Assembly: GCF_026914265.1 (NCBI RefSeq)
Contig: NC_069124.1
Span: forward strand, 60,232,589 to 60,296,588
Direction: 5' to 3'
Length of the DNA: 64,000 nt
Source of the DNA: Mya arenaria
Taxonomy: Eukaryota; Mollusca; Bivalvia; Myida; Myidae
Under the pieces are notes generated by a model that was given only the letters and a program-made list of their open reading frames with translations, searched no databases and had not been told where the DNA came from. A program made the translations under genes and the position numbers. Shown piece after piece: positions 1 to 64,000 of the stretch. Each line of letters starts with the position of its first letter. The first letter of the stretch is position 1.

Positions 1-99
1 TTATATTGATTAATGTTATGTTCGCTTCATAACGGAACTTTAAAACTGCTATTGATAGCAATAATAAAACAACTATTTCCTATTTCGCTTCTTTTAGCC

Positions 100-3090
100 A
101 TGCTTACACTCGTCATAGTCGTCCTGGCCACGCTGGTTGGCGGCTCCCTTCAGCAACCGGGAATAATAAACCTCAATCTCGGTGGAGGCGGTGACGCTGT
201 GGCGCCTCAGACGCCCTATGTGAAACCCGCGTTCTGTCACGACCTTGATTGTCCAAAATACACCGTCATGGAAACTAATGATGTAAGTATTTTATTTCTT
301 TTAATTCTCAAACTTTGCCTCTAGTCCATCAAGATGTGTATGTATATGTGCCAGAGAACATACAAACCACTATGTATACACAAAACCTCACTTTGTATGT
401 CCCCTTTATAAAACTCCTACTACCCACTGCTTAAAAGTGTTAATATTGGTCTGCCCTTGGTATATGTGTTTGACATTGACAGAGTATGTGTAAATATTTA
501 CACCTCAACTTCCATTCTTTAAGTGAACTATCTTTCGGCAATTGCGTTCATCAATCGATGAACGCAACATCTTCGGATATGTTCGGATCGTAATTCATTG
601 CATAACAATATACATGAAAGCTATTGATCTTGTTATTGGTTGTATTGTGTCTGCAGGTCCCGTAAAAATATAGATCAACATTTTTAATAGTGTTAGTTTA
701 TTATATGTTAAATATATTGATACCAGAAGTGTTTCAATTTTACGTTTTAAAGTGATTTCAAGTGGTTGATCTTTTCCCGCGTTATTGTAACGTCATTTGA
801 AAAATGTTTCCGGTTATAGTAGGGTCGTTCTATTTACAGAATGGGTAAGAACGGATTACTGAAAGGTTTTCTTAAATGAAATGAAGTATTTTTTTAACAA
901 TTCTTGAATGAAATAATGAACTATTGGTGTAAATATAAGGAATGAATTGCGGGGTTGATGTCATTATCGGGGTATGAACGCAATTGGGTTGGTCAATGTG
1001 TGTGGAGTCCAAAGGACTCCACGCGTACTTTGACCAACCCAATTGCGTTTATCGCCCATTATTCACAGCAACAACGTGGGTGGCAAAAATGTTTGCCGTC
1101 AAATACCATAGCCTTCTTAGATAGTTGATAGACTAGCTAAATTAGACCATCTTAATATACCTACAAACGATTACGAGCTTTATGAAGGAAGCTCCATTTA
1201 TATCATTTAACTCGTCTTTCACGTATTTTGGTGGAACTGACAATACAGTTTGATTTATAATTTTATGACTTTAATGCCAACTGCGTTTCACGTAGTTCGA
1301 ATATGTCCTATTTTTCATGGATTTTTAAATTTGTCCAATTTTACCTGTCGATTCTCTTCTTACAACGAACGATACTTTTATTTCGATTTTAGTGTTTGTC
1401 ATTTATCAAACAAATCGTATAAATTTAAACTTATGTAATTATACATTTCGCCAGCAATTCGAGAAGCGCCGCTACGAACCGTCTGTCTGGGTGGCCACAT
1501 CCCTGTACACCTTCAACTACACCAAGGCACAGAACGACCTGATGTTCTATAAACTCTTCCACTATATCTCCGGGAATAACTCTGCAAGTGAGTCGCATTT
1601 AAGGTCACAAACTACTAAATAAATATCCTTTATATTCTATTGTCAGTTGACCAATTTCTCGCGATATAACGAAATAACACCGAATTCTAGTGCATCACGA
1701 CACCCATAACCATGTTTGAGGAGAAAGTTTCACATGTGTAATCAACATGAAAAAAAGTCAGAAAAAGTAACATTTCTTATATGAACAATTAAATCAGTTA
1801 AACGTATAACCACTGTGTATTCGATAAAATGACCAAATCCGTTGTAGGGGTACAACTAATACGGTTATAATGTTATACAAAAATGTTGATCAAGTAGGCC
1901 CAACATGGTCAGTCTGTCTTTTGAAATCACAAACTATTCAGCTTCATAGGCTTTAAATATAGAAAGTAGCCAATAGACTGACATGGTATAACCATGCCTT
2001 GATTCATTGTCATGTGTCAATTGAAAGAAATAATGCATGTAACAGTGAGTAGACACTTCCGAATTGGTGTAATTTGCCGTTATTAAATGCATCATTGAGT
2101 TAAAGTCTTCGTGTAAGCAAAACTTACCATTTTTCAAATTAACCGAGGTTTCAAAATGAATCTTCATTGTTGAACATACCAAATGACGTATTTCTGTAGG
2201 TTTCGATATTTCCTGTTTGTTAATTGGTCATCTCATGTAGCAGTACAAATTTAGCTGAACACATTTGAAACAACGTATGCGGCCATAGTCTGGTTTCGTG
2301 TAAGTTCAGCAATAGACAAGAAACAACAAATCATTCAACACATGGGGATATTTATACGATGAAAAGATACCATAACAGTGCAGTTTACCTGATAAAAAGG
2401 TGTATCGTTCGGCCCATCTTTAACTGATGTAACGAGATGTTTATCAAGTGACTATGTTGTCTTTACAGATCAAAAGATCGCTATGACCGCCCCTGTGGTT
2501 ACGGAAATAGTTCATGGACCAGGCCCGGACTGTGAGAGTAACTTCACCATGCACTTTATGGTGCCCTTTGACCTTCAGGCAAACCCACCTGCACCCACAG
2601 AGTCCTCGGTCTTCATCAAGAGAGTCCCTGAGATGACCGTCTATGTTAAGTAGGTGACCAAACTTCTTTTATGTGCATTTCAAGATCCATTCTAAGCGTA
2701 AATCGTAAATAAATATTAGGATATTATAATAATCAAAATATTATCGTTCATATAACTAAGCACGCACGCTTCCACCACACGTCATTCAGACGTCATAAAG
2801 CGACTGCATCTGACTAACGGGAGGTCCCTGTCAATATGTTGCTCATATATAATAATTGCTTTAAATATAATAACTGTATGTACATAAATAAGTAATATAT
2901 TTCTGTCTGTCCATGCAGATCTTACAGCGGGTTTAGCAACGACGCATTGAAGCGCCAGAATCTTGAGGAAGAGGTAAACTCCCTCGATTCCATGAACCGG
3001 AAGTACTCCGAAAGCGTCTTCCTTACCGCCTCATATGATGGTCCTTTCGCCTTTGTCCGGCATAACGAAATATGGCTCGTCGCCATGTAG
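100..3090 (+). CDS. SOUL/heme-binding protein (HEBP2-like), copy A
   Basis: Four coding exons: 100-282, 1455-1587, 2469-2649 and 2919-3090. All junctions are GT-AG, the phases agree (0, 1, 2), and the exons total 222 codons plus TAG. The product starts with a hydrophobic signal-peptide-like stretch (MLTLVIVVLATLVGG). Next come a Cys-containing linker (FCHDLDCPKY) and a SOUL domain with the typical FEKRRYEPSVWVAT, KIAMTAPVV and VYVKSYSGF blocks, ending in a conserved FVRHNEIWLV tail. SOUL proteins bind heme or other tetrapyrroles; the signal peptide suggests a secreted or luminal form. The chosen ATG follows a possible splice acceptor (cttttag|CC), so a non-coding first exon may lie left of the window; an in-frame ATG at 13 would add 29 residues but is not conserved in the paralog at 9058. 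It is the tandem paralog of that gene. The ligand is not shown by the sequence. Confidence 0.88.
976..1050. repeat. Hairpin-forming inverted repeat in intron 1 of SOUL gene A
   Basis: Arms of about 35 bases (976-1010 and 1014-1050) are complementary with only two or three mismatches or indels around a 3-base loop. The outer motif AACGCAATTGGGTTGGTCAA is paired with its exact complement. A second, smaller palindrome at 544-565 (GCGTTCATC...GATGAACGC) repeats the outer motif, so the two may be ends of one small foldback element of about 500 bp. No coding potential is seen. Confidence 0.7.
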
Positions 3091-3704
3091 GACAGGAGCA
3101 TATAGATATTTTAGTCTGTATGTGAGTAACATCGTTGTAAACCGAAAATTAGGTCATTTCCTCTGAAAATTCGGTGCTACTTTTAGTCTTTCAATATATC
3201 TGTACATGTTTCACAATAAAACGTTTGAAGTGAATATGATTAAATAAGACATTAAGTTCTGAGACCCTCATATAAGCTATTCCCATGACCCCCACACCCC
3301 TGCGCTTAAGCAGTTGACAGCGTGAGACGAGACACGGCAGGTCACGCCACCACAACACCTCAATTACTACAAATTTGACACCTGATATATATTTTTTTTT
3401 CATATTAAGTTTGTCATGATTATTTTTTTAATTTAAGACGAAAGGAGTAGAAATTATAAAATAATAATTTTATTAACGTTAACAGTTCTTTATCGATCTC
3501 AAAACAAAACACTAACGGGAAAGAGCAGTATCGAAAATAAGTGTGTATACATGTTTTGTAAGACATTATACTAGTAATTAAAATTATGTATAATTTGTTA
3601 TAGATATATTCTTTTAAACATGTGGCCATATACACTTGACATGTAAACACGTTATTACCTTTGTAACTTTATATTGATAGTATCATCTTTATCATTGTGC
3701 ATTG

Positions 3705-3710
3705 AATAAA
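3705..3710 (+). terminator. Poly(A) signal of SOUL gene A
   Basis: An AATAAA hexamer lies about 615 bases after the stop codon at 3088-3090 and is the first clear one on the + strand. The 3' UTR in between contains no other recognisable feature. Confidence 0.5.
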
Positions 3711-3989
3711 CCTACAAACTTGATATCACTTTTTGTTGTTGTTTTGTGACAGCCTGCATATGTAAGGAGCATCCCCAAACGCCTGTCATTGTAATATACC
3801 ACTGGAACACCGCTGTTTCTAGGGTTACACGATGATAGGCGCATTACACGTTGAATTCTTTTACACTTTTTGGTAATTTATCGGGTTCTAGACTATTTTG
3901 TACTTGCTGTTTTTTTCCACAGCTGTAAAATACCTTATTTGATATTTGCACTGGTCATACTAAATCTTTTAACCAATACTATACATAAC
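3711..3989. other. Intergenic spacer, nothing recognised
   Basis: AT-rich sequence between the SOUL gene A poly(A) signal and the decayed LINE. I see no open frame, splice pattern or repeat here. Confidence 0.5.
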
Positions 3990-4970
3990 ATTATTTCAAA
4001 ACATGTCGCCAAAGAAATGTAAGAAGGTAAAATCACTCCATCTACCAGGATGGTTAAATGGGAATATAAAAACTGCAATAAGGCTTCGTGACAAACTAAA
4101 AAAGAAGGTTAACTAGATAAGTACAAGAAGCAAAGAAAAAAAGTAACACATTTAATTCGAAAAAATAATATTCAATTTTATAACAATTCTATCAAAGTAA
4201 ATAAAGGTATTAAATACATACATTTCACAAACATCTCCAATCTCGTTGAGAAAGTAAAATAGGATGAATGTAATTTTTTAACCCTCAAATCTGTTTAAGA
4301 TAATAAACTTAAAAATGAATTTTTTAAAATCGAATTTATTTCTATCTTTGAAGTTCGTAAAATATAGACAGTTTAGATGACTCAAAGGCATCTGGACTTG
4401 ATAAAATAGGACCTTACATTCTTAAATATTGTGGAGATGTAAATATTGGACCTATAACGTCCATCATAAACAGCAGCATTTCAAGTGGAGTATTTCCAGA
4501 CCGCCTCAAAGAAGCGTGCATCATTCCAATACACAAAGAGTCTGACATAAACGACCTCAACAACTATCGGCCAATCAATTCTTCCTACAATTTCTAAAAT
4601 GTTTGAAAAACACATCGCCAATCAATTGAGAAACTATCTTGATAAATATCACATATTACATGTTATCAATTCCGGTTTTCGTCAGAATCACTCATGTCAA
4701 ACAACTCTTATACGATTGGTTGATTCTTGGTTGAAAGATATTGATTCTGGTAATGTTGTTGGAAATGTTTTTCTAGATCTTCGTAAAGTTTTTGATTTGG
4801 TGGATCACGATATGCTTCTACATAAATTGAGACTGTAGTATTTCTCTGATTCAAGCCTTAAGCTTATAACCTCATACTTACTAATGTGTCGTCAATGCAT
4901 AAAGTAGGAGATAGGAAATATACATTTCAATTTGTTAAAAGTGGTGTTCCACAAGGCTCCTTTCTAGAAA
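3990..4970 (+). mobile_element. Decayed LINE fragment, reverse transcriptase part
   Basis: Translation on the + strand gives typical non-LTR retrotransposon pieces: a basic region near 4050-4120, an RT finger/palm stretch (KASGLDKIGPYILK at about 4385, then FPDRLKEACIIPIHK and NDLNNYRPI), a longer open piece at 4599-4838 with NSGFRQNHSCQTTLIRL and FLDLRKVFDLVDHD (RT motif A), and GVPQGSF (motif B) near 4940. The frame changes at least twice and stops occur, the catalytic DD block and the endonuclease are missing, and the 3' limit is unclear. It resembles the CR1/L2/Jockey-like group; the exact clade is not settled. Confidence 0.72.
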
Positions 4971-5235
4971 TGGTTCATGCCCTATTTGTAACAAATAGTA
5001 ATGGTTTCATCGAACCTGTATATATGTATTTATCCTCACTTTACTGATAAGTAGCACTTTAACATGTTCTCATTTAATTGTTATTACTGAGTATTATCGT
5101 CAACAGCATCGTCGTCAAACACGGTACGTAATTCCGTTTTACTTCATAACAAAGAGAAACATTGCGTAGTAGTGTGTTGATGGTATCCGACGACGCATCA
5201 AAAGAAGCGCTACCACTACCGCCATTTTTGTAATT

Positions 5236-5500
5236 CACATATCGATGTGAAGAATTTCAATGGTCCTTTTTCGAAACTTGGCTGAAAACATTACAGTTAA
5301 CTGCGTAATTCAGCTGTTCCAATATCTGCGCTACCTCCCTCACCAAGAAGAATTCGAGAGTGTTGGTGTCAACCACGCTCACGATTCCCCAGAAAGCCAG
5401 ATTATGGACCACGGTTATGGGCAGCACGAATGCTATGTATGCTACCACGACCCGAATAAGCATGACTGATATCCGGAGAGTGTCAGCATCCGCCTTTAGT
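5236..5500 (-). pseudogene. GPCR relic (TM6-TM7), paralog of the receptor at 22211-23395
   Basis: On the minus strand this stretch reads KADADTLRISVMLI and then a TM6 and TM7 region ending in REVAQILEQLNYAVN. It differs from the receptor at 22211-23395 in only about six of the 56 residues of its longest open piece. After the TM7 start a short deletion relative to the paralog shifts the frame; the cytoplasmic tail start (KFRKR.IEILHI) continues in another frame. Everything upstream of TM6 is absent, so it cannot make a receptor. It lies convergent to SOUL gene A, just as the intact receptor lies convergent to SOUL gene B. Confidence 0.85.
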
Positions 5501-6089
5501 TCCCTGATGAACTGTAAGTATAGGTCATAGTTAATTAAAGTAGATAATTAAAACATATGAACTTAATAATGAACCAGCTTTCGATGAGCTATAAGCATGG
5601 GCGAACCTGAAACATTTTTAATTGTTACGCCCGTATTACTTGAGTGAGATGTGGACATGTGGAGGTATTCCCTGTCCAGTCCCGCAGGAATGTTTTCAAG
5701 AATTCAATAATGAAAAAAAACTTTCCAAGAATGCTGAACTTTATCATTTAGCGAAATTACAATAAACTTTAAACAGTAAAATGTTGCATGTCCCTAATAG
5801 AAGAAAGGTATTTGAATACGTGTTAACATCAGATGTCTAACTTTGTATAATTTTATTCATCAGAAAGTATTTGATTGATTCTCGTTAATAGCTGCTGTTT
5901 CGTTCCATTACAAAATTGATTATTCCATGTATAACTGATCCCTAATTCATCAAACATATGTTTTAACATGATTCATACACTTGAAATGAGTACCATTGCA
6001 ATTTAAATGGGTAAGAAGTATTTCATAAAGCTTTGTAGACGGTGTCCTTTTTAATTATGCTAAAATTCAACCATACGTGTCTTAAATAC

Positions 6090-6620
6090 AAGCGACAATG
6101 GATAGCGACCAAGATCACCATATAACGTACTCTTTTTAACTCAGAGAATATGTTTTAAGAATTCTATGTGTACCTTTTCAATAAGTGGCAGGTCACCATA
6201 GCCCCAGATCTCACAACCATATGTCAAAATTGGTACAATGGTGTGGTCAAACAATTTAAGTTGGCAATCAATGGAGAGGTCTGAAGTCCTTATTTTCCTA
6301 TGCAGACTAAACATTGATTTACGAGCTTCCTCTGTTACATGCTTCTAAGCCAAAACAAAATGTCTATTTTTCGAGAACAAAATGCCTATATATTTTAAAT
6401 GATCAACAACCTCTATTGTACTTTTTTAATTTTAATGTCTCTATTTCGTCTCATTCTATTGCCAAATACTATATGTTTTGTCTTATCATAATTAATACAT
6501 TAGTACTAAGGTTCAATTGACATCATTAAGAAAATTATATTCAGTACATATTTAAGATCATCCTCAGAAGTTGCAAACACCACTGTGTCATCGTCATATA
6601 GACAAACAGACAGGCAGACA
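6090..6620 (-). mobile_element. Decayed LINE fragment, C-terminal half of reverse transcriptase
   Basis: The minus strand reads LYDDDTVVFATSEDDLKYVL (the RT catalytic YxDD block, with the third motif residue D in place of the usual A) at about 6610-6540. Further on it reads EEARKSMFSLHRKIR, DCQLKLFDHTIVPIL, TYGCEIWGYGDLPLIEKVH and FLKHIL, the hallmark thumb and connection region of LINE RTs. The pieces fall in different frames with stops between them. It is in opposite orientation to the fragment at 3990-4970. The open plus-strand frame at 6314-6520 is only its shadow. Confidence 0.75.
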
Positions 6621-6889
6621 GTTTAGTGTGCATATAAACACATCTAAGTTAACATCGTTTACCTCTAAACTTTTGTCGTTTCTTGTTTTCGTACATTTTC
6701 TAAATCATTAAGATAAAGTGAGAATAATAACGAAGACAATTTTCTCCTTTTCCATTCATGGCTGCCCGCCGTTCATCATTTTCGCGACAAATATCACTGA
6801 AAGACTTTCAAAAGCTGTTTATTTTCAAAATTTCTTTTTTTCGTTGCGTCTTCACTTCAACATATTTAACACTGACTCACAAACTGTTA

Positions 6890-7260
6890 AGAATGTTCTA
6901 GATCTTTCATACTAGACTCGGATTTTAAAAGCCGTCGTTCAAATTTATCTACTTTGGTATCTAAAGAGTTTGATGTTATCTCTATCTCATCCAACTTCTC
7001 CAGTTTTTTTTCTAACTTGCTATAGAAAGCCCCTTTTAAAGAACGGAAAGTTTAGACATCAAAGAGTCATATTGCTTGGTTGTAAGTGTGATCCCTTCAC
7101 CTTCCGGCTTCTTGGAGGCGGTCTTAACGCGTCCTTATTTTGGAATAATTATAAGAGTGCATGTTTGATGTGCATCTACAATGATATCAACTGTAGCGTT
7201 GTAAATGCGCAGCTTTTTGAAGTACGGGCTTGAAGTCAACGCGTAGCGCTGACGTAAAAT
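6890..7260 (-). mobile_element. Possible ORF1 fragment of the same decayed LINE
   Basis: Upstream, in the minus sense, of the RT fragment, the minus strand reads a peptide with EGEGITLTTKQYDSLMSKL. One frame change later it reads a coiled-coil-like stretch (KLEKKLEKLDEIEI, VDKFERRLLKSE). Such heptad-rich peptides are usual in LINE ORF1 proteins. The order ORF1 then RT fits one element that has lost its endonuclease part. This is an inference from composition and order, not a firm match. Confidence 0.35.
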
Positions 7261-7579
7261 CTCCGTACAGTTTATCTGGACTTCTTCCATTCATTGTCGG
7301 TATAATGGCCCTGTCCTTTTGACTCAACTTATAGGAACCAGAAGTTGCCATTCATTGCTCATATAAGGTGCATGCAGGCCGGAAAGCGAAATGTACATGT
7401 TTTGAGCGGGCTCTGGATCTCGTAAATCAATAAAAGAAATCATGAATAATAAAACTGACCACCCATCAATAGATAGACTGAAATAATATAACCATGTTGT
7501 AAATAATAACTGACCTTCACAGGGATGTATGTCAGTCGTTATATTTGGTATTCGTGGTAGAATCGTTAATGTTAGCACG

Positions 7580-8480
7580 TCAATGTTCAGTCGTGTATTT
7601 ATAAGAGTTAAGTTAGTGAAATATTGATAATTGTTGCTCTTTCATACGTAAATGTTCTGCATTGTATATCATGTAAGAAAAAGCACGAAGATAAATGTAA
7701 AATATTTGTTCATGTACTTTTCAAAATAAGGTGGTCTTTTAATATCTATATCATCGCCATAAATCGATATGTATTTGTATGGTCGTCATACATCAATGTT
7801 TGTTTGAATCAAGCACCCATATTCAATTTTAAGGCGAAAGTCGGCGACACATTAGATAGGCGGCGATGATTATGGGGTCCAGGAAAGTTTGATGCATAGA
7901 CAATCCCTTTGATTTTGACATCCCACCCTTTTCCCAGGGGTACGTTTGAAGAGCAGAGTTTTTGACGAGCTTCATGTCAATACTTTCCCAAGTTTCTCTG
8001 ATATTATCCATTGGCATCAAATTAAGTGCAGCATACTATTTTTGTTTCGGTACTCATTTTCTTATGTTGTCCAGAGTTTTGAGACTTTTAAATGTCTTTA
8101 TATGAAAGACAAAACAGTTAATTTCTTTTGGTTTTACAACATCTGAATTTAGAAAGAAATTTGGCTAAATGAGTTAGATACTTAAACCTGTTAATCTCAG
8201 ATATATGTAAGCCATATGTCCCCACGGTGAGAAAAGTTTTATAAGTACATCACTGTTATATAAGCTTTTATCATACAAAGGTCAAGCTACGACAGTTTGG
8301 CTCTCTGTGGACTTTTCTTCTGAGCAACACTGCAATGTTTTGACACTTTGATGATACAGTCATTATAGTAAGGAGGGAGAGGTTACGATACTTACAATAC
8401 AGATAACGTGTATCATGATCTTTCAAGCATTTTGTTTGTTCCTTACGCAACGTTGTCGTATGGACAGTTACATAAGTTGA
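7580..8480. other. Intergenic spacer, nothing recognised
   Basis: Short open frames on both strands overlap one another and show no family motif, splice signals or repeats. I call no gene here. Confidence 0.5.
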
Positions 8481-8489
8481 TGAGTTGTC

Positions 8490-8583
8490 CTATAATAGTG
8501 GGATAAATACCGCAGAAATGGAGTCCTTAACATTCAGACGGAAGAAGTCTTTGTTTGGTATAGTAGCTGGAGGAAACAAGAGA
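8490..8583 (+). promoter_or_regulatory. Candidate promoter and first exon upstream of SOUL gene B
   Basis: A TATA-like TATAATAG (8491-8498) and GATAAATA are followed by an ATG at 8518 opening a 22-codon frame (MESLTFRRKKSLFGI...) that ends at a good donor, AGA|GTGAGT at 8584. Joined to the acceptor before 9056 this frame would not run into the conserved MLTL reading frame, so if it is an exon it is more likely 5' UTR or a small upstream ORF. No counterpart can be checked for gene A because the window begins too late. Confidence 0.25.
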
Positions 8584-9057
8584 GTGAGTTATTTTTTCTA
8601 TATATTTTTATACAAAGCGAAAATTCGACAAGTGGATTGGGAAATTCTGTATGATGATTGAGATTGTTTTCCAGTACATTAGTGCACACACGGAACACGT
8701 TTTGGTTATATAACTAACGTGTTTCAGCTATGGAGTTTTTGTAACTAAATCATACACTCTAAACTACATACAAGTTCAAATAAAATCGGAAGAATTTACT
8801 TGTGTAACTTTTCCTTAAAAGATGCACTCTTACTCCTAAGAACTTTATACCACAACAAATACGATTGTATGAATGAATGTGAATCTTCTTATTTTAAATG
8901 CGAGTGCCAGTTTATATCGCACATATTGGTTATTTGCAATCTGGTGGATAAAAGCAATTACTGCTACAAGAATATAAGGTCATAAAAACTGACTGTTTAA
9001 CAATATTTCATTGCAAAATGTTTTAAACAAATGTTTCCTCTTTCACTTCTTTCAGCC

Positions 9058-11642
9058 ATGCTTACACTTGTCACAGTCGTCCTAGCCGCGCTGGTTGGCG
9101 GCTCCCTCCAGCAGCCGGGGATACTTCCGGACGCCTTTGTGCCGCTACATCTCGGAGAAAGCGGAAATGGCGGGGTGGCTCAGACGGATTATGTGAAACC
9201 CGCGTTCTGTCACGACCTTGATTGTCCGAAATACACCGTTATGGAGACAAATGATGTGAGTACTTTGTTTTAGTTTTCTTTTCTATTTATAAGAATTTAC
9301 TTTCCGTATTAAAAAGAATGGAATCTCAACTTTAATATCATTCAAACGTTTTTGGTTTGCAAGTATGTCTTGTCTCATCTTTCTGGTCTTCCACTCATCA
9401 TAATTATTAATTTCATATAACGAAACGGCGCTGATCGTATTGTGTGTGTGACTTCAGTCATAATTTGTGATACACTTAGCTTTATCCTATGTTATATCCT
9501 TCTTTAATCGTTCCGCCTATGGTTATTTATAAATTTTCTTTAGAAATTCGAGAAGCGCCACTACGCCCCGTCTGTCTGGGTCGCTACAACCATGAACACC
9601 ACTAACTACACCAGGGCGCTCAACAGCCAGATGTTCTTCAAACTCTTCCGCTATATCTCCGGGAATAACTCTGCACGTAAGATCCTCTTTATATTCATCC
9701 CAATCTCGTTGCAAGCGAAGCTATAAGTTTGGTTTGAAAAGAAATAAAATTGTTAAAATAATATGATCCATTTTTAAACGAAGGAAACGCAAATTGGACG
9801 TTACAACTTTAATTTTTGCAACTTTATAGACGTATGTCACACTTCGATATCTCGAATGCTGCATGAAAACACGTTATAATCTACGTCAGTTTGAACATCC
9901 TGTGTAAAATCTAAAAGACTTTGAGGAGGCATTGCCCACTTCAACATTTTAATCATTAAAGGAGGAGCGTTTTTAGCTCAGTCTTATTTTAGGCAAATGG
10001 CTTAGTTGTAACCTCAACTATTGCCGGTTGTTAGCCACTTACCATAATAACAAGGACTCTTTTTTATAAAACAAACAAATAAACACATGATTTCATGCTG
10101 AGCAAATATAAAAAAAAAACAATGCAACTTCGTCCTGATACTGCCTATCATGTGCTTTAATCACTGTACATTTCTGTATAGTACGTGACTATTTTACCTC
10201 TACAGACCAAAAACTCGCAATGACCGCCCCCGTGCTCACTGAGCATGTTTTTGAGACCAGCGTCGCCATGCAGTTCATGATACCCTTTGCCCAACAGGCG
10301 GCCCCGCCCACACCCACGGAGCCGAAGGTGTACATCAGGAATGTCCCTGAGACTACTTTCTATGTCCGGTATGTGCCGCCAAATTGATTTTAAAATTCGG
10401 AAACTTAAATAAAAAATGTTCGAGATGTTTACCAGAGTCAATCACTGTATGTCTCAGTTTCTCATTTTCTAAATTCATTAAGAAGGCAACGTATATGAAA
10501 CCCCCTTGATTTTATTTGACGAGGGGCGCTCAAAATTAATCCGATAAATGATCTCATTTCGTCAGACATGAACGAAACGTACTGAAATGTTTACAATATG
10601 GCAGATCGTTACAATGCGTAATGAATCGAACAAAAACTCATATGTCTGTTTGGGGGCGGGGTTGTATTTCATCTTTGTTAAGTGCTTTTGGTATGGAACT
10701 TATTTCAGTTTGGCTTGAATGGTTTCGGCGGTTTGCAAACCTGTTTCTAACGTTTTGCTTGAACTAAGAAACGAATTATTGTGTGAATAGTTTTAACAAC
10801 ATGGTGGAGCCTTTGTGTGTAGCCATTATGTCTGAATTTCTTCAAAACACTGATATCGCAGATGGTCGTTTGCCTGTTTTAATAGATGGTGTTTCAACAT
10901 ACGTGATGGCTCACTGTCAGTCATTATTTTCCCTTGTGAACTAGATTTCGAATGGAACAAACCGTCGAGACTGCCCCCGGAGGGGGATTTCGATAGTTTC
11001 AAAAAACAAGTTTCGGTTTTCGTAAAACAAACGATAAAACTTGTTTTTATTTTATTTGAAACTGTCACAACCAACACACGGTTCGTGAAACAGATATAAA
11101 ACCAAAACTATTTATCACCAATAAAAACGTTCTTGATATATTTGAATGCAGCTTTATCTTGCATAATCTGATGCTGCGGAATCTTTATTTAAATACAATT
11201 TACACAATTCTGTTGTTTTTTTCAATTAAAACAACGAGTTTACCTTTAAAGTTGACCATTTGGACAACTATTTTATTTTTAAATGAACCTATTTAGGCGT
11301 AAATTTCTGGGAACCAGTGATATAATACTGGTGATATAATATAAGCTCGACGTTTTAATATTAACGTTCAAAACGATTTATGGCTTAAAGCGTTACTAAC
11401 GGTCCAACGGTGAGAGTGCAGCTTTAATGGTCACATATGGTGTTCCAAAATCATGATTCATGTTTTGCAGATCTTACGGCGGATTTGACAGCGAAGACAT
11501 TAAGCGTCAAAATGTCGAGCAGCTGAAAGCGGACCTGAACACCATGGGCCTGAAGTACACCGATAACGTATTCCTTACCGCCGGATATGACGCTCCTTAC
11601 GCGTTCGTCCGGCACAACGAAGTATGGCTCGTCGCCGAGTAG
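9058..11642 (+). CDS. SOUL/heme-binding protein (HEBP2-like), copy B
   Basis: Four coding exons, 9058-9255, 9544-9676, 10206-10368 and 11471-11642, have GT-AG junctions in the same phases as copy A and encode 221 residues. A signal-peptide-like start (MLTLVTVVLAALVGG) is followed by a linker rich in Gly, Pro and Val and by the SOUL domain: FEKRHYAPSVWVAT, KLAMTAPVL, FYVRSYGGF, and the tail FVRHNEVWLVAE. Predicted role: binding of heme or a related tetrapyrrole outside the cytosol. An in-frame ATG at 9031 would lengthen the signal region by nine residues but lies before a possible acceptor (ctttcag|CC) and is not matched in copy A. Exon 4 and the 3' UTR lie within the 2.45-kb segment that is duplicated beyond the LINE; the last exon is therefore present twice and codes for the same residues. 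Confidence 0.88.
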
Positions 11643-12222
11643 GGTGGGGGCGCGTAAGGATTCGTTCCAGCAAAACAATTTTAGTTTGGCACGCAAACTT
11701 GTTTATGTGTTTTATCACCAAACCTATGTTTGAGAATTTCTTCATTGAATTTCATGTTCCAGGTTTGTATAGCTTTCAGAATCTTAAAAATTCTGTGAAG
11801 AAGTAGTTATGGAAATTATTGTTTAACTGTGTATGCGTGTTTGTTAATAGGTAAACAAGTACTGTTACGACCTACTAGGGAACTAGGGTACAACTCATAA
11901 ACAGTTTGTATGAGCTTGCCTGACCCCCTCACAAAAGTATTCATGGCCAAAATTCTGGCCCTATAGATATTTTATCATCAAACATGTGTGTAAGTGGATG
12001 CTATTGTCTTTTTTTTGCAATGTATAATATTAATATTATATCTGTTTTAACTCACTATTCGTCGTATTTTGGTGAATGCCTTTAACTATGGTGAAACTAT
12101 GATGATCAAACCGTGTGTATGTGTGCTATTGTTAGAATATCAACAATTGTTTATGTTTTAATTAGCGGTGAACATTGACGCCCCATTGTCTGTTTTAGAT
12201 AGTGTATTTGTTTATATTCACG

Positions 12223-12228
12223 AATAAA
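12223..12228 (+). terminator. Poly(A) signal of SOUL gene B
   Basis: An AATAAA lies about 580 bases after the stop at 11640-11642, at a spacing like that in gene A. The same hexamer is present in the downstream duplicate at 20920-20925. Confidence 0.5.
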
Positions 12229-12484
12229 GCCTGAAATACACCTCCTGAACATTTATTATTATCCTTCTATCTTATGGCGAGAAGTGTTGACAAAAAGCTT
12301 TTTCTTCTATTTTTGACTTGGCAGTCCACTTGAAAGGCACTACTATTTTACCTGATCGGACTATTTTCTTGTCCAATACAAATAAAAGGCAAACTGAAAC
12401 ATTTAACAATTCTCACCCCGCCCCCATTGTTTCGATCGATACTTTACAAGTCGACAGATGATATTAGACCTAACATGAACATAG

Positions 12485-12954
12485 AGGACAATCATATCGA
12501 CCAAGTTTCATGAGACTGTGTTAAACATAAGGTCCGTGCGGTAAGCAATTACTAGTACTCCCCTAAATCAATACTGACCAAGTTTCATGAGATTGTGTTA
12601 AACATTAGCTCCGTGCGATAATCATTTACTTCCCTCAATCAATACTGACCAATACTGACCAATTTCCATGAGATTGTGTTAAACATAAGGTCCGTGCAAT
12701 AATCATTTACTTCCCTCAATCAATACTGACCAATACTGACCAAGTTCCATGAGAGTGTGTTAAACATAAGGTCCGTGCAATAATCATTTACTTCCCTCAA
12801 TCAATACTGACCAATACTGACCAAGTTCCATGAGAGTGTGTTAAACATAAGGTCCGTGCAATAATCATTTACTTCCCTCAATCAATACTGACCAATACTG
12901 ACCAAGTTCCATGAGAGTCTGTTAAACATAAGGTCCGTGCAATAATCATTTACT
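12485..12954. repeat. 81-bp tandem repeat (left copy, truncated by LINE)
   Basis: Units of 81 bases are built from TACTTCCCTCAATCAATACT, a doubled ACTGACCA, then CCATGAGAGTGTGTTAAACA and AAGGTCCGTGCAATAATCAT. Two degenerate shorter units lead in and about four regular ones follow. The last unit is interrupted at 12954 by the LINE 5' end. Confidence 0.85.
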
Positions 12955-13352
12955 CGATTGTGCGCATGCGTGAAAATGGACAGTCGCGTTTTATTGCAGT
13001 GCTAAAAAAATGGACTTTTAAACGGATTTACGCATAGGACAATAATAAAAGTTATATGTACGTGTTTGAAAATATGTGGGAAATTGGATTTTAAAAGTAA
13101 AAGTAACATTGTGTCAAAAATATTGGAGTTATATGTGTTTTTTGGCTCATCCTTTGTTATTTTTCAAATCACAAATTCATATATCGCAGTGTTTACTGAC
13201 TGATAAGTGCTCACGGATTACAAAGGTAACTGTTAACGATGTCGAAGTTCCACCAAAGACATTGAACTAACACAAATAATCCCTGGTCGCCGACTCATCA
13301 CGCATGACTGCACATTGACCGTTAGTAGTATTGGTCATTAATACCCATCGAT

Positions 13353-15293
13353 ATGGCACAGATGGAGAGTCAAGGATTAACTGAACTTGAACCAGTGACG
13401 CTCAGCGATCACACGGAGGTTAAAATCCCCTATTCATCGGAAACAATTAATGCGGACACGGATGACCACGACGCATCCCCAGCATTCAGCCCTAACCGCT
13501 CAATTGACTGTGACACCACGATAGATGTCAACGAGAACGAGTGTAATGACCTTAATGAATACCACAGGCTAATTGCACTCGCAGAAGGTGTACCCAGTAA
13601 ATTATTTATAGACCAACTTCTATTGGACTATGGTAACTCACAAGAAAGGTTAGAGCACACCAGAACGATGCTCTTTTCGTACGTTCGTGATTCTGACGAC
13701 TATGGGTTGGATACGAACGTTGAACTTAAAAGACGGGTAAACACACGGACTGGTGACCCCGCCACAGTGAAACTCGCTAATGACATTCACTCAATAATTC
13801 TTGTCTTAAGCGGGGAGGACATATCGAACATCAAAGAAGTAATAAGCTATCCCAAGAAAGCGCCAAGACACAGCACAGCCCAGACACCTGGCAAATCACA
13901 GGCCGGTACACACGGCAAGTGCACGTGCTGTATTGAATTATCACAACTAAGAAAGACTGTTGACGTACTACAAGCTGATATTTTGCAGCTCAAACAACGG
14001 CAGAGCTCAAATGACGCTGAAAGGGACGAAAGTCACTTAACTGTACAAACGTCAATCATCAACAACGCCAAGAATATTGACTATCACCGTAAATGTATAC
14101 ATACTATTCAAGGTAAGATAGACAACTCCACCACGAAGCAGGATATACTCGGAATACAAGAAACCCTGAAGGTGTTACAGACATCCATCTTATCTATGCA
14201 AACGACGCTTAACACCGTTTGTAACACGATCTTCGTACAATCTAATTCTTCTGCCACAACCGTTACGGAATCGAACGACAGGCAGCAAACTATTGTGAAT
14301 GTGGCACAACCAGTTCCCACTCACTACCAACCGCAGTCTTCACACGAAGGGCTTATTGCCCATAACAATGTACATTCCGTGTCGCCGATGGAACAAACGG
14401 GGTCTATGCATTGGCCTCCGTTGCCGACACAGGAAGTGTCTACACACCCGGAACAACCGGCTAATGAAGCACACCAACACAGGAGCAGCACGAATGCCCG
14501 CGAAGGAGCACAATCCTGTGCCAACGATCGGGCAACGGAATCGTCGGAACCTGAAACTAGATCAACGCCCAGTGTGCAAAACAACAACACCAATATCAAC
14601 CCCGCATCAAAACGTATGAACTTTCGCGGGCGCAATGGAACAAATTATATTGGACAAATGGTTACTTTTGATACAAACAACGACAATACACACAGAAAAG
14701 ATGCGTCAATAAGTGAATCTATCAGTGACGCCGTGGCTCAACAACCGTCGGCTAGCAACGACGAAGCTGACTTTGGGCAATATGTGAAGCGCCGACCTAA
14801 ACGTTATTACGTCGGTGGGTTTAAACCTAGCATAACTGATTCAAGACTCGCCAAATACATCAACGACCAAGGGTTAAAAGTCACAAATATCCTGATTATG
14901 CGCAAACGACGATTTAACAATGTTGTTATCCGCATAAATCTAGAAGATGATGGCCAAGCGGACAATATTTTAAAAGAGGACTTCTGGCCATCCGGTATCG
15001 TATGTCGTCCCTGGAAGCCGCCTTCGCGACAACCTCAACAGGGACCCGGATATAAGTCGGGAACCAGTCATCGTTACTCGGATGGAACCAGGGGGCGCTC
15101 CTCAACAGAGCACCAGGATGACGGCTATAGGAGCGATTCCAGAGCGTGGAACAGTCACGAGCGTGCGTATGACACACAGCGACAGACAGACCACAGAACG
15201 AGACCCAGTGTGCAAGAACGGGACCTTGACTATTATAATGTCGACGTTCAAAACCGATTCGACCGACTTGAAAACGATATCTATTACCAGTAA
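13353..15293 (+). CDS. LINE ORF1 protein
   Basis: A 646-codon frame without interruption. The N-terminal 150 residues are acidic to mixed. A Cys pair (CTCC, about residue 191) leads into a coiled-coil-like stretch (LRKTVDVLQADILQLKQRQS, about 197-216). A long Gln/Asn/Ser/Thr-rich linker follows, then an RRM-like RNA-binding fold (RRPKRYYVGGFKPSITDSRL to IVCRPWKPP, about 485-560) and a basic Arg/Ser/Asp-rich tail. This layout is usual for ORF1 proteins of non-LTR elements, which coat the element RNA as trimers or higher oligomers. The ATG at 13353 was chosen as the first in frame after the UTR. Open frames inside it on the other strand are shadows. Confidence 0.85.
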   Translation: MAQMESQGLTELEPVTLSDHTEVKIPYSSETINADTDDHDASPAFSPNRSIDCDTTIDVNENECNDLNEYHRLIALAEGVPSKLFIDQLLLDYGNSQERLEHTRTMLFSYVRDSDDYGLDTNVELKRRVNTRTGDPATVKLANDIHSIILVLSGEDISNIKEVISYPKKAPRHSTAQTPGKSQAGTHGKCTCCIELSQLRKTVDVLQADILQLKQRQSSNDAERDESHLTVQTSIINNAKNIDYHRKCIHTIQGKIDNSTTKQDILGIQETLKVLQTSILSMQTTLNTVCNTIFVQSNSSATTVTESNDRQQTIVNVAQPVPTHYQPQSSHEGLIAHNNVHSVSPMEQTGSMHWPPLPTQEVSTHPEQPANEAHQHRSSTNAREGAQSCANDRATESSEPETRSTPSVQNNNTNINPASKRMNFRGRNGTNYIGQMVTFDTNNDNTHRKDASISESISDAVAQQPSASNDEADFGQYVKRRPKRYYVGGFKPSITDSRLAKYINDQGLKVTNILIMRKRRFNNVVIRINLEDDGQADNILKEDFWPSGIVCRPWKPPSRQPQQGPGYKSGTSHRYSDGTRGRSSTEHQDDGYRSDSRAWNSHERAYDTQRQTDHRTRPSVQERDLDYYNVDVQNRFDRLENDIYYQ

Positions 15294-15336
15294 ATACCTA
15301 AGATATCATTAACAATATATCATATATCTATTAACA

Positions 15337-18300
15337 ATGTATTTCAAACTACGTATAATAATTTTTATGGTGTTATGCAAAACTATGACCACTTCTTATA
15401 ACATTGCAACTTGGAATGCAACAGGAATAATGTCAAGTGCAAGCTACCTAAATGAACTATTAGTACATTCCAACCTAGACTTTTGTGGAATAAGTGAACA
15501 CTGGTTACTGAGAAAGCATTTACATTTCATGAATCAAATTAACAGTAACTATATAAGCTATGCAACGTGCGATCCAGAACTTGACATTTATAGTAATCGC
15601 AAAGTTGGAAAGGGCGGACTATGTATCATGTGGAAAAACACTTTAGACGATAAAGTTTCAGTGTTGAATTTAGAGATAAGTTGTTTAATTGGTATAGAAT
15701 ATCAGTTAGATGTAAACACTACATTATATATTTTTCAGGCATATATTCCCTGTAAAAATCACAACATTGTAAAATATAAACAGTGTATTGAGGACATAGA
15801 CAATGTATTAAGCTGTTATTCTAACAAAGGAACGGTATTTTTAATGGGAGATTTCAATACTGAATTACCGTCGAGGACATGTATAGACACAAAATTTACC
15901 TTTGACACAAGGGGCAATACTCTTTGTAACATGTTGTTAAATTACAGTTGTGTCCCCTTAAATGCTTTACCATTATGTACAGGAGCGGATTATAGCAATG
16001 TTCCATATGGGTGTTTAAGAGAAACACTGATTGATTATATTTTTGTAAATGACCATTTTGTACCTAATATTGAATCGTGCAAAATTGTTGATGACCATGC
16101 CTTAAATGTATCTTCGCATAGGCCGATTGTATGCTCTTTTAAAATAAGTGTTACTATGCAAGAAAGTAATCAATGTATAGACAAAGACAAATTTGTTAAT
16201 TGGAAATGTATTAAACAGAAACATATTGCTATGTATAAACAATTTATGTCTGAGTGTCACCAACTAAATAACTTATTGTGTAAAGAAATAACATGTTGTA
16301 ATGATATAGATATGCTGTATTGTAATATTGTTGAAATAGTTTCTATGGCAACCTTACAAACTATACCTAAACCTGTATTTAAAGCCCATGTAAAACCATA
16401 TTGGAACGAAAGATTGTCGGCACTGCACAAAACTATGGCGGAATTACGTTCATCGTGGATCTTAAATGGTCGTCCTAGAAATGAGAGTCACAAGAGTTAT
16501 AGTGAATATAAAAACGCTAAACGTCGTTTCAGGAACGTTCACCGTACTAGTGTCACAGAATATCACAATAAACTTGAAAACGAGCTGAATAGGACTGCTG
16601 AAATTGATGCTACCGCTTTCTGGAAGATTGTAAATAGAAGAAAGAACAATACACGCAAAAGCAAATCATTTGAAATGTGTTTCCATGGAAACGTATTCAC
16701 TTCCCCGAAAGAAATTAACTCGGGTTGGAAGAATTACTTCTCACAGCTTTATTCGCCCTCGTACCAAGATTTCTTCGATTATGGTCATCTGAAAGGGGTT
16801 TATAAAGACTATGAAAATATAAAGCTCCATGCAGAGAATTCGAACGAGAACAATTTACTTATCTCAGAAGATATCGTAAAAAGCGCCTTGAAGACATGTA
16901 AGAAAAATAAATCCTGTGGGCATGACGGAATTTACTATGAACATATGAAATATGGTGGAGATGTCTTTATCAGTGTCTTAACATACTTATTTAAAAACAT
17001 GTCGGACTTCGGATATTGTCCTAAAGATATGAAAAAGGGAATAATAACGACACTCTTCAAAACTGGAAAAAAGGATAAAACTAATCCAAACAATTACCGA
17101 GCAATTTCTCTCTGCTCGACCATTCTCAAATTATACGAGAAAGTGATATTATGGAATATAGACACATGTAGGTACGTCAAAATAAATGGACTGCAGGGTG
17201 GATTCCAAAGAGGGCTTAGCTGTTTATCAACATCATTTATGACCAACGAGTGTATAAATTATGCCATTGAAAATAAATCTAAATTATACGCCTGCTACCT
17301 GGATGCAAAACAAGCTTTTGACAATTTGGACCTCAAGATTCTTATATATAAACTTTATAACGCTGGTATTCCCCTCAATATACTTAAAATAATGATTAAT
17401 CTACAGGCTGAGGTACAAAGCTGCGTCAGATCAGGTCCGATTACGTCAGATTGGTTCCCGATCAGAAAAGGGGCCAGGCAGGGCCAGTGTCTCAGTTCCT
17501 TCTACTACCTCGTATACATAAACGACCTTCTCGAAGACCTTTGTGGTTCCTCAATAAGTCTCCATATTAACGACACAAAGTTCGCATGCCCAACAGTCGC
17601 CGACGATATGATGCTATTTTCATTAACACCAGACGGTCTACAAAGTATGTTACATATATGCTATGAATACACTAGAAAAAATCGCTACATGTATAACGCC
17701 AGTAAATGTAAAATTGTAGTATACAATGACTCTAAACCAAAGCCAAATCAACAGAAACTACAATGGTTAATTGGTCGTGACATCGTAGAAGAAGCTGAGA
17801 GCTACGTTCATCTTGGGATAACAAAAGACAAATACTCGACCCTAAATGTAAATATAGATGAATGTTGTGCAAAGCTACGAAGAACCTATTTTGGTCTTGG
17901 TGAAACGGGCCTTAACAATAACACTGTACATCCATTATCCATAAAACGTCTTTACGAAAGTGTAGTCCTACCTAAAGCACTCTATGGCTGCGAAGTATGG
18001 AACAGATTGACATCATCACAAATATTGCAACTAGAACGGGCACACCGCACATGTGTGAAGCATATTCAAAGTATGCCACGACATACACGATCGGACATAA
18101 CACTTAGCTGTCTTGCCGTATACCCACTAGAAACATATATAGACAAGAGAAAGCTACTGTTCTTTGGACAATTATGCAGGACCAATTCTGACAAAAATCT
18201 GAAGCGCCTATTTATATACCGGCTTTTCAGCTTTATCAATTCTCCAAGTGATCAAATTGGATTTGTTCCAGATTTGTATAGACTATTTTGTAAATATTCA

Positions 18301-18864
18301 TTGAAAGCTGTACTCGAAGAATTTATGGCGACCTCACACTTCCCAAATGAAAACGCGTGAAAAACAGCAGTCCGAAAAGCGATTCATATTCATGTATGTC
18401 AAGAGTACAAGTCTAGAGGAGGCGATACACAGTTAGAAACTTTCAAAACAATACACTGTGACTACTCCTCATCGATTCTGTGGGTCTTCAGTAAAATCTA
18501 CAGCGATCAGCTTCTATACTGCCGCTCATCAATGAGAGTCCTCTGCAAATTCTTCGGACGACGATATACTGTAACATGTCACCAATGTAACATTTCGACT
18601 GAAAACATAGCAGCACACTCAATACTCTATTGTAGAAAAACGGACCAGTATAGACAGCAAATGTGGAAACATATATACAAATGCATGGGTGCGAAAAACT
18701 ACCAACAGTTTGTGAGTCTTGAACCCGACGAACAAATGCTCGAACTACTATCTGGGTTCGTTCACATTAGCATGAATGATATGAAACGTGTGTCCTGCTT
18801 TAAAATTGCAGTACGCTATGTGCACATTTTAGGACAATATGGGTGCAATGTATTAAACATATAA
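15337..18864 (+). CDS. LINE ORF2: AP endonuclease and reverse transcriptase, one premature stop
   Basis: The protein begins with an AP-endonuclease domain: TWNATGI near residue 26, SEHWL, MGDFN at 170-174, and DH...SSHRPI with catalytic His at 261. The RT follows, with NPNNYRAISLCS, LQGGFQRG, motif A LDAKQAFD (Asp 656), ARQGQCLSS (motif B) and VADD at 754-757 (Val where Tyr or Phe is common). A connection region with YGCEVWNRL comes next. The frame meets TGA at 18358-18360, then stays open in the same frame for 57 codons and into the 110-codon piece at 18532-18864. That piece ends with a zinc knuckle of the pattern CX2CX9HX4C (from about 18577). The stop follows GCG and could be a CGA-to-TGA change at a CpG. 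The ATG at 15337 or a better-placed one at 15385 (MTTSYN) may be used. Confidence 0.9.
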
Positions 18865-19203
18865 AATATTGGAAAATATGTGATAATAGTTCTTTAATGT
18901 CATAGAACATGTCTAGTACATTTCGTTTCGATCCTAGAATGTTTAGGTTGATTATTATTGAACTTACACGTATTTGTTTGTAATTAATAATTACTTATAT
19001 TTTCCTATAGTCTTAATAGGTTATGCTCTAAGTATTATTAATTTGCACACTTTGTTTGTTTACATGTATACTATTTATTTGCTGTATGTAATGTTTAATA
19101 TGTGCTTATTTGTCACCAAACTTTTGTATCTATGTCACATTTGTATGTAACTATGTTTTGCTCTCCAATTATGGAGGAAATAAACAATCTATCTATCTAT
19201 CTA

Positions 19204-21651
19204 TTGATTTTATTTGACGAGGGGCGCTCAAAATTAATCCGATAAATGATCTCATTTCGTCAGACATGAACGAAACGTACTGAAATGTTTACAATATGGC
19301 AGATCGTTACAATGCGTAATGAATCGAACAAAAACTCATATGTCTGTTTGGGGGCGGGGTTGTATTTCATCTTTGTTTAGTGCTTTTGGTATGGAACTTA
19401 TTTCAGTTTGGCTTGAATGGTTTCGGCGGTTTGCAAACCTGTTTCTAACGTTTTGCTTGAACTAAGAAACGAATTATTGTGTGAATAGTTTTAACAACAT
19501 GGTGGAGCCTTTGTGTGTAGCCATTATGTCTGAATTTCTTCAAAACACTGATATCGCAGATGGTCGTTTGCCTGTTTTAATAGATGGTGTTTCAACATAC
19601 GTGATGGCTCACTGTCAGTCATTATTTTCCCTTGTGAACTAGATTTCGAATGGAACAAACCGTCGAGACTGCCCCCGGAGGGGGATTTCGATAGTTTCAA
19701 AAAACAAGTTTCGGTTTTCGTAAAACAAACGATAAAACTTGTTTTTATTTTATTTGAAACTGTCACAACCAACACACGGTTCGTGAAACAGATATAAAAC
19801 CAAAACTATTTATCACCAATAAAAACGTTCTTGATATATTTGAATGCAGCTTTATCTTGCATAATCCGATGCTGCGGAATCTTTATTTAAATACAATTTA
19901 CACAATTCTGTTTTTTTTTCAATTAAAACAACGAGTTTACCTTTAAAGTTGACCATTTGGACAACTATTTTATTTTTAAATGAACCTATTTAGGCGTAAA
20001 TTTCTGGGAACCAGTGATATAATACTGGTGATATAATATAAGCTCGACGTTTTAATATTAACGTTCAAAACGATTTATGGCTTAAAGCGTTACTAACGGT
20101 CCAACGGTGAGAGTGCAGCTTTAATGGTCACATATGGTGTTCCAAAATCATGATTCATGTTTTGCAGATCTTACGGCGGATTTGACAGCGAAGACATTAA
20201 GCGTCAAAATGTCGAGCAGCTGAAAGCGGACCTGAACACCATGGGCCTGAAGTACACCGATAACGTATTCCTTACCGCCGGATATGACGCTCCTTACGCG
20301 TTCGTCCGGCACAACGAAGTATGGCTCGTCGCCGAGTAGGGTGGGGGCGCGTAAGGATTCGTTCCAGCAAAACAATTTTAGTTTGGCACGCAAACTTGTT
20401 TATGTGTTTTATCACCAAACCTATGTTTGAGAATTTCTTCATTGAATTTCATGTTCCAGGTTTGTATAGCTTTCAGAATCTTAAAAATTCTGTGAAGAAG
20501 TAGTTATGGAAATTATTGTTTAACTGTGTATGCGTGTTTGTTAATAGGTAAACAAGTACTGTTACGACCTACTAGGGAACTAGGGTACAACTCATAAACA
20601 GTTTGTATGAGCTTGCCTGACCCCCTCACAAAAGTATTCATGGCCAAAATTCTGGCCCTATAGATATTTTATCATCAAACATGTGTGTAAGTGGATGCTA
20701 TTGTCTTTTTTTTGCAATGTATAATATAAATATTATATCTGTTTTAACTCACTATTCGTCGTATTTTGGTGAATGCCTTTAACTATGGTGAAACTATGAT
20801 GATCAAACCGTGTGTATGTGTGCTATTGTTAGAATATCAACAATTGTTTATGTTTTAATTAGCGGTGAACATTGACGCCCCATTGTCTGTTTTAGATAGT
20901 GTATTTGTTTATATTCACGAATAAAGCCTGAAATACACCTCCTGAACATTTATTATTATCCTTCTATCTTATGGCGAGAAGTGTTGACAAAAAGCTTTTT
21001 CTTCTATTTTTGACTTGGCAGTCCACTTGAAAGGCACTACTATTTTACCTGATCGGACTATTTTCTTGTCCTATACAAATAAAAGGCAAACTGAAACATT
21101 TAACAATTCTCACCCCGCCCCCATTGTTTCGATCGATACTTTACAAGTCGACAGATGATATTAGACCTAACATGAACATTGAGGACAATCATATCGACCA
21201 AGTTTCAGGAGACTGTGTTAAACATAAGGTCCGTGCGGTAAGCAATTACTAGTACTCCCCTAAATCAATACTGACCAAGTTTCATGAGATTGTGTTAAAC
21301 ATTAGCTCCGTGCGATAATCATTTACTTCCCTCAATCAATACTGACCAATACTGACCAATTTCCATGAGATTGTGTTAAACATAAGGTCCGTGCAATAAT
21401 CATTTACTTCCCTCAATCAATACTGACCAATACTGACCAAGTTCCATGAGAGTGTGTTAAACATAAGGTCCGTGCAATAATCATTTACTCCCCTCAATCA
21501 ATACTGACCAATACTGACCAAGTTCCATGAGAGTGTGTTAAACATAAGGTCCGTGCAATAATCATTTACTTCCCTCAATCAATACTGACCAATACTGACC
21601 AAGTTCCATGAGAGTGTGTTAAACATAAGGTCCGTGCGATAATCATTTACT
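19204..21651. repeat. Right copy of 2.45-kb direct duplication flanking the LINE
   Basis: This begins exactly where the LINE TCTA tail ends and matches 10506-12954 across its whole length, including the SOUL exon, the poly(A) signal (20920-20925) and the 81-bp array. After 21651 the sequence continues into the natural end of the array and unique DNA, so this copy holds the original right flank while the left copy holds the original left flank. That is the geometry of a target-site duplication. Confidence 0.93.
20168..20339 (+). pseudogene. Orphan terminal exon of SOUL gene B
   Basis: The acceptor (ttttgcag) and 172-base last exon of the SOUL gene are present a second time, coding for the same residues as exon 4 at 11471-11642, stop codon included. 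Exons 1-3 are not duplicated, so this copy has no promoter or start of its own. It could only be used as an alternative last exon spliced from exon 3 across the LINE, which would give the same protein. Its intactness reflects the recent duplication rather than selection. Confidence 0.9.
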
Positions 21652-21712
21652 TCCCTCATTCACTACTGACCAAGTTTCAAGAGATTGTGTTAAACATTAG
21701 CCCCGTGCATTA
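21180..21712. repeat. 81-bp tandem repeat (right copy, complete)
   Basis: The same units as at 12485-12954, but here the array ends naturally. A final regular unit passes into a degenerate one near 21650-21710 (TTCAAGAGATTGTGTTAAAC, then GCCCCGTGCATTAAG) and then unique sequence and a poly-A run. Confidence 0.85.
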
Positions 21713-22210
21713 AGATTTTAAATCTGTTTAAAACAATATCAAAATCATTAAAAAAAAAAAAACAAGTTTTGTTACTTCCTTTATTTCAAACAACACTTAC
21801 TCTAACAATGGGTTAAACGGATATTAACTAAACAATATAGAATGCGTATACATCTAGCAATAATAGATCACGTACCCCTCCTGATGTCTCAATTAAAGTT
21901 AACGCCTAATAGTTTAGCTCTATTCACGTCTTTTACACTACTAATTACTCATATCTTAAATTCGTTTTCGGCGAAACCACATTATAACTTATGTGGAAAT
22001 AACTAGCACTAAACCATACGATATATATGTTATACCATACATGTCATACAATACATGTCATTCTATGTGTGTCATTCAAAACCTATTATACAATACAATA
22101 TTTTGAGTTTCAGATAATCCTGAAATATAATCAAACTCTATATACAGTGTACAACAAAACGTAACCGGGTATCAACCAGCGTTACTTGAAGTCATTCTAC
22201 ATGACGGCAC

Positions 22211-23395
22211 TTATGTTTTGCAACATAGAGGTGGTTTCTCTACATCCGCCTGCTCTGACGACGCTCCCGTGTCCGAATGATGACCATTCTCGTTATCCTT
22301 ACAGCTAGATTGACCTGGCTTTCGTTTCTGACCCGAAAGATTAGTAAAGGATGTATTTTTCGACGAAGATTTTCGTTGGGCCAATTTCATAATGCATCCA
22401 TCGATGTGAAGAATTTCCATGGCCCTTTTTCGAAACTTTGTAGAACAAAGTACATAGAGTACAAAGTTAACTGCGTAATTCAGCTGTTCCAGTATCTGCG
22501 CTACCTCCCTCATCAAGAAGAATTGAAGAGTGTTGGTGTCAAACACGCTGACGCTTTTCCAGAAAGCGAGATTATGGACCACGGTTATGGGGAGCACAAA
22601 TGCAATGTATGCTACCACGACCCCGATAAGCATGACTGATATCCGGAGAGTGTCCGCATCCGCCTTTTCTGCGCTGGCTCCACCGCCCTTGGACATCCGG
22701 TTCCTTATTTTTTTCTGCCGAAGAAGGCGGTAGACGATAACGGGCGTCATGATGGCCATCACTATCATGGGGATCAGGGAGTAAAATGACGAGCCAGCTA
22801 TTAGATAGTCGCGGTACTTCTCCTTGGTGTGAGCGTAGGTGATATCCGGTTTGCAGACTCCGTCAACAACTATAGATGAAAACGTCCATACTGCGTTGAA
22901 GATTCCAATGAAAAGATAGTCGAGAATGATCAGGGCCATGATGGACTTGATGGTGATGATGGCTTTCGCTTTGAATGGAAACACAACGGCGATGAATCGT
23001 TCAAAACATAAGATAACGATCAACCAAGATGATGTCATTTTACCAGTTTTGAAGATGTGAAAGAACGCTTTGCATCCCACGTCAGATATCGCTCTGACGT
23101 CATATCCGATCATTTTTCTCACGAAAAGCTTGTTGAACGGCTGTGTCAGGAGAAGCGTGGTGTCTGAAATCGCCAGTGCGATTAGGATGTATCGTGACGT
23201 CATACCGGAAAACACCTTCGAGCTCATGATGAGGATGGTCAGTATGTTGCCAAAAAGTCCGAAAATAAGAAACATCGGGGTAATGACATAACCTGCAGTA
23301 TAAAAGTTGTCCTGGACGTATTTCCACCATACTTCCGGTTTGACGGAGTCCGTGACGTTAGCAACCATCGTAGTGTTGTCGAATAACTCTGCCAT
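22211..23395 (-). CDS. Class A (rhodopsin-like) GPCR, peptide-receptor type
   Basis: Single-exon coding frame of 394 residues with seven hydrophobic segments. Class A landmarks: N-glycosylation sites near the start (NTT, NVT), GN at 49-50 in TM1, SD at 77-78 in TM2, Cys108 at the top of TM3 and Cys181 in loop 2 (the disulfide pair), and ERF at 132-134 in place of DRY. In TM6 VLP lies at 267-269, and NFVLY at 310-314 replaces NPxxY. The tail is Ser/Lys-rich. Family resemblance is to invertebrate neuropeptide receptors of the FMRFamide/TRH-like type; the ligand cannot be read from sequence. A splice acceptor (ttttttcag) 26 bases before the ATG suggests a 5' UTR intron. AATAAA on the minus strand (plus 21780-21785) is the likely poly(A) signal. 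A relic of a second copy lies at 5236-5500. Confidence 0.9.
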   Translation of the reverse strand: MAELFDNTTMVANVTDSVKPEVWWKYVQDNFYTAGYVITPMFLIFGLFGNILTILIMSSKVFSGMTSRYILIALAISDTTLLLTQPFNKLFVRKMIGYDVRAISDVGCKAFFHIFKTGKMTSSWLIVILCFERFIAVVFPFKAKAIITIKSIMALIILDYLFIGIFNAVWTFSSIVVDGVCKPDITYAHTKEKYRDYLIAGSSFYSLIPMIVMAIMTPVIVYRLLRQKKIRNRMSKGGGASAEKADADTLRISVMLIGVVVAYIAFVLPITVVHNLAFWKSVSVFDTNTLQFFLMREVAQILEQLNYAVNFVLYVLCSTKFRKRAMEILHIDGCIMKLAQRKSSSKNTSFTNLSGQKRKPGQSSCKDNENGHHSDTGASSEQADVEKPPLCCKT

Positions 23396-23568
23396 TCTTA
23401 ACTAAAGGGTGGTTTTGTCCTGAAAAAAGGTAAACGATGTGGTTTAGCTGGATTTTGCAATCTAAATTAATTGTCTACAGTAATGGAGTCAAAACTCAGG
23501 AAATGCACAATGGCTGGACGCCGTCAAACACAAACAATTGAAATACTTTAGTATATGATAAAGACATC

Positions 23569-23630
23569 TGTGTGCGTGCGTGCGTGTGTGTGCGCGTGCG
23601 TGTGTGTGCGTGCGTGTGCGTGCGTGTAAA
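23569..23630. repeat. TG/CG microsatellite
   Basis: About 60 bases of alternating GT and GC (GTGTGCGTGCGTGCGTGTGT and similar), a possible Z-DNA tract, lying 170-235 bases upstream of the ATG of the minus-strand GPCR gene, probably within its 5' intron or promoter. Confidence 0.85.
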
Positions 23631-25931
23631 GAGCTATAATGTCCTTGCATACTACGCTGGTGTTAAATGGCTTTATAACAAAGCAACAACATACTGCCGC
23701 GACTAGATTTTTTCAAGCCTTAATTTCAATTTACGAAATACAGTTCTACATCTAGGAGACAATCTATGAGACCAAAAAATAATTTTTTTTTTTTCTTTAA
23801 ACGAAGTATATAATAATAGGACATATGGGACACAGTCAACGCTTTTGTTTCTGAGCTCATTTCCAGAGAAGTAAAACGAATGGAGTATGCCCATTATCTG
23901 TACCACAACTCAATACCGAGTTCTGGTTAAGTTTCATTGAATTCTGTTAATAAAATGTGCGGTCGAAATTGTGATCGTTTTGGGCAATCAGATAAGAATT
24001 AAATGATACTTTGGGATTCCTACGTTCGCTCATGTTTTTTAAGCGACAAAGTTAGCGCAATGAACCGCCCAAAATATTACTTGCAAATCTTATTCATTTT
24101 TTTCACTGTTTCTCGACATATTTCCATAAAAAGCAATAGCGCAACAACTCTATATTCATAGTATGCACGGTAATGGTTCATTTCTGAAAGTAACTCTTCG
24201 TAAAAGCCTGAAATGAATAAGTATTTTTTTTCTAGAATGGGTTCCCTGCGGAAGGAATTCATTTCCAATTAAGAAAAAGTAAAAGAAACGATATTTTTTA
24301 TGTATTTTAAGCGGCACGATCTCGCTTAAATGCTCTCTGAATCTTGCTAACTGTTTGTAAGATTTTTTACGCTCAAGATCTGTAGAGGACAGTCAATTTG
24401 CCTAAAACGATTCCACTCCTACGTGTAGCAAAATAGGGTTTCCGGCGGACATAGATCATAGTTTGATTTAATTTCACCGATTATGTTTTTATTTTGAATG
24501 ATAAGTTCGGCAATTAGTGTTGTTGTATTTTGTGTGTTTTATTATTTAAAAATATGGAGGGAAATATCGAAATGAGGCATACCTAGCCCATCACGTTATA
24601 AAACACAAACATATTACAGAACTAAAATAGAAATAGTTTAAAGGAGCTATTGCGAAATCCTTAAAATTGGTACTTACCCACGGACAAGCAGCCCAAATGT
24701 TAACTTGTCCGTTCATAGAATTCATTGTCTGTGCGTTTAATTTAGAAAAAACAAAACATTTATATATTATGATGCTGACATATTCTAGCTTCGATACAAT
24801 GACTTTAATGTGGATATGTATTTGTTATGTTTAATACACATAAAACACTTTAACATTTAACAAGTAACCAAAAGGTACAACATTTAACGTATCAGCTGGA
24901 ATTCTGCAACTAATCGTAATCGTTTCTTTATATACCCAAACAATTAACCCGAACATATTGATACTATAGATCAATAATAAAATAATATGAAATGAATAAT
25001 CTAAAACTGCGTTTATATTTAACATTTCTTAAAAGATGAAAACAATATCATCAACAAAATACTATTTTAATGACAGTTCCTTCTACGATCCTATAATAAT
25101 CAGACTATAATTTTTTAAACTGACAATGCGAATTAGTTACTAGAGATACAAAACATTACAAAGTGTTCCTCCTTAAGCTAGTAAAGTACAAACTGACATG
25201 CACAGTTTAGGAATAATGCATCACAAAATGGAACTTGAACTATCCCCACTAGTGTATATGCCACCCCCCCCCCCCACACACACACACCCCTGTTACGCTA
25301 TGATGAATATAGAAATTGACGTCCGCCGGGAACTCTACGTCGGCGTGGAATCACATTCAGCTAAAAAACGTTTGACAACAATTTCAAAGGATTCTTAGAG
25401 CATTTTAGCGAAATCGTGCCATCTTAAATACCTAAACGTCTAGTCCTACCTTTCTGTTTGGCAAATAGTTGGAGCCGTCCCTGTGTGTGTTGGGGTTGTT
25501 CACCGTCGCCGTCGGGTAAGACACATCCGACGACTCACCATTCCGCGCGCTTATGTATCATGTACATGGAAATTAGTTTGCACACCTATAGACTATATTA
25601 TGACACATTCGTTTAGAGATACGGAAATTCATTTTTTTCTGATAAAATGGCCTTTGTAAAACAAGTTTAGTTATTATCAAACATTTGGCATTGTCATTAC
25701 ATCTGCAAGTATCTAATACAAACTTGTAAATGAGGAGCATGGTTGTGGCAGTCTCCGAATTGTAATACTCTTGTCCAGTTAGCGAGGTTTGTCATATGTA
25801 ATTGGGGTTTTCATAATAACACAGTATTTGATAAGATAATACTATTATAAATGAGACATTCACAGGTAGATACTGAATTATCACATTTACCGAAATTCAC
25901 GATAAATATGCAAATGGTGTTGAAAGTGATA
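23631..25931. other. Intergenic spacer between GPCR gene and MITE
   Basis: Apart from a C-run and CA repeat at about 25264-25288 I see no recognisable gene, motif or repeat in this 2.3-kb AT-rich stretch. Its small open frames lack splice support and family motifs. Confidence 0.5.
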
Positions 25932-26721
25932 CTGTGAAATCATTAATGTTCGTGGGGCATTAATGTTCGTGGTTTTCGTGGGTTGGGTGATCCACGAATT
26001 CAAGATCCCACGAAATATAAATCCTTCATTCACTTTTTCAATTGCCTTGTTACGTACATACACTAGTATATTATTTACAGAGGTCGCAGTATACAGTGTT
26101 AAAACCTGTCTCACTGTATAACTTACGATCATTATTCTATTAATATATTATAACTGCCTTTAACAAATAATGAACCAAATCAATTAAATGTGTTTTATGC
26201 AGCAAATGACAGTTATAAGCACGTGTTTGAACATGTGCTGTTAATGAAAATATCCAAGTTTACAAGATGTGCGTGATGAGTGTCTGTACTCGAATTTTTT
26301 ATTTAATGAAATAATTAATCGATTACAAGTACATTGAAGGTTACTAAGCACCGAACGTGACAATATACGCACCTTTTCGGTGTTTTCACAGTTTGCAAAA
26401 TTCTTAATTGGCATCCTCTATCTGTATTTATGATCAGAGTACATCTTCTTTTATTACCTTTATTCCCAATTAAATCGATAACTGACATGGGTATATGCAC
26501 TAATTGGCATGTCGTACCACATTAGCGAGTGTCATAAACCGAGTGACGTAGAAGACGGAAATCACGGGCCAGCGCGTGGATATTATGCAGACGATCTAGG
26601 ACGATCGCATGTTCGATTTTTTTTTTCAAAAATGAAAATCCACGAATTCAAGTACCCACGAAATTGTTTTTTTTCGGCAAACCACGAAATTTCATGCCCA
26701 CGAACATTAATGATTTCACAG
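25932..26721. mobile_element. 790-bp MITE with long terminal inverted repeats, TA target site
   Basis: The ends are inverted copies starting CTGTGAAATCATTAATGTTC. Similarity continues inward for about 100 bases with small gaps, through several GTTCGTGG/CCACGAA motifs. TA dinucleotides flank both ends (25930-25931 and 26722-26723). No transposase is encoded inside. The TA duplication points to the Tc1/mariner superfamily as the likely source of transposase, which is an inference. Confidence 0.8.
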
Positions 26722-26723
26722 TA

Positions 26724-27519
26724 GTTTGGTAATTCAAGTGTGTTAGACACTGTAGATGGCATATCCCACTTTCCTCAATAGATGTCGGTAATTGTCATAT
26801 TCACGTAGGTAATAAAAAGTTATTATCTACAGGATGAAGTTATCTAACATTCACGAATAAAGTGAGCATGTACTTTTATATAATGCCGTATATTTTACAT
26901 CGGCAGCACATACCTATGTTACACGTGCCTGCTTAGGACCAGTTAAGTAACGAACTCGTCAAAAGTTAATCATTCCGGAGGCGTAAAGAAAATGAGATAA
27001 CGTGAAAGCTTTGATCCATTAATTTATTCCATAGTAATTGATAATACTTGCACAAATTAATAACCAGGTTTATCCACAAAATAAGCGTAGAACTCAAACT
27101 CATTTTATTCGTGATAAGAGGCCACCGGCCCAAAACACAGTGTACATAAAGCCCATGACCAAGTATTTGAACGTATTTCTGACAAAATACACACATAAAT
27201 GTACAAAATCACAATGGTACGACGTTTTATCACAGAGTGTTTTAAAAAAAATATTTGAAACAAAATAGGTATTTAAACAAATAGCTGGCCTGCTCGTATT
27301 TTTTCGCGAGGGACGAGCATATTTCTAACAAATAAACATTTCTGGTCAAGGAAAAACTATTCAACTTCGAAACTTTCGCCACCATTCCAATGCACCAGAA
27401 TATTATATGATGCAATCTGAGTTTTAAATCGTTTCTTTCCTAATAGTTTACAATTTGATAATATAACTATCTAGCCGACTACGTTTGACGGCAATGTTTC
27501 AAACATTCACAAGAGGCCA
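26724..27519. other. Spacer downstream of the GMC oxidoreductase gene
   Basis: Presumed 3' UTR and flank of the minus-strand gene ending at 27520. A minus-strand AATAAA (plus TTTATT) near 27021-27026 could be its poly(A) signal. Nothing else is recognised. Confidence 0.4.
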
Positions 27520-30500
27520 TTACAACTTTGAGAGTTCTGGCTTCCGGTATCTCTTCACGGTGTCCACCCCACGGATCATGTCTGCCGCCTTCTCGCCTAT
27601 CATGACACTCGCGGCATTCGTGTTCCCAGAAATCACTTCCGGCATAATGGACGCATCCGCTACCCGGAGATTGGTATAACCCTTCACTCTTAAAAACAAA
27701 AAAAAAGAAACGCTTAAACATATTTGAGGATAAGGATAAAATCAAAACAAATAATAAATATTTCTAGTAGGTTGATTCCATTTTAAGTCACCAACCTCCA
27801 CACAACACTGTACAAGATTTAAGCTCATATACAACACATGGTCTGGTCTACAGATTTTTATTTACTGATCGGATACTTATTAATACAATAAATTAAAATA
27901 TACATCTTCCAAAACATTTTTCTAGGTGGAACCTTACCTAAAATTTGGTACTGATCGGACACAACATATAAAATTGGAAACATAATATTAAGGACATTTG
28001 TTCCAAGTTGATCGCTTACCTCAACATTGGATCGACGACAGCAGTGGAGTCATCTACAGCGCCCATCTTACACGTGGAGGTTGGATGGTAGACGGTCTGT
28101 GTGAAATGGCGGATGAACGACTCCCAGTAGCCATCCGTGTCATACGCGTGCTCGCGCATGCTCGGCGGAAATGCACGCTCAGGGTTCCGTGACTCTGCGC
28201 CCACAGCTTGCATAGCTTTGGTGTCGAGAAAACGCTGTGCTTCTCGAATACCTGAATCAAACGAAACTTTATAAGGTTGAATTTATGACAAAAAATCTTT
28301 GACATTTGTATAACAACTTTGTAAGTTTCATGCATATCAGTTTTCTTCAAAACGGTGAACACATTCTTTGAAACTAATCTTGTAAACGCAAAGCGTTACC
28401 TTTGATGTAGAGGTCAACGTCCTCCTGTTTGTGCAGATAGTTAGGGTCAATGCGGGGATGCCCGTGGGGGTCGGTCACGTCGAGACGCACTGTCCCGGAG
28501 CTCCGTGGATGTAGCAGTGTTACACATATTGTGAACGCTTGACGGCCACGAAAGTGTTTAACCTGTGCTTGGTAGTAGTCGAATATCTGGAGATTTAAAT
28601 TGTTTGGGTATAATACATAGAATATATTTATGCACGGTCGGTTATGAGAAGATGAAGCGGAGTGCTCGATTGCGTACATTTAACTGGTTTATTTCAGTAA
28701 TACCCACTAATGTGTTATGGACATTTACCTATTTCTTCCGACGTTCCTTCAAAACACAGAGAGAATAAGACTTACAGACTACGGTTTAATACAATTATTT
28801 CTCAATCAAGTGAAACAAATAGATTGCCTTGGTAGTCAGTACGTTATAATCGAATGGCCAAAGTTATATGTGAACGTTCAGGGTACCTTAGTAACTTAAA
28901 GGTTAGTTGACAATTCATAACATTTTAATATTTATTTTAATAATATGTTCACGAAATATAAGTCGAAAAAGCTCAATCAAAATCAAAGATAACTGAAAAT
29001 CAGAATTTCAATTTGTTTGTGAAAAAATAAAATATTGCTATTGTCTGGGCTGCCAGATCTCAATTTTCTTTCCAAAATTCATTGAATACAAGTTTATAAT
29101 AAACCAGCGAATTAAAATAGAATACTGGTTCCACGGTATGGGCAACCCTTCAACAAGTTTGATAATGTCTTACCTCATCTTTGACGTTGTACTGCTGTTG
29201 ATGGCGTTCCTTATCCGAGCCCTCAATGGAGAGAGGAACCACATGGAACTGGATGTCCGGCTGCCCCGGCCGTGTGTCCGTCCCCAGCCGGAAAAAACCG
29301 AGGTCAGTCACAGGAGAAATACCCCACCAGCCTGTGGTCGAGCAATCAAGTGTAAACGGGTGGGATTAAACATATATATCCCCATAAGTGATCGAAACTG
29401 CGGTATGTTATTCAATGTATTCAAACAAATATGCCATACATCATATGTGTAATAAACATATTATATTCAGAGGGCCGGAGCTGGGGGTGGGGTGGGGGGG
29501 GGGGGCAGAGTCGCCTCTCCTCCCCTCCAATATTTCGGCTGATTATGACCAATGGAGAATTTTCAAATATCATTTAGCTACGGCCTGGTCATTTATTGCC
29601 AATGTCTGAAGGGTGCTATCGTCTGTGCCCATGGAAACGACTGTGTCGGGGTATTGGGCAATTAACGGCACGTTTATCGATACCGAAGCAATCAGCGGTC
29701 ATCATAGATTAGTGGAGTAAAGAATATGTACAAACTGCAAACGACTAATAAATATTTTAGCACACTTGTCTTTAAAGACCTAGTTTAAGGAATGTTTGGC
29801 ATGATAATTCCCTGCTGTGCATCTCCTGCTAATTGCACTGGTGTCACAGTAGGGGCCAATTTCCTGTGTATTCGTTTATTGGCTGTAATAAAACTTCCAA
29901 AACTGCACAGCAGGATACTCAGATCGGATATCTGAAAAGAGGGATCAAGGCAAGTAGATTAAGATCAATACACAAAGGTTGTGTACTGTACACAGACTTG
30001 GTGGGGGGGGGGGGGTACTTATAGAAGGTTACTGAAGAATCAGTTGCAGCAGAAGCAGTTATGTATCATATCTTCATAACCTCTAAATTTTAATTTTTAA
30101 AAGCGCTCTTTTGGAAAAAAAAGAACCCAGAGTTAAGGTCATTCAATGCCCAGTGGTTCAAATTAAATTCTTGGCTCACCACGATGAGGTATAAAAATAT
30201 TTACTTATAAACGCTGAATATGAACAAAGTCGAACTAAATGTTCATTTACTAAATTTAAATAAACTACAGATGATTAAATTATAAATTGTTTCAATATTA
30301 CTCACTTATTGCGAACATATGAATGTGGATAAATAGAGAATACAAGGTGTAGGTTAGTGCCGTGGATGGAGGAAATTTATCTGGCAATGCGGAGGAATTT
30401 ATCGGGTGAGCCGAAGGGTATTTATCCTGTTACTTTGTTTAATTAAACACTATACATAACCTTAAAATTATTTTATATCTTTAAAAGTAAGGGGGACAAC

Positions 30501-33500
30501 TGTTTTTTCCCTGTTGACGTCGTCACACTCATTCGGAGCTCCTCGGCCATTTTATCGAAAACAACCTCGGATGTATATGGATGGTTTACACACTCAAAAA
30601 GTGGTACGTTTAAGTCCGCTGCAAGTAGATCGCGTAGTAATTTTATTTAGCAGTTAAACTTTGTGACTTAACTCTTGGGATTCTTCATTATGTTTGCTAT
30701 AATACAATTCAATGACAATAAATTTAAACTTAGATCAATAAATACAACTCTAAAACACTACATTTAACTAATGATATAATTCAAAATTTTACGAACTACT
30801 TCAACAGATGTACCGGCATACATCCGAGGTTGTTTTCGATAAAATGGCCGAGGAGCTCCGAATGCGTCACACTCGGTATCCATGTTTAAATCTCCCCCCA
30901 AACAGTTCTCAAAACTATTCAACTTTTTTCAATACGTTTATATTCAAAGTCATTGCATTTTTATACATCAATATCAATTCAAAACATAAAAAAGTTTTTA
31001 AAAGTGCATAAACATGGATCAGTCTCCAAACTTTATCTGATCATGTAACAATTATTCCGCAAGTCACAGAGTACAGTACACAGGTCATGATTCAAGATGA
31101 CGAGTGTTTACAAACAATCGCCACATGTTAAATGGATTTAATTCATGTTGATAGTGGATTTTCAGAACTGCATCGGCAAAAAGATCATTCATTTCTGTTG
31201 TAAGTGAGATTTTGTCATTCACCATAGAAATGGAATAAACTATCAACGAGTATCGTTGAATGCATTTCCACAGTTTTCAGCATTTGCGGGTGGGGTAAGA
31301 TTTTCACATCACAGTGTAGATTTTCAGGTCGATTGTTTTGCCAGTGTCATTATTATGCAGAGTGGTGGGACTTTAAGGGCGAGTGATTGTTGAGGTCGGC
31401 TGTTGGCGGTCTATTGATAAGATACTGAAACAGTATTTGTGCTTTTCCTCTGGCATTGCAGAATATAGAAAAGAAGTTCGTTTTCGCGGTCACATGACCA
31501 CCTGACTGTAGATAAACATCTACTATCCCAACAAACTAAAATTTACACAGCACCTTGTTATTGAACCGATTTGTATGCAAGTGACAGGATAATAATATTT
31601 TATTTCTTTTCTGGCGTTTTGCCATATCTGTATGACAACGATGAAGGACGGAAAGGTCGCTAACTCCAAGGTAGACAATAGCTCCATCTAAACTGGAAAG
31701 GTGGAACCCTCAAGTTCAGAAAATACGAACACTCGCTGCCACAATGAAGAGGTTGAACGCTATGTCGCATTGCCAAAACAGACACATGATGTTGGGGAAA
31801 GCTTGTCAGCCGCGCACAGGGAAGAGAAGAAAAACAACCACCAGCAACTTCTTACCATTCTGAGAACTATCTGGTTCCTTACGCGCCAGGGCCTTCCAGT
31901 CAGAGGTCAAGACAATGACCAGAGCAATTTCATCCAGATCCTGAAGCTGCAGGGCGAGTCTGATGAATCGATCCTCAAATGAATGGTCAGAAAGACCGAC
32001 AAATACACTTCCGGTTACATGCAAAATGAAACGCTACAAGTGATGGCTTTCGGGATCTCGCGGCCGAAGTAGCATCAAACATCAGGACAGATGGATTCTT
32101 CACCATCATGTAAGATGAAACCACTGACAAGTCCAACAGGGAACAGGTGGTCGTTGTGTTGCGACTTGAGGACAGCGAGTTGAATATGCACGAGGAGTTC
32201 ATCGGACTACACATGGTGTCATCAATTGACATTGGCACATGTGTTACTGGGTACGCTTCTTCGTATGAACATTTCTCTAAGCCAGTGCCGTGGTCAGTGC
32301 TAAGACGGTGTGAGTAACATGTCGGGAGCTAGGGACGGAGTGGCCACCAACATTAGCAAGAAAGAACCACGAGCCTTGGACACTGACTGTTACGGACAAG
32401 CAGTAAACCTCGCCGTTGGCCACACTGTCAAGAGGTCAAATAATATTCGCCTAGACTTGACAACAAGCGGAAAGAGCTGAAGAATGAAATAAGCCCCGTC
32501 ACACTAGGGTTTCTTATATACTTTGCCCTACCAGATGGACAATACGAGCAGCAAGTCTGAATGGTGATCTCACTAACTACACCATACTGCAGTTTTTATG
32601 GGAGAGCTGTTATGGCTTTGTTAGAGATTCCGAAACTAGAACCCGTGTCCTCGGAGTTCAGACTCAAATGAAGAGCTTTGATTTCATGTTTGGTGTATCC
32701 CTTGGTTACGAAATTCTGCGGCACACGGACAAGCTGAGTACATCACTACAACATAAAACGATGTCAGCAGCAGAGGGGCAGCGCAGCGCCAGACTAACCA
32801 CCACCTCACTGGAGAGACTTCGGGCAGACGTGGCGTATGATGTTTTTGGGAGACCGTCAAAGGGGAGCTTGATGACCTAGACATCGACGAGCCTACCAGA
32901 CTACCCAGACGGAGGAAATTGCCACGGAGATTCGAACAAGGAACCTCCCAACAGATTTTCCAGCTACCGAAAAGAAATACTACCGCCTGATCAACAACGA
33001 GGCACTCGATCTCGCCATGGCAACCACCAAGGACCGCTTCGACCAACAAGGCTACCAGACATACAGACACCTAGAAGACATGTTGATGAAGAGTGTGAGA
33101 GGGGATGAATCGTTCCGTGACGATCTTAACAGAATGAGATTCCTCACGCAGTTGAAACGTTGTCAGTTCACCCCGGTAAATCTATGAAGGACAGCTGAAT
33201 TGTCACGTTGCTGGACATTGTTAGTGAGTTAAGGAACATGTCCCTTGCATCTCGGGAACTGTTCAGTGAAGTTGTGACTGTAGTAAAACTTATCTTGGTT
33301 ATGCCTGCAACAAACGCAACCAGTGAGTGGTCATTATCTGCGTTACACAGAGTGAAAACATACCTGGGAACCAAAATGACATGGGAACGTCTAAATTATC
33401 TGATGCTCCTGCACGCCCATCGAGATGCAACGGACAGCAAAGACTTGCTTTCAGTGGCTAATGCGTGTCTGGAAGGAAGACTCGTGACTCATAGGAACGT

Positions 33501-36500
33501 TTTGACAGTCGAAATATTAATATCCTTGAAATGTATGCATGTCATGATTTCAACATTTATTCAAGTGCTGATGTTAACATCGTTTTATATATCGACGTAA
33601 TAAACGATAAACATATATGTATATGTATTTTAATGTAGCTAAAATAATAATAATCAAGTAGCTGAAATAATTGGTATAATCTATAAAAAATGCGTTAAAA
33701 TGCGTTTGAAGCAATGAGATTTTAAAAATATCCGCGCAACCGGAAGTGGGTCACCCCTCCTTGGCCCGACCCGACTTCCAAATACAAAATACCTTCCGGA
33801 GCCCCTGATATTACTCGTATGTACTTTGCTTTAGAAATCGTTGATTCCAAATACCAAATACACTTCAAAGAACGCCATTCCATGTGCACTTCAGACCTCT
33901 TCATATTGCCATGCTAAAACCATTTCCAAATTCATTGATATCAGCTCTGCCGAGTAGATTTCAGAACTCATTGATATTAGCTATGACAAGTTCACCTCGA
34001 AAGCTCATTGATAATTATAAGCTATGACAAGTTCACCTCGAAAGCTCATTGATATAAGCTATGACAAGTTCACCTCAAAGTTCATTGATATAAGCTATGA
34101 CAAGTTCACCTCGAAAGCTCATTGATATAAGCTATGACAAGCTCACCTCAAAGTTCATTGATGTAAGCTATGACAAGCTCACTTCAACATTCACTGATAT
34201 AAGTCACAGCAAGTTCACATCAGGATTCTTTAATATTAGCTATGTCACGTTCACCTCAGAATTCATTGATATTAGCCCAGACAAGTTCAGCTCAAAATTC
34301 ATTGATATTAGCCCAGACAAGTTCAGCTCAAAATTCATTGATATTAGCTATGCCAAGTACACATCAAAATTCATTGATATTAGCTATGCCAAGCACACAT
34401 CAGATATCATTGATATTAGCCCAGACAAGTTCAGCTCAAAATTTATTGATATTAGCTATGCCAAGTACACATCAAAATTCATTGATTTTAGCTATGCCAA
34501 GAACACATCAGAAATCATTGATACTTACCATAACAAGTTCACCTCAAAATTCATCTATATTGACAATAACAAGTTCCTCTCAAAATTCATTGATATTAGC
34601 TTTGCCAGGTAAACATTAGAATAAGCCTTTCCAAATACTCATCAAAATCATTGATATTCCCCATATCCAGTTCAGATCAGAATTCATTGATATTAGCCAT
34701 GACCATATCACCTCAGAATTCATCGATATTAGCTATGCCAAGTTCAGATCAGAATTCATTGATATAAGCCAGGACAAATTCACCTCAGATTTCAATATTA
34801 TTAACTTCAAAATTCAAATGCTAGTCTGACAGACACACAGATCAGTTTGTTCGTTTAATTAGTAATAAGTGAAAGCTTAAGTCTTTTATTCTAGGAGTAC
34901 CCACCTTTGCCTGACCAGAGATACTTCAAAATGTTGGTTGGGTAGAACAGTTGGGACCTGGTGAAGAAGTCGGAGCAGGTTGAAGGGGAAGACAGAAGCA
35001 CGTTTAGGTGGTCCTGAAGATTCTCTCCTACCGGAAGGTCCGCCATCACCGGAATCTGTCGTCATACAATAGCAATAGGGTGAACTACTATTAAAAGGGA
35101 ATGATTCTATGATTGTTTTGTACGGCGGTGAGCGATGGAAATATAAAGGACTCCCGTCGATACCGTTAAAAAACATTGATATAGCTCTGCCTTGGGCAAT
35201 GTGAGTAATAAAGTTACGTTGTAGTTATTACAGCAATGACAGCTGGAGCAATAACTCTTGACGGTGTTATAACTAAATGCCCAGAATCATGATGATTCTC
35301 ATTTTTATCAATATTGATATTTACTCCTCTTTTAAACATTTTACCATTGCCATACTTACGTTTGCCTCTTCTAAATGCCAACGAGGTCCAATACCGGAAC
35401 ACAAAAGTATATGCGGCGTCATGATTGCGCCTGCGCACAACACAACTTCCTTACGCGCGCGGACCTCCATCGTCCGCCCGTCCTTCACCGCCTCTACCCC
35501 CACCGCTCGATCCCCGTCAAGAAGAACCTGTAACGATATAATAACGTACATTCTTCATGTCAGCGTCTTTTGGCAGTGCACACATTATGTAAATACACTT
35601 GCTTTCTTCCAAAGTCTCCTATTATACTCAGTAATACAAATATCTTTAAAGTGCTTAAGCCATACATTTATGTCTGTGTTTTCTTTCCGAAAAAGCCGTT
35701 ATTACACCGTCGCTTGATTTTCAGTCATACGCCCGTACCTTCCTGACACTGGTGTTTATGGCTATGTGCAGGTTTGGGCGGCTCATGGCGGGCCGCAGGA
35801 AGCAACGGGATGAGCTCGCCCGCAGCCCGTTCTCTGTGATGTTGGTGTACACCGGGGACACGCCTGAAAATGAATTTAATCGGGTTGGCGAGGTCAGAGT
35901 CAATTGTTTTCAAGAATATATATTTTGTTCATCGTTTGCTGGAGTAGTAGCATTTGGTGTGAGGCCATTATTGTGAATAAAGTTGTGATTGTTGAATTAG
36001 ACGGTGATGTCACCGGAAAACCATGCATTGCGCGTATGGTACAAACTACAAGTGAAAACCAAACATGTTTCTTGTTTCCATGTCAGAATTCATCTAGTAA
36101 TTTATGATTTTTTTATAAGTTTTCAACATACTTAAACGCTGAATGAAGAAGACATGTATTGATTACCTATCATGTCTTTTCCGTTGTAATCGATAGTTTT
36201 GTATCCGAGTTCCTCGGCAGCAGAGGACATGAGTCGTGTAAGTGAGGTTATGGTCCGCCGCGTCACGGGCTGCGGCCCATCAGTGTTGTGGTATGCTACA
36301 ACATTATAATACAGCATTTGGTTTTAAACATGTATTGTGTTATTCATCAGAAAAATGTGCTTGAATGCAAATATTGCTTTTTTTGTATGATATTGAGTCA
36401 TGAAACCTGCAAAAGTACAACAAACTTACATTTTAAGATTTAAATTCCTAGAAGGTTGTAAATTGTTTCTAAATGATCTGCAACAGCACCTTTCTCAACA

Positions 36501-37276
36501 TAAGTGTCGCCGTTGTTGATATCAACAAATTTCTCTGACTTAAGGAAGTATGGGAGGACGTCCCTGTAGCTCCATCCGGTGCAGCCCCGCTCCTCCCAGG
36601 AGTCGAAGTCGTGCCGGGACCCGCGCACGTACAGCATTGCGTTTATGCTGCTCGAGCCACCAAGAATCTTGCCCCGGGGATAGAACAACCGCTGCAATAC
36701 ATTCGTTAACAATATTGTGAAGAGTTATATTTATTAAAAGACAAATGCAACGTACTGAACAAAACAAGGCTTGCACATGTATATGTGTGTTTTGCTCTTA
36801 AATACATAACGTTTTTAAACATAATTATTAAAGTCTAGAACCGTGGTCATAATGCATTACATGTTCTTTGCAGGCAAACATAGAATGTTTCTGCGGCTCT
36901 GAAACAAATGCCCAGTCCCTTGTTGGTGTCCGCTGCAGTGCGCCGTACATTATGGGCGTGGACACCATACGGTCCTTGGCATCGTCTCCACCCGCCTCAA
37001 CTAGAAGGACGGTATTTCCGGCATCCTCGGACAGACGTGCGGCCAAAACCGACCCCGCCGATCCCGCACCGACTGTATTAAAAAGATAGAGGAACTGAAT
37101 AATGGTGATAAATAGGGTCCATCCTCTAAACACAACTCCAAATACGATGAATCATTGCACATATTCGCTCGCATTGCAATTGTTTATACTATAATTATAA
37201 GAGATGACAAATGTATACGTGCACCTATAATGAAGTCGTATTCCTGTAGCAGGTTTCCTGTAACTTGTGTTGCCAT
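27520..37276 (-). CDS. GMC oxidoreductase, choline-dehydrogenase-like
   Basis: Eleven coding exons (minus, 5' to 3'): 37276-37225, 37072-36861, 36691-36490, 36295-36167, 35863-35739, 35527-35360, 35055-34905, 29331-29174, 28586-28400, 28251-28020 and 27688-27520. All have GT-AG borders and consistent phases, and give 594 residues, the usual length for the family. Landmarks: ADP-binding GAGSAG at 19-24, GMC signature 1 ([19 protein letters not shown], from about 94), signature 2 ([16 protein letters not shown], about 273-288), catalytic His517 in [10 protein letters not shown] and the partner Asn561 in SGNTN. These FAD enzymes oxidise alcohols such as choline or sugars; the substrate is not fixed by sequence. 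No clear mitochondrial leader is seen. The ATG lies 6 bases into an exon, so a 5' UTR exon lies upstream. Intron 7 is 5.6 kb and full of repeats. Confidence 0.9.
29777..30040. repeat. Dispersed repeat, copy 1 (in GMC intron 7)
   Basis: About 250 bases match 48234-48500: CCTAGTTTAAGGAATGTTTG, GGCATGATAAT, TGCTAATTGCACTGGTGTCA, CAGTAGGGGCCAATTTCCTG, and a shared 3' part with a G-run followed by TACTTATAGAAGG. No coding capacity. The other copy ends in CTTAAACTAGG, complementary to the start, so it may be a small non-autonomous DNA element. Confidence 0.7.
30330..31000. mobile_element. Foldback/MITE-like element with 55-bp inverted arms
   Basis: Inverted arms at about 30521-30576 and 30818-30875 share a core of some 46 identical bases (ATTCGGAGCTCCTCGGCCAT and on to CCTCGGATGTAT). 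Outside the arms lie motifs seen again near 54.37 kb and 55.14-55.34 kb: TTAGTGCCGTGGATGGAGGA, TTATCGGGTGAGCCGA, TAACCTGTTACTTTGTTTA-like text, and a right part around TTCAATACGTT and AAAGT.ATTGCATTTT. The repeat family is thus scattered in this region; the outer limits are approximate. No transposase is seen. Confidence 0.65.
31500..33610 (+). mobile_element. Decayed hAT DNA transposon (transposase remnant)
   Basis: Plus-strand pieces read as hAT transposase. An N-terminal part at 31701-31982 has [17 protein letters not shown]. Further on comes [20 protein letters not shown] and HEEFIGLH near 32115-32215 (the catalytic core with its Asp). The C-terminal dimerisation domain at about 33208-33450 has [20 protein letters not shown] and TYLG...[13 protein letters not shown]. 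Stops and frame changes separate these pieces (the first frame ends at TGA 31980-31982), so it is inactive. I could not define terminal inverted repeats. It lies antisense within intron 7 of the GMC gene. Confidence 0.8.
33930..34800. repeat. 36-bp minisatellite in GMC intron 7
   Basis: About two dozen units of roughly 36 bases, with core TTCATTGATATTAGCTATGC and CAAGTTCACCTCAAAA, diverge toward both ends. Because 36 is a multiple of three, open frames such as 34097-34612 (period of 12 residues, FIDISYAK) appear; they are not genes. The array ends about 100 bases from exon 7 (34905). Confidence 0.9.
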
Positions 37277-40200
37277 TCCGAATCTGCAAAGTATTGAAAC
37301 GTTCTTAATTACTAGTACATAATTAGTAGTATTGCCTTTAACTCGGTTAGTATTAAATGCTTGGCGACAGAAGAGATACCACCCCTTAACAGAGGATGTG
37401 GAAATTGGTTTTGAGGATCAAAATGTTAAATGTTTCAAATAAATGTTAAGTTTGGAGGTTTAATATAAAGCAGGCATAATACATTCATCTTTTGGAACAA
37501 TTGTAGGTGTGCTAACGAGTGCAAATCTAAGGAAACCATATTTCATCAAATTTTAGCTCAAAGAGGATTGGCAATATTTCGGAAGTTTTTTATGCAATAT
37601 GACAGTTTAGTTGTGTGTGTCAAAATGTGCCGGTATGCTCTATCAACAATACCATGTTGTTTTGTCGGGAGTGCTTTTATGTTAACTTTAGAACGATATT
37701 CGGATTTATGTTAAAAGGCAGTTAATGTTATTGAATATATTATTTCTTATTTGAATAGATTTCGAAAAGAAACCAGAAGGCACAGTTGACAGGGTAATCG
37801 GTAAAATGTTGACCCGTAAAAAATTCAAATTCTTTAAAGACCTTTCCACGAACATGCAAACGCTTTATGGGACATAATCTTCTTTCTGCTTCTTCCGATT
37901 ACCGTCGACCAAAACATGTTGCATAATGGATGTATGGCTTACTCTTAAAAAAGATATGTCACCAAAACTTGTTATTACATTGGTTTTTTTTCTCTTTTGG
38001 TGGCAACCAATTCTTCTTTTTTTCTTAAGTAAATAACATTTCCTCATTTTTCTAGTTACGTTTAATCATAGATTTACGACATCGACGCTATATTGACGCC
38101 TGGGAAGGGCTGAAACTAATGTTGTAATAACTGGTAGACCAACCCATTTGTTCTTTTTGTTTTAATTGATTGTAAGTGTACGTTTAAATTGTATGCAAAA
38201 TAATTCTGTTTACAAAAGAGCAATAAACTATGATTAAACTAAACCATTTTCAACAACTTAATAATTTTCTTATTCGATGATAAACATAACTGAAGGTTTT
38301 ACTGAACGTTTACCGGCTGCTACAGCAATACAAGGCTTTGTGGCAAATTTCATGCAATACACTGATGCCGGCCAGTTCCTTTCGTAAACAAACGCATGGA
38401 AGAAAAGTTTACGTAATAGATGTTTTGAATAGACTAACGTTACTGTTGAAAACCGCACAATTCGCCGTAATGTTCACTCAGTTTGTAATTCTGAATGAAC
38501 TATAAAACTGTTCGTGTCTCGCCCAAAGATTCAGGTTTGTAAATCTTGCAACTTACTGACCGACAATTTAGAATGCATTTGCTACTGTTTTATAACATGA
38601 GAAAGATAATATAGCGCTATCTCGACTTCATAACACACTAACACAAGTCGATAATGACTGACTTTATGGACTTGTCCGGACTCATGCATGATGTGCATAC
38701 GCATGCATGATGTGCATTTTGGTTTTTTCACAGCTGAAAATTTTAACTGTGGTTGTTTCAAATGCTGCGTTGATTTTAGTATCCAGTATGGCGAGCCTGA
38801 ATAACATGTCTGCCATTTATAATGTTAATGAAATGGATTCTTATGATGTGCTTGTTGTATGTGAATTTCTAGTAAAACTGTTTTACATCTAGTGATCATA
38901 ATTATCTTCATAGTTCGTATGGTTTTTATATTTGATTATTATAAATGATCAGATTAAATATTCAGCATTTGGGATAATTGTATGAATTATTAACGGATGA
39001 AGTTTACTTTTAATTTCAATATAAAATAAAAATATTTTAATATAACCATTTTAACTAGACTAAAACCCCTTTCATCATGATTCTACCCCCCCCCCCCCCC
39101 CCCACAAAAAAAAAATTAAAAAAATAGAAGGGCGCAAGTCAAATGGTTACGCTCTAAACTTACGTCCCCTCTAACGTAAACTCCTGGACCCACCCCTGTC
39201 TCTACATAAGGTAATATGTCAATCTCTTCAGTTTTGGAGCAATAAAAAGTATCTCATGATCTATGTATCTATCTTCTGTGTATCTTTGAAATGGTAAACT
39301 TCTTCTTTATGTACAGTTTCATGAACTCATTGGACAACAACATTAAAGTTTTAAAAATAAATTTACCTTTCAATTTAATCCAAACATCATTTGAACAAGT
39401 TTTGTCAAACTTAACTGAACTTTCTTCAAGATACGTGTAGTTCTAATTTTTGACCGGATACTAGCATGCACGTACCATATAATAACTCTTACATGTCATA
39501 TTTGGGACGTCTGTCATTTGAAGTAAAAGAAGGTTTAGGCAAGAATGAAGGAAACATGTTTTTTAAACAAATGGAACAAATAAAAAGTCCTCAAAGTACA
39601 CACATTTGATTGAAAAAGAAAACACTGTTTTTGTAATCGTTTTTAACGGACTGAATATTGAACTCACATGTATAACTATATTTAGATCGTAAACATACAC
39701 AAAATGAAATAGAGCAGAACCGTCAGCATAGTTTTATATTTATTCGTGTGTTGCTTTACGTACATTTTTCAAGAAAATCATCATTCTGTAGATATGCAAT
39801 TTTTTGTTTGTTTAATTAACAATGATTTTGTTCTATGGCATTTTATATTATAAATTAAATGTATAAAGTGAATGATTGATTGATTCGCTGGTTTCACACT
39901 GTATAAATATAGGTATTACTCGAGGATTGTGAGCTATTCGGATAACCATAAAAGGTAAAACTTCAGTTGGTGGTACGCTTTGTACGACGTAAGCCAAAAC
40001 ATGAGATCACAAGCACTGACTGTCTTGAAGATCATAGGATACCTTGTGTTTCTATATAAGTTCATAATTAATGGCAATATCATCAGTAATGGTACGTATA
40101 ATTTATTTATATGATTGTTATTCAACTTATTGATTATATTCGGACATGTTGTATTATTGACATCTTGCCGACTGAAAAAATAAAGGTATTAACTAAAGTA

Positions 40201-40332
40201 TCACTGAAAACAATTATTTAAGAAATGCTGTAGTATTTGACTGCTACCCCATACACACCGTCCCCCCAGTTGGTACGGGGTTGGGTGAGGGAGCTTTTTA
40301 AGTATTTATTACGCAACAATATGATATAGTCA
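37277..40332. other. Divergent intergenic region between GMC and ASB genes
   Basis: This region lies between two head-to-head genes and must hold both promoters. Visible items are a dispersed repeat (38841-38999), a C-run of about 18 with an adjoining A-run (39085-39115) and an ATGCATGATGTGCAT pair near 38685-38717. I could not place a convincing TATA box or first exon. Confidence 0.5.
38841..38999. repeat. Dispersed repeat, pair member 1
   Basis: About 150 bases resemble 47551-47694 in the same orientation. Shared blocks include TTATG.TGTGCTTGTTG, TATTTCTAGTAAAACT, TATTTGATTATAAT and TTTTCAGCATTTG. Moderate divergence suggests an old element; no ends are evident. Confidence 0.55.
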
Positions 40333-40406
40333 ATCTAAAATGCCGTTCAGGCTTCTGTTTTTTTTTAAAAAGATTAAAAACAGAAGCCTGGACGGCTTTT
40401 TAGAAT
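40333..40406. repeat. Hairpin-forming inverted repeat upstream of ASB gene
   Basis: Arms of about 29 bases (ATCTAAAATGCCGTTCAGGC... and its complement ending near 40406) pair with two mismatches around an AT-rich loop of about 14 bases. It lies about 230 bases upstream of the ASB start codon. The length of stem and loop is like that of a small RNA hairpin, but a tiny foldback element explains it equally well. Confidence 0.6.
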
Positions 40407-40636
40407 GACAACAATAGGATAGAAAATGATACTGGCTGAAACAGGCAAGTGACTGACGGAATATAGCTCTATATATGTACGCCGAACTCTTTCCGTTGAC
40501 GAAATTTCTATCATGGTATAGAAGTGCAGGTCAGTTCAACGCCGTATCGGTAATATATATCGTATTAAAAGTAATACTACACATGTATGTAATTGCTTAG
40601 TTTAATGTCGTTTGACTGTAGCCACGCCAAATACTA

Positions 40637-43600
40637 ATGAAGCCGTTGGTTCCCGAGGCGGAGGATGCGGTGGTGCGGCTGACGGATACATTAACGGAGG
40701 CGTCCATACCTGAAGGTGAACCTGAAGTCTTCCACGCCGTCCGCTACGGCGATACAGATATGATCATGCGGCAATTACGAGCCGGATTCGATATCAACAC
40801 AACATTTAATGGTATGTCAGTAGGCGCTTCACTTAATTAGACCATTTATCAGAACATCATTGTTTTAAAACTTACATAAAGCTGCATTTTCAGAGCAACT
40901 ACAATTCATTTATCGATCTTCTATGTGGTCAAATATGTGAATTCTTTTACAGGCGGGTCTTACACGTTGACGGCAAGCACAATGTCCCATCGGATCCACA
41001 CGACTCAATACGCCGCCCTCCACCTCGCCGTGATTCACTCCACATACCAGGTAGCGCCACACCAATACCATACAAGCTAAGTTTATACTATATTTAAGCG
41101 TTTGTTTTGGCTCGATTGTGGAGACATATTTTAGCTGATATTTATCCCTATCAGTATGTTTCTTGGATGGAAGCAGACACATGTCCATAGAGAACGTTCA
41201 TGTATGACATATTTGGTTAGAGGTTGACTTATAACACATATAAAACTGGAGATATACATCGCTTGTCCTCTCCCATCACTCCCACCTCTTCCACTAGAAC
41301 CTATATTCCACCTCAAGCACATATACTACTAGATCACCTATACCGCAAGATCACCACTAGATCACCTATACCACTAGAACAAATGTACCACAAGATATCA
41401 TTAGCTAACCTATAATACCTCTACCATTTCCAGTACCTTAACACCAAGATCATCTTTAGCACTAGATCACCTATTCCACTAGATCACCCATACCACTAGA
41501 TCAACCATGCCACTAGATCATCTATACCACTAGATCACCTATACCACTAGATCACCTATACCACTAGATAACCTTTACCACTAGATCGCCTATACCACTA
41601 GATCACCTATACCACTATATCACCCATGCCACTAGATCACCTATAACACTAGATCACCTATACCACTAGATAACCTTTACCACTAGATCACCTATACCAC
41701 TATATCACCCATGCCACTAGATCACCTATAACACTAGATCACCTATACCACTATATCACATATACCACTAGATCACCTATACCACTAGGTCACATATAGC
41801 AGTAGAAAACCACTAGATCACATATACCACTACATCACCTATATCACAAGATCACATATACCACTAGATCACCTATACCACTATATCACCCATGCCACTA
41901 TATCACCTATACCACAAGATCACCTATACCACTAGATCACCAATACCACTAAACCACCTATACCATTAGGTCACCTATACCATTAGATCACATATACCAT
42001 TAGATCACCTATACTACTAGATCACCTATATCACTAGATCACCTATACCACTAGATCACCTATACCACTAGATCACATATACCATTAGATCACCTATACC
42101 ACTAGGTCACATATACCAGTAGAAAACCACTAGATGAACTATACCACTAGATCACATATACAACTAGATCACATATACCATTAGATCACCTATACCACTA
42201 GGTCACATGTACCAGTAGAAAACCACTAGATGAACCATACCACTAGATCAACTATACCACTAGATCACATATACCACTAGATCACCTATACCACTAGATC
42301 ACCTATACCGCTATAGCACCTATACCACTAGAAAACCACTAGATCGCATATACCACTTTGGCACCTATACCACTAGATCACCTATACCACTTGATCACCT
42401 ATACCATCAGGTCACATATACCACTAGATAACCTATAACACTATATCACATGTACCACAAGATCACCTATACCACCCTATCAGCTTTACAACTAGATCAC
42501 CTATACCGCTATATCACCTATACTTCTATAAAACCACTAGATCACCTATACCACTTTATCACCTATACCACTAGATCACCTATATCACATATGCCACCAG
42601 ATCACCGATATCACCTATACCACTAAATCCCCTAAACCACCAGATCACCTATATCACATATACCACTAATTCCCCTAAACTACCAGATCACCGATATCAC
42701 CAATACAACTAAATCCCCTAAACCACTAGATCACCATTATCACCAATACAACTAAATCCCCTAAACCACCAGATCACCTTTATCACCAATACAACTAAAT
42801 CCCCTAAACCACCAGATCACCATTATCACCAATACAACTAGATCACCTAAACCACCAGATCACCTTTATCACCAATACATCTAAATCCCCTAAACCACCA
42901 GATCACCTTTATCACCAATACAACCAAATCCCCTAAACCACCAGCTCACCATTATCACCAATACAACTAATTCCCCTAAACCACCAGATCACCTTTATCA
43001 CCAATACAACTAAATCCCCTAAACCACTAGATCACCATTATCACCAATACAACTAAATCCCCTAAACCACCAGATCACCTTTATCACCAATACAACTAAA
43101 TCCCCTAAACCACCAGATCACCATTATCACCAATACAACTTATTCCCCTAAACCATCAGATCACCTTTATCACCAATACAACTAAATCCCCTAAACCACC
43201 AGATCACCTTTATCACCAATACAACTAAATCCCCTAAACCACCAGATCACCATTATCACCAATACAACTAAATCCCCTAAACCACCAGATCACCTTTATC
43301 ACCAATACAACTAAATCCCCTAAACCACCAGATCACCTTTATCACCAATACAACTAAATCCCCTAAACCACCAGATCACCCTTATCACATACACCACTAG
43401 ATCACCTATATCACCAATACAACTAAATCCCCTAAACCACCAGATCACCTTTATCACATACACCACTAGATCAACTATATCACATATACCACTAGATCAC
43501 CTTTACCACCAGATCACCTTTATCACCAACACCACGGTCTTTTGCAGAAAGATATTAAGTATTACAGTTGCAGTTGGTGAACATGTGTTGGCGGACTGTG

Positions 43601-46600
43601 TACTGTGTATATCTACTACTTAGTTTCAACTTCAGGTTCTCCGGGAGCTGTTGAACACGGAGGGGGTGGACATCAACATCACGGACGAACAGAGGCGGAC
43701 TCCTCTACACTTTGCTGTTGTGGCCAACAGACGCTCTGTCATACAGCTGCTTGTCGAACTAGGTATCAGCCATAGCCATAACAACCTTCCAAGAAAGAAA
43801 ACCCGTCGTAAAACAGCTCATTATTTATGTAATCAAGATATCACTGACCTCTGTCAAAGTTTCTAATATATGTTTTAACTTGAGTTTTAAAAAAATCTAT
43901 ATGCAACTTCGTGCAAGGTATGTTATGGTATGTTGAAAACCCGCTCAGCCCAGTGTCTGATATGTTTAGTGTAACCTTGCAGCTTGTTTAACCATATTCT
44001 GTGTGCATTCTCTATACATGTATATCCAGGTTGTAACATCGATGTGCAGTCGTCAAGTGGACGGACGCCCCTGCTGGACGCGGTCATATCTGATCAGCTA
44101 GACTCCGCGCGGATGCTCATTGATCTCGGGGCCGACCTGAACCTCACCGACACCAAGGGCACATCCCCGCTCCACCATTTGTGCTTCAGTAGACGGCCAC
44201 ATCAAGACTTCATACAGCTACTGCTGTCGAGTATGTATCCATTTACTCACGGGAGTGTTGCTATCTACTGACACTGCAGAATACCAGAATGGTTTTGATC
44301 GCATATTATGTTTTGCTAATGGCAGGGGCAGGTTATATTTCAAATGCATTAATCAAACTACGGAAATCTCAAAAAGTTTACAAAGTATGGATGCAAACTT
44401 TGAAGCCATGCATGATTTTCCTTGCTTACAGAGAAATGTAATGTGAACATAACAAACTTGAAAGGATCCACCCCGCTCATGTTCGCCTGCTCCCTCCGGA
44501 ACCTTCCCACCGTCAAACTGCTGCTTCAACATGGGGCCAACATCAACCAGGTAAGTAGCCTCAGTGAATATATTTCAGCTCCACTAATCATACCCATAGA
44601 TGATAGTGATCTAGCAGTGAGGAGTCCGCCTTACCAAAAATCCGTGGGTTCTATAGTCACAATACTATCTCTTAGCCTCTCGAAGACCTTTCAACAATTA
44701 TTCAACCTTGGAGAGTGTTTTCAAAGTGTATTTATCATAGTAACTGTTGAAACTCTTCCCTTAATAGAACATCTCTCGAAGGTGTCGCCTGGGTTCTACC
44801 AAGAAAAGGGACGCAATAACTAATAAATAATATTATTTTTATAATTGACTTACTTCCCTTGATGAATGGAGCGTTTGAAACGTTTGATGAACAAAGCCCG
44901 TCGTAGTACTACTTAACTGGTGCAACAAATCTTGAGTCATTAAATATTAACCGACGGACATCTGTCATACATTTTAACACATGCTTTCGTTTTATCGATT
45001 CCGATGTTAATCGAAATCTTGAATACAATTGGTACAAAAAGATGGCGCGATTTGTGTTTTAGGTCAATTCCGTTTGGCGTAGGATTTAAGTGTTTGTTTT
45101 TCACGTAATTTGACCATGGCCATACGCTTAAGACAAAATAAGATACTAGTTACATGACAAGACATTTAAAAAAAGAAGCCGAGCAACGACACAGAGGATA
45201 TACAAGATGACCGTGACTGAACAATCAACTGATGCACAGTTAAGGCAGCATTTCAGCACTTGACAGCTACACATAGAGAAATAAACAGGCTCGGAAACTG
45301 CGCGTCTATATTCAAACTAAGTATTTCATGTATATTCATATATTCATATATTAAATTCTTTTGAATACAGACGTTAAAACAATGTGCAAAATTTGAATTA
45401 GATATAAAAAAGCGGCAATCAAAACAGCACTGATGAAGCACAATATTTTGCAGAAATGACGAGACCATTTTTTACAGAGTACGTCACATATACACAAAAT
45501 CCATACTCAGCAATGTTTCCGGGTATCAAGTTCATGTGTTCACTTACCCGAAAGAAAATGTGTGTTAGCTACTAAACAATCAAATAACAAGCCGTTTACA
45601 TGTACTTTGACCGGATTTTCATATACCTTGTTGTTTCGAAGGTACAAGACACCGTACCGTTTAAAATGTAAAACAACACAACATCAATAACATGAAATTG
45701 ACATTTGGAAGTCCATTGAACAATTCCGTTATTTGTAGTAATTACCTCATCCCAGCATACGTACAATTATCATACGATGATATAAACTCTTAATAACGCA
45801 GCCATGGTTTTAGGATTTTAATTTGAAATAAGACCTTCTATCGCCCTGTTTCGTCAGTGACTATCACGATTCGCCGTCGTCGATGGTAAATACTAAATAA
45901 ACAAAAATTTATACAAAACTAGATATATTCTGCGTATTTCAGCGTGACGATAACGGTATGACGGCGATCCAGTTCTGCGTGGGACACAAAACCCGGCTCA
46001 GCTCATTGCTACTCTGTCTCATGCATAACGGCGCGGACATCAACATTATTGACCGGAAGGGTGAATACTTACTGCATAACTAATTTCGTGTCTTGAACCT
46101 TCGAGGCCTACAACCCTTAGTACATGAGCGGGGCTCAAACAGCAAAAAACTAGATCCGCAATTTCAATCAAATCCAAATTGAAGTAAAACCTGGAGCATT
46201 TTATTATGAATACTAGGAGAGTTTTCGTACTATGGATTCAGGTTTAGCAATGCAGTTCTTCTGTTGAAACTCTGCTAGCTAAAAACTTGGTCCGAGTTTT
46301 CTTTATGAAAAGTCCCCCAGAGACTTGGTCGTAAATCAAGAAGTAAAGCAATAACGTGAATAAAAGTTCAAGGTGTAAACAAACTGACTGAAATTATTAC
46401 CAACGTCCCATTAAACAGTCAGGGTGTATTTCGCAGACTTCATTTGTGTAAATACAGTAACTGTTGTATTTTAAAGGTACCAAATTGCACAACCATTTGC
46501 GTGTGTATTCCAGGTCGTACGTTGCTAGACATGGCGATAGGGAACATGTCGCTGACCACCATCGTGGCGCTGCTGCTAGCTGACGTCCCCCGTGACGCCG

Positions 46601-47163
46601 CCATTATGCAGCAAGAAAATGTACGATGGAGAGTTGTTTGGGTTTTGTGTGATTTGATATTTTCAGATACTTGGAAAGCATTCAAGTTACCATGTACATG
46701 TAATTCTTGAAATAAAACAATAGTTAACCGGCCATTAATTTAGACAAACTGCATGTATTAACGTATATCGTCGACTTGTTGTAAGAAATATTTAAAAGGC
46801 CAATTGTTCTTTAAAGTGCCTTTATACAGTTAACCATAAACGGACAAGGAACGAATTTATCAAGCTTCACGATGTAATAATTGCACAACTGTGGCAATCA
46901 TCGTTCGCCTATTGATGATAGAATACGTTTTTTTTATCTTTATCTAGATGTTGTACCTGTTTGAACGGTTGCCGGAGTTTAGGGCGTGGATAAGTGAAGA
47001 GGTACAGAGCCCGCGCTCTCTGAAGCGCCTGTGTAGGGGCTACATAAGGGGTCAGCTGGGACCGGAAGGGCTTATGCACGTCAGCAGTTTTGACTTACCC
47101 CGGGTGCTACAGGACTTCATCCTGTGCCGGGACATAGACCCTGAAGATCTGAACGTCATCTAG
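40637..47163 (+). CDS. Ankyrin-repeat and SOCS-box protein (ASB-like)
   Basis: Eight coding exons: 40637-40811, 40953-41050, 43636-43762, 44030-44230, 44432-44550, 45943-46060, 46514-46620 and 46948-47163. They have GT-AG borders and matching phases and encode 386 residues. Successive exons hold ankyrin repeats, for example EQRRTPLHFAVVANRRSVIQ, SGRTPLLDAVISDQLDSARM, KGSTPLMFACSLRNLPTVKL and DNGMTAIQFCVGHKT, each followed by an LL..GA.IN-type turn. The last exon carries a SOCS box (about residues 337-377) beginning PRSLKRLCRGYIRGQLG. ASB proteins are substrate receptors of Cullin-RING E3 ubiquitin ligases: ankyrin repeats bind the target and the SOCS box binds Elongin B/C and Cullin5. The ATG follows a possible acceptor (ttgactgtag), so a 5' UTR exon is likely. 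Intron 2 is filled by a minisatellite. The individual ASB subtype is not assigned. Confidence 0.9.
41420..43530. repeat. 17-bp minisatellite passing into a 43-bp higher-order array
   Basis: From about 41420 to 42600 the unit is about 17 bases (ATCACCTATACCACTAG) with many variants. From about 42600 to 43380 it becomes a regular 43-base unit made of ATCACCTTTATCACCAATAC, AACTAAATCCCCTAAACCAC and CAG, alternating ATCACCTTT and ATCACCATT versions. The 17-base form returns near 43390-43500. The whole array is inside intron 2 of the ASB gene. Confidence 0.93.
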
Positions 47164-48233
47164 ATAGAGTGTGCTTCGGTTTTAAGTCAAAGTTATTGTA
47201 TAATTACACGTGGTTTCCTCAGATTGTATACCAACGTCTGTGATAAAGTGTATGACAAACAAATTCAGTGTCCATAGTATGGCAGAGGCGTCAAGACAGA
47301 TCGTTTCAGTTCATGCAGCTCAACTAGAAACAAGCATGATTTGTACCCTCTAAATTTGAATAAGCTCGGACTACACGTTCCGAGGCATATAGAATACATC
47401 TGTGAAATCGTGACATCGTTCGCTTAAGCGCCGTTTGCGAACGTTTTGGGCGGCATGAAGTTTATGCTACTCTTTGTGTAGTAACATGTTATACCTATTT
47501 ATCGAGCGAGAATTACTTGTTTGACATTTATAAATTTATTAACAGTTAGTCTTATGGCGTGCTTGTTGCATTTGTATTTCTAGTAAAACTATTTAACTGC
47601 TAGTTATCATTTTCTTAATATCTTGGTGTATTTGATTATAATGTTCACATATACATTTTCAGCATTTGAGAAAATCGTATAAATTAATATTGGATGTCTG
47701 TCTGCCTACCTGCCTGCGTGCGTGCGTGTATTTCTGATTGTATATGTTTTTTGTGATCGTATGTGTGCGTGTGCGTGCGTGTGTGTGTGTGTAAGTGTGT
47801 GTGTGTCACTAGCGGATTAAGGGGGGGGGGGGCATCCGCATGCCAAGAAATCCTATCCAATTTTTAAAACCTCTGTATGCAGGCGTTATGTTTGCGTTTA
47901 CCAGGCATATGCAGAATGTTCCAGTCAGTGGTTTTGTGATTCAACAGTCAACTTTGATCAGTTATCTGCTAACGGCTAAATCATCGAAATTTAATGACTT
48001 TGGTCAGTTTTTGAAATAGTGCATGATTCTTAGGTTTAACGCTTCATCTCATTTTGTATAGTTCGATACTTGTCAAACATAAAACAAATATTTCAATAAT
48101 AGTTTATTAATGAATATAGACATGATTTTCTGAACTATAATTAAGCTAAGAATTAGATATTTGATATTGATTATAAACAAATCTCCTTGACAACAATGTT
48201 TAACTCTCTAAACCACACGCTTGAGTTATTTAA
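47164..48233. other. Spacer downstream of ASB gene, with dispersed repeat and microsatellites
   Basis: It contains the second member of the dispersed pair (47551-47694), a (TG/CG)n and GTGCGT tract with CTGCCTACCTGCCTGCG (about 47697-47815) and a G-run of 12 at about 47820-47832. No gene is recognised; the ASB 3' UTR should start here. Confidence 0.55.
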
Positions 48234-48510
48234 AGTCTAGTTTAAGGAATGTTTGGCATGATAATCCCCTGATGTGCATCTTCTGCTAATTGCACTGGTG
48301 TCACAGTAGGGGCCAATTTCCTGTGTATTCGTCTATCGCCTCAGGGCCATGTAGGGTCCATTTTATAATAAAACATCGAAAACTGCACAACAGGACACTC
48401 AGATTGGAGATCTGATAAGGCAATAAGATTAAGATCAATTAACAGAGTTGAACACGGTTTTGGTGGGGTGGGGTGGTGGGTACTTATAGAAGGCTTAAAC
48501 TAGGCCTTTA
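48234..48510. repeat. Dispersed repeat, copy 2, with short inverted ends
   Basis: Matches 29777-30040. It begins TCTAGTTTAAGGAATG and ends CTTAAACTAGG, which are complementary, with a G-rich stretch (TGGGGTGGGGTGGTGGG) and TACTTATAGAAGG just before the right end. It is consistent with a short non-autonomous DNA transposon. Confidence 0.65.
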
Positions 48511-48699
48511 ACTCCACTACATCTAAATGTATTAATATAGCGCCTTTAGCTAAGACTTTTTCTGTGGATGTCGAAATTTTGCAGAACAATAAAGGTTGTT
48601 TTACATCGTGCCTCCACCATTATAAATATATAAATGAAGGGGTCTTCGCATTGATACCAAAACATGGTCCCCTTATACACAATTACATATAATTGATTA

Positions 48700-48935
48700 T
48701 AGCGAAATTAGCAGAAAAAGTAGTTACTGGATAGTTGTAGTTGGAGAAGTAGCTGGTATTGTAGAAGTGGTAACAACAAAAGTATCAGCAGCAGCGACTG
48801 TGGTTTCAGGGGAAGCAACATCGTCATCATTATCGGTGGTGATTGAAGTTGTGGTGGTGGTGGCTGTGGCGGTGACAGTGGCAAGGGCAGTATCGGTAGT
48901 GGCAGTATTAACCGCAGCAGCTGCAGCATAACCAG
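48700..48935. repeat. Imperfect trinucleotide-rich tract
   Basis: Runs of GTAGTTGG-, GTGGTGGTGGCTGTGGCGGT- and GCAGCAGC-type triplets without strict periodicity. The minus-strand open frame at 48708-48929 is a Leu/Pro-rich reading of this tract and not a gene. Confidence 0.5.
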
Positions 48936-49094
48936 CTGTATTAACTAAGAATTGAGAGCATGCATATTAAATGATCAAACATGTTGACCTAATAAATTAT
49001 ATTTCATCCAACACATTAACTCCCGTCATGGGCTCCACAGATTCCGGACGCAGTATTCAGCTAATCAAGTACATTCATAACTAGGTTTCAGCGA

Positions 49095-51840
49095 AAAGGG
49101 TTTTGAAACTACTTCAAAACATAAAACAAAACGGACCTAACCAAGAAATCGGGGAACTGGCAAATGATACATTCAAAATGTTAAAACAAGCTGTGGTGCA
49201 GTCTAATGAAGGCAGGATAGAGAAAATTAAAAAGGACTTATTACCTGCATATCGATCACTGTGCTCAAACGTTCCTTACTTTTCGGCGACAAATTAAATG
49301 AAAAAAAATAAACTATTGAAAGAAGCACACAAAACCACCGTCACAAACCAACCACAGAGAAAGCCTTTTTTAGCGCGACGGGGAGGAGCGTCCAAGTACA
49401 ATCCACGGGATTACAACAACAGCTTGAGCTACAGCAACTCCACCTTCAAGACAAACAAGACGAACCTCCCGAGAAACAGCCGCTCTTTCCATCGCAACCA
49501 GTTCTTTAAAAAAGGGGGGAAACCGGTGAAAAAATCTTAAATGTAAGTAATGAATTTCAAATACGCCTGGACAATACTCCAGACAATTTCTCGGCAAGAA
49601 AGACAGCTCGAAGAATTGCTAGGTCTGAATTCATCACAAGTGATAAATGGGTTTTAAACACAATACGTGGATGTAGTGTCGAACTTACGGAACCCCCTCA
49701 ACAAATTTTTGTACCAAAACCTTTTAAATTTGATGTGGAGGATTCTCTAAAAATTGAGGCAGAACTTGAACGTTTTTTACAAAGTGGTATAACAGAACAG
49801 GCTCCAGACGGTTCAGATAACGAATTAATCTCAAATATATTTATTCGACATAAAAAAGACGGTCGTTAAGAATAATTCTAAATTTGAAATCGTTTAATGA
49901 AACATATGTGGAGAAAACACATTTTAAGATGGAATCTCTTCGCCAAGCTATCAATGCAATGAGGAAAGACTGTTATCTTGTATGGAACGCCGGCACTGTC
50001 TTTCGTAGTCCAAAACCTTTATTATTGTGTTTGTTTCTTATTACATTATGTACCAAGTGCTTTACATGGTGTACAAACATAGTTATGTTATGTCAGTTTA
50101 TCTTTATATGTTGTGGTTTTGTACTTATATTATGACAGTTTTAATTATATTATGCGGATACATCTTTGCATCATCTGATATATCAGACGCTTATCAGTCG
50201 ATTAAGATTAGAGAACAGGATCGTCGTTATTTTAGATTTATGTTCGATGGTGTGAAGAATCAATTTTGCGCGTTAGTCATGGGTTACAGTTGCAGCCCAA
50301 AAATTTGGACAAAGTGCATGAAACCGGTGTTCGCATACTTACGGTCATTGGGACATATTAGCGTATACTTCATTGACGATTCGTGTTTATTAGGTGATGC
50401 ATTCAATTCATGTTCAAACAATGTTAGGGACACGATTTACCTTATGGATCAACTGGGACGTACGGTAAATGTAGAAATATCAGTTTCAGTCCCATGCCAA
50501 AAACTAACTTTTCTAGGTTTCATTTTGTGTTCAACTTCGATGACTATTCGGTTGACACATGAAAAATACCAGGACATTTTTCAATTATGTAAAGAAATGA
50601 TGCAGAAAAAAACCCGAACAACTATTCGTCATTTTGAAAAATTGATAGGGAAATTAAACGCCGCAGAGCCAGGGGTGACGCATGCACCTTTACACATAAG
50701 ACCCATGGAAAAAGTGAAAGAAAAACAGTTATGTATTAACCATGGAAATTTTGACGGTTTATGAACGTACCTCGATCACTTGACACTGAGTTTCAATGGT
50801 GGATAAATAATTTGTGTTAGCTTTAAATGCGTTTCCATTCCGGATCCTGACATTGTTTTTTTCTGATGCTTACAAATAACTCGCGAACACATGGTTATTG
50901 GTCACCGCAAGAAACGGAGTTACATATTAATGTTTTAGAACTGAAGGCGTGTGACATTGCAATACGTACGTTTTGCAAAAATACGAGCCATGTACATGTT
51001 AGAATATATACGGACAATACCACATGTTGCTCATATCTAAACAGATATGGAGGAAAGATAACATCATTAGATGAAATTGCGCGACAGATATGGTTTTGGT
51101 GCATTCCTAGAAATATTCAAGTGTCGGTTTCCCACATTGCAGGAGTAGACAATAAGAAAGCAGATAAGCTGAGTAGGTCACAAAACGATAACACGGAATG
51201 GTCGCTTGAGTCATCTATTTTCAAAACTTAAATGGGCATATATCCGAACATGTCTATAGATTTATTCGCATCAAAACTAAATACAAAACTGAAACAATAT
51301 GTCAGTCGCTTGCCTGATACTGATCGCAAAGGCGTAGACGCGTTTTCATTGCGATAGACAGGGCAACTATATTACATATTTGCTCCTTTCAGTAAACTGA
51401 CTCGCATCCTGCAAAATATCGAAAGGGACCGCACAGAAGCGATAATAATAGTTCGAATTTGGCCGACTCAGGTGTGGTGGCCAATGTTGTTAAAGCTGAT
51501 CAAAGGACCGGGGTTGATATTAGCTCCTACCACAGGCGTATTAAAACTCGAACACAAACCACACAAAAAGCATCCACTGACAAAGATGAGGTTGATTGTT
51601 TTGAATATATCAGGACGGTTTTGCGACAGCGAGGATGACCGGAAAACGCTCAAACGATCATCATTAAGTCCTCGAGAAATAGCACGAAAAAAACAGTACA
51701 ACTCGAATCGTAAGAAATGGTTTCATTATTGTGAAAGGGAGGGAGATCCCTTTAAACCGGCTACCATGACAGTAGTAAACTTTCTATCCACTCTATACGA
51801 TAATGGATTATCATACAATTTATTTAAACTATAATATAAC
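49095..51840 (+). mobile_element. DIRS-type (tyrosine-recombinase) retrotransposon fossil, broken
   Basis: An old, broken copy on the plus strand. Parts in order: a gag-like end (about 49.1-49.55 kb), a reverse transcriptase region (about 49.6-50.8 kb), an RNase H region (about 50.87-51.2 kb) and the beginning of a tyrosine-recombinase region (about 51.5-51.83 kb). The DLFASKLN segment and the order RT, RNase H, recombinase are typical of DIRS elements rather than LTR elements. The copy is interrupted about half a dozen times and lacks recognisable ends, so it is a fossil of moderate to considerable age. Confidence 0.75.
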
Positions 51841-51907
51841 ATAGTCGGTTCTGTTCGGGATTATATACCTATTTACAGACAAGATCGTCGTGAGGCATTT
51901 TATTATT

Positions 51908-51942
51908 GTTTTTGGGGGGGAGGGGGGGGGGGGGTGGGGTGG
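51908..51942. repeat. G-run
   Basis: About 30 bases that are almost all G, with single interruptions by A and T. It could form quadruplex structure and is hard to sequence, so local length is uncertain. Confidence 0.8.
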
Positions 51943-52243
51943 TCAAAATTTTACAGAAAAATGTCATTCAAGGATAAGGATTGTATGTGGGTCAAAATAC
52001 GTTCTAACTCCGGTCACGGTATGAGGACAATGCAAGATGCACACAAAACAATGCAAATTTCTTGAATGAACCATTTGCAAAACAATTCGCTTTCTGTTAT
52101 ACGAAAATGCATTTAAAATGCCTCCAGAAAGTGTTCATGATGATGTTAACACAACTGAAGTAAACTCAACATTCGGAGGTTCAGTTTCATCAAAATGATG
52201 TATTTTCAAGTTGTGTTTGTATTTTCCATGGTGTATACGTATA

Positions 52244-52422
52244 CAGTCGAACCCCCGTTAGCTCGAACTCGTTTGGCTCGAATTCCTTGTTGGCTCAAAC
52301 TGGATGTTAAGAACTCATTTCATTATACTGAAGGTAAGAATTCCCGCTTGTTGGTTCGAATTTTCCGAGGCTCGATGTATTTTTGCCGGTCCGTAGCAGT
52401 TCGAGCCAACGGGGTTGAATTG
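52244..52422. mobile_element. 179-bp MITE, Tigger/pogo-like
   Basis: The ends are inverted repeats (CAGTCGAACCCCCGTTAGCT at left; the right end is the complement of CAATTCAACCCCGTTGGCTC), flanked by TA on both sides (52242-52243 and 52423-52424). The inner part keeps repeating GGCTCGAA/TTCGAGCC motifs. Ends beginning CAG.CGAACC with a TA target site are usual for pogo/Tigger-type elements. There is no coding capacity. Confidence 0.75.
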
Positions 52423-52424
52423 TA

Positions 52425-54365
52425 CGTACGAATTTTATAAAAATAATCTCGTGAATAATTATGTATAACATTTAATATTTCTTCATGTTTTTCTTGGCAA
52501 AATTTAAAACATTATTCCAAATCTTGACCCAAACCGCAGCAATTCCCATGACATGATAACATGATTTAGCACATCATGATTTAACACATGGTCAAGACTT
52601 GACATTAAATTCAGGGTCAATAGGCCTTTCTCAATATTTATACATGCTTAACATTCCATTCTCAGAACGAGGCTCAGATGGGTCAGATGAAAACATTGGT
52701 CACTGATATCAATGGCTACTTCAGGTGAAGTTGTGTTTCTGTGTAATTGTGTGCGAGATTACAAGATTTCTTATTATCATTGTTGTGTATTACAACTGTA
52801 ATACAGTTGGAAGAATCAGCTATTATAAATTTCCAAAAGAATAAGAAGAATAAAAGAAAACAATGGTTGGTGAACATAAGAGGAGATATAGGCTAAGAAT
52901 TCCAGGTAAGCTCTTTCATTAATAACATAGAAATTACTTGATTGTTTGAGGTTAATGCAATTCAGGATATTGTATGTCTTTGACAATATGTATTAGCTGG
53001 CTATCCTAGATGTCAAATATGATAAAGAAATTCTTTAAAAAATATGTATCATTTCTTTAAATTAGAAAATAATAATGTTGTACAGTTCTATACATGTATA
53101 TCCAACTTTGGTCCTTTTTCCTCGCAGATTTCAAAAACAATAGCCATCTAGCTGTCACTTTAAGACAGAGGATTTTATGGAAAGAACACCTTCAAAGAAA
53201 CAAAGGCTTAGGAAGAAACAGTTCCTAAAGTTTCTAACTGGATTGAGGAAACTACACCAATAATATTGCTGACACGAAAGCCCACTGCCACATCATAACC
53301 CAGAACTTAACGGTATACATTTTTATTAGTCAAAACAAACGGCAGTCTATAAAATGTTTTGCAACACCAAGCAACAATTCCTTTATTAAACTGTGAATTA
53401 CAATCATGCACTTGAAGGATAAAATTCAATACGTACTTGTATTCGAGAACTGGGTATTTAGTACTTTTATTATCATTGATTGACAAATTCACTGTTATTT
53501 CAGATTAAAATTAGATGATGATGATAATGCAACATTGAAATCAGATGTTCAGCCTAGTGAAAGCAGGGAGGACATTCGCAAAGCAACCTCTTCACATATT
53601 GATTTAAACATATTTTATTCAAAATGTTTATAAATATAATCATCAAAGTTCTCATTAAATACCGGTACAATATAAATATTACATAATGGTCAACAGAGAG
53701 CGATTTAGAACATGCTAAGCAATACTGACAAAGTAAGTAACTTATATACAAGAGTTTCTTCATATTTAATGTTTCTAACATTTTATCAATGTGTAGAACC
53801 ATCCGCTTCTATTCACTGTTCAATCATGGTCGTCGGGCGATGTATAGATAGCTAAATAAAGTATTTGAAAAAGAAAATGTCAACTTTGTTTTTCATATTT
53901 TCACACAAATCTATATTTAAGTATATTGTTTCATTGTGATTGTCGTTTTCACACTAGATGAAAAAGTCATGTCCACAACAAACGTCCAGGGCAATGACGC
54001 TGTTTCACACCGTTTACAAAGTGTGCCTTTATTTTTATTTTTTTTATTTTTAATCAATCCATCATCATCAAATAACTACACTATCATAGTTGAACAACTC
54101 TTGGTGTCGTATCCTCTTGCTTGTGCTTTTTCAAGTATTCTGTGTCCTCAAGTGGACTCGTTCATTTTTGAAGACGTTCAGCATGCATTACCTGAAAGAA
54201 TATCATTTTGAATTGTGTTTTTTTCTTCTTCTACTATTGTCAGTATTTAAATACTGACATAAATGGTCAATACCTTGACACTGCCACAAATAATAAAGTA
54301 AGGTAACCAAGACAGCAATATAAGAAGGAATTATTCTTGTCATAGGAAAAGGTGAATACATAGAC
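52425..54365. other. Intergenic, no gene recognised
   Basis: AT-rich sequence with short open frames on both strands. A 14-codon start at 52863 (MVGEHKRRYRLRIP) ends in a donor-like GTAAGC and a possible acceptor lies near 53128, but the downstream sequence soon reaches stops and I do not call a gene. Confidence 0.45.
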
Positions 54366-54450
54366 AGAATACTAGGTTAGTGTCGTGGATGAAGGAAGTT
54401 TATCTGGGTATTTATCGGGTGAGCCGATGAAGTATACCAGAATTATTATT
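54366..54450. repeat. Fragment of the 30.3-31.0 kb repeat family
   Basis: ACTAGGTTAGTGTCGTGGAT, then a shortened GGAAGTTTATCTGGGTATTT and ATCGGGTGAGCCGATG match the left part of the element at 30330-31000. Confidence 0.6.
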
Positions 54451-54747
54451 TGGCGATTGATTGGACTGTCTTAGTAACTTTTTGTTTGTGATCTTTACCT
54501 TAAAATCATTGTTGCAGTCTTAAAAAGGCTGAAATCCCTCTTCTGTGTACGAAGTATTTGGTGACGTTTCTGGAGTACTCGAGACTCGATAGGATGGTAA
54601 GCGGTATGCAGTAACTCAAAACGTAAGCGCTATTCGGGTCGTAGTCTCTTTAAATAGATAAATATTATTTGTGACGCAAGATTCGGGAAAGCTGGTGTAT
54701 TTGGTTTGCAAATTGGGAGGAGGTTATTTCCTCCTATACGGCAACCG

Positions 54748-55523
54748 TCAATACTAACCCGACGTCGGTACGACGTGAGATTTTGTTCATGACGTGACCG
54801 ACCATAATCGACCTAAGTCCCACATCGAGGCGACGTGAAAACCCTGACGCCCGTGCGACTTTGATTTACTACGTCGTCTCGAGGTGGGGTACTCGTCGGG
54901 CGCCTGTCATTTTATTGTCATTTTCTGCCTGAATTTTCATCTGACATGTATGGTTTCCAAAGAATTAAATCTCACTAAATACCTGACATTTTTTATGAAC
55001 AATGTAAAATAAGAAACATCGTCAGTATCTTGTAACATGCATTTTATTTCGGCGCATATTCAAACTTCGGGAACAAGACAAAGCTGAATATTTGAACCGC
55101 TCGGAAAATATAGAGGTCCAATTTCGGACCGATATATTGAGAATACTTGGTTAGTGCCGAGCCAGATTAATTTTCTCCATCCATGGCACAGTGACTCTGT
55201 GATCCATGGCACTCACCTAGTATTTTATTTAACCTGTTACTTTGTTTATTAAAACAAGATCAATTAAAATTGTTCAAGTTTATTCAATACGTTGAAATCA
55301 AAGTAATTGCATTTTAATACGTCAATGTCACCGGCAAAGAGAGAATATAATATTTGCCGAAATATATTTACGTTTAAAATGGTCGTAATTCCGTCGTCGC
55401 CTCGACGTCTGGTTTGATGTCAAATCACTTTACGAAGTCCCCCAAAATCTCCAGTCAAACCCACGTCGGAGTTCGACGTCGAGGCGACATCGAAGCGAGG
55501 TCAAATGTTAGCTTGGTATTGTA
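54748..55523. mobile_element. Putative CpG-rich foldback element with nested repeat
   Basis: Both ends are rich in GACGTCG, CGAGGCGACGT and related inverted motifs (about 54760-54900 and 55380-55505), and the outermost bases (CAATACTAAC at left; complement of GTTAGCTTGGTATTG at right) are roughly inverted. The middle (55135-55345) is a copy of the 30.3-31.0 kb repeat family, apparently inserted inside. Limits and family are uncertain. The motif style recalls the palindrome at 62901-63189. Confidence 0.4.
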
Positions 55524-55531
55524 ACGGTCCG

Positions 55532-55736
55532 CTGTAGGCGGATGTGCGTTCATAGGTTTTCCGAGAAAAGCATGCTCAACCCTGAAGGCGTCGACTGGTC
55601 TTAATATACAGTAAATTCTCAAACCACAGACCGGGCTATGCTAATTTGCATATTACCTACCATGTACATCAACGTACTATGAACGTACTTCCGTCTATAA
55701 CGGAATATTATACTATGAACGCACATCCGCCTACAG
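55532..55736. repeat. 24-bp perfect inverted repeat
   Basis: The arms at 55532-55555 (CTGTAGGCGGATGTGCGTTC and on to ATAG) and 55713-55736 are exact complements, with 157 bases between them. Inside lies a diverged extra copy of the arm (ACTATGAACGTACTTCCGTC). It is probably a small non-autonomous element. Confidence 0.7.
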
Positions 55737-55914
55737 TGTCAATGGTAAGTTGTTCTCAAGTCAGTAATCTACGGCTAAGAACAATACTGTGGAATCTATC
55801 TGGACGAGCCCAGCAGGCAACATTTCACATGTGTTAAAGGCGACACGCAACAGGTAACATCGATATCAAAATATTGTTATCAGTAGATGTTGGGTTATGG
55901 CGTTGGACAGGTCA

Positions 55915-58900
55915 ATGAATATATCATCATTGGAACGACCAGTGAAGATCTCAACCTTTGAACGACCAGTGAAGATCTCAACCTTTGAACGACCAAGTGA
56001 AGATCTCAACCTTTGAACGACCAGTGAAGATCTCAACCTTTGAACGGTCAGTGAAGATCTCAACCTTCGAACGACCAGTGAAGATCTCAACCTTCGAACG
56101 ACCAGTGAAGATCTCAACCTTCGAACGACCAGTGAAGATCTCAACCTTTGAACGACCAGTGAAGATCTCAACCTTTGAACGACCAGTGAAGATCTCAACC
56201 TTCGAACGACCAGTGAAGATCTCAACCTTTGAACGACCAGTGAAGATCTCAACCTTTGAACGACCAGTGACGATCTCAACCTTCGAACGACCAGTGAAGA
56301 TCTCAACCTTTGAACGACCAGTGACGATCTCAACCTTCGAACGACCAGTGAAGATCTCAACCTTTGAACGACCAGTGAAGATCTCAACCTTTGAACGACC
56401 AGTGAAGATCTCAACCTTTGAACGACCAGTGAAGATCTCAACCTTTGAACGACCAGTGAAGATCTCAACCTTTGAACGACCAGTGAAGATCTCAACCTTC
56501 GAACGACCAGTGAAGATCTCAACCTTTGAACGGTCAGTGAAGATCTCAACCTTTGAACGGTCAGTGAAGATCTCAACCTTTGAACGGTCAGTGAAGATCT
56601 CAACCTTTGAACGACCAGTGAAGATCTCAACCTTTGAACGGTCAGTGAAGATCTCAACCTTTGAACGACCAGTGAAGATCTCAACCTTTGAACGACCAGT
56701 GAAGATCTCAACCTTCGAACGACCAGTGAAGATCTCAACCTTCGAACGACCAGTGAAGATCTCAACCTTCGAACGACCAGTGAAGATCTCAACCTTTGAA
56801 CGACCAGTGAAGATCTCAACCTTTGAACGGTCAGTGAAGATCTCAACGTGGAAGGGTCAGTGAAGACATCACCCTTGGAACGGTCATTGAATATATCAAC
56901 CTTGGAACGGTCAGTGAAGATATCAACATTAACCTTGAAATTGTCATTCAATGTATTAACCTTTAAATGGTCAGTGAAGATATTAACTTTGAAACGGTCA
57001 GTGGAGATATTAACTTTAAAACGGTCAGTGAAGATATCGACCTTTGGACAGTCAGTGTAGATATCAACCCTTGAACGGTCAGTTAAGATATTAACTTGGA
57101 AACGGTCAGTGTAGATATTAACTTTGAAACGGTCTATGGAGATTTCAACTCGGAAACGGTAAGTGTAGATATCAACCTCGAAATGGTCAGTGGAGATATC
57201 AACCATTTCTTGGAGATATTAACCTTGAAATGGTCGTTGGAGATATCAACCTTGAAATGGTAAATGGAGACATCAAATTTGGAATGTCCAGTGGAGATAT
57301 CAACCTTGAAATGGCCGTTGGAGATATCGACCTTGAAATGGTAAGTGGAGATATCAACCTTGGAACGGTCAGTGGAGATATCAACCTTGGAACGGTCAGT
57401 GGTGATATCAACCTTGGAACGGTCAGTGGTGATATCAACATTGGAACGGTCAGTGGAGATATCAACCTTGAAACGGTCAATGGAGATATCAACATTGGAA
57501 CGGTCAGTGGAGACATCAAATTTGGAATGTCCAGTGGAGATATCAACCTTGAAATGGCCGTTGGAGATATCGACCTTGAAATGGTAAGTGGAGATATCAA
57601 CCTTGGAACGGTCAGTGGAGATATCAACCTTGAAATGGCCGTTGGAGATATCGACCTTGAAATGGTAAGTGGAGATATCAACCTTGGAACGGTCAGTGGA
57701 GATATCAACCTTGAAACGGTCGATGGAGATATCAACATTGGAACGGTCAGTGGAGATATCAACATTGGAACGGTCAGTGGAGATATCAACATTGGAACGG
57801 TCAGTGGAGATATCAACCTTGGAACGGTCAGTGGAGATATCAACCTTGGAACGGTCAGTGGAGATATCAACATTGGAACGGTCAGTGGAGATATCAACCT
57901 TGGAACGGTCAGTGGAGAAATCAACCTTGAAATGGTAAATGGAGACATCAAATTTGGAATGTCCAGTGGAGATATCAGCATTGGAATGGTCATTGGAGAT
58001 ATCAACCTTGGAACGGTCAGTGGAGATATCAACCTTGAAACGGTCAGTGGAGATATCAACCTTGGAACGGTCAGTGGATATATCAACCTTGGAACGGTCA
58101 GTGGAGATATCAACCTTGGAACGGTCAGTGGAGATATCAACCTTGGAACGGTCAGTGGAGATATCAACATTGAAATGGTCAGTGGAGATATCAACCTTGA
58201 AACGGTCATTGGAGATATCAACCTTGGAACGGTCAGTGGAGATATCAACATTGGAATGGTCAGTGGAGATATCAACCTTGAAACGGTCATTGGAGATATC
58301 AACATTGGAATGGTCATTGGATATATCAACCTTGGAACGGTCAGTGGAGATATCAACCTTGGAAGGTCAGTGGAGATATCAACCTTGAAACGATCAGTGG
58401 AGATATCAACCTTGAAACGGTCATTGGAGATATCAACAACATTGGAACGGTCAGTGGAGATATCAACCTTGAAGTGATCAATGGACATATCAACCTTGAA
58501 ATTGTCAGTGGATATATCGCCTTGATCAGTCAGTGGAGCTTTTAACTTGGAAACGGTCAGTGTAAATATTAACTTTGAAACGGTCAGTGGAGATTTTATC
58601 TTTGGAACGGTCAGTGGAGATTTTAACTTAGAAGCGGTTAGTGTAGATATTAACTTTGAAATGGTCAGTGTACATATTAACTTGGAAAGGGATAGTGTAG
58701 AAATTAACTTTGAAATGGTCAGTAGAGATATCAACCTTGAAATGGTCATTGCAATACAACCTTGAAATGGTCATTGGAGATATCAACATTGAAATGTTCG
58801 GTGGATATATCAACATTAAAACGGTCAGTAGAGATAACAACCTTAGGGCGGTCAGTGGAGATATCAACATTGGAACGGTCAGTGAAAATATCAACATCAT

Positions 58901-59290
58901 TAGAACGGTCAGTGGAGATATCACCATTGAAACGGTCAGTGGAGATAACAACCTTAGGTCTCGGAGATATCAACATTTGAACGGTCAGTGAATATATCAA
59001 CATCATTAGAACGGTCAGTGGAGATATTAACATTGGAACGGTCATTAGAGATATCAACCTTGGACGGTCAGTGGATATATCAACATTGAAACGGTCGGTG
59101 GAGAAATCAACATTTGAACTGTCAGTGTATATATCATTCTTTGGACGGTCAGTGCATATATCAACACCATTAGAACGGTCAGTGGAGAAGTCAAACTAGG
59201 GACGCTCAGTGAAGCTGTCAACCTTGGAACGGTCAGTGGATAAAACAAAGGCTGGAATGGTCATTGAATATATCAGCCTCGCAATAGTCC
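55915..59290. repeat. 27-bp minisatellite array, two sequence classes
   Basis: About 120 units of 27 bases. From 55915 to about 56850 the units are very uniform (GAAGATCTCAACCTTTGAAC plus GACCAGT, with rare GGTCAGT variants). From about 56850 to 59290 they are more varied, built on GGAGATATCAACCTTGGAAC plus GGTCAGT, with higher-order patterns of several units (for example the GAAATGGCCGTTGGAGATAT variant recurring with its neighbours). Since 27 is divisible by three, long frames are open on both strands, which give 9-residue periodic peptides; none is likely a gene. Confidence 0.95.
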
Positions 59291-59635
59291 AGCAACATTT
59301 ATTGATTAAAAATATGAAGTAACATGAAACACGAAGTAACATTAATAACAAGTTTTAAGTTGCAAGTTGTAAGTAGAATAAAGAAAAGAAAGTTAGTGTA
59401 CAAGTATAAATACAATATTCTGGCAGAATAAAATACAACTTACAGTAGAATAAAATATTAACCAGCTACATCAACATTTAAAACTACGATGTCTCGTGTA
59501 CTTGTCCAGTGTTTTTAAATTAAAAAAAAATCATCACTACGGAAACTTTCAACGTTTGATGATCTAGATCGGTAGTTTATTGTTATGCTACGGATTTAAT
59601 CTACTGGCCAAAGTCAGCGTATTGTTCCGGTCTGT

Positions 59636-60640
59636 TTATTGTGTTTCTCGCAAACAGAGACGTCGAATTTTCCTTACTGTCTCTCCAACAAACGCTTTCC
59701 ACTCTTGTTTGAACAAGGTTCCGCTGACGAAATAGAAGAGGAAATTGAACGTAAAGTTACAGTAAGCTAGATTCAGCAGAATCGCATCGTACATCACCTT
59801 TCGTGCCTCTTCTAACTCATCATTTGCTACTGTTCTGTGTGCCAATACATTGTAAAATGTGTATGGTAATGTTGTCACAATGAAAAATCCACATATCAAA
59901 AATAAAAGTTTTGTCATCGTTTTTCTCTTCTTTAAGATGCTTTCGTTCTGAACAGTATTTGTAGGATTCACTCTTTGTAACTTCCTCTTCTGTTGAACTA
60001 CACTGAAAACTATGCCGATGTTTCCAATGATTATAATTACTGTTGGAATAATGTTTAAGCCTACAAAAAGAATCACCGGCCAGTAGTGAGTATAAAAGTG
60101 TGATAACTCATCCGATAATGCAATGCACTTCCAGGAAGGAGTAGAAGAGTTTGAAGCAACTTGAACCAATCCTAAGCCGCCAAAGTAGTGCGAACATGAA
60201 AATGCGCAAAACAGTAGCAGTATGAATGACACTAGAACTGCATTTCTTGGAGTCATTTTCGTCCTCGCAAATACAATAGATCTGGTCATTATAGCCCTTT
60301 CAAGGGTCAGTATCACCAGAAGCCAGATCGAATATGTTGCAGACGCGTAATTGACCCATGGCAAAACTTTACACAAGAAGTTAGAAACGTTAGCTACATC
60401 GATATTCGCAAGACGTGTATACATTTCAACAAACGTGGAGGTCCACAGTAATGTCAAGTCTGCAAACGCAAGAAACAGAAGATACAAACTTGTTGAATAT
60501 TGACGAATACGATATCTGAGCAGAATTATAACATTGATTAAATTTCCAATAGTCCCGATCAGAAGATGAAAAGGTGGAACCGTCCTCCAAATCCAGTAGG
60601 CCACTTTGCATTCCATATACTCATTTGGATCACAATGCAT
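59636..60640 (-). CDS. Class A GPCR, intronless
   Basis: A 334-residue single-exon frame with seven hydrophobic segments. Class A features are GN at 32-33 in TM1, FAD at 59-61 in TM2, Cys90 before TM3 and a loop-2 Cys in SWKC. LERA replaces DRY at the end of TM3 (Glu114-Arg115), and a Lys/Arg-rich loop 3 precedes the TM6 block FLICGFFIVTTLPY. TM7 ends in NFLFY instead of NPxxY. Putative N-glycosylation sites include NVS and NSS. This kind of receptor is common in the expanded orphan peptide-type GPCR sets of molluscs; the ligand is unknown. The frame ends at 59636. The gene sits between two minisatellites: the 27-bp array ends about 345 bases past the stop, and the 43-bp array begins about 40 bases before the ATG, which leaves little ordinary promoter sequence. 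Confidence 0.88.
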   Translation of the reverse strand: MHCDPNEYMECKVAYWIWRTVPPFHLLIGTIGNLINVIILLRYRIRQYSTSLYLLFLAFADLTLLWTSTFVEMYTRLANIDVANVSNFLCKVLPWVNYASATYSIWLLVILTLERAIMTRSIVFARTKMTPRNAVLVSFILLLFCAFSCSHYFGGLGLVQVASNSSTPSWKCIALSDELSHFYTHYWPVILFVGLNIIPTVIIIIGNIGIVFSVVQQKRKLQRVNPTNTVQNESILKKRKTMTKLLFLICGFFIVTTLPYTFYNVLAHRTVANDELEEARKVMYDAILLNLAYCNFTFNFLFYFVSGTLFKQEWKAFVGETVRKIRRLCLRETQ

Positions 60641-60681
60641 TGTTTAAGATCTACTTGTATTTTAATAAGACCAGCTAAAAA

Positions 60682-62100
60682 AACACTACACGTTCGTTAT
60701 CTGCCGCGCCTATGTTGGTCTAGAAGACACAACACGTTCGTTATCTGCCGTTTCTATGTTGGTCTAGAAGCCACAAGACGTTCGTTATCTGCCGCGCCTA
60801 TGTTGGTCTAGAAAACACAACACGTTCGTTATCTACCTCGCCTATGTTGGTCTAGAAGACAAAACACTTTCACTATCTGCCGCGCCTTTATTGGTCTAGA
60901 AAACCCAACACGTTCGTTATCTGCCGCGCCTATTTTGGTCAAGAAAACCCAACACCATCGCTATCTACCGCGCCTATTTTGGTCTAGAAAACACAACACT
61001 TTTATCTGCCGCGCCTATGTTGGTCTAGAAAACACAACATTTTTATCTGCCGCGCCTATGTTGGTCTAGAAAACACAACCCGCTCGTTATCTGCCGCCCC
61101 TATGTTGGTCTATAAAACACAACACGTTCGATATCCGCCACACCAATATTGTCTATAGAACACAGCACGTTCGGTATCTGCCACATCTATATTGTCTATG
61201 AAACACAACATGTTCGATATCTGCCACTCCGATATTGTCTATAAAACACAACACGTTCGATATCTGCCACACCAAAATTGTCAATAAAACACAACACGTT
61301 CGGTATCAGCCACATCTATAATGTCTATAAAACACAACACGTTCGCTATCTGCCACACCGATATTGTCTATAAAACACAACACGTTCGATATCAGCCACA
61401 CCGATATTGTCTATAAAACACAACACGTTCGATATCTGCCACACCAACATTTGTCTATAAACACAACACGTTCGGTATCAGCCACACCAACATTTGTCTA
61501 TAAAACACAACACGTTCGATATCTGCCACACCGATATTGTCTATAAAACACAACACGTTCGATATCAGCCACACAAACATTTGTCTATAAAACACACCAC
61601 GTTCGATATCTGCCACACCAACATTTGTCTATAAAACACAACACGTTCGGTATCTGCCACACCGATATTGTCTATAGAACACAACACGTTCGATATCTGC
61701 CACACTAACATTTGTCTATAAAACACAACACGTTCGGTATCTGCCACACCGATATTGTCTATAAAACACAACACGTTCGATATCAGCCACACCGATATTG
61801 TTTATAAAACACAACACCTTCGATATCTGCCACACCAACATTTGTCAATGAAACACAACATGTTCGATATCAGCCACACCAAAATTGTCAATAAAACACA
61901 ACACGTTCGATATCAGCCACTCCAATATTGTCTATAAAACACAATGTGTTCGATATCAGCCACTCCAATATTGTCTATAAAACACAATATGTTCGATATC
62001 TGCCACACCAAAATTGTCTATAAAACACAACACGTTCGGTATCAGCCACTCCAATATTGTCTATAAAACACAAAACGAGCGATACCTGCCACATCTATAT
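60682..62100. repeat. 43-bp minisatellite array upstream of the GPCR
   Basis: About 33 units of 41-43 bases in two classes. At 60682-61110 the unit contains CACGTTCGTTATCTGCCGCG and CCTATGTTGGTCTAGAA; from about 61110 to 62100 it contains CACGTTCGATATCTGCCACA and CCGATATTGTCTATAAAA, with variants CCAACATTTGTC and TCAGCCAC. The two classes are related. Small open frames inside (for example 61364-61546) are artefacts. Confidence 0.93.
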
Positions 62101-62900
62101 TTGTCTAGAATTGTTTTCGTTCAATAGCTGTGAAAAGGTTTTCTGAATAATAAAATATTGCGAAATTAATTCTCCTGTGTGCTTTATGAATGCAATTTAG
62201 CTAGGATTACGGTGAACATTCATAAAAGCACTTAATAACAATTTAATATACTCTGGAGGACAATTCTTTGAAGTGCAAGCGGAGAAAATATTTTATTCCA
62301 TGGAGACGCAATTGTCATATAGAATTTCGATAGACAATGTACTTTCATTCACCCGCCTTTTCAGGTTTCAATCGTGAATTACATGCCTCACGTACCTAGG
62401 TTGTTTAAAATGTTTTGCAGTTTAACTTATTTAATCGTCATTTTTAGATAACCTCAGTACTGTTACGTTCACCCCATTGCGCCTATACAATTGTAGATAC
62501 ATAGCAATTCCACATTTCCGACAAAAAATGAGTCTTTGTATCAATCTAAAAAATAACAAATACATTGGACTTTTCACGTTGAAAGTGTTACGCCTATATA
62601 TATGTACATTTACGCATGAGCCATGTTCATTTTCCTTTTATGCTGTCTGAAATTAAAATAATAATATACTGAGTCTAATGCTAGAGTAAATTTCAATTTA
62701 TATCATAACACTTTGAATATATATCAAACAATGTTAGCGCTAAGTTTTCTTTTAATATTTATACATGTACATTTAAACTACCTGGAAATAATATGGATCT
62801 TTGGACTTTCTTCTTGATTTGTAACAACCTCCAGTAACCTTCCATACTGACTCAAGTGGCTAAACTGAAAAGAAAATATAACACAAATGGTATATATATC
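62101..62900. other. Intergenic, nothing recognised
   Basis: AT-rich spacer between the 43-bp array and the palindrome, with no open frame of note and no repeat that I can see. Confidence 0.5.
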
Positions 62901-63189
62901 ATATCGGCATCATGCTGGCTAAATGTCGGCTATTAAAAATATGCCGACATCGGCCCGATGTCGAGCCGTGTTGCACATCCGACATCGGCCCGATGTAAAT
63001 GCCGATGTCGGGCCGATGAAGTGTTCCATATCGGCCCGACGTCGGACCGATATAAAATGCTTGCTGGGATTCATCGGCCCGACATCGGCATTTACATCGG
63101 GCCGATGTCGGATGTGCAACACGGCTCGACATTGGGCCGATGTCGGCATATTTTTAATAGCCGACATTTAGCCAGCATGATGCCGATAT
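62901..63189. repeat. Near-perfect palindrome with 120-bp arms (foldback element)
   Basis: Left arm 62901-63020 and right arm 63070-63189 are complementary with one mismatch that I can find (CCCGATGTCG against CCCAATGTCG). The 49-base centre holds another imperfect palindrome (ATATCGGCCCGACGTCGGAC and on). The arms are built from repeated CGACATCGGCCCGATGTCG-type motifs. No coding capacity; the overlapping open frames on both strands merely mirror each other. Arm identity implies recent formation or movement, or gene conversion between arms. Confidence 0.93.
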
Positions 63190-64000
63190 CCTTCCTATTT
63201 CGTCCTTATTCTCATACAGCTGGATTGTCATACTCAATGACAACAGAACATGATAGTTAAACACAAGATTTTGTCTTGGTTTATCTTCAGAGAGAAAAAA
63301 TAATAATGCAGAGAAAATCAACGTAACCTTACAGGCATATTATATACTCAAAAATTACTACCTAAGAAAATAAGTTATTTGATGCTATAATTTTTTATTA
63401 TGATTATCATTGCTATAAATATTTAAACAATTGGATTATCACAGAATGTGGATAATACCCCTGAACAGTATTATCAAAATGTACAAGTAATAATACATAG
63501 ACATGCCATATTACACACAGGCTGTTACTGTATAAATAAACAAACAAAATAAGACTTGAAATGAAAGTTATTTCATTGAACAATACTTAAGGTAAAGCTA
63601 CTGCATTAAACATTAAGCGTTTTAAACATAATAATGTTTGTTTGTTTTTTTCATCCCGGTGTTCCAAGGATTCACGCAAATATTTGCGCCTGCCTCATTC
63701 CCCTCCCACCATCTCTGTCCGATGCTGTCTTCATCCAGGCGGCATTTGTCGCTCGTACCTCTGTTGTGAGAAACGACGGAATTTCACGACATCCTCTAGA
63801 AAATTGCATGAACTGTTAATACATAGATGGAGATAAGTCTTTTTCAGGATATGGGTATTTACAAAATGAATTTACAAGGAATTTGGTATTCTTATTTTTT
63901 AATTGGGCTTTTGTTAAATGTGAAATGATTTTTTGTGTGTGTTGTTTGTATAAAATTTGCCTACAACCCTTCGCATATTTCTTGGGGGGATTATATATTG
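63190..64000. other. Right end of window, no gene assigned
   Basis: Mostly AT-rich. One minus-strand piece at about 63660-63815 is open for some 48 codons (SRGCREIPSFLTTEVRATNA within it) and looks less random than its surroundings, but I recognise no family, splice sites or start, so it is left unassigned; it could be part of a dispersed repeat. Confidence 0.35.

What the first reader, a model, noticed from the sequence alone, without database searches (positions are those of the whole stretch)
10506..21651. LINE flanked by a 2.45-kb direct duplication whose edges match both LINE ends
Seen directly: 10506-12954 and 19204-21651 are about 99.6 percent alike. The first copy stops exactly at the LINE 5' end, in the middle of an 81-bp repeat unit, and the second starts exactly after the LINE TCTA tail. 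The left copy continues into the original left flank and the right copy into the original right flank. This is the geometry of a target-site duplication but about 100 times longer than usual for non-LTR elements. Recombination between two LINE copies would leave LINE sequence at the outer edges, and none is there. Possible causes are a very wide staggered cut, insertion coupled to repair synthesis, or LINE cDNA used as filler in a tandem duplication.
Basis: partly seen in the sequence, partly recalled or inferred. Interest (0 to 1): 0.85.

Follow-up and report, generated by a model that had tools for sequence, protein, structure and literature searches.

The report
LINE insertion with kilobase-long target duplication
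A jumping gene copied itself into this animal chromosome and duplicated about 2,450 bases of its landing site instead of the usual 10-20, and two of its 19 sister copies carry shorter scars of the same kind.

Summary
A 2449-bp segment (10506-12954) recurs at 19204-21651, 99.6% identical, with a 6.25-kb LINE exactly between the copies. A search of the window's own genome lists no other full copy (40 of 2551 candidates scored).

I surveyed the 20 copies of this young LINE family found in that genome. Three of 20 sit exactly between long direct duplications: 2449, about 890 and 147 bp. All three are inserts of at least 5.5 kb (3 of 5, versus 0 of 15 shorter ones; post-hoc p = 0.009). No copy has a convincing ordinary short target duplication. 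Six are blunt or have small deletions, eight show no duplication, three are undetermined.

The window LINE's private mutations (15/6244) fit the divergence of its flanking copies (9 in about 2448), so LINE and duplication look equally old. Best reading: one target-primed event whose first nick lay in the last intron of a SOUL-type gene and whose LINE 5' end was joined about 2.45 kb downstream.

Kilobase duplications are known for human L1 in repair-deficient cells and tumours. I found no natural recurrent germline case in the papers searched. New variant of a known kind.

The parts
10506..12954 (+). left copy of the duplicated target segment A
   Evidence: 99.592% to 19204-21651; original left flank continues upstream
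12955..19203 (+). full-length LINE; the shared element starts between 12956 and 12961
   Evidence: 20 copies in own genome; 5' ends compared
13329..15293 (+). LINE ORF1 open frame, 654 aa, no Pfam family over cut-off
15313..18360 (+). LINE ORF2 (endonuclease and reverse transcriptase), ended by an in-frame stop at 18358-18360
   Evidence: Exo_endo_phos 1.4e-7 and RVT_1 4.4e-22; the frame goes on to 18864; stop absent from the 11 other copies that reach it
19188..19203 (+). (TCTA)4 tail
   Evidence: read; the tail is present in 20 of 20 copies
19204..21651 (+). right copy of the duplicated target segment A
12499..12954 (+). 81-bp tandem array cut by the LINE 5' joint; its counterpart on the right runs 21196 to about 21713
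11471..11642 (+). last coding exon of a SOUL-type gene, left copy; upstream exon ends at 10368
   Evidence: SOUL 2.6e-8 for the exon peptide; frames; splice sites read by eye
20168..20339 (+). orphan duplicate of that last exon in the right copy of A
   Evidence: no mismatch between the two A copies in this stretch

Best explanation
This is a single LINE insertion with a kilobase-scale target-site duplication. The LINE endonuclease nicked the bottom strand between 10505 and 10506, and reverse transcription of the LINE RNA started there from its TCTA tail (inferred from the exact 3' joint, not observed). A full 6.2-kb cDNA was made. Its far end was joined, perhaps with a few extra bases, to top-strand DNA ending about 2.45 kb downstream, inside an 81-bp array. 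That end lay either on the same molecule (second break far away, the rest filled by synthesis) or on the sister chromatid; both routes give left flank-A-LINE-A-right flank. In this family the second joint is apparently not held at a set distance: it ranges from deletions of about 90 bp to +2449 bp. Shown: the structure, the exact edges, two further cases in the same family, matching ages. Inferred: the nick, the order of steps, and the route of the second joint.
For: Exact edges at both LINE ends. Two of the other 19 copies have the same geometry, about 890 and 147 bp. For the window copy, 15 private LINE changes in 6244 columns against 9 A-A differences over 2 x 2448 sites, p = 0.68 for one clock. 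20 of 20 copies keep a 3' end in the TCTA tail, followed by AT-rich sequence (80% against 65%, 2 of 5000 resamplings, positions chosen after looking). Long duplications fall only among inserts of at least 5.5 kb (3 of 5 against 0 of 15, p = 0.009, post hoc), as expected if the second joint drifts while a long cDNA is made. The same product is documented for human L1 in NER-deficient cells (PMC5223499, passages).
Against: 17 of 20 copies show no such duplication (6 blunt or deleted, 8 none seen, 3 undetermined), and two of the five long inserts (c02 0 bp, c04 about -75 bp) do not either. The nick consensus is weak. For c03 the LINE has more private changes than its flanks predict (p = 0.08). 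A control LINE family showed no long duplication in 12 copies, but the difference from 3 of 20 is not significant (p = 0.27). No read evidence could be seen.
Confidence: 0.8

Rival explanations
1. Assembly artefact: the two haplotypes of a heterozygous LINE insertion were joined in series, so A is one locus written twice.
For: The assembly may be the highly heterozygous, PacBio FALCON-Unzip Mya arenaria genome (inference; PMC10663159, passages), where such errors are possible. The A copies differ by only 0.37%.
Against: A wrong join would not be expected to fall exactly at the LINE 3' end, and the same exactness is seen at two other loci, with duplications of about 890 and 147 bp that single long reads span easily. 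The true right flank of the LINE would have to be missing.
Confidence: 0.08
2. Two steps: A was first tandemly duplicated, and the LINE later inserted exactly at the A/A junction.
For: Gives the same final structure; the array inside A shows that tandem change happens here.
Against: Needs an insertion within a few bases of one point at three loci. LINE and A-A ages agree. The listed matches hold no A-A tandem, though another haplotype could.
Confidence: 0.04
3. A tandem duplication formed by break repair, with LINE cDNA captured as filler at the duplication joint rather than primed at a LINE nick.
For: Up to six possible extra bases at the 5' joint, and the A edge lies in a tandem array, where forks might stall (inference).
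Against: The LINE is full length with an intact tail; captured cDNA should often be broken at the 3' end, yet 20 of 20 copies keep it. The sequence after the tail resembles that of the other copies in composition.
Confidence: 0.06

Closest known systems
Large target-site duplications of human L1 in nucleotide-excision-repair-deficient cells (PMC5223499; passages)
   Same: Direct duplications from below 100 bp to several kb exactly at the insert; the text gives 5 bp to 5.3 kb, median 1495 bp, and Table 1 lists one of 2455 bp.
   Different: Engineered element in cultured mutant human cells, A-tailed L1. Here a natural germline copy of another LINE, in a genome that holds XPA_C and XPC-type matches.
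L1-mediated tandem duplications in tumours (PMC7058536; passages)
   Same: LINE cDNA bridging two places, with the LINE between the two copies of the duplicated segment; sister-chromatid bridging proposed there.
   Different: Somatic, 22.6 Mb in the described case, small L1 insert. Here 2.45 kb, full-length, present in a reference genome.
R9 of rotifers, 126-bp duplication (cited in PMC6895275 and PMC2861651; passages)
   Same: A natural LINE with an unusually long target duplication.
   Different: R9 is rDNA-specific with one set stagger as cited. Here the length varies from about -90 to +2449 bp and sites are scattered.
Ordinary APE-type LINEs, 10-20-bp or shorter duplications (PMC6895275, PMC4245944; passages)
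   Same: ORF1, and ORF2 with endonuclease and reverse transcriptase; variable 5' truncation.
   Different: No short-duplication peak was found among the 20 copies here.

Membership tests
APE-type non-LTR retrotransposon (LINE) | APE-like endonuclease domain in ORF2 | tested here: met
   Exo_endo_phos 1.4e-7, over the cut-off
APE-type non-LTR retrotransposon (LINE) | LINE-type reverse transcriptase | tested here: met
   RVT_1 4.4e-22; PDB sequence matches to R2 proteins and an RNA-directed DNA polymerase
APE-type non-LTR retrotransposon (LINE) | constant 3' end, variable 5' truncation | tested here: met
   20 of 20 copies end in the TCTA tail; starts range from 1 to 6150
APE-type non-LTR retrotransposon (LINE) | short (about 5-20 bp) target-site duplication | tested here: not met
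   none above the mismatched-flank null except c17 in its tandem array; usual but not required for membership
Large-TSD insertion as in NER-deficient cells | direct duplication over 100 bp exactly at both insert ends | tested here: met
   3 of 20 copies
Large-TSD insertion as in NER-deficient cells | host defect in NER | tested here: inconclusive
   one XPA_C match over the full profile and two partial XPC BHD_3 matches are present; activity unknown, other NER genes not searched
L1-style sister-chromatid bridging | the two copies of the duplicated segment stem from sister chromatids | not testable with these tools
   the 0.37% divergence fits post-insertion mutation, which argues weakly against two diverged homologues but cannot tell sister from same molecule

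The most novel reading that the evidence does not exclude
This LINE family has no fixed second-strand cleavage. Inserts that finish reverse transcription are often completed by joining to whatever top-strand end lies up to kilobases downstream, so full-length copies regularly duplicate host segments, including whole exons, in the germline. That would make the family a natural counterpart of what I found described for L1 in repair-deficient cells and tumours.
Probability: 0.35. Interest if true: 0.75.

Novelty: new variant of a known kind. Interest (0 to 1): 0.6.

Why it matters
The second half of LINE integration is called very poorly understood in PMC6895275 (abstract, listing). A natural family with joints from about -90 to +2449 bp and no short-duplication peak bears on the question of random versus specific second-strand cleavage (PMC4245944, passages). 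It also shows a route by which a LINE can duplicate exons in a germline: the last exon of a SOUL-type gene was copied, while the gene itself apparently stayed whole because the LINE ended up downstream of it.

Tried and rejected
Rejected: an insertion-made inverted duplication at c02. I first read the 443-bp inverted match beside c02 that way (note); one search showed that the other arm holds the empty site, so the inverted repeat is older and c02 is a blunt insertion.

Rejected: c08 as a fourth long duplication of about 1.96 kb. The flanking paralogues are only 95% alike and a third copy lies 22 kb away; counted as undetermined.

Rejected: c20 as an insert with a unique filler. The 406 bases of its 5' flank next to the LINE are a high-copy repeat (39 other matches at 95-96% among the 40 scored of 1027 candidates); undetermined.

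Tried without a firm result: a control LINE family, the one into which c04 is inserted (12 copies). No long duplication was seen; one copy has a clear 14-bp duplication (L059), one a weaker one of about 20 bp (L063), one a 7-bp match (L053), and one lies in a tandem array (L055). The 3' flanks of ten of the 12 copies were only about 0.4 kb, and the 5' ends of the two 3-kb copies are not firmly set. The contrast with 3 of 20 is not significant (p = 0.27). Loss of NER as cause: XPA_C and XPC-type matches are present. LINE clade: not resolved. PMC10584689 and PMC10294476 (passages) gave nothing on long target duplications.
Full report
OBSERVATION. The finding stands at its coordinates. Segment A, 10506-12954, recurs at 19204-21651 with 9 mismatches and one 1-bp gap (99.592%). 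Between them lies a 6.25-kb LINE. Its (TCTA)4 tail ends at 19203, and the next base begins the right copy of A. The left copy of A ends at 12954, inside an 81-bp tandem array, and the right copy carries the same array on into its own right flank. The window lies in an 18-contig, 1.216-Gb assembly. A DNA search there lists only these two full copies of A among 41 matches (40 of 2551 candidates scored).

WHAT THE ELEMENT IS. ORF1 (open frame 13329-15293) has no Pfam match over a cut-off. ORF2 (from 15313) has an Exo_endo_phos and an RVT_1 domain, and its reverse transcriptase matches R2 proteins and another RNA-directed DNA polymerase in the PDB by sequence. In this copy ORF2 has an in-frame stop at 18358-18360; the 11 other copies that reach that codon read sense there. 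A twelfth cell, c15, was set aside, because that copy starts beyond the codon and was misplaced in the alignment. The clade was not determined.

FAMILY CENSUS. A search with 311 bases just before the tail finds 20 candidates, all 20 scored, and each is a separate copy of this family; matched pieces are 96-100% identical (where 40 of 202 candidates were scored). A search with the 5' third finds six candidates, all scored. Such searches can miss copies. Four copies are full length (c01 = window; c02 C8:292181; c03 C5:50291827; c04 C8:36906656, which itself carries a later insert), and c05 (C14:15505885) is 5.5 kb. For the other 19 copies I held at least 1.35 kb of flank on each side.

TARGET ALTERATIONS IN THE 20 COPIES. 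Three have long direct duplications abutting both LINE ends: c01 2449 bp; c03 884 bp on the left and about 891 on the right (98.4%, one 7-bp length difference); c05 about 147 bp (100%). Six are blunt or deleted, read from empty sites in paralogous sequence: c02 0 bp with about 3 extra bases (empty arm of an inverted repeat); c04 about -75 bp (several empty copies of the host LINE); c09 about -11, c13 about -5 and c14 about -91; c11 about -83 or -96, by two paralogues. Eight show no duplication: c06, c07, c10, c12, c15, c16, c18, c19. Their first 260 bp of 3' flank appears once in the listed matches (40 of 288 and 40 of 1486 candidates scored), and the local comparison shows nothing. Three are undetermined: c08 (paralogues), c17 (tandem array), c20 (next to another repeat). 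A test for ordinary 5-59-bp duplications gave nothing above a null made from mismatched flank pairs, except c17 in its array; the 6-bp match at c18 is at the 90% quantile of that null.

INSERT LENGTH. The three long duplications fall among the five inserts of at least 5.5 kb (3 of 5 against 0 of 15; Fisher p = 0.009, undetermined copies counted as no). Leaving out c08 and c17 gives 0.012, leaving out c20 as well 0.015. This was noticed after the data were seen. Two of the five long inserts do not follow it (c02, c04).

AGES. The window LINE has 15 private substitutions in 6244 columns of a 20-copy alignment. If LINE and duplication are equally old, the two A copies should differ at about twice that rate; they differ at 9 of about 2448 sites, and a binomial comparison gives p = 0.68. 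For c03 the LINE has more private changes than its flanks predict (51 of 6355 against 7 over 2 x 892, p = 0.08). That could reflect a source lineage that was already distinct, but it is not a confirmation. The agreement for c01 leaves little room for A copies drawn from two diverged homologues, though local heterozygosity was not measured.

MECHANISM. All 20 copies end in the TCTA tail. The 3'-flank bases at positions 3-9 are AT-rich (80% against 65%; 2 of 5000 resamplings; positions chosen after looking), in line with endonuclease-primed reverse transcription. [quoted passage not shown] Here that position seems unfixed, from about -90 to +2449. Two physical routes to +2449, a distant break on the same molecule with repair synthesis, or bridging to the sister chromatid, give the same sequence and cannot be told apart here.

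GENE CONTEXT. The exon 11471-11642 encodes the end of a SOUL domain (2.6e-8 for its 55 residues, profile positions 118-172 of 173). Open frames between 9001 and 10384 look like its upstream exons (read by eye, not tested by profile). The inferred first nick lies 137 bp into the last intron. Because A was duplicated, the gene keeps its last exon in the left copy and the LINE lies downstream; the right copy holds an orphan last exon. Expression was not tested.

COMPARISON. Kilobase duplications are documented for engineered L1 in NER-deficient human cells: 5 bp to 5.3 kb in the text, median 1495 bp, one listed at 2455 bp; over 100 bp in at most 10% of events in HeLa, and in 3 of 9 events in complemented cells (PMC5223499, passages). 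L1 bridging produced a 22.6-Mb tandem duplication in a tumour (PMC7058536, passages). The longest natural case named in what I read is 126 bp for R9 (PMC6895275, passages). I found no natural LINE family with recurrent kilobase duplications in the searches, which cover only the held open-access library and of which I saw listings and some passages. XPA_C and XPC BHD_3 matches exist in this genome, so wholesale loss of those two genes is not the cause. A control LINE family (12 copies) showed no long duplication, but the sample is too small to separate family from host.

SOURCE. Size and contig number fit the published Mya arenaria assembly (1.22 Gb, 17 scaffolds; PMC10663159, passages). This is inference, not a test.

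VERDICT. A real and unusual insertion scar, most likely one target-primed event with long-range joining of the LINE 5' end, and one of three such scars in a 20-copy family. New variant of a known kind.

Noticed in passing
LINE positions 6096-6208 in 10 of 20 copies (c03, c07-c11, c14-c16, c19), e.g. G000:C5:50298033: These copies carry a second (c08 a third) tandem unit of about 113 bp in the 3' UTR; the window copy has one. This looks like a second subfamily.
   Followed up: no
G000:C4:70472915-70473481 (c15): The 5' end of this truncated copy repeats a 53-bp LINE stretch (5702-5754) with 4 bases between, as if the reverse transcriptase restarted.
   Followed up: no
L010 (c02, C8:292181-298423): This full-length copy sits in one arm of a 99% identical inverted repeat of over 440 bp; the other arm is LINE-free.
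   Followed up: yes
window 22211-23401 (-) and 59636-60643 (-): Two single-frame rhodopsin-type GPCR genes (7tm_1 2.3e-19 and 3e-21) lie on the same strand.
   Followed up: no
window 33922-34794, 41283-43535, 55903-59289, 60680-62107: Four other long tandem arrays with units of about 36, 17/43, 27/54 and 43 bp.
   Followed up: no
window 50009-50764 (+): A second reverse-transcriptase fragment (RVT_1 2.7e-10), not related to this LINE in the searches made.
   Followed up: no
window about 10688-11142 and 19386-19840 (inside A): About 430 bp of A belongs to a dispersed repeat; 38 further places at 77-82% identity were listed in the genome.
   Followed up: no
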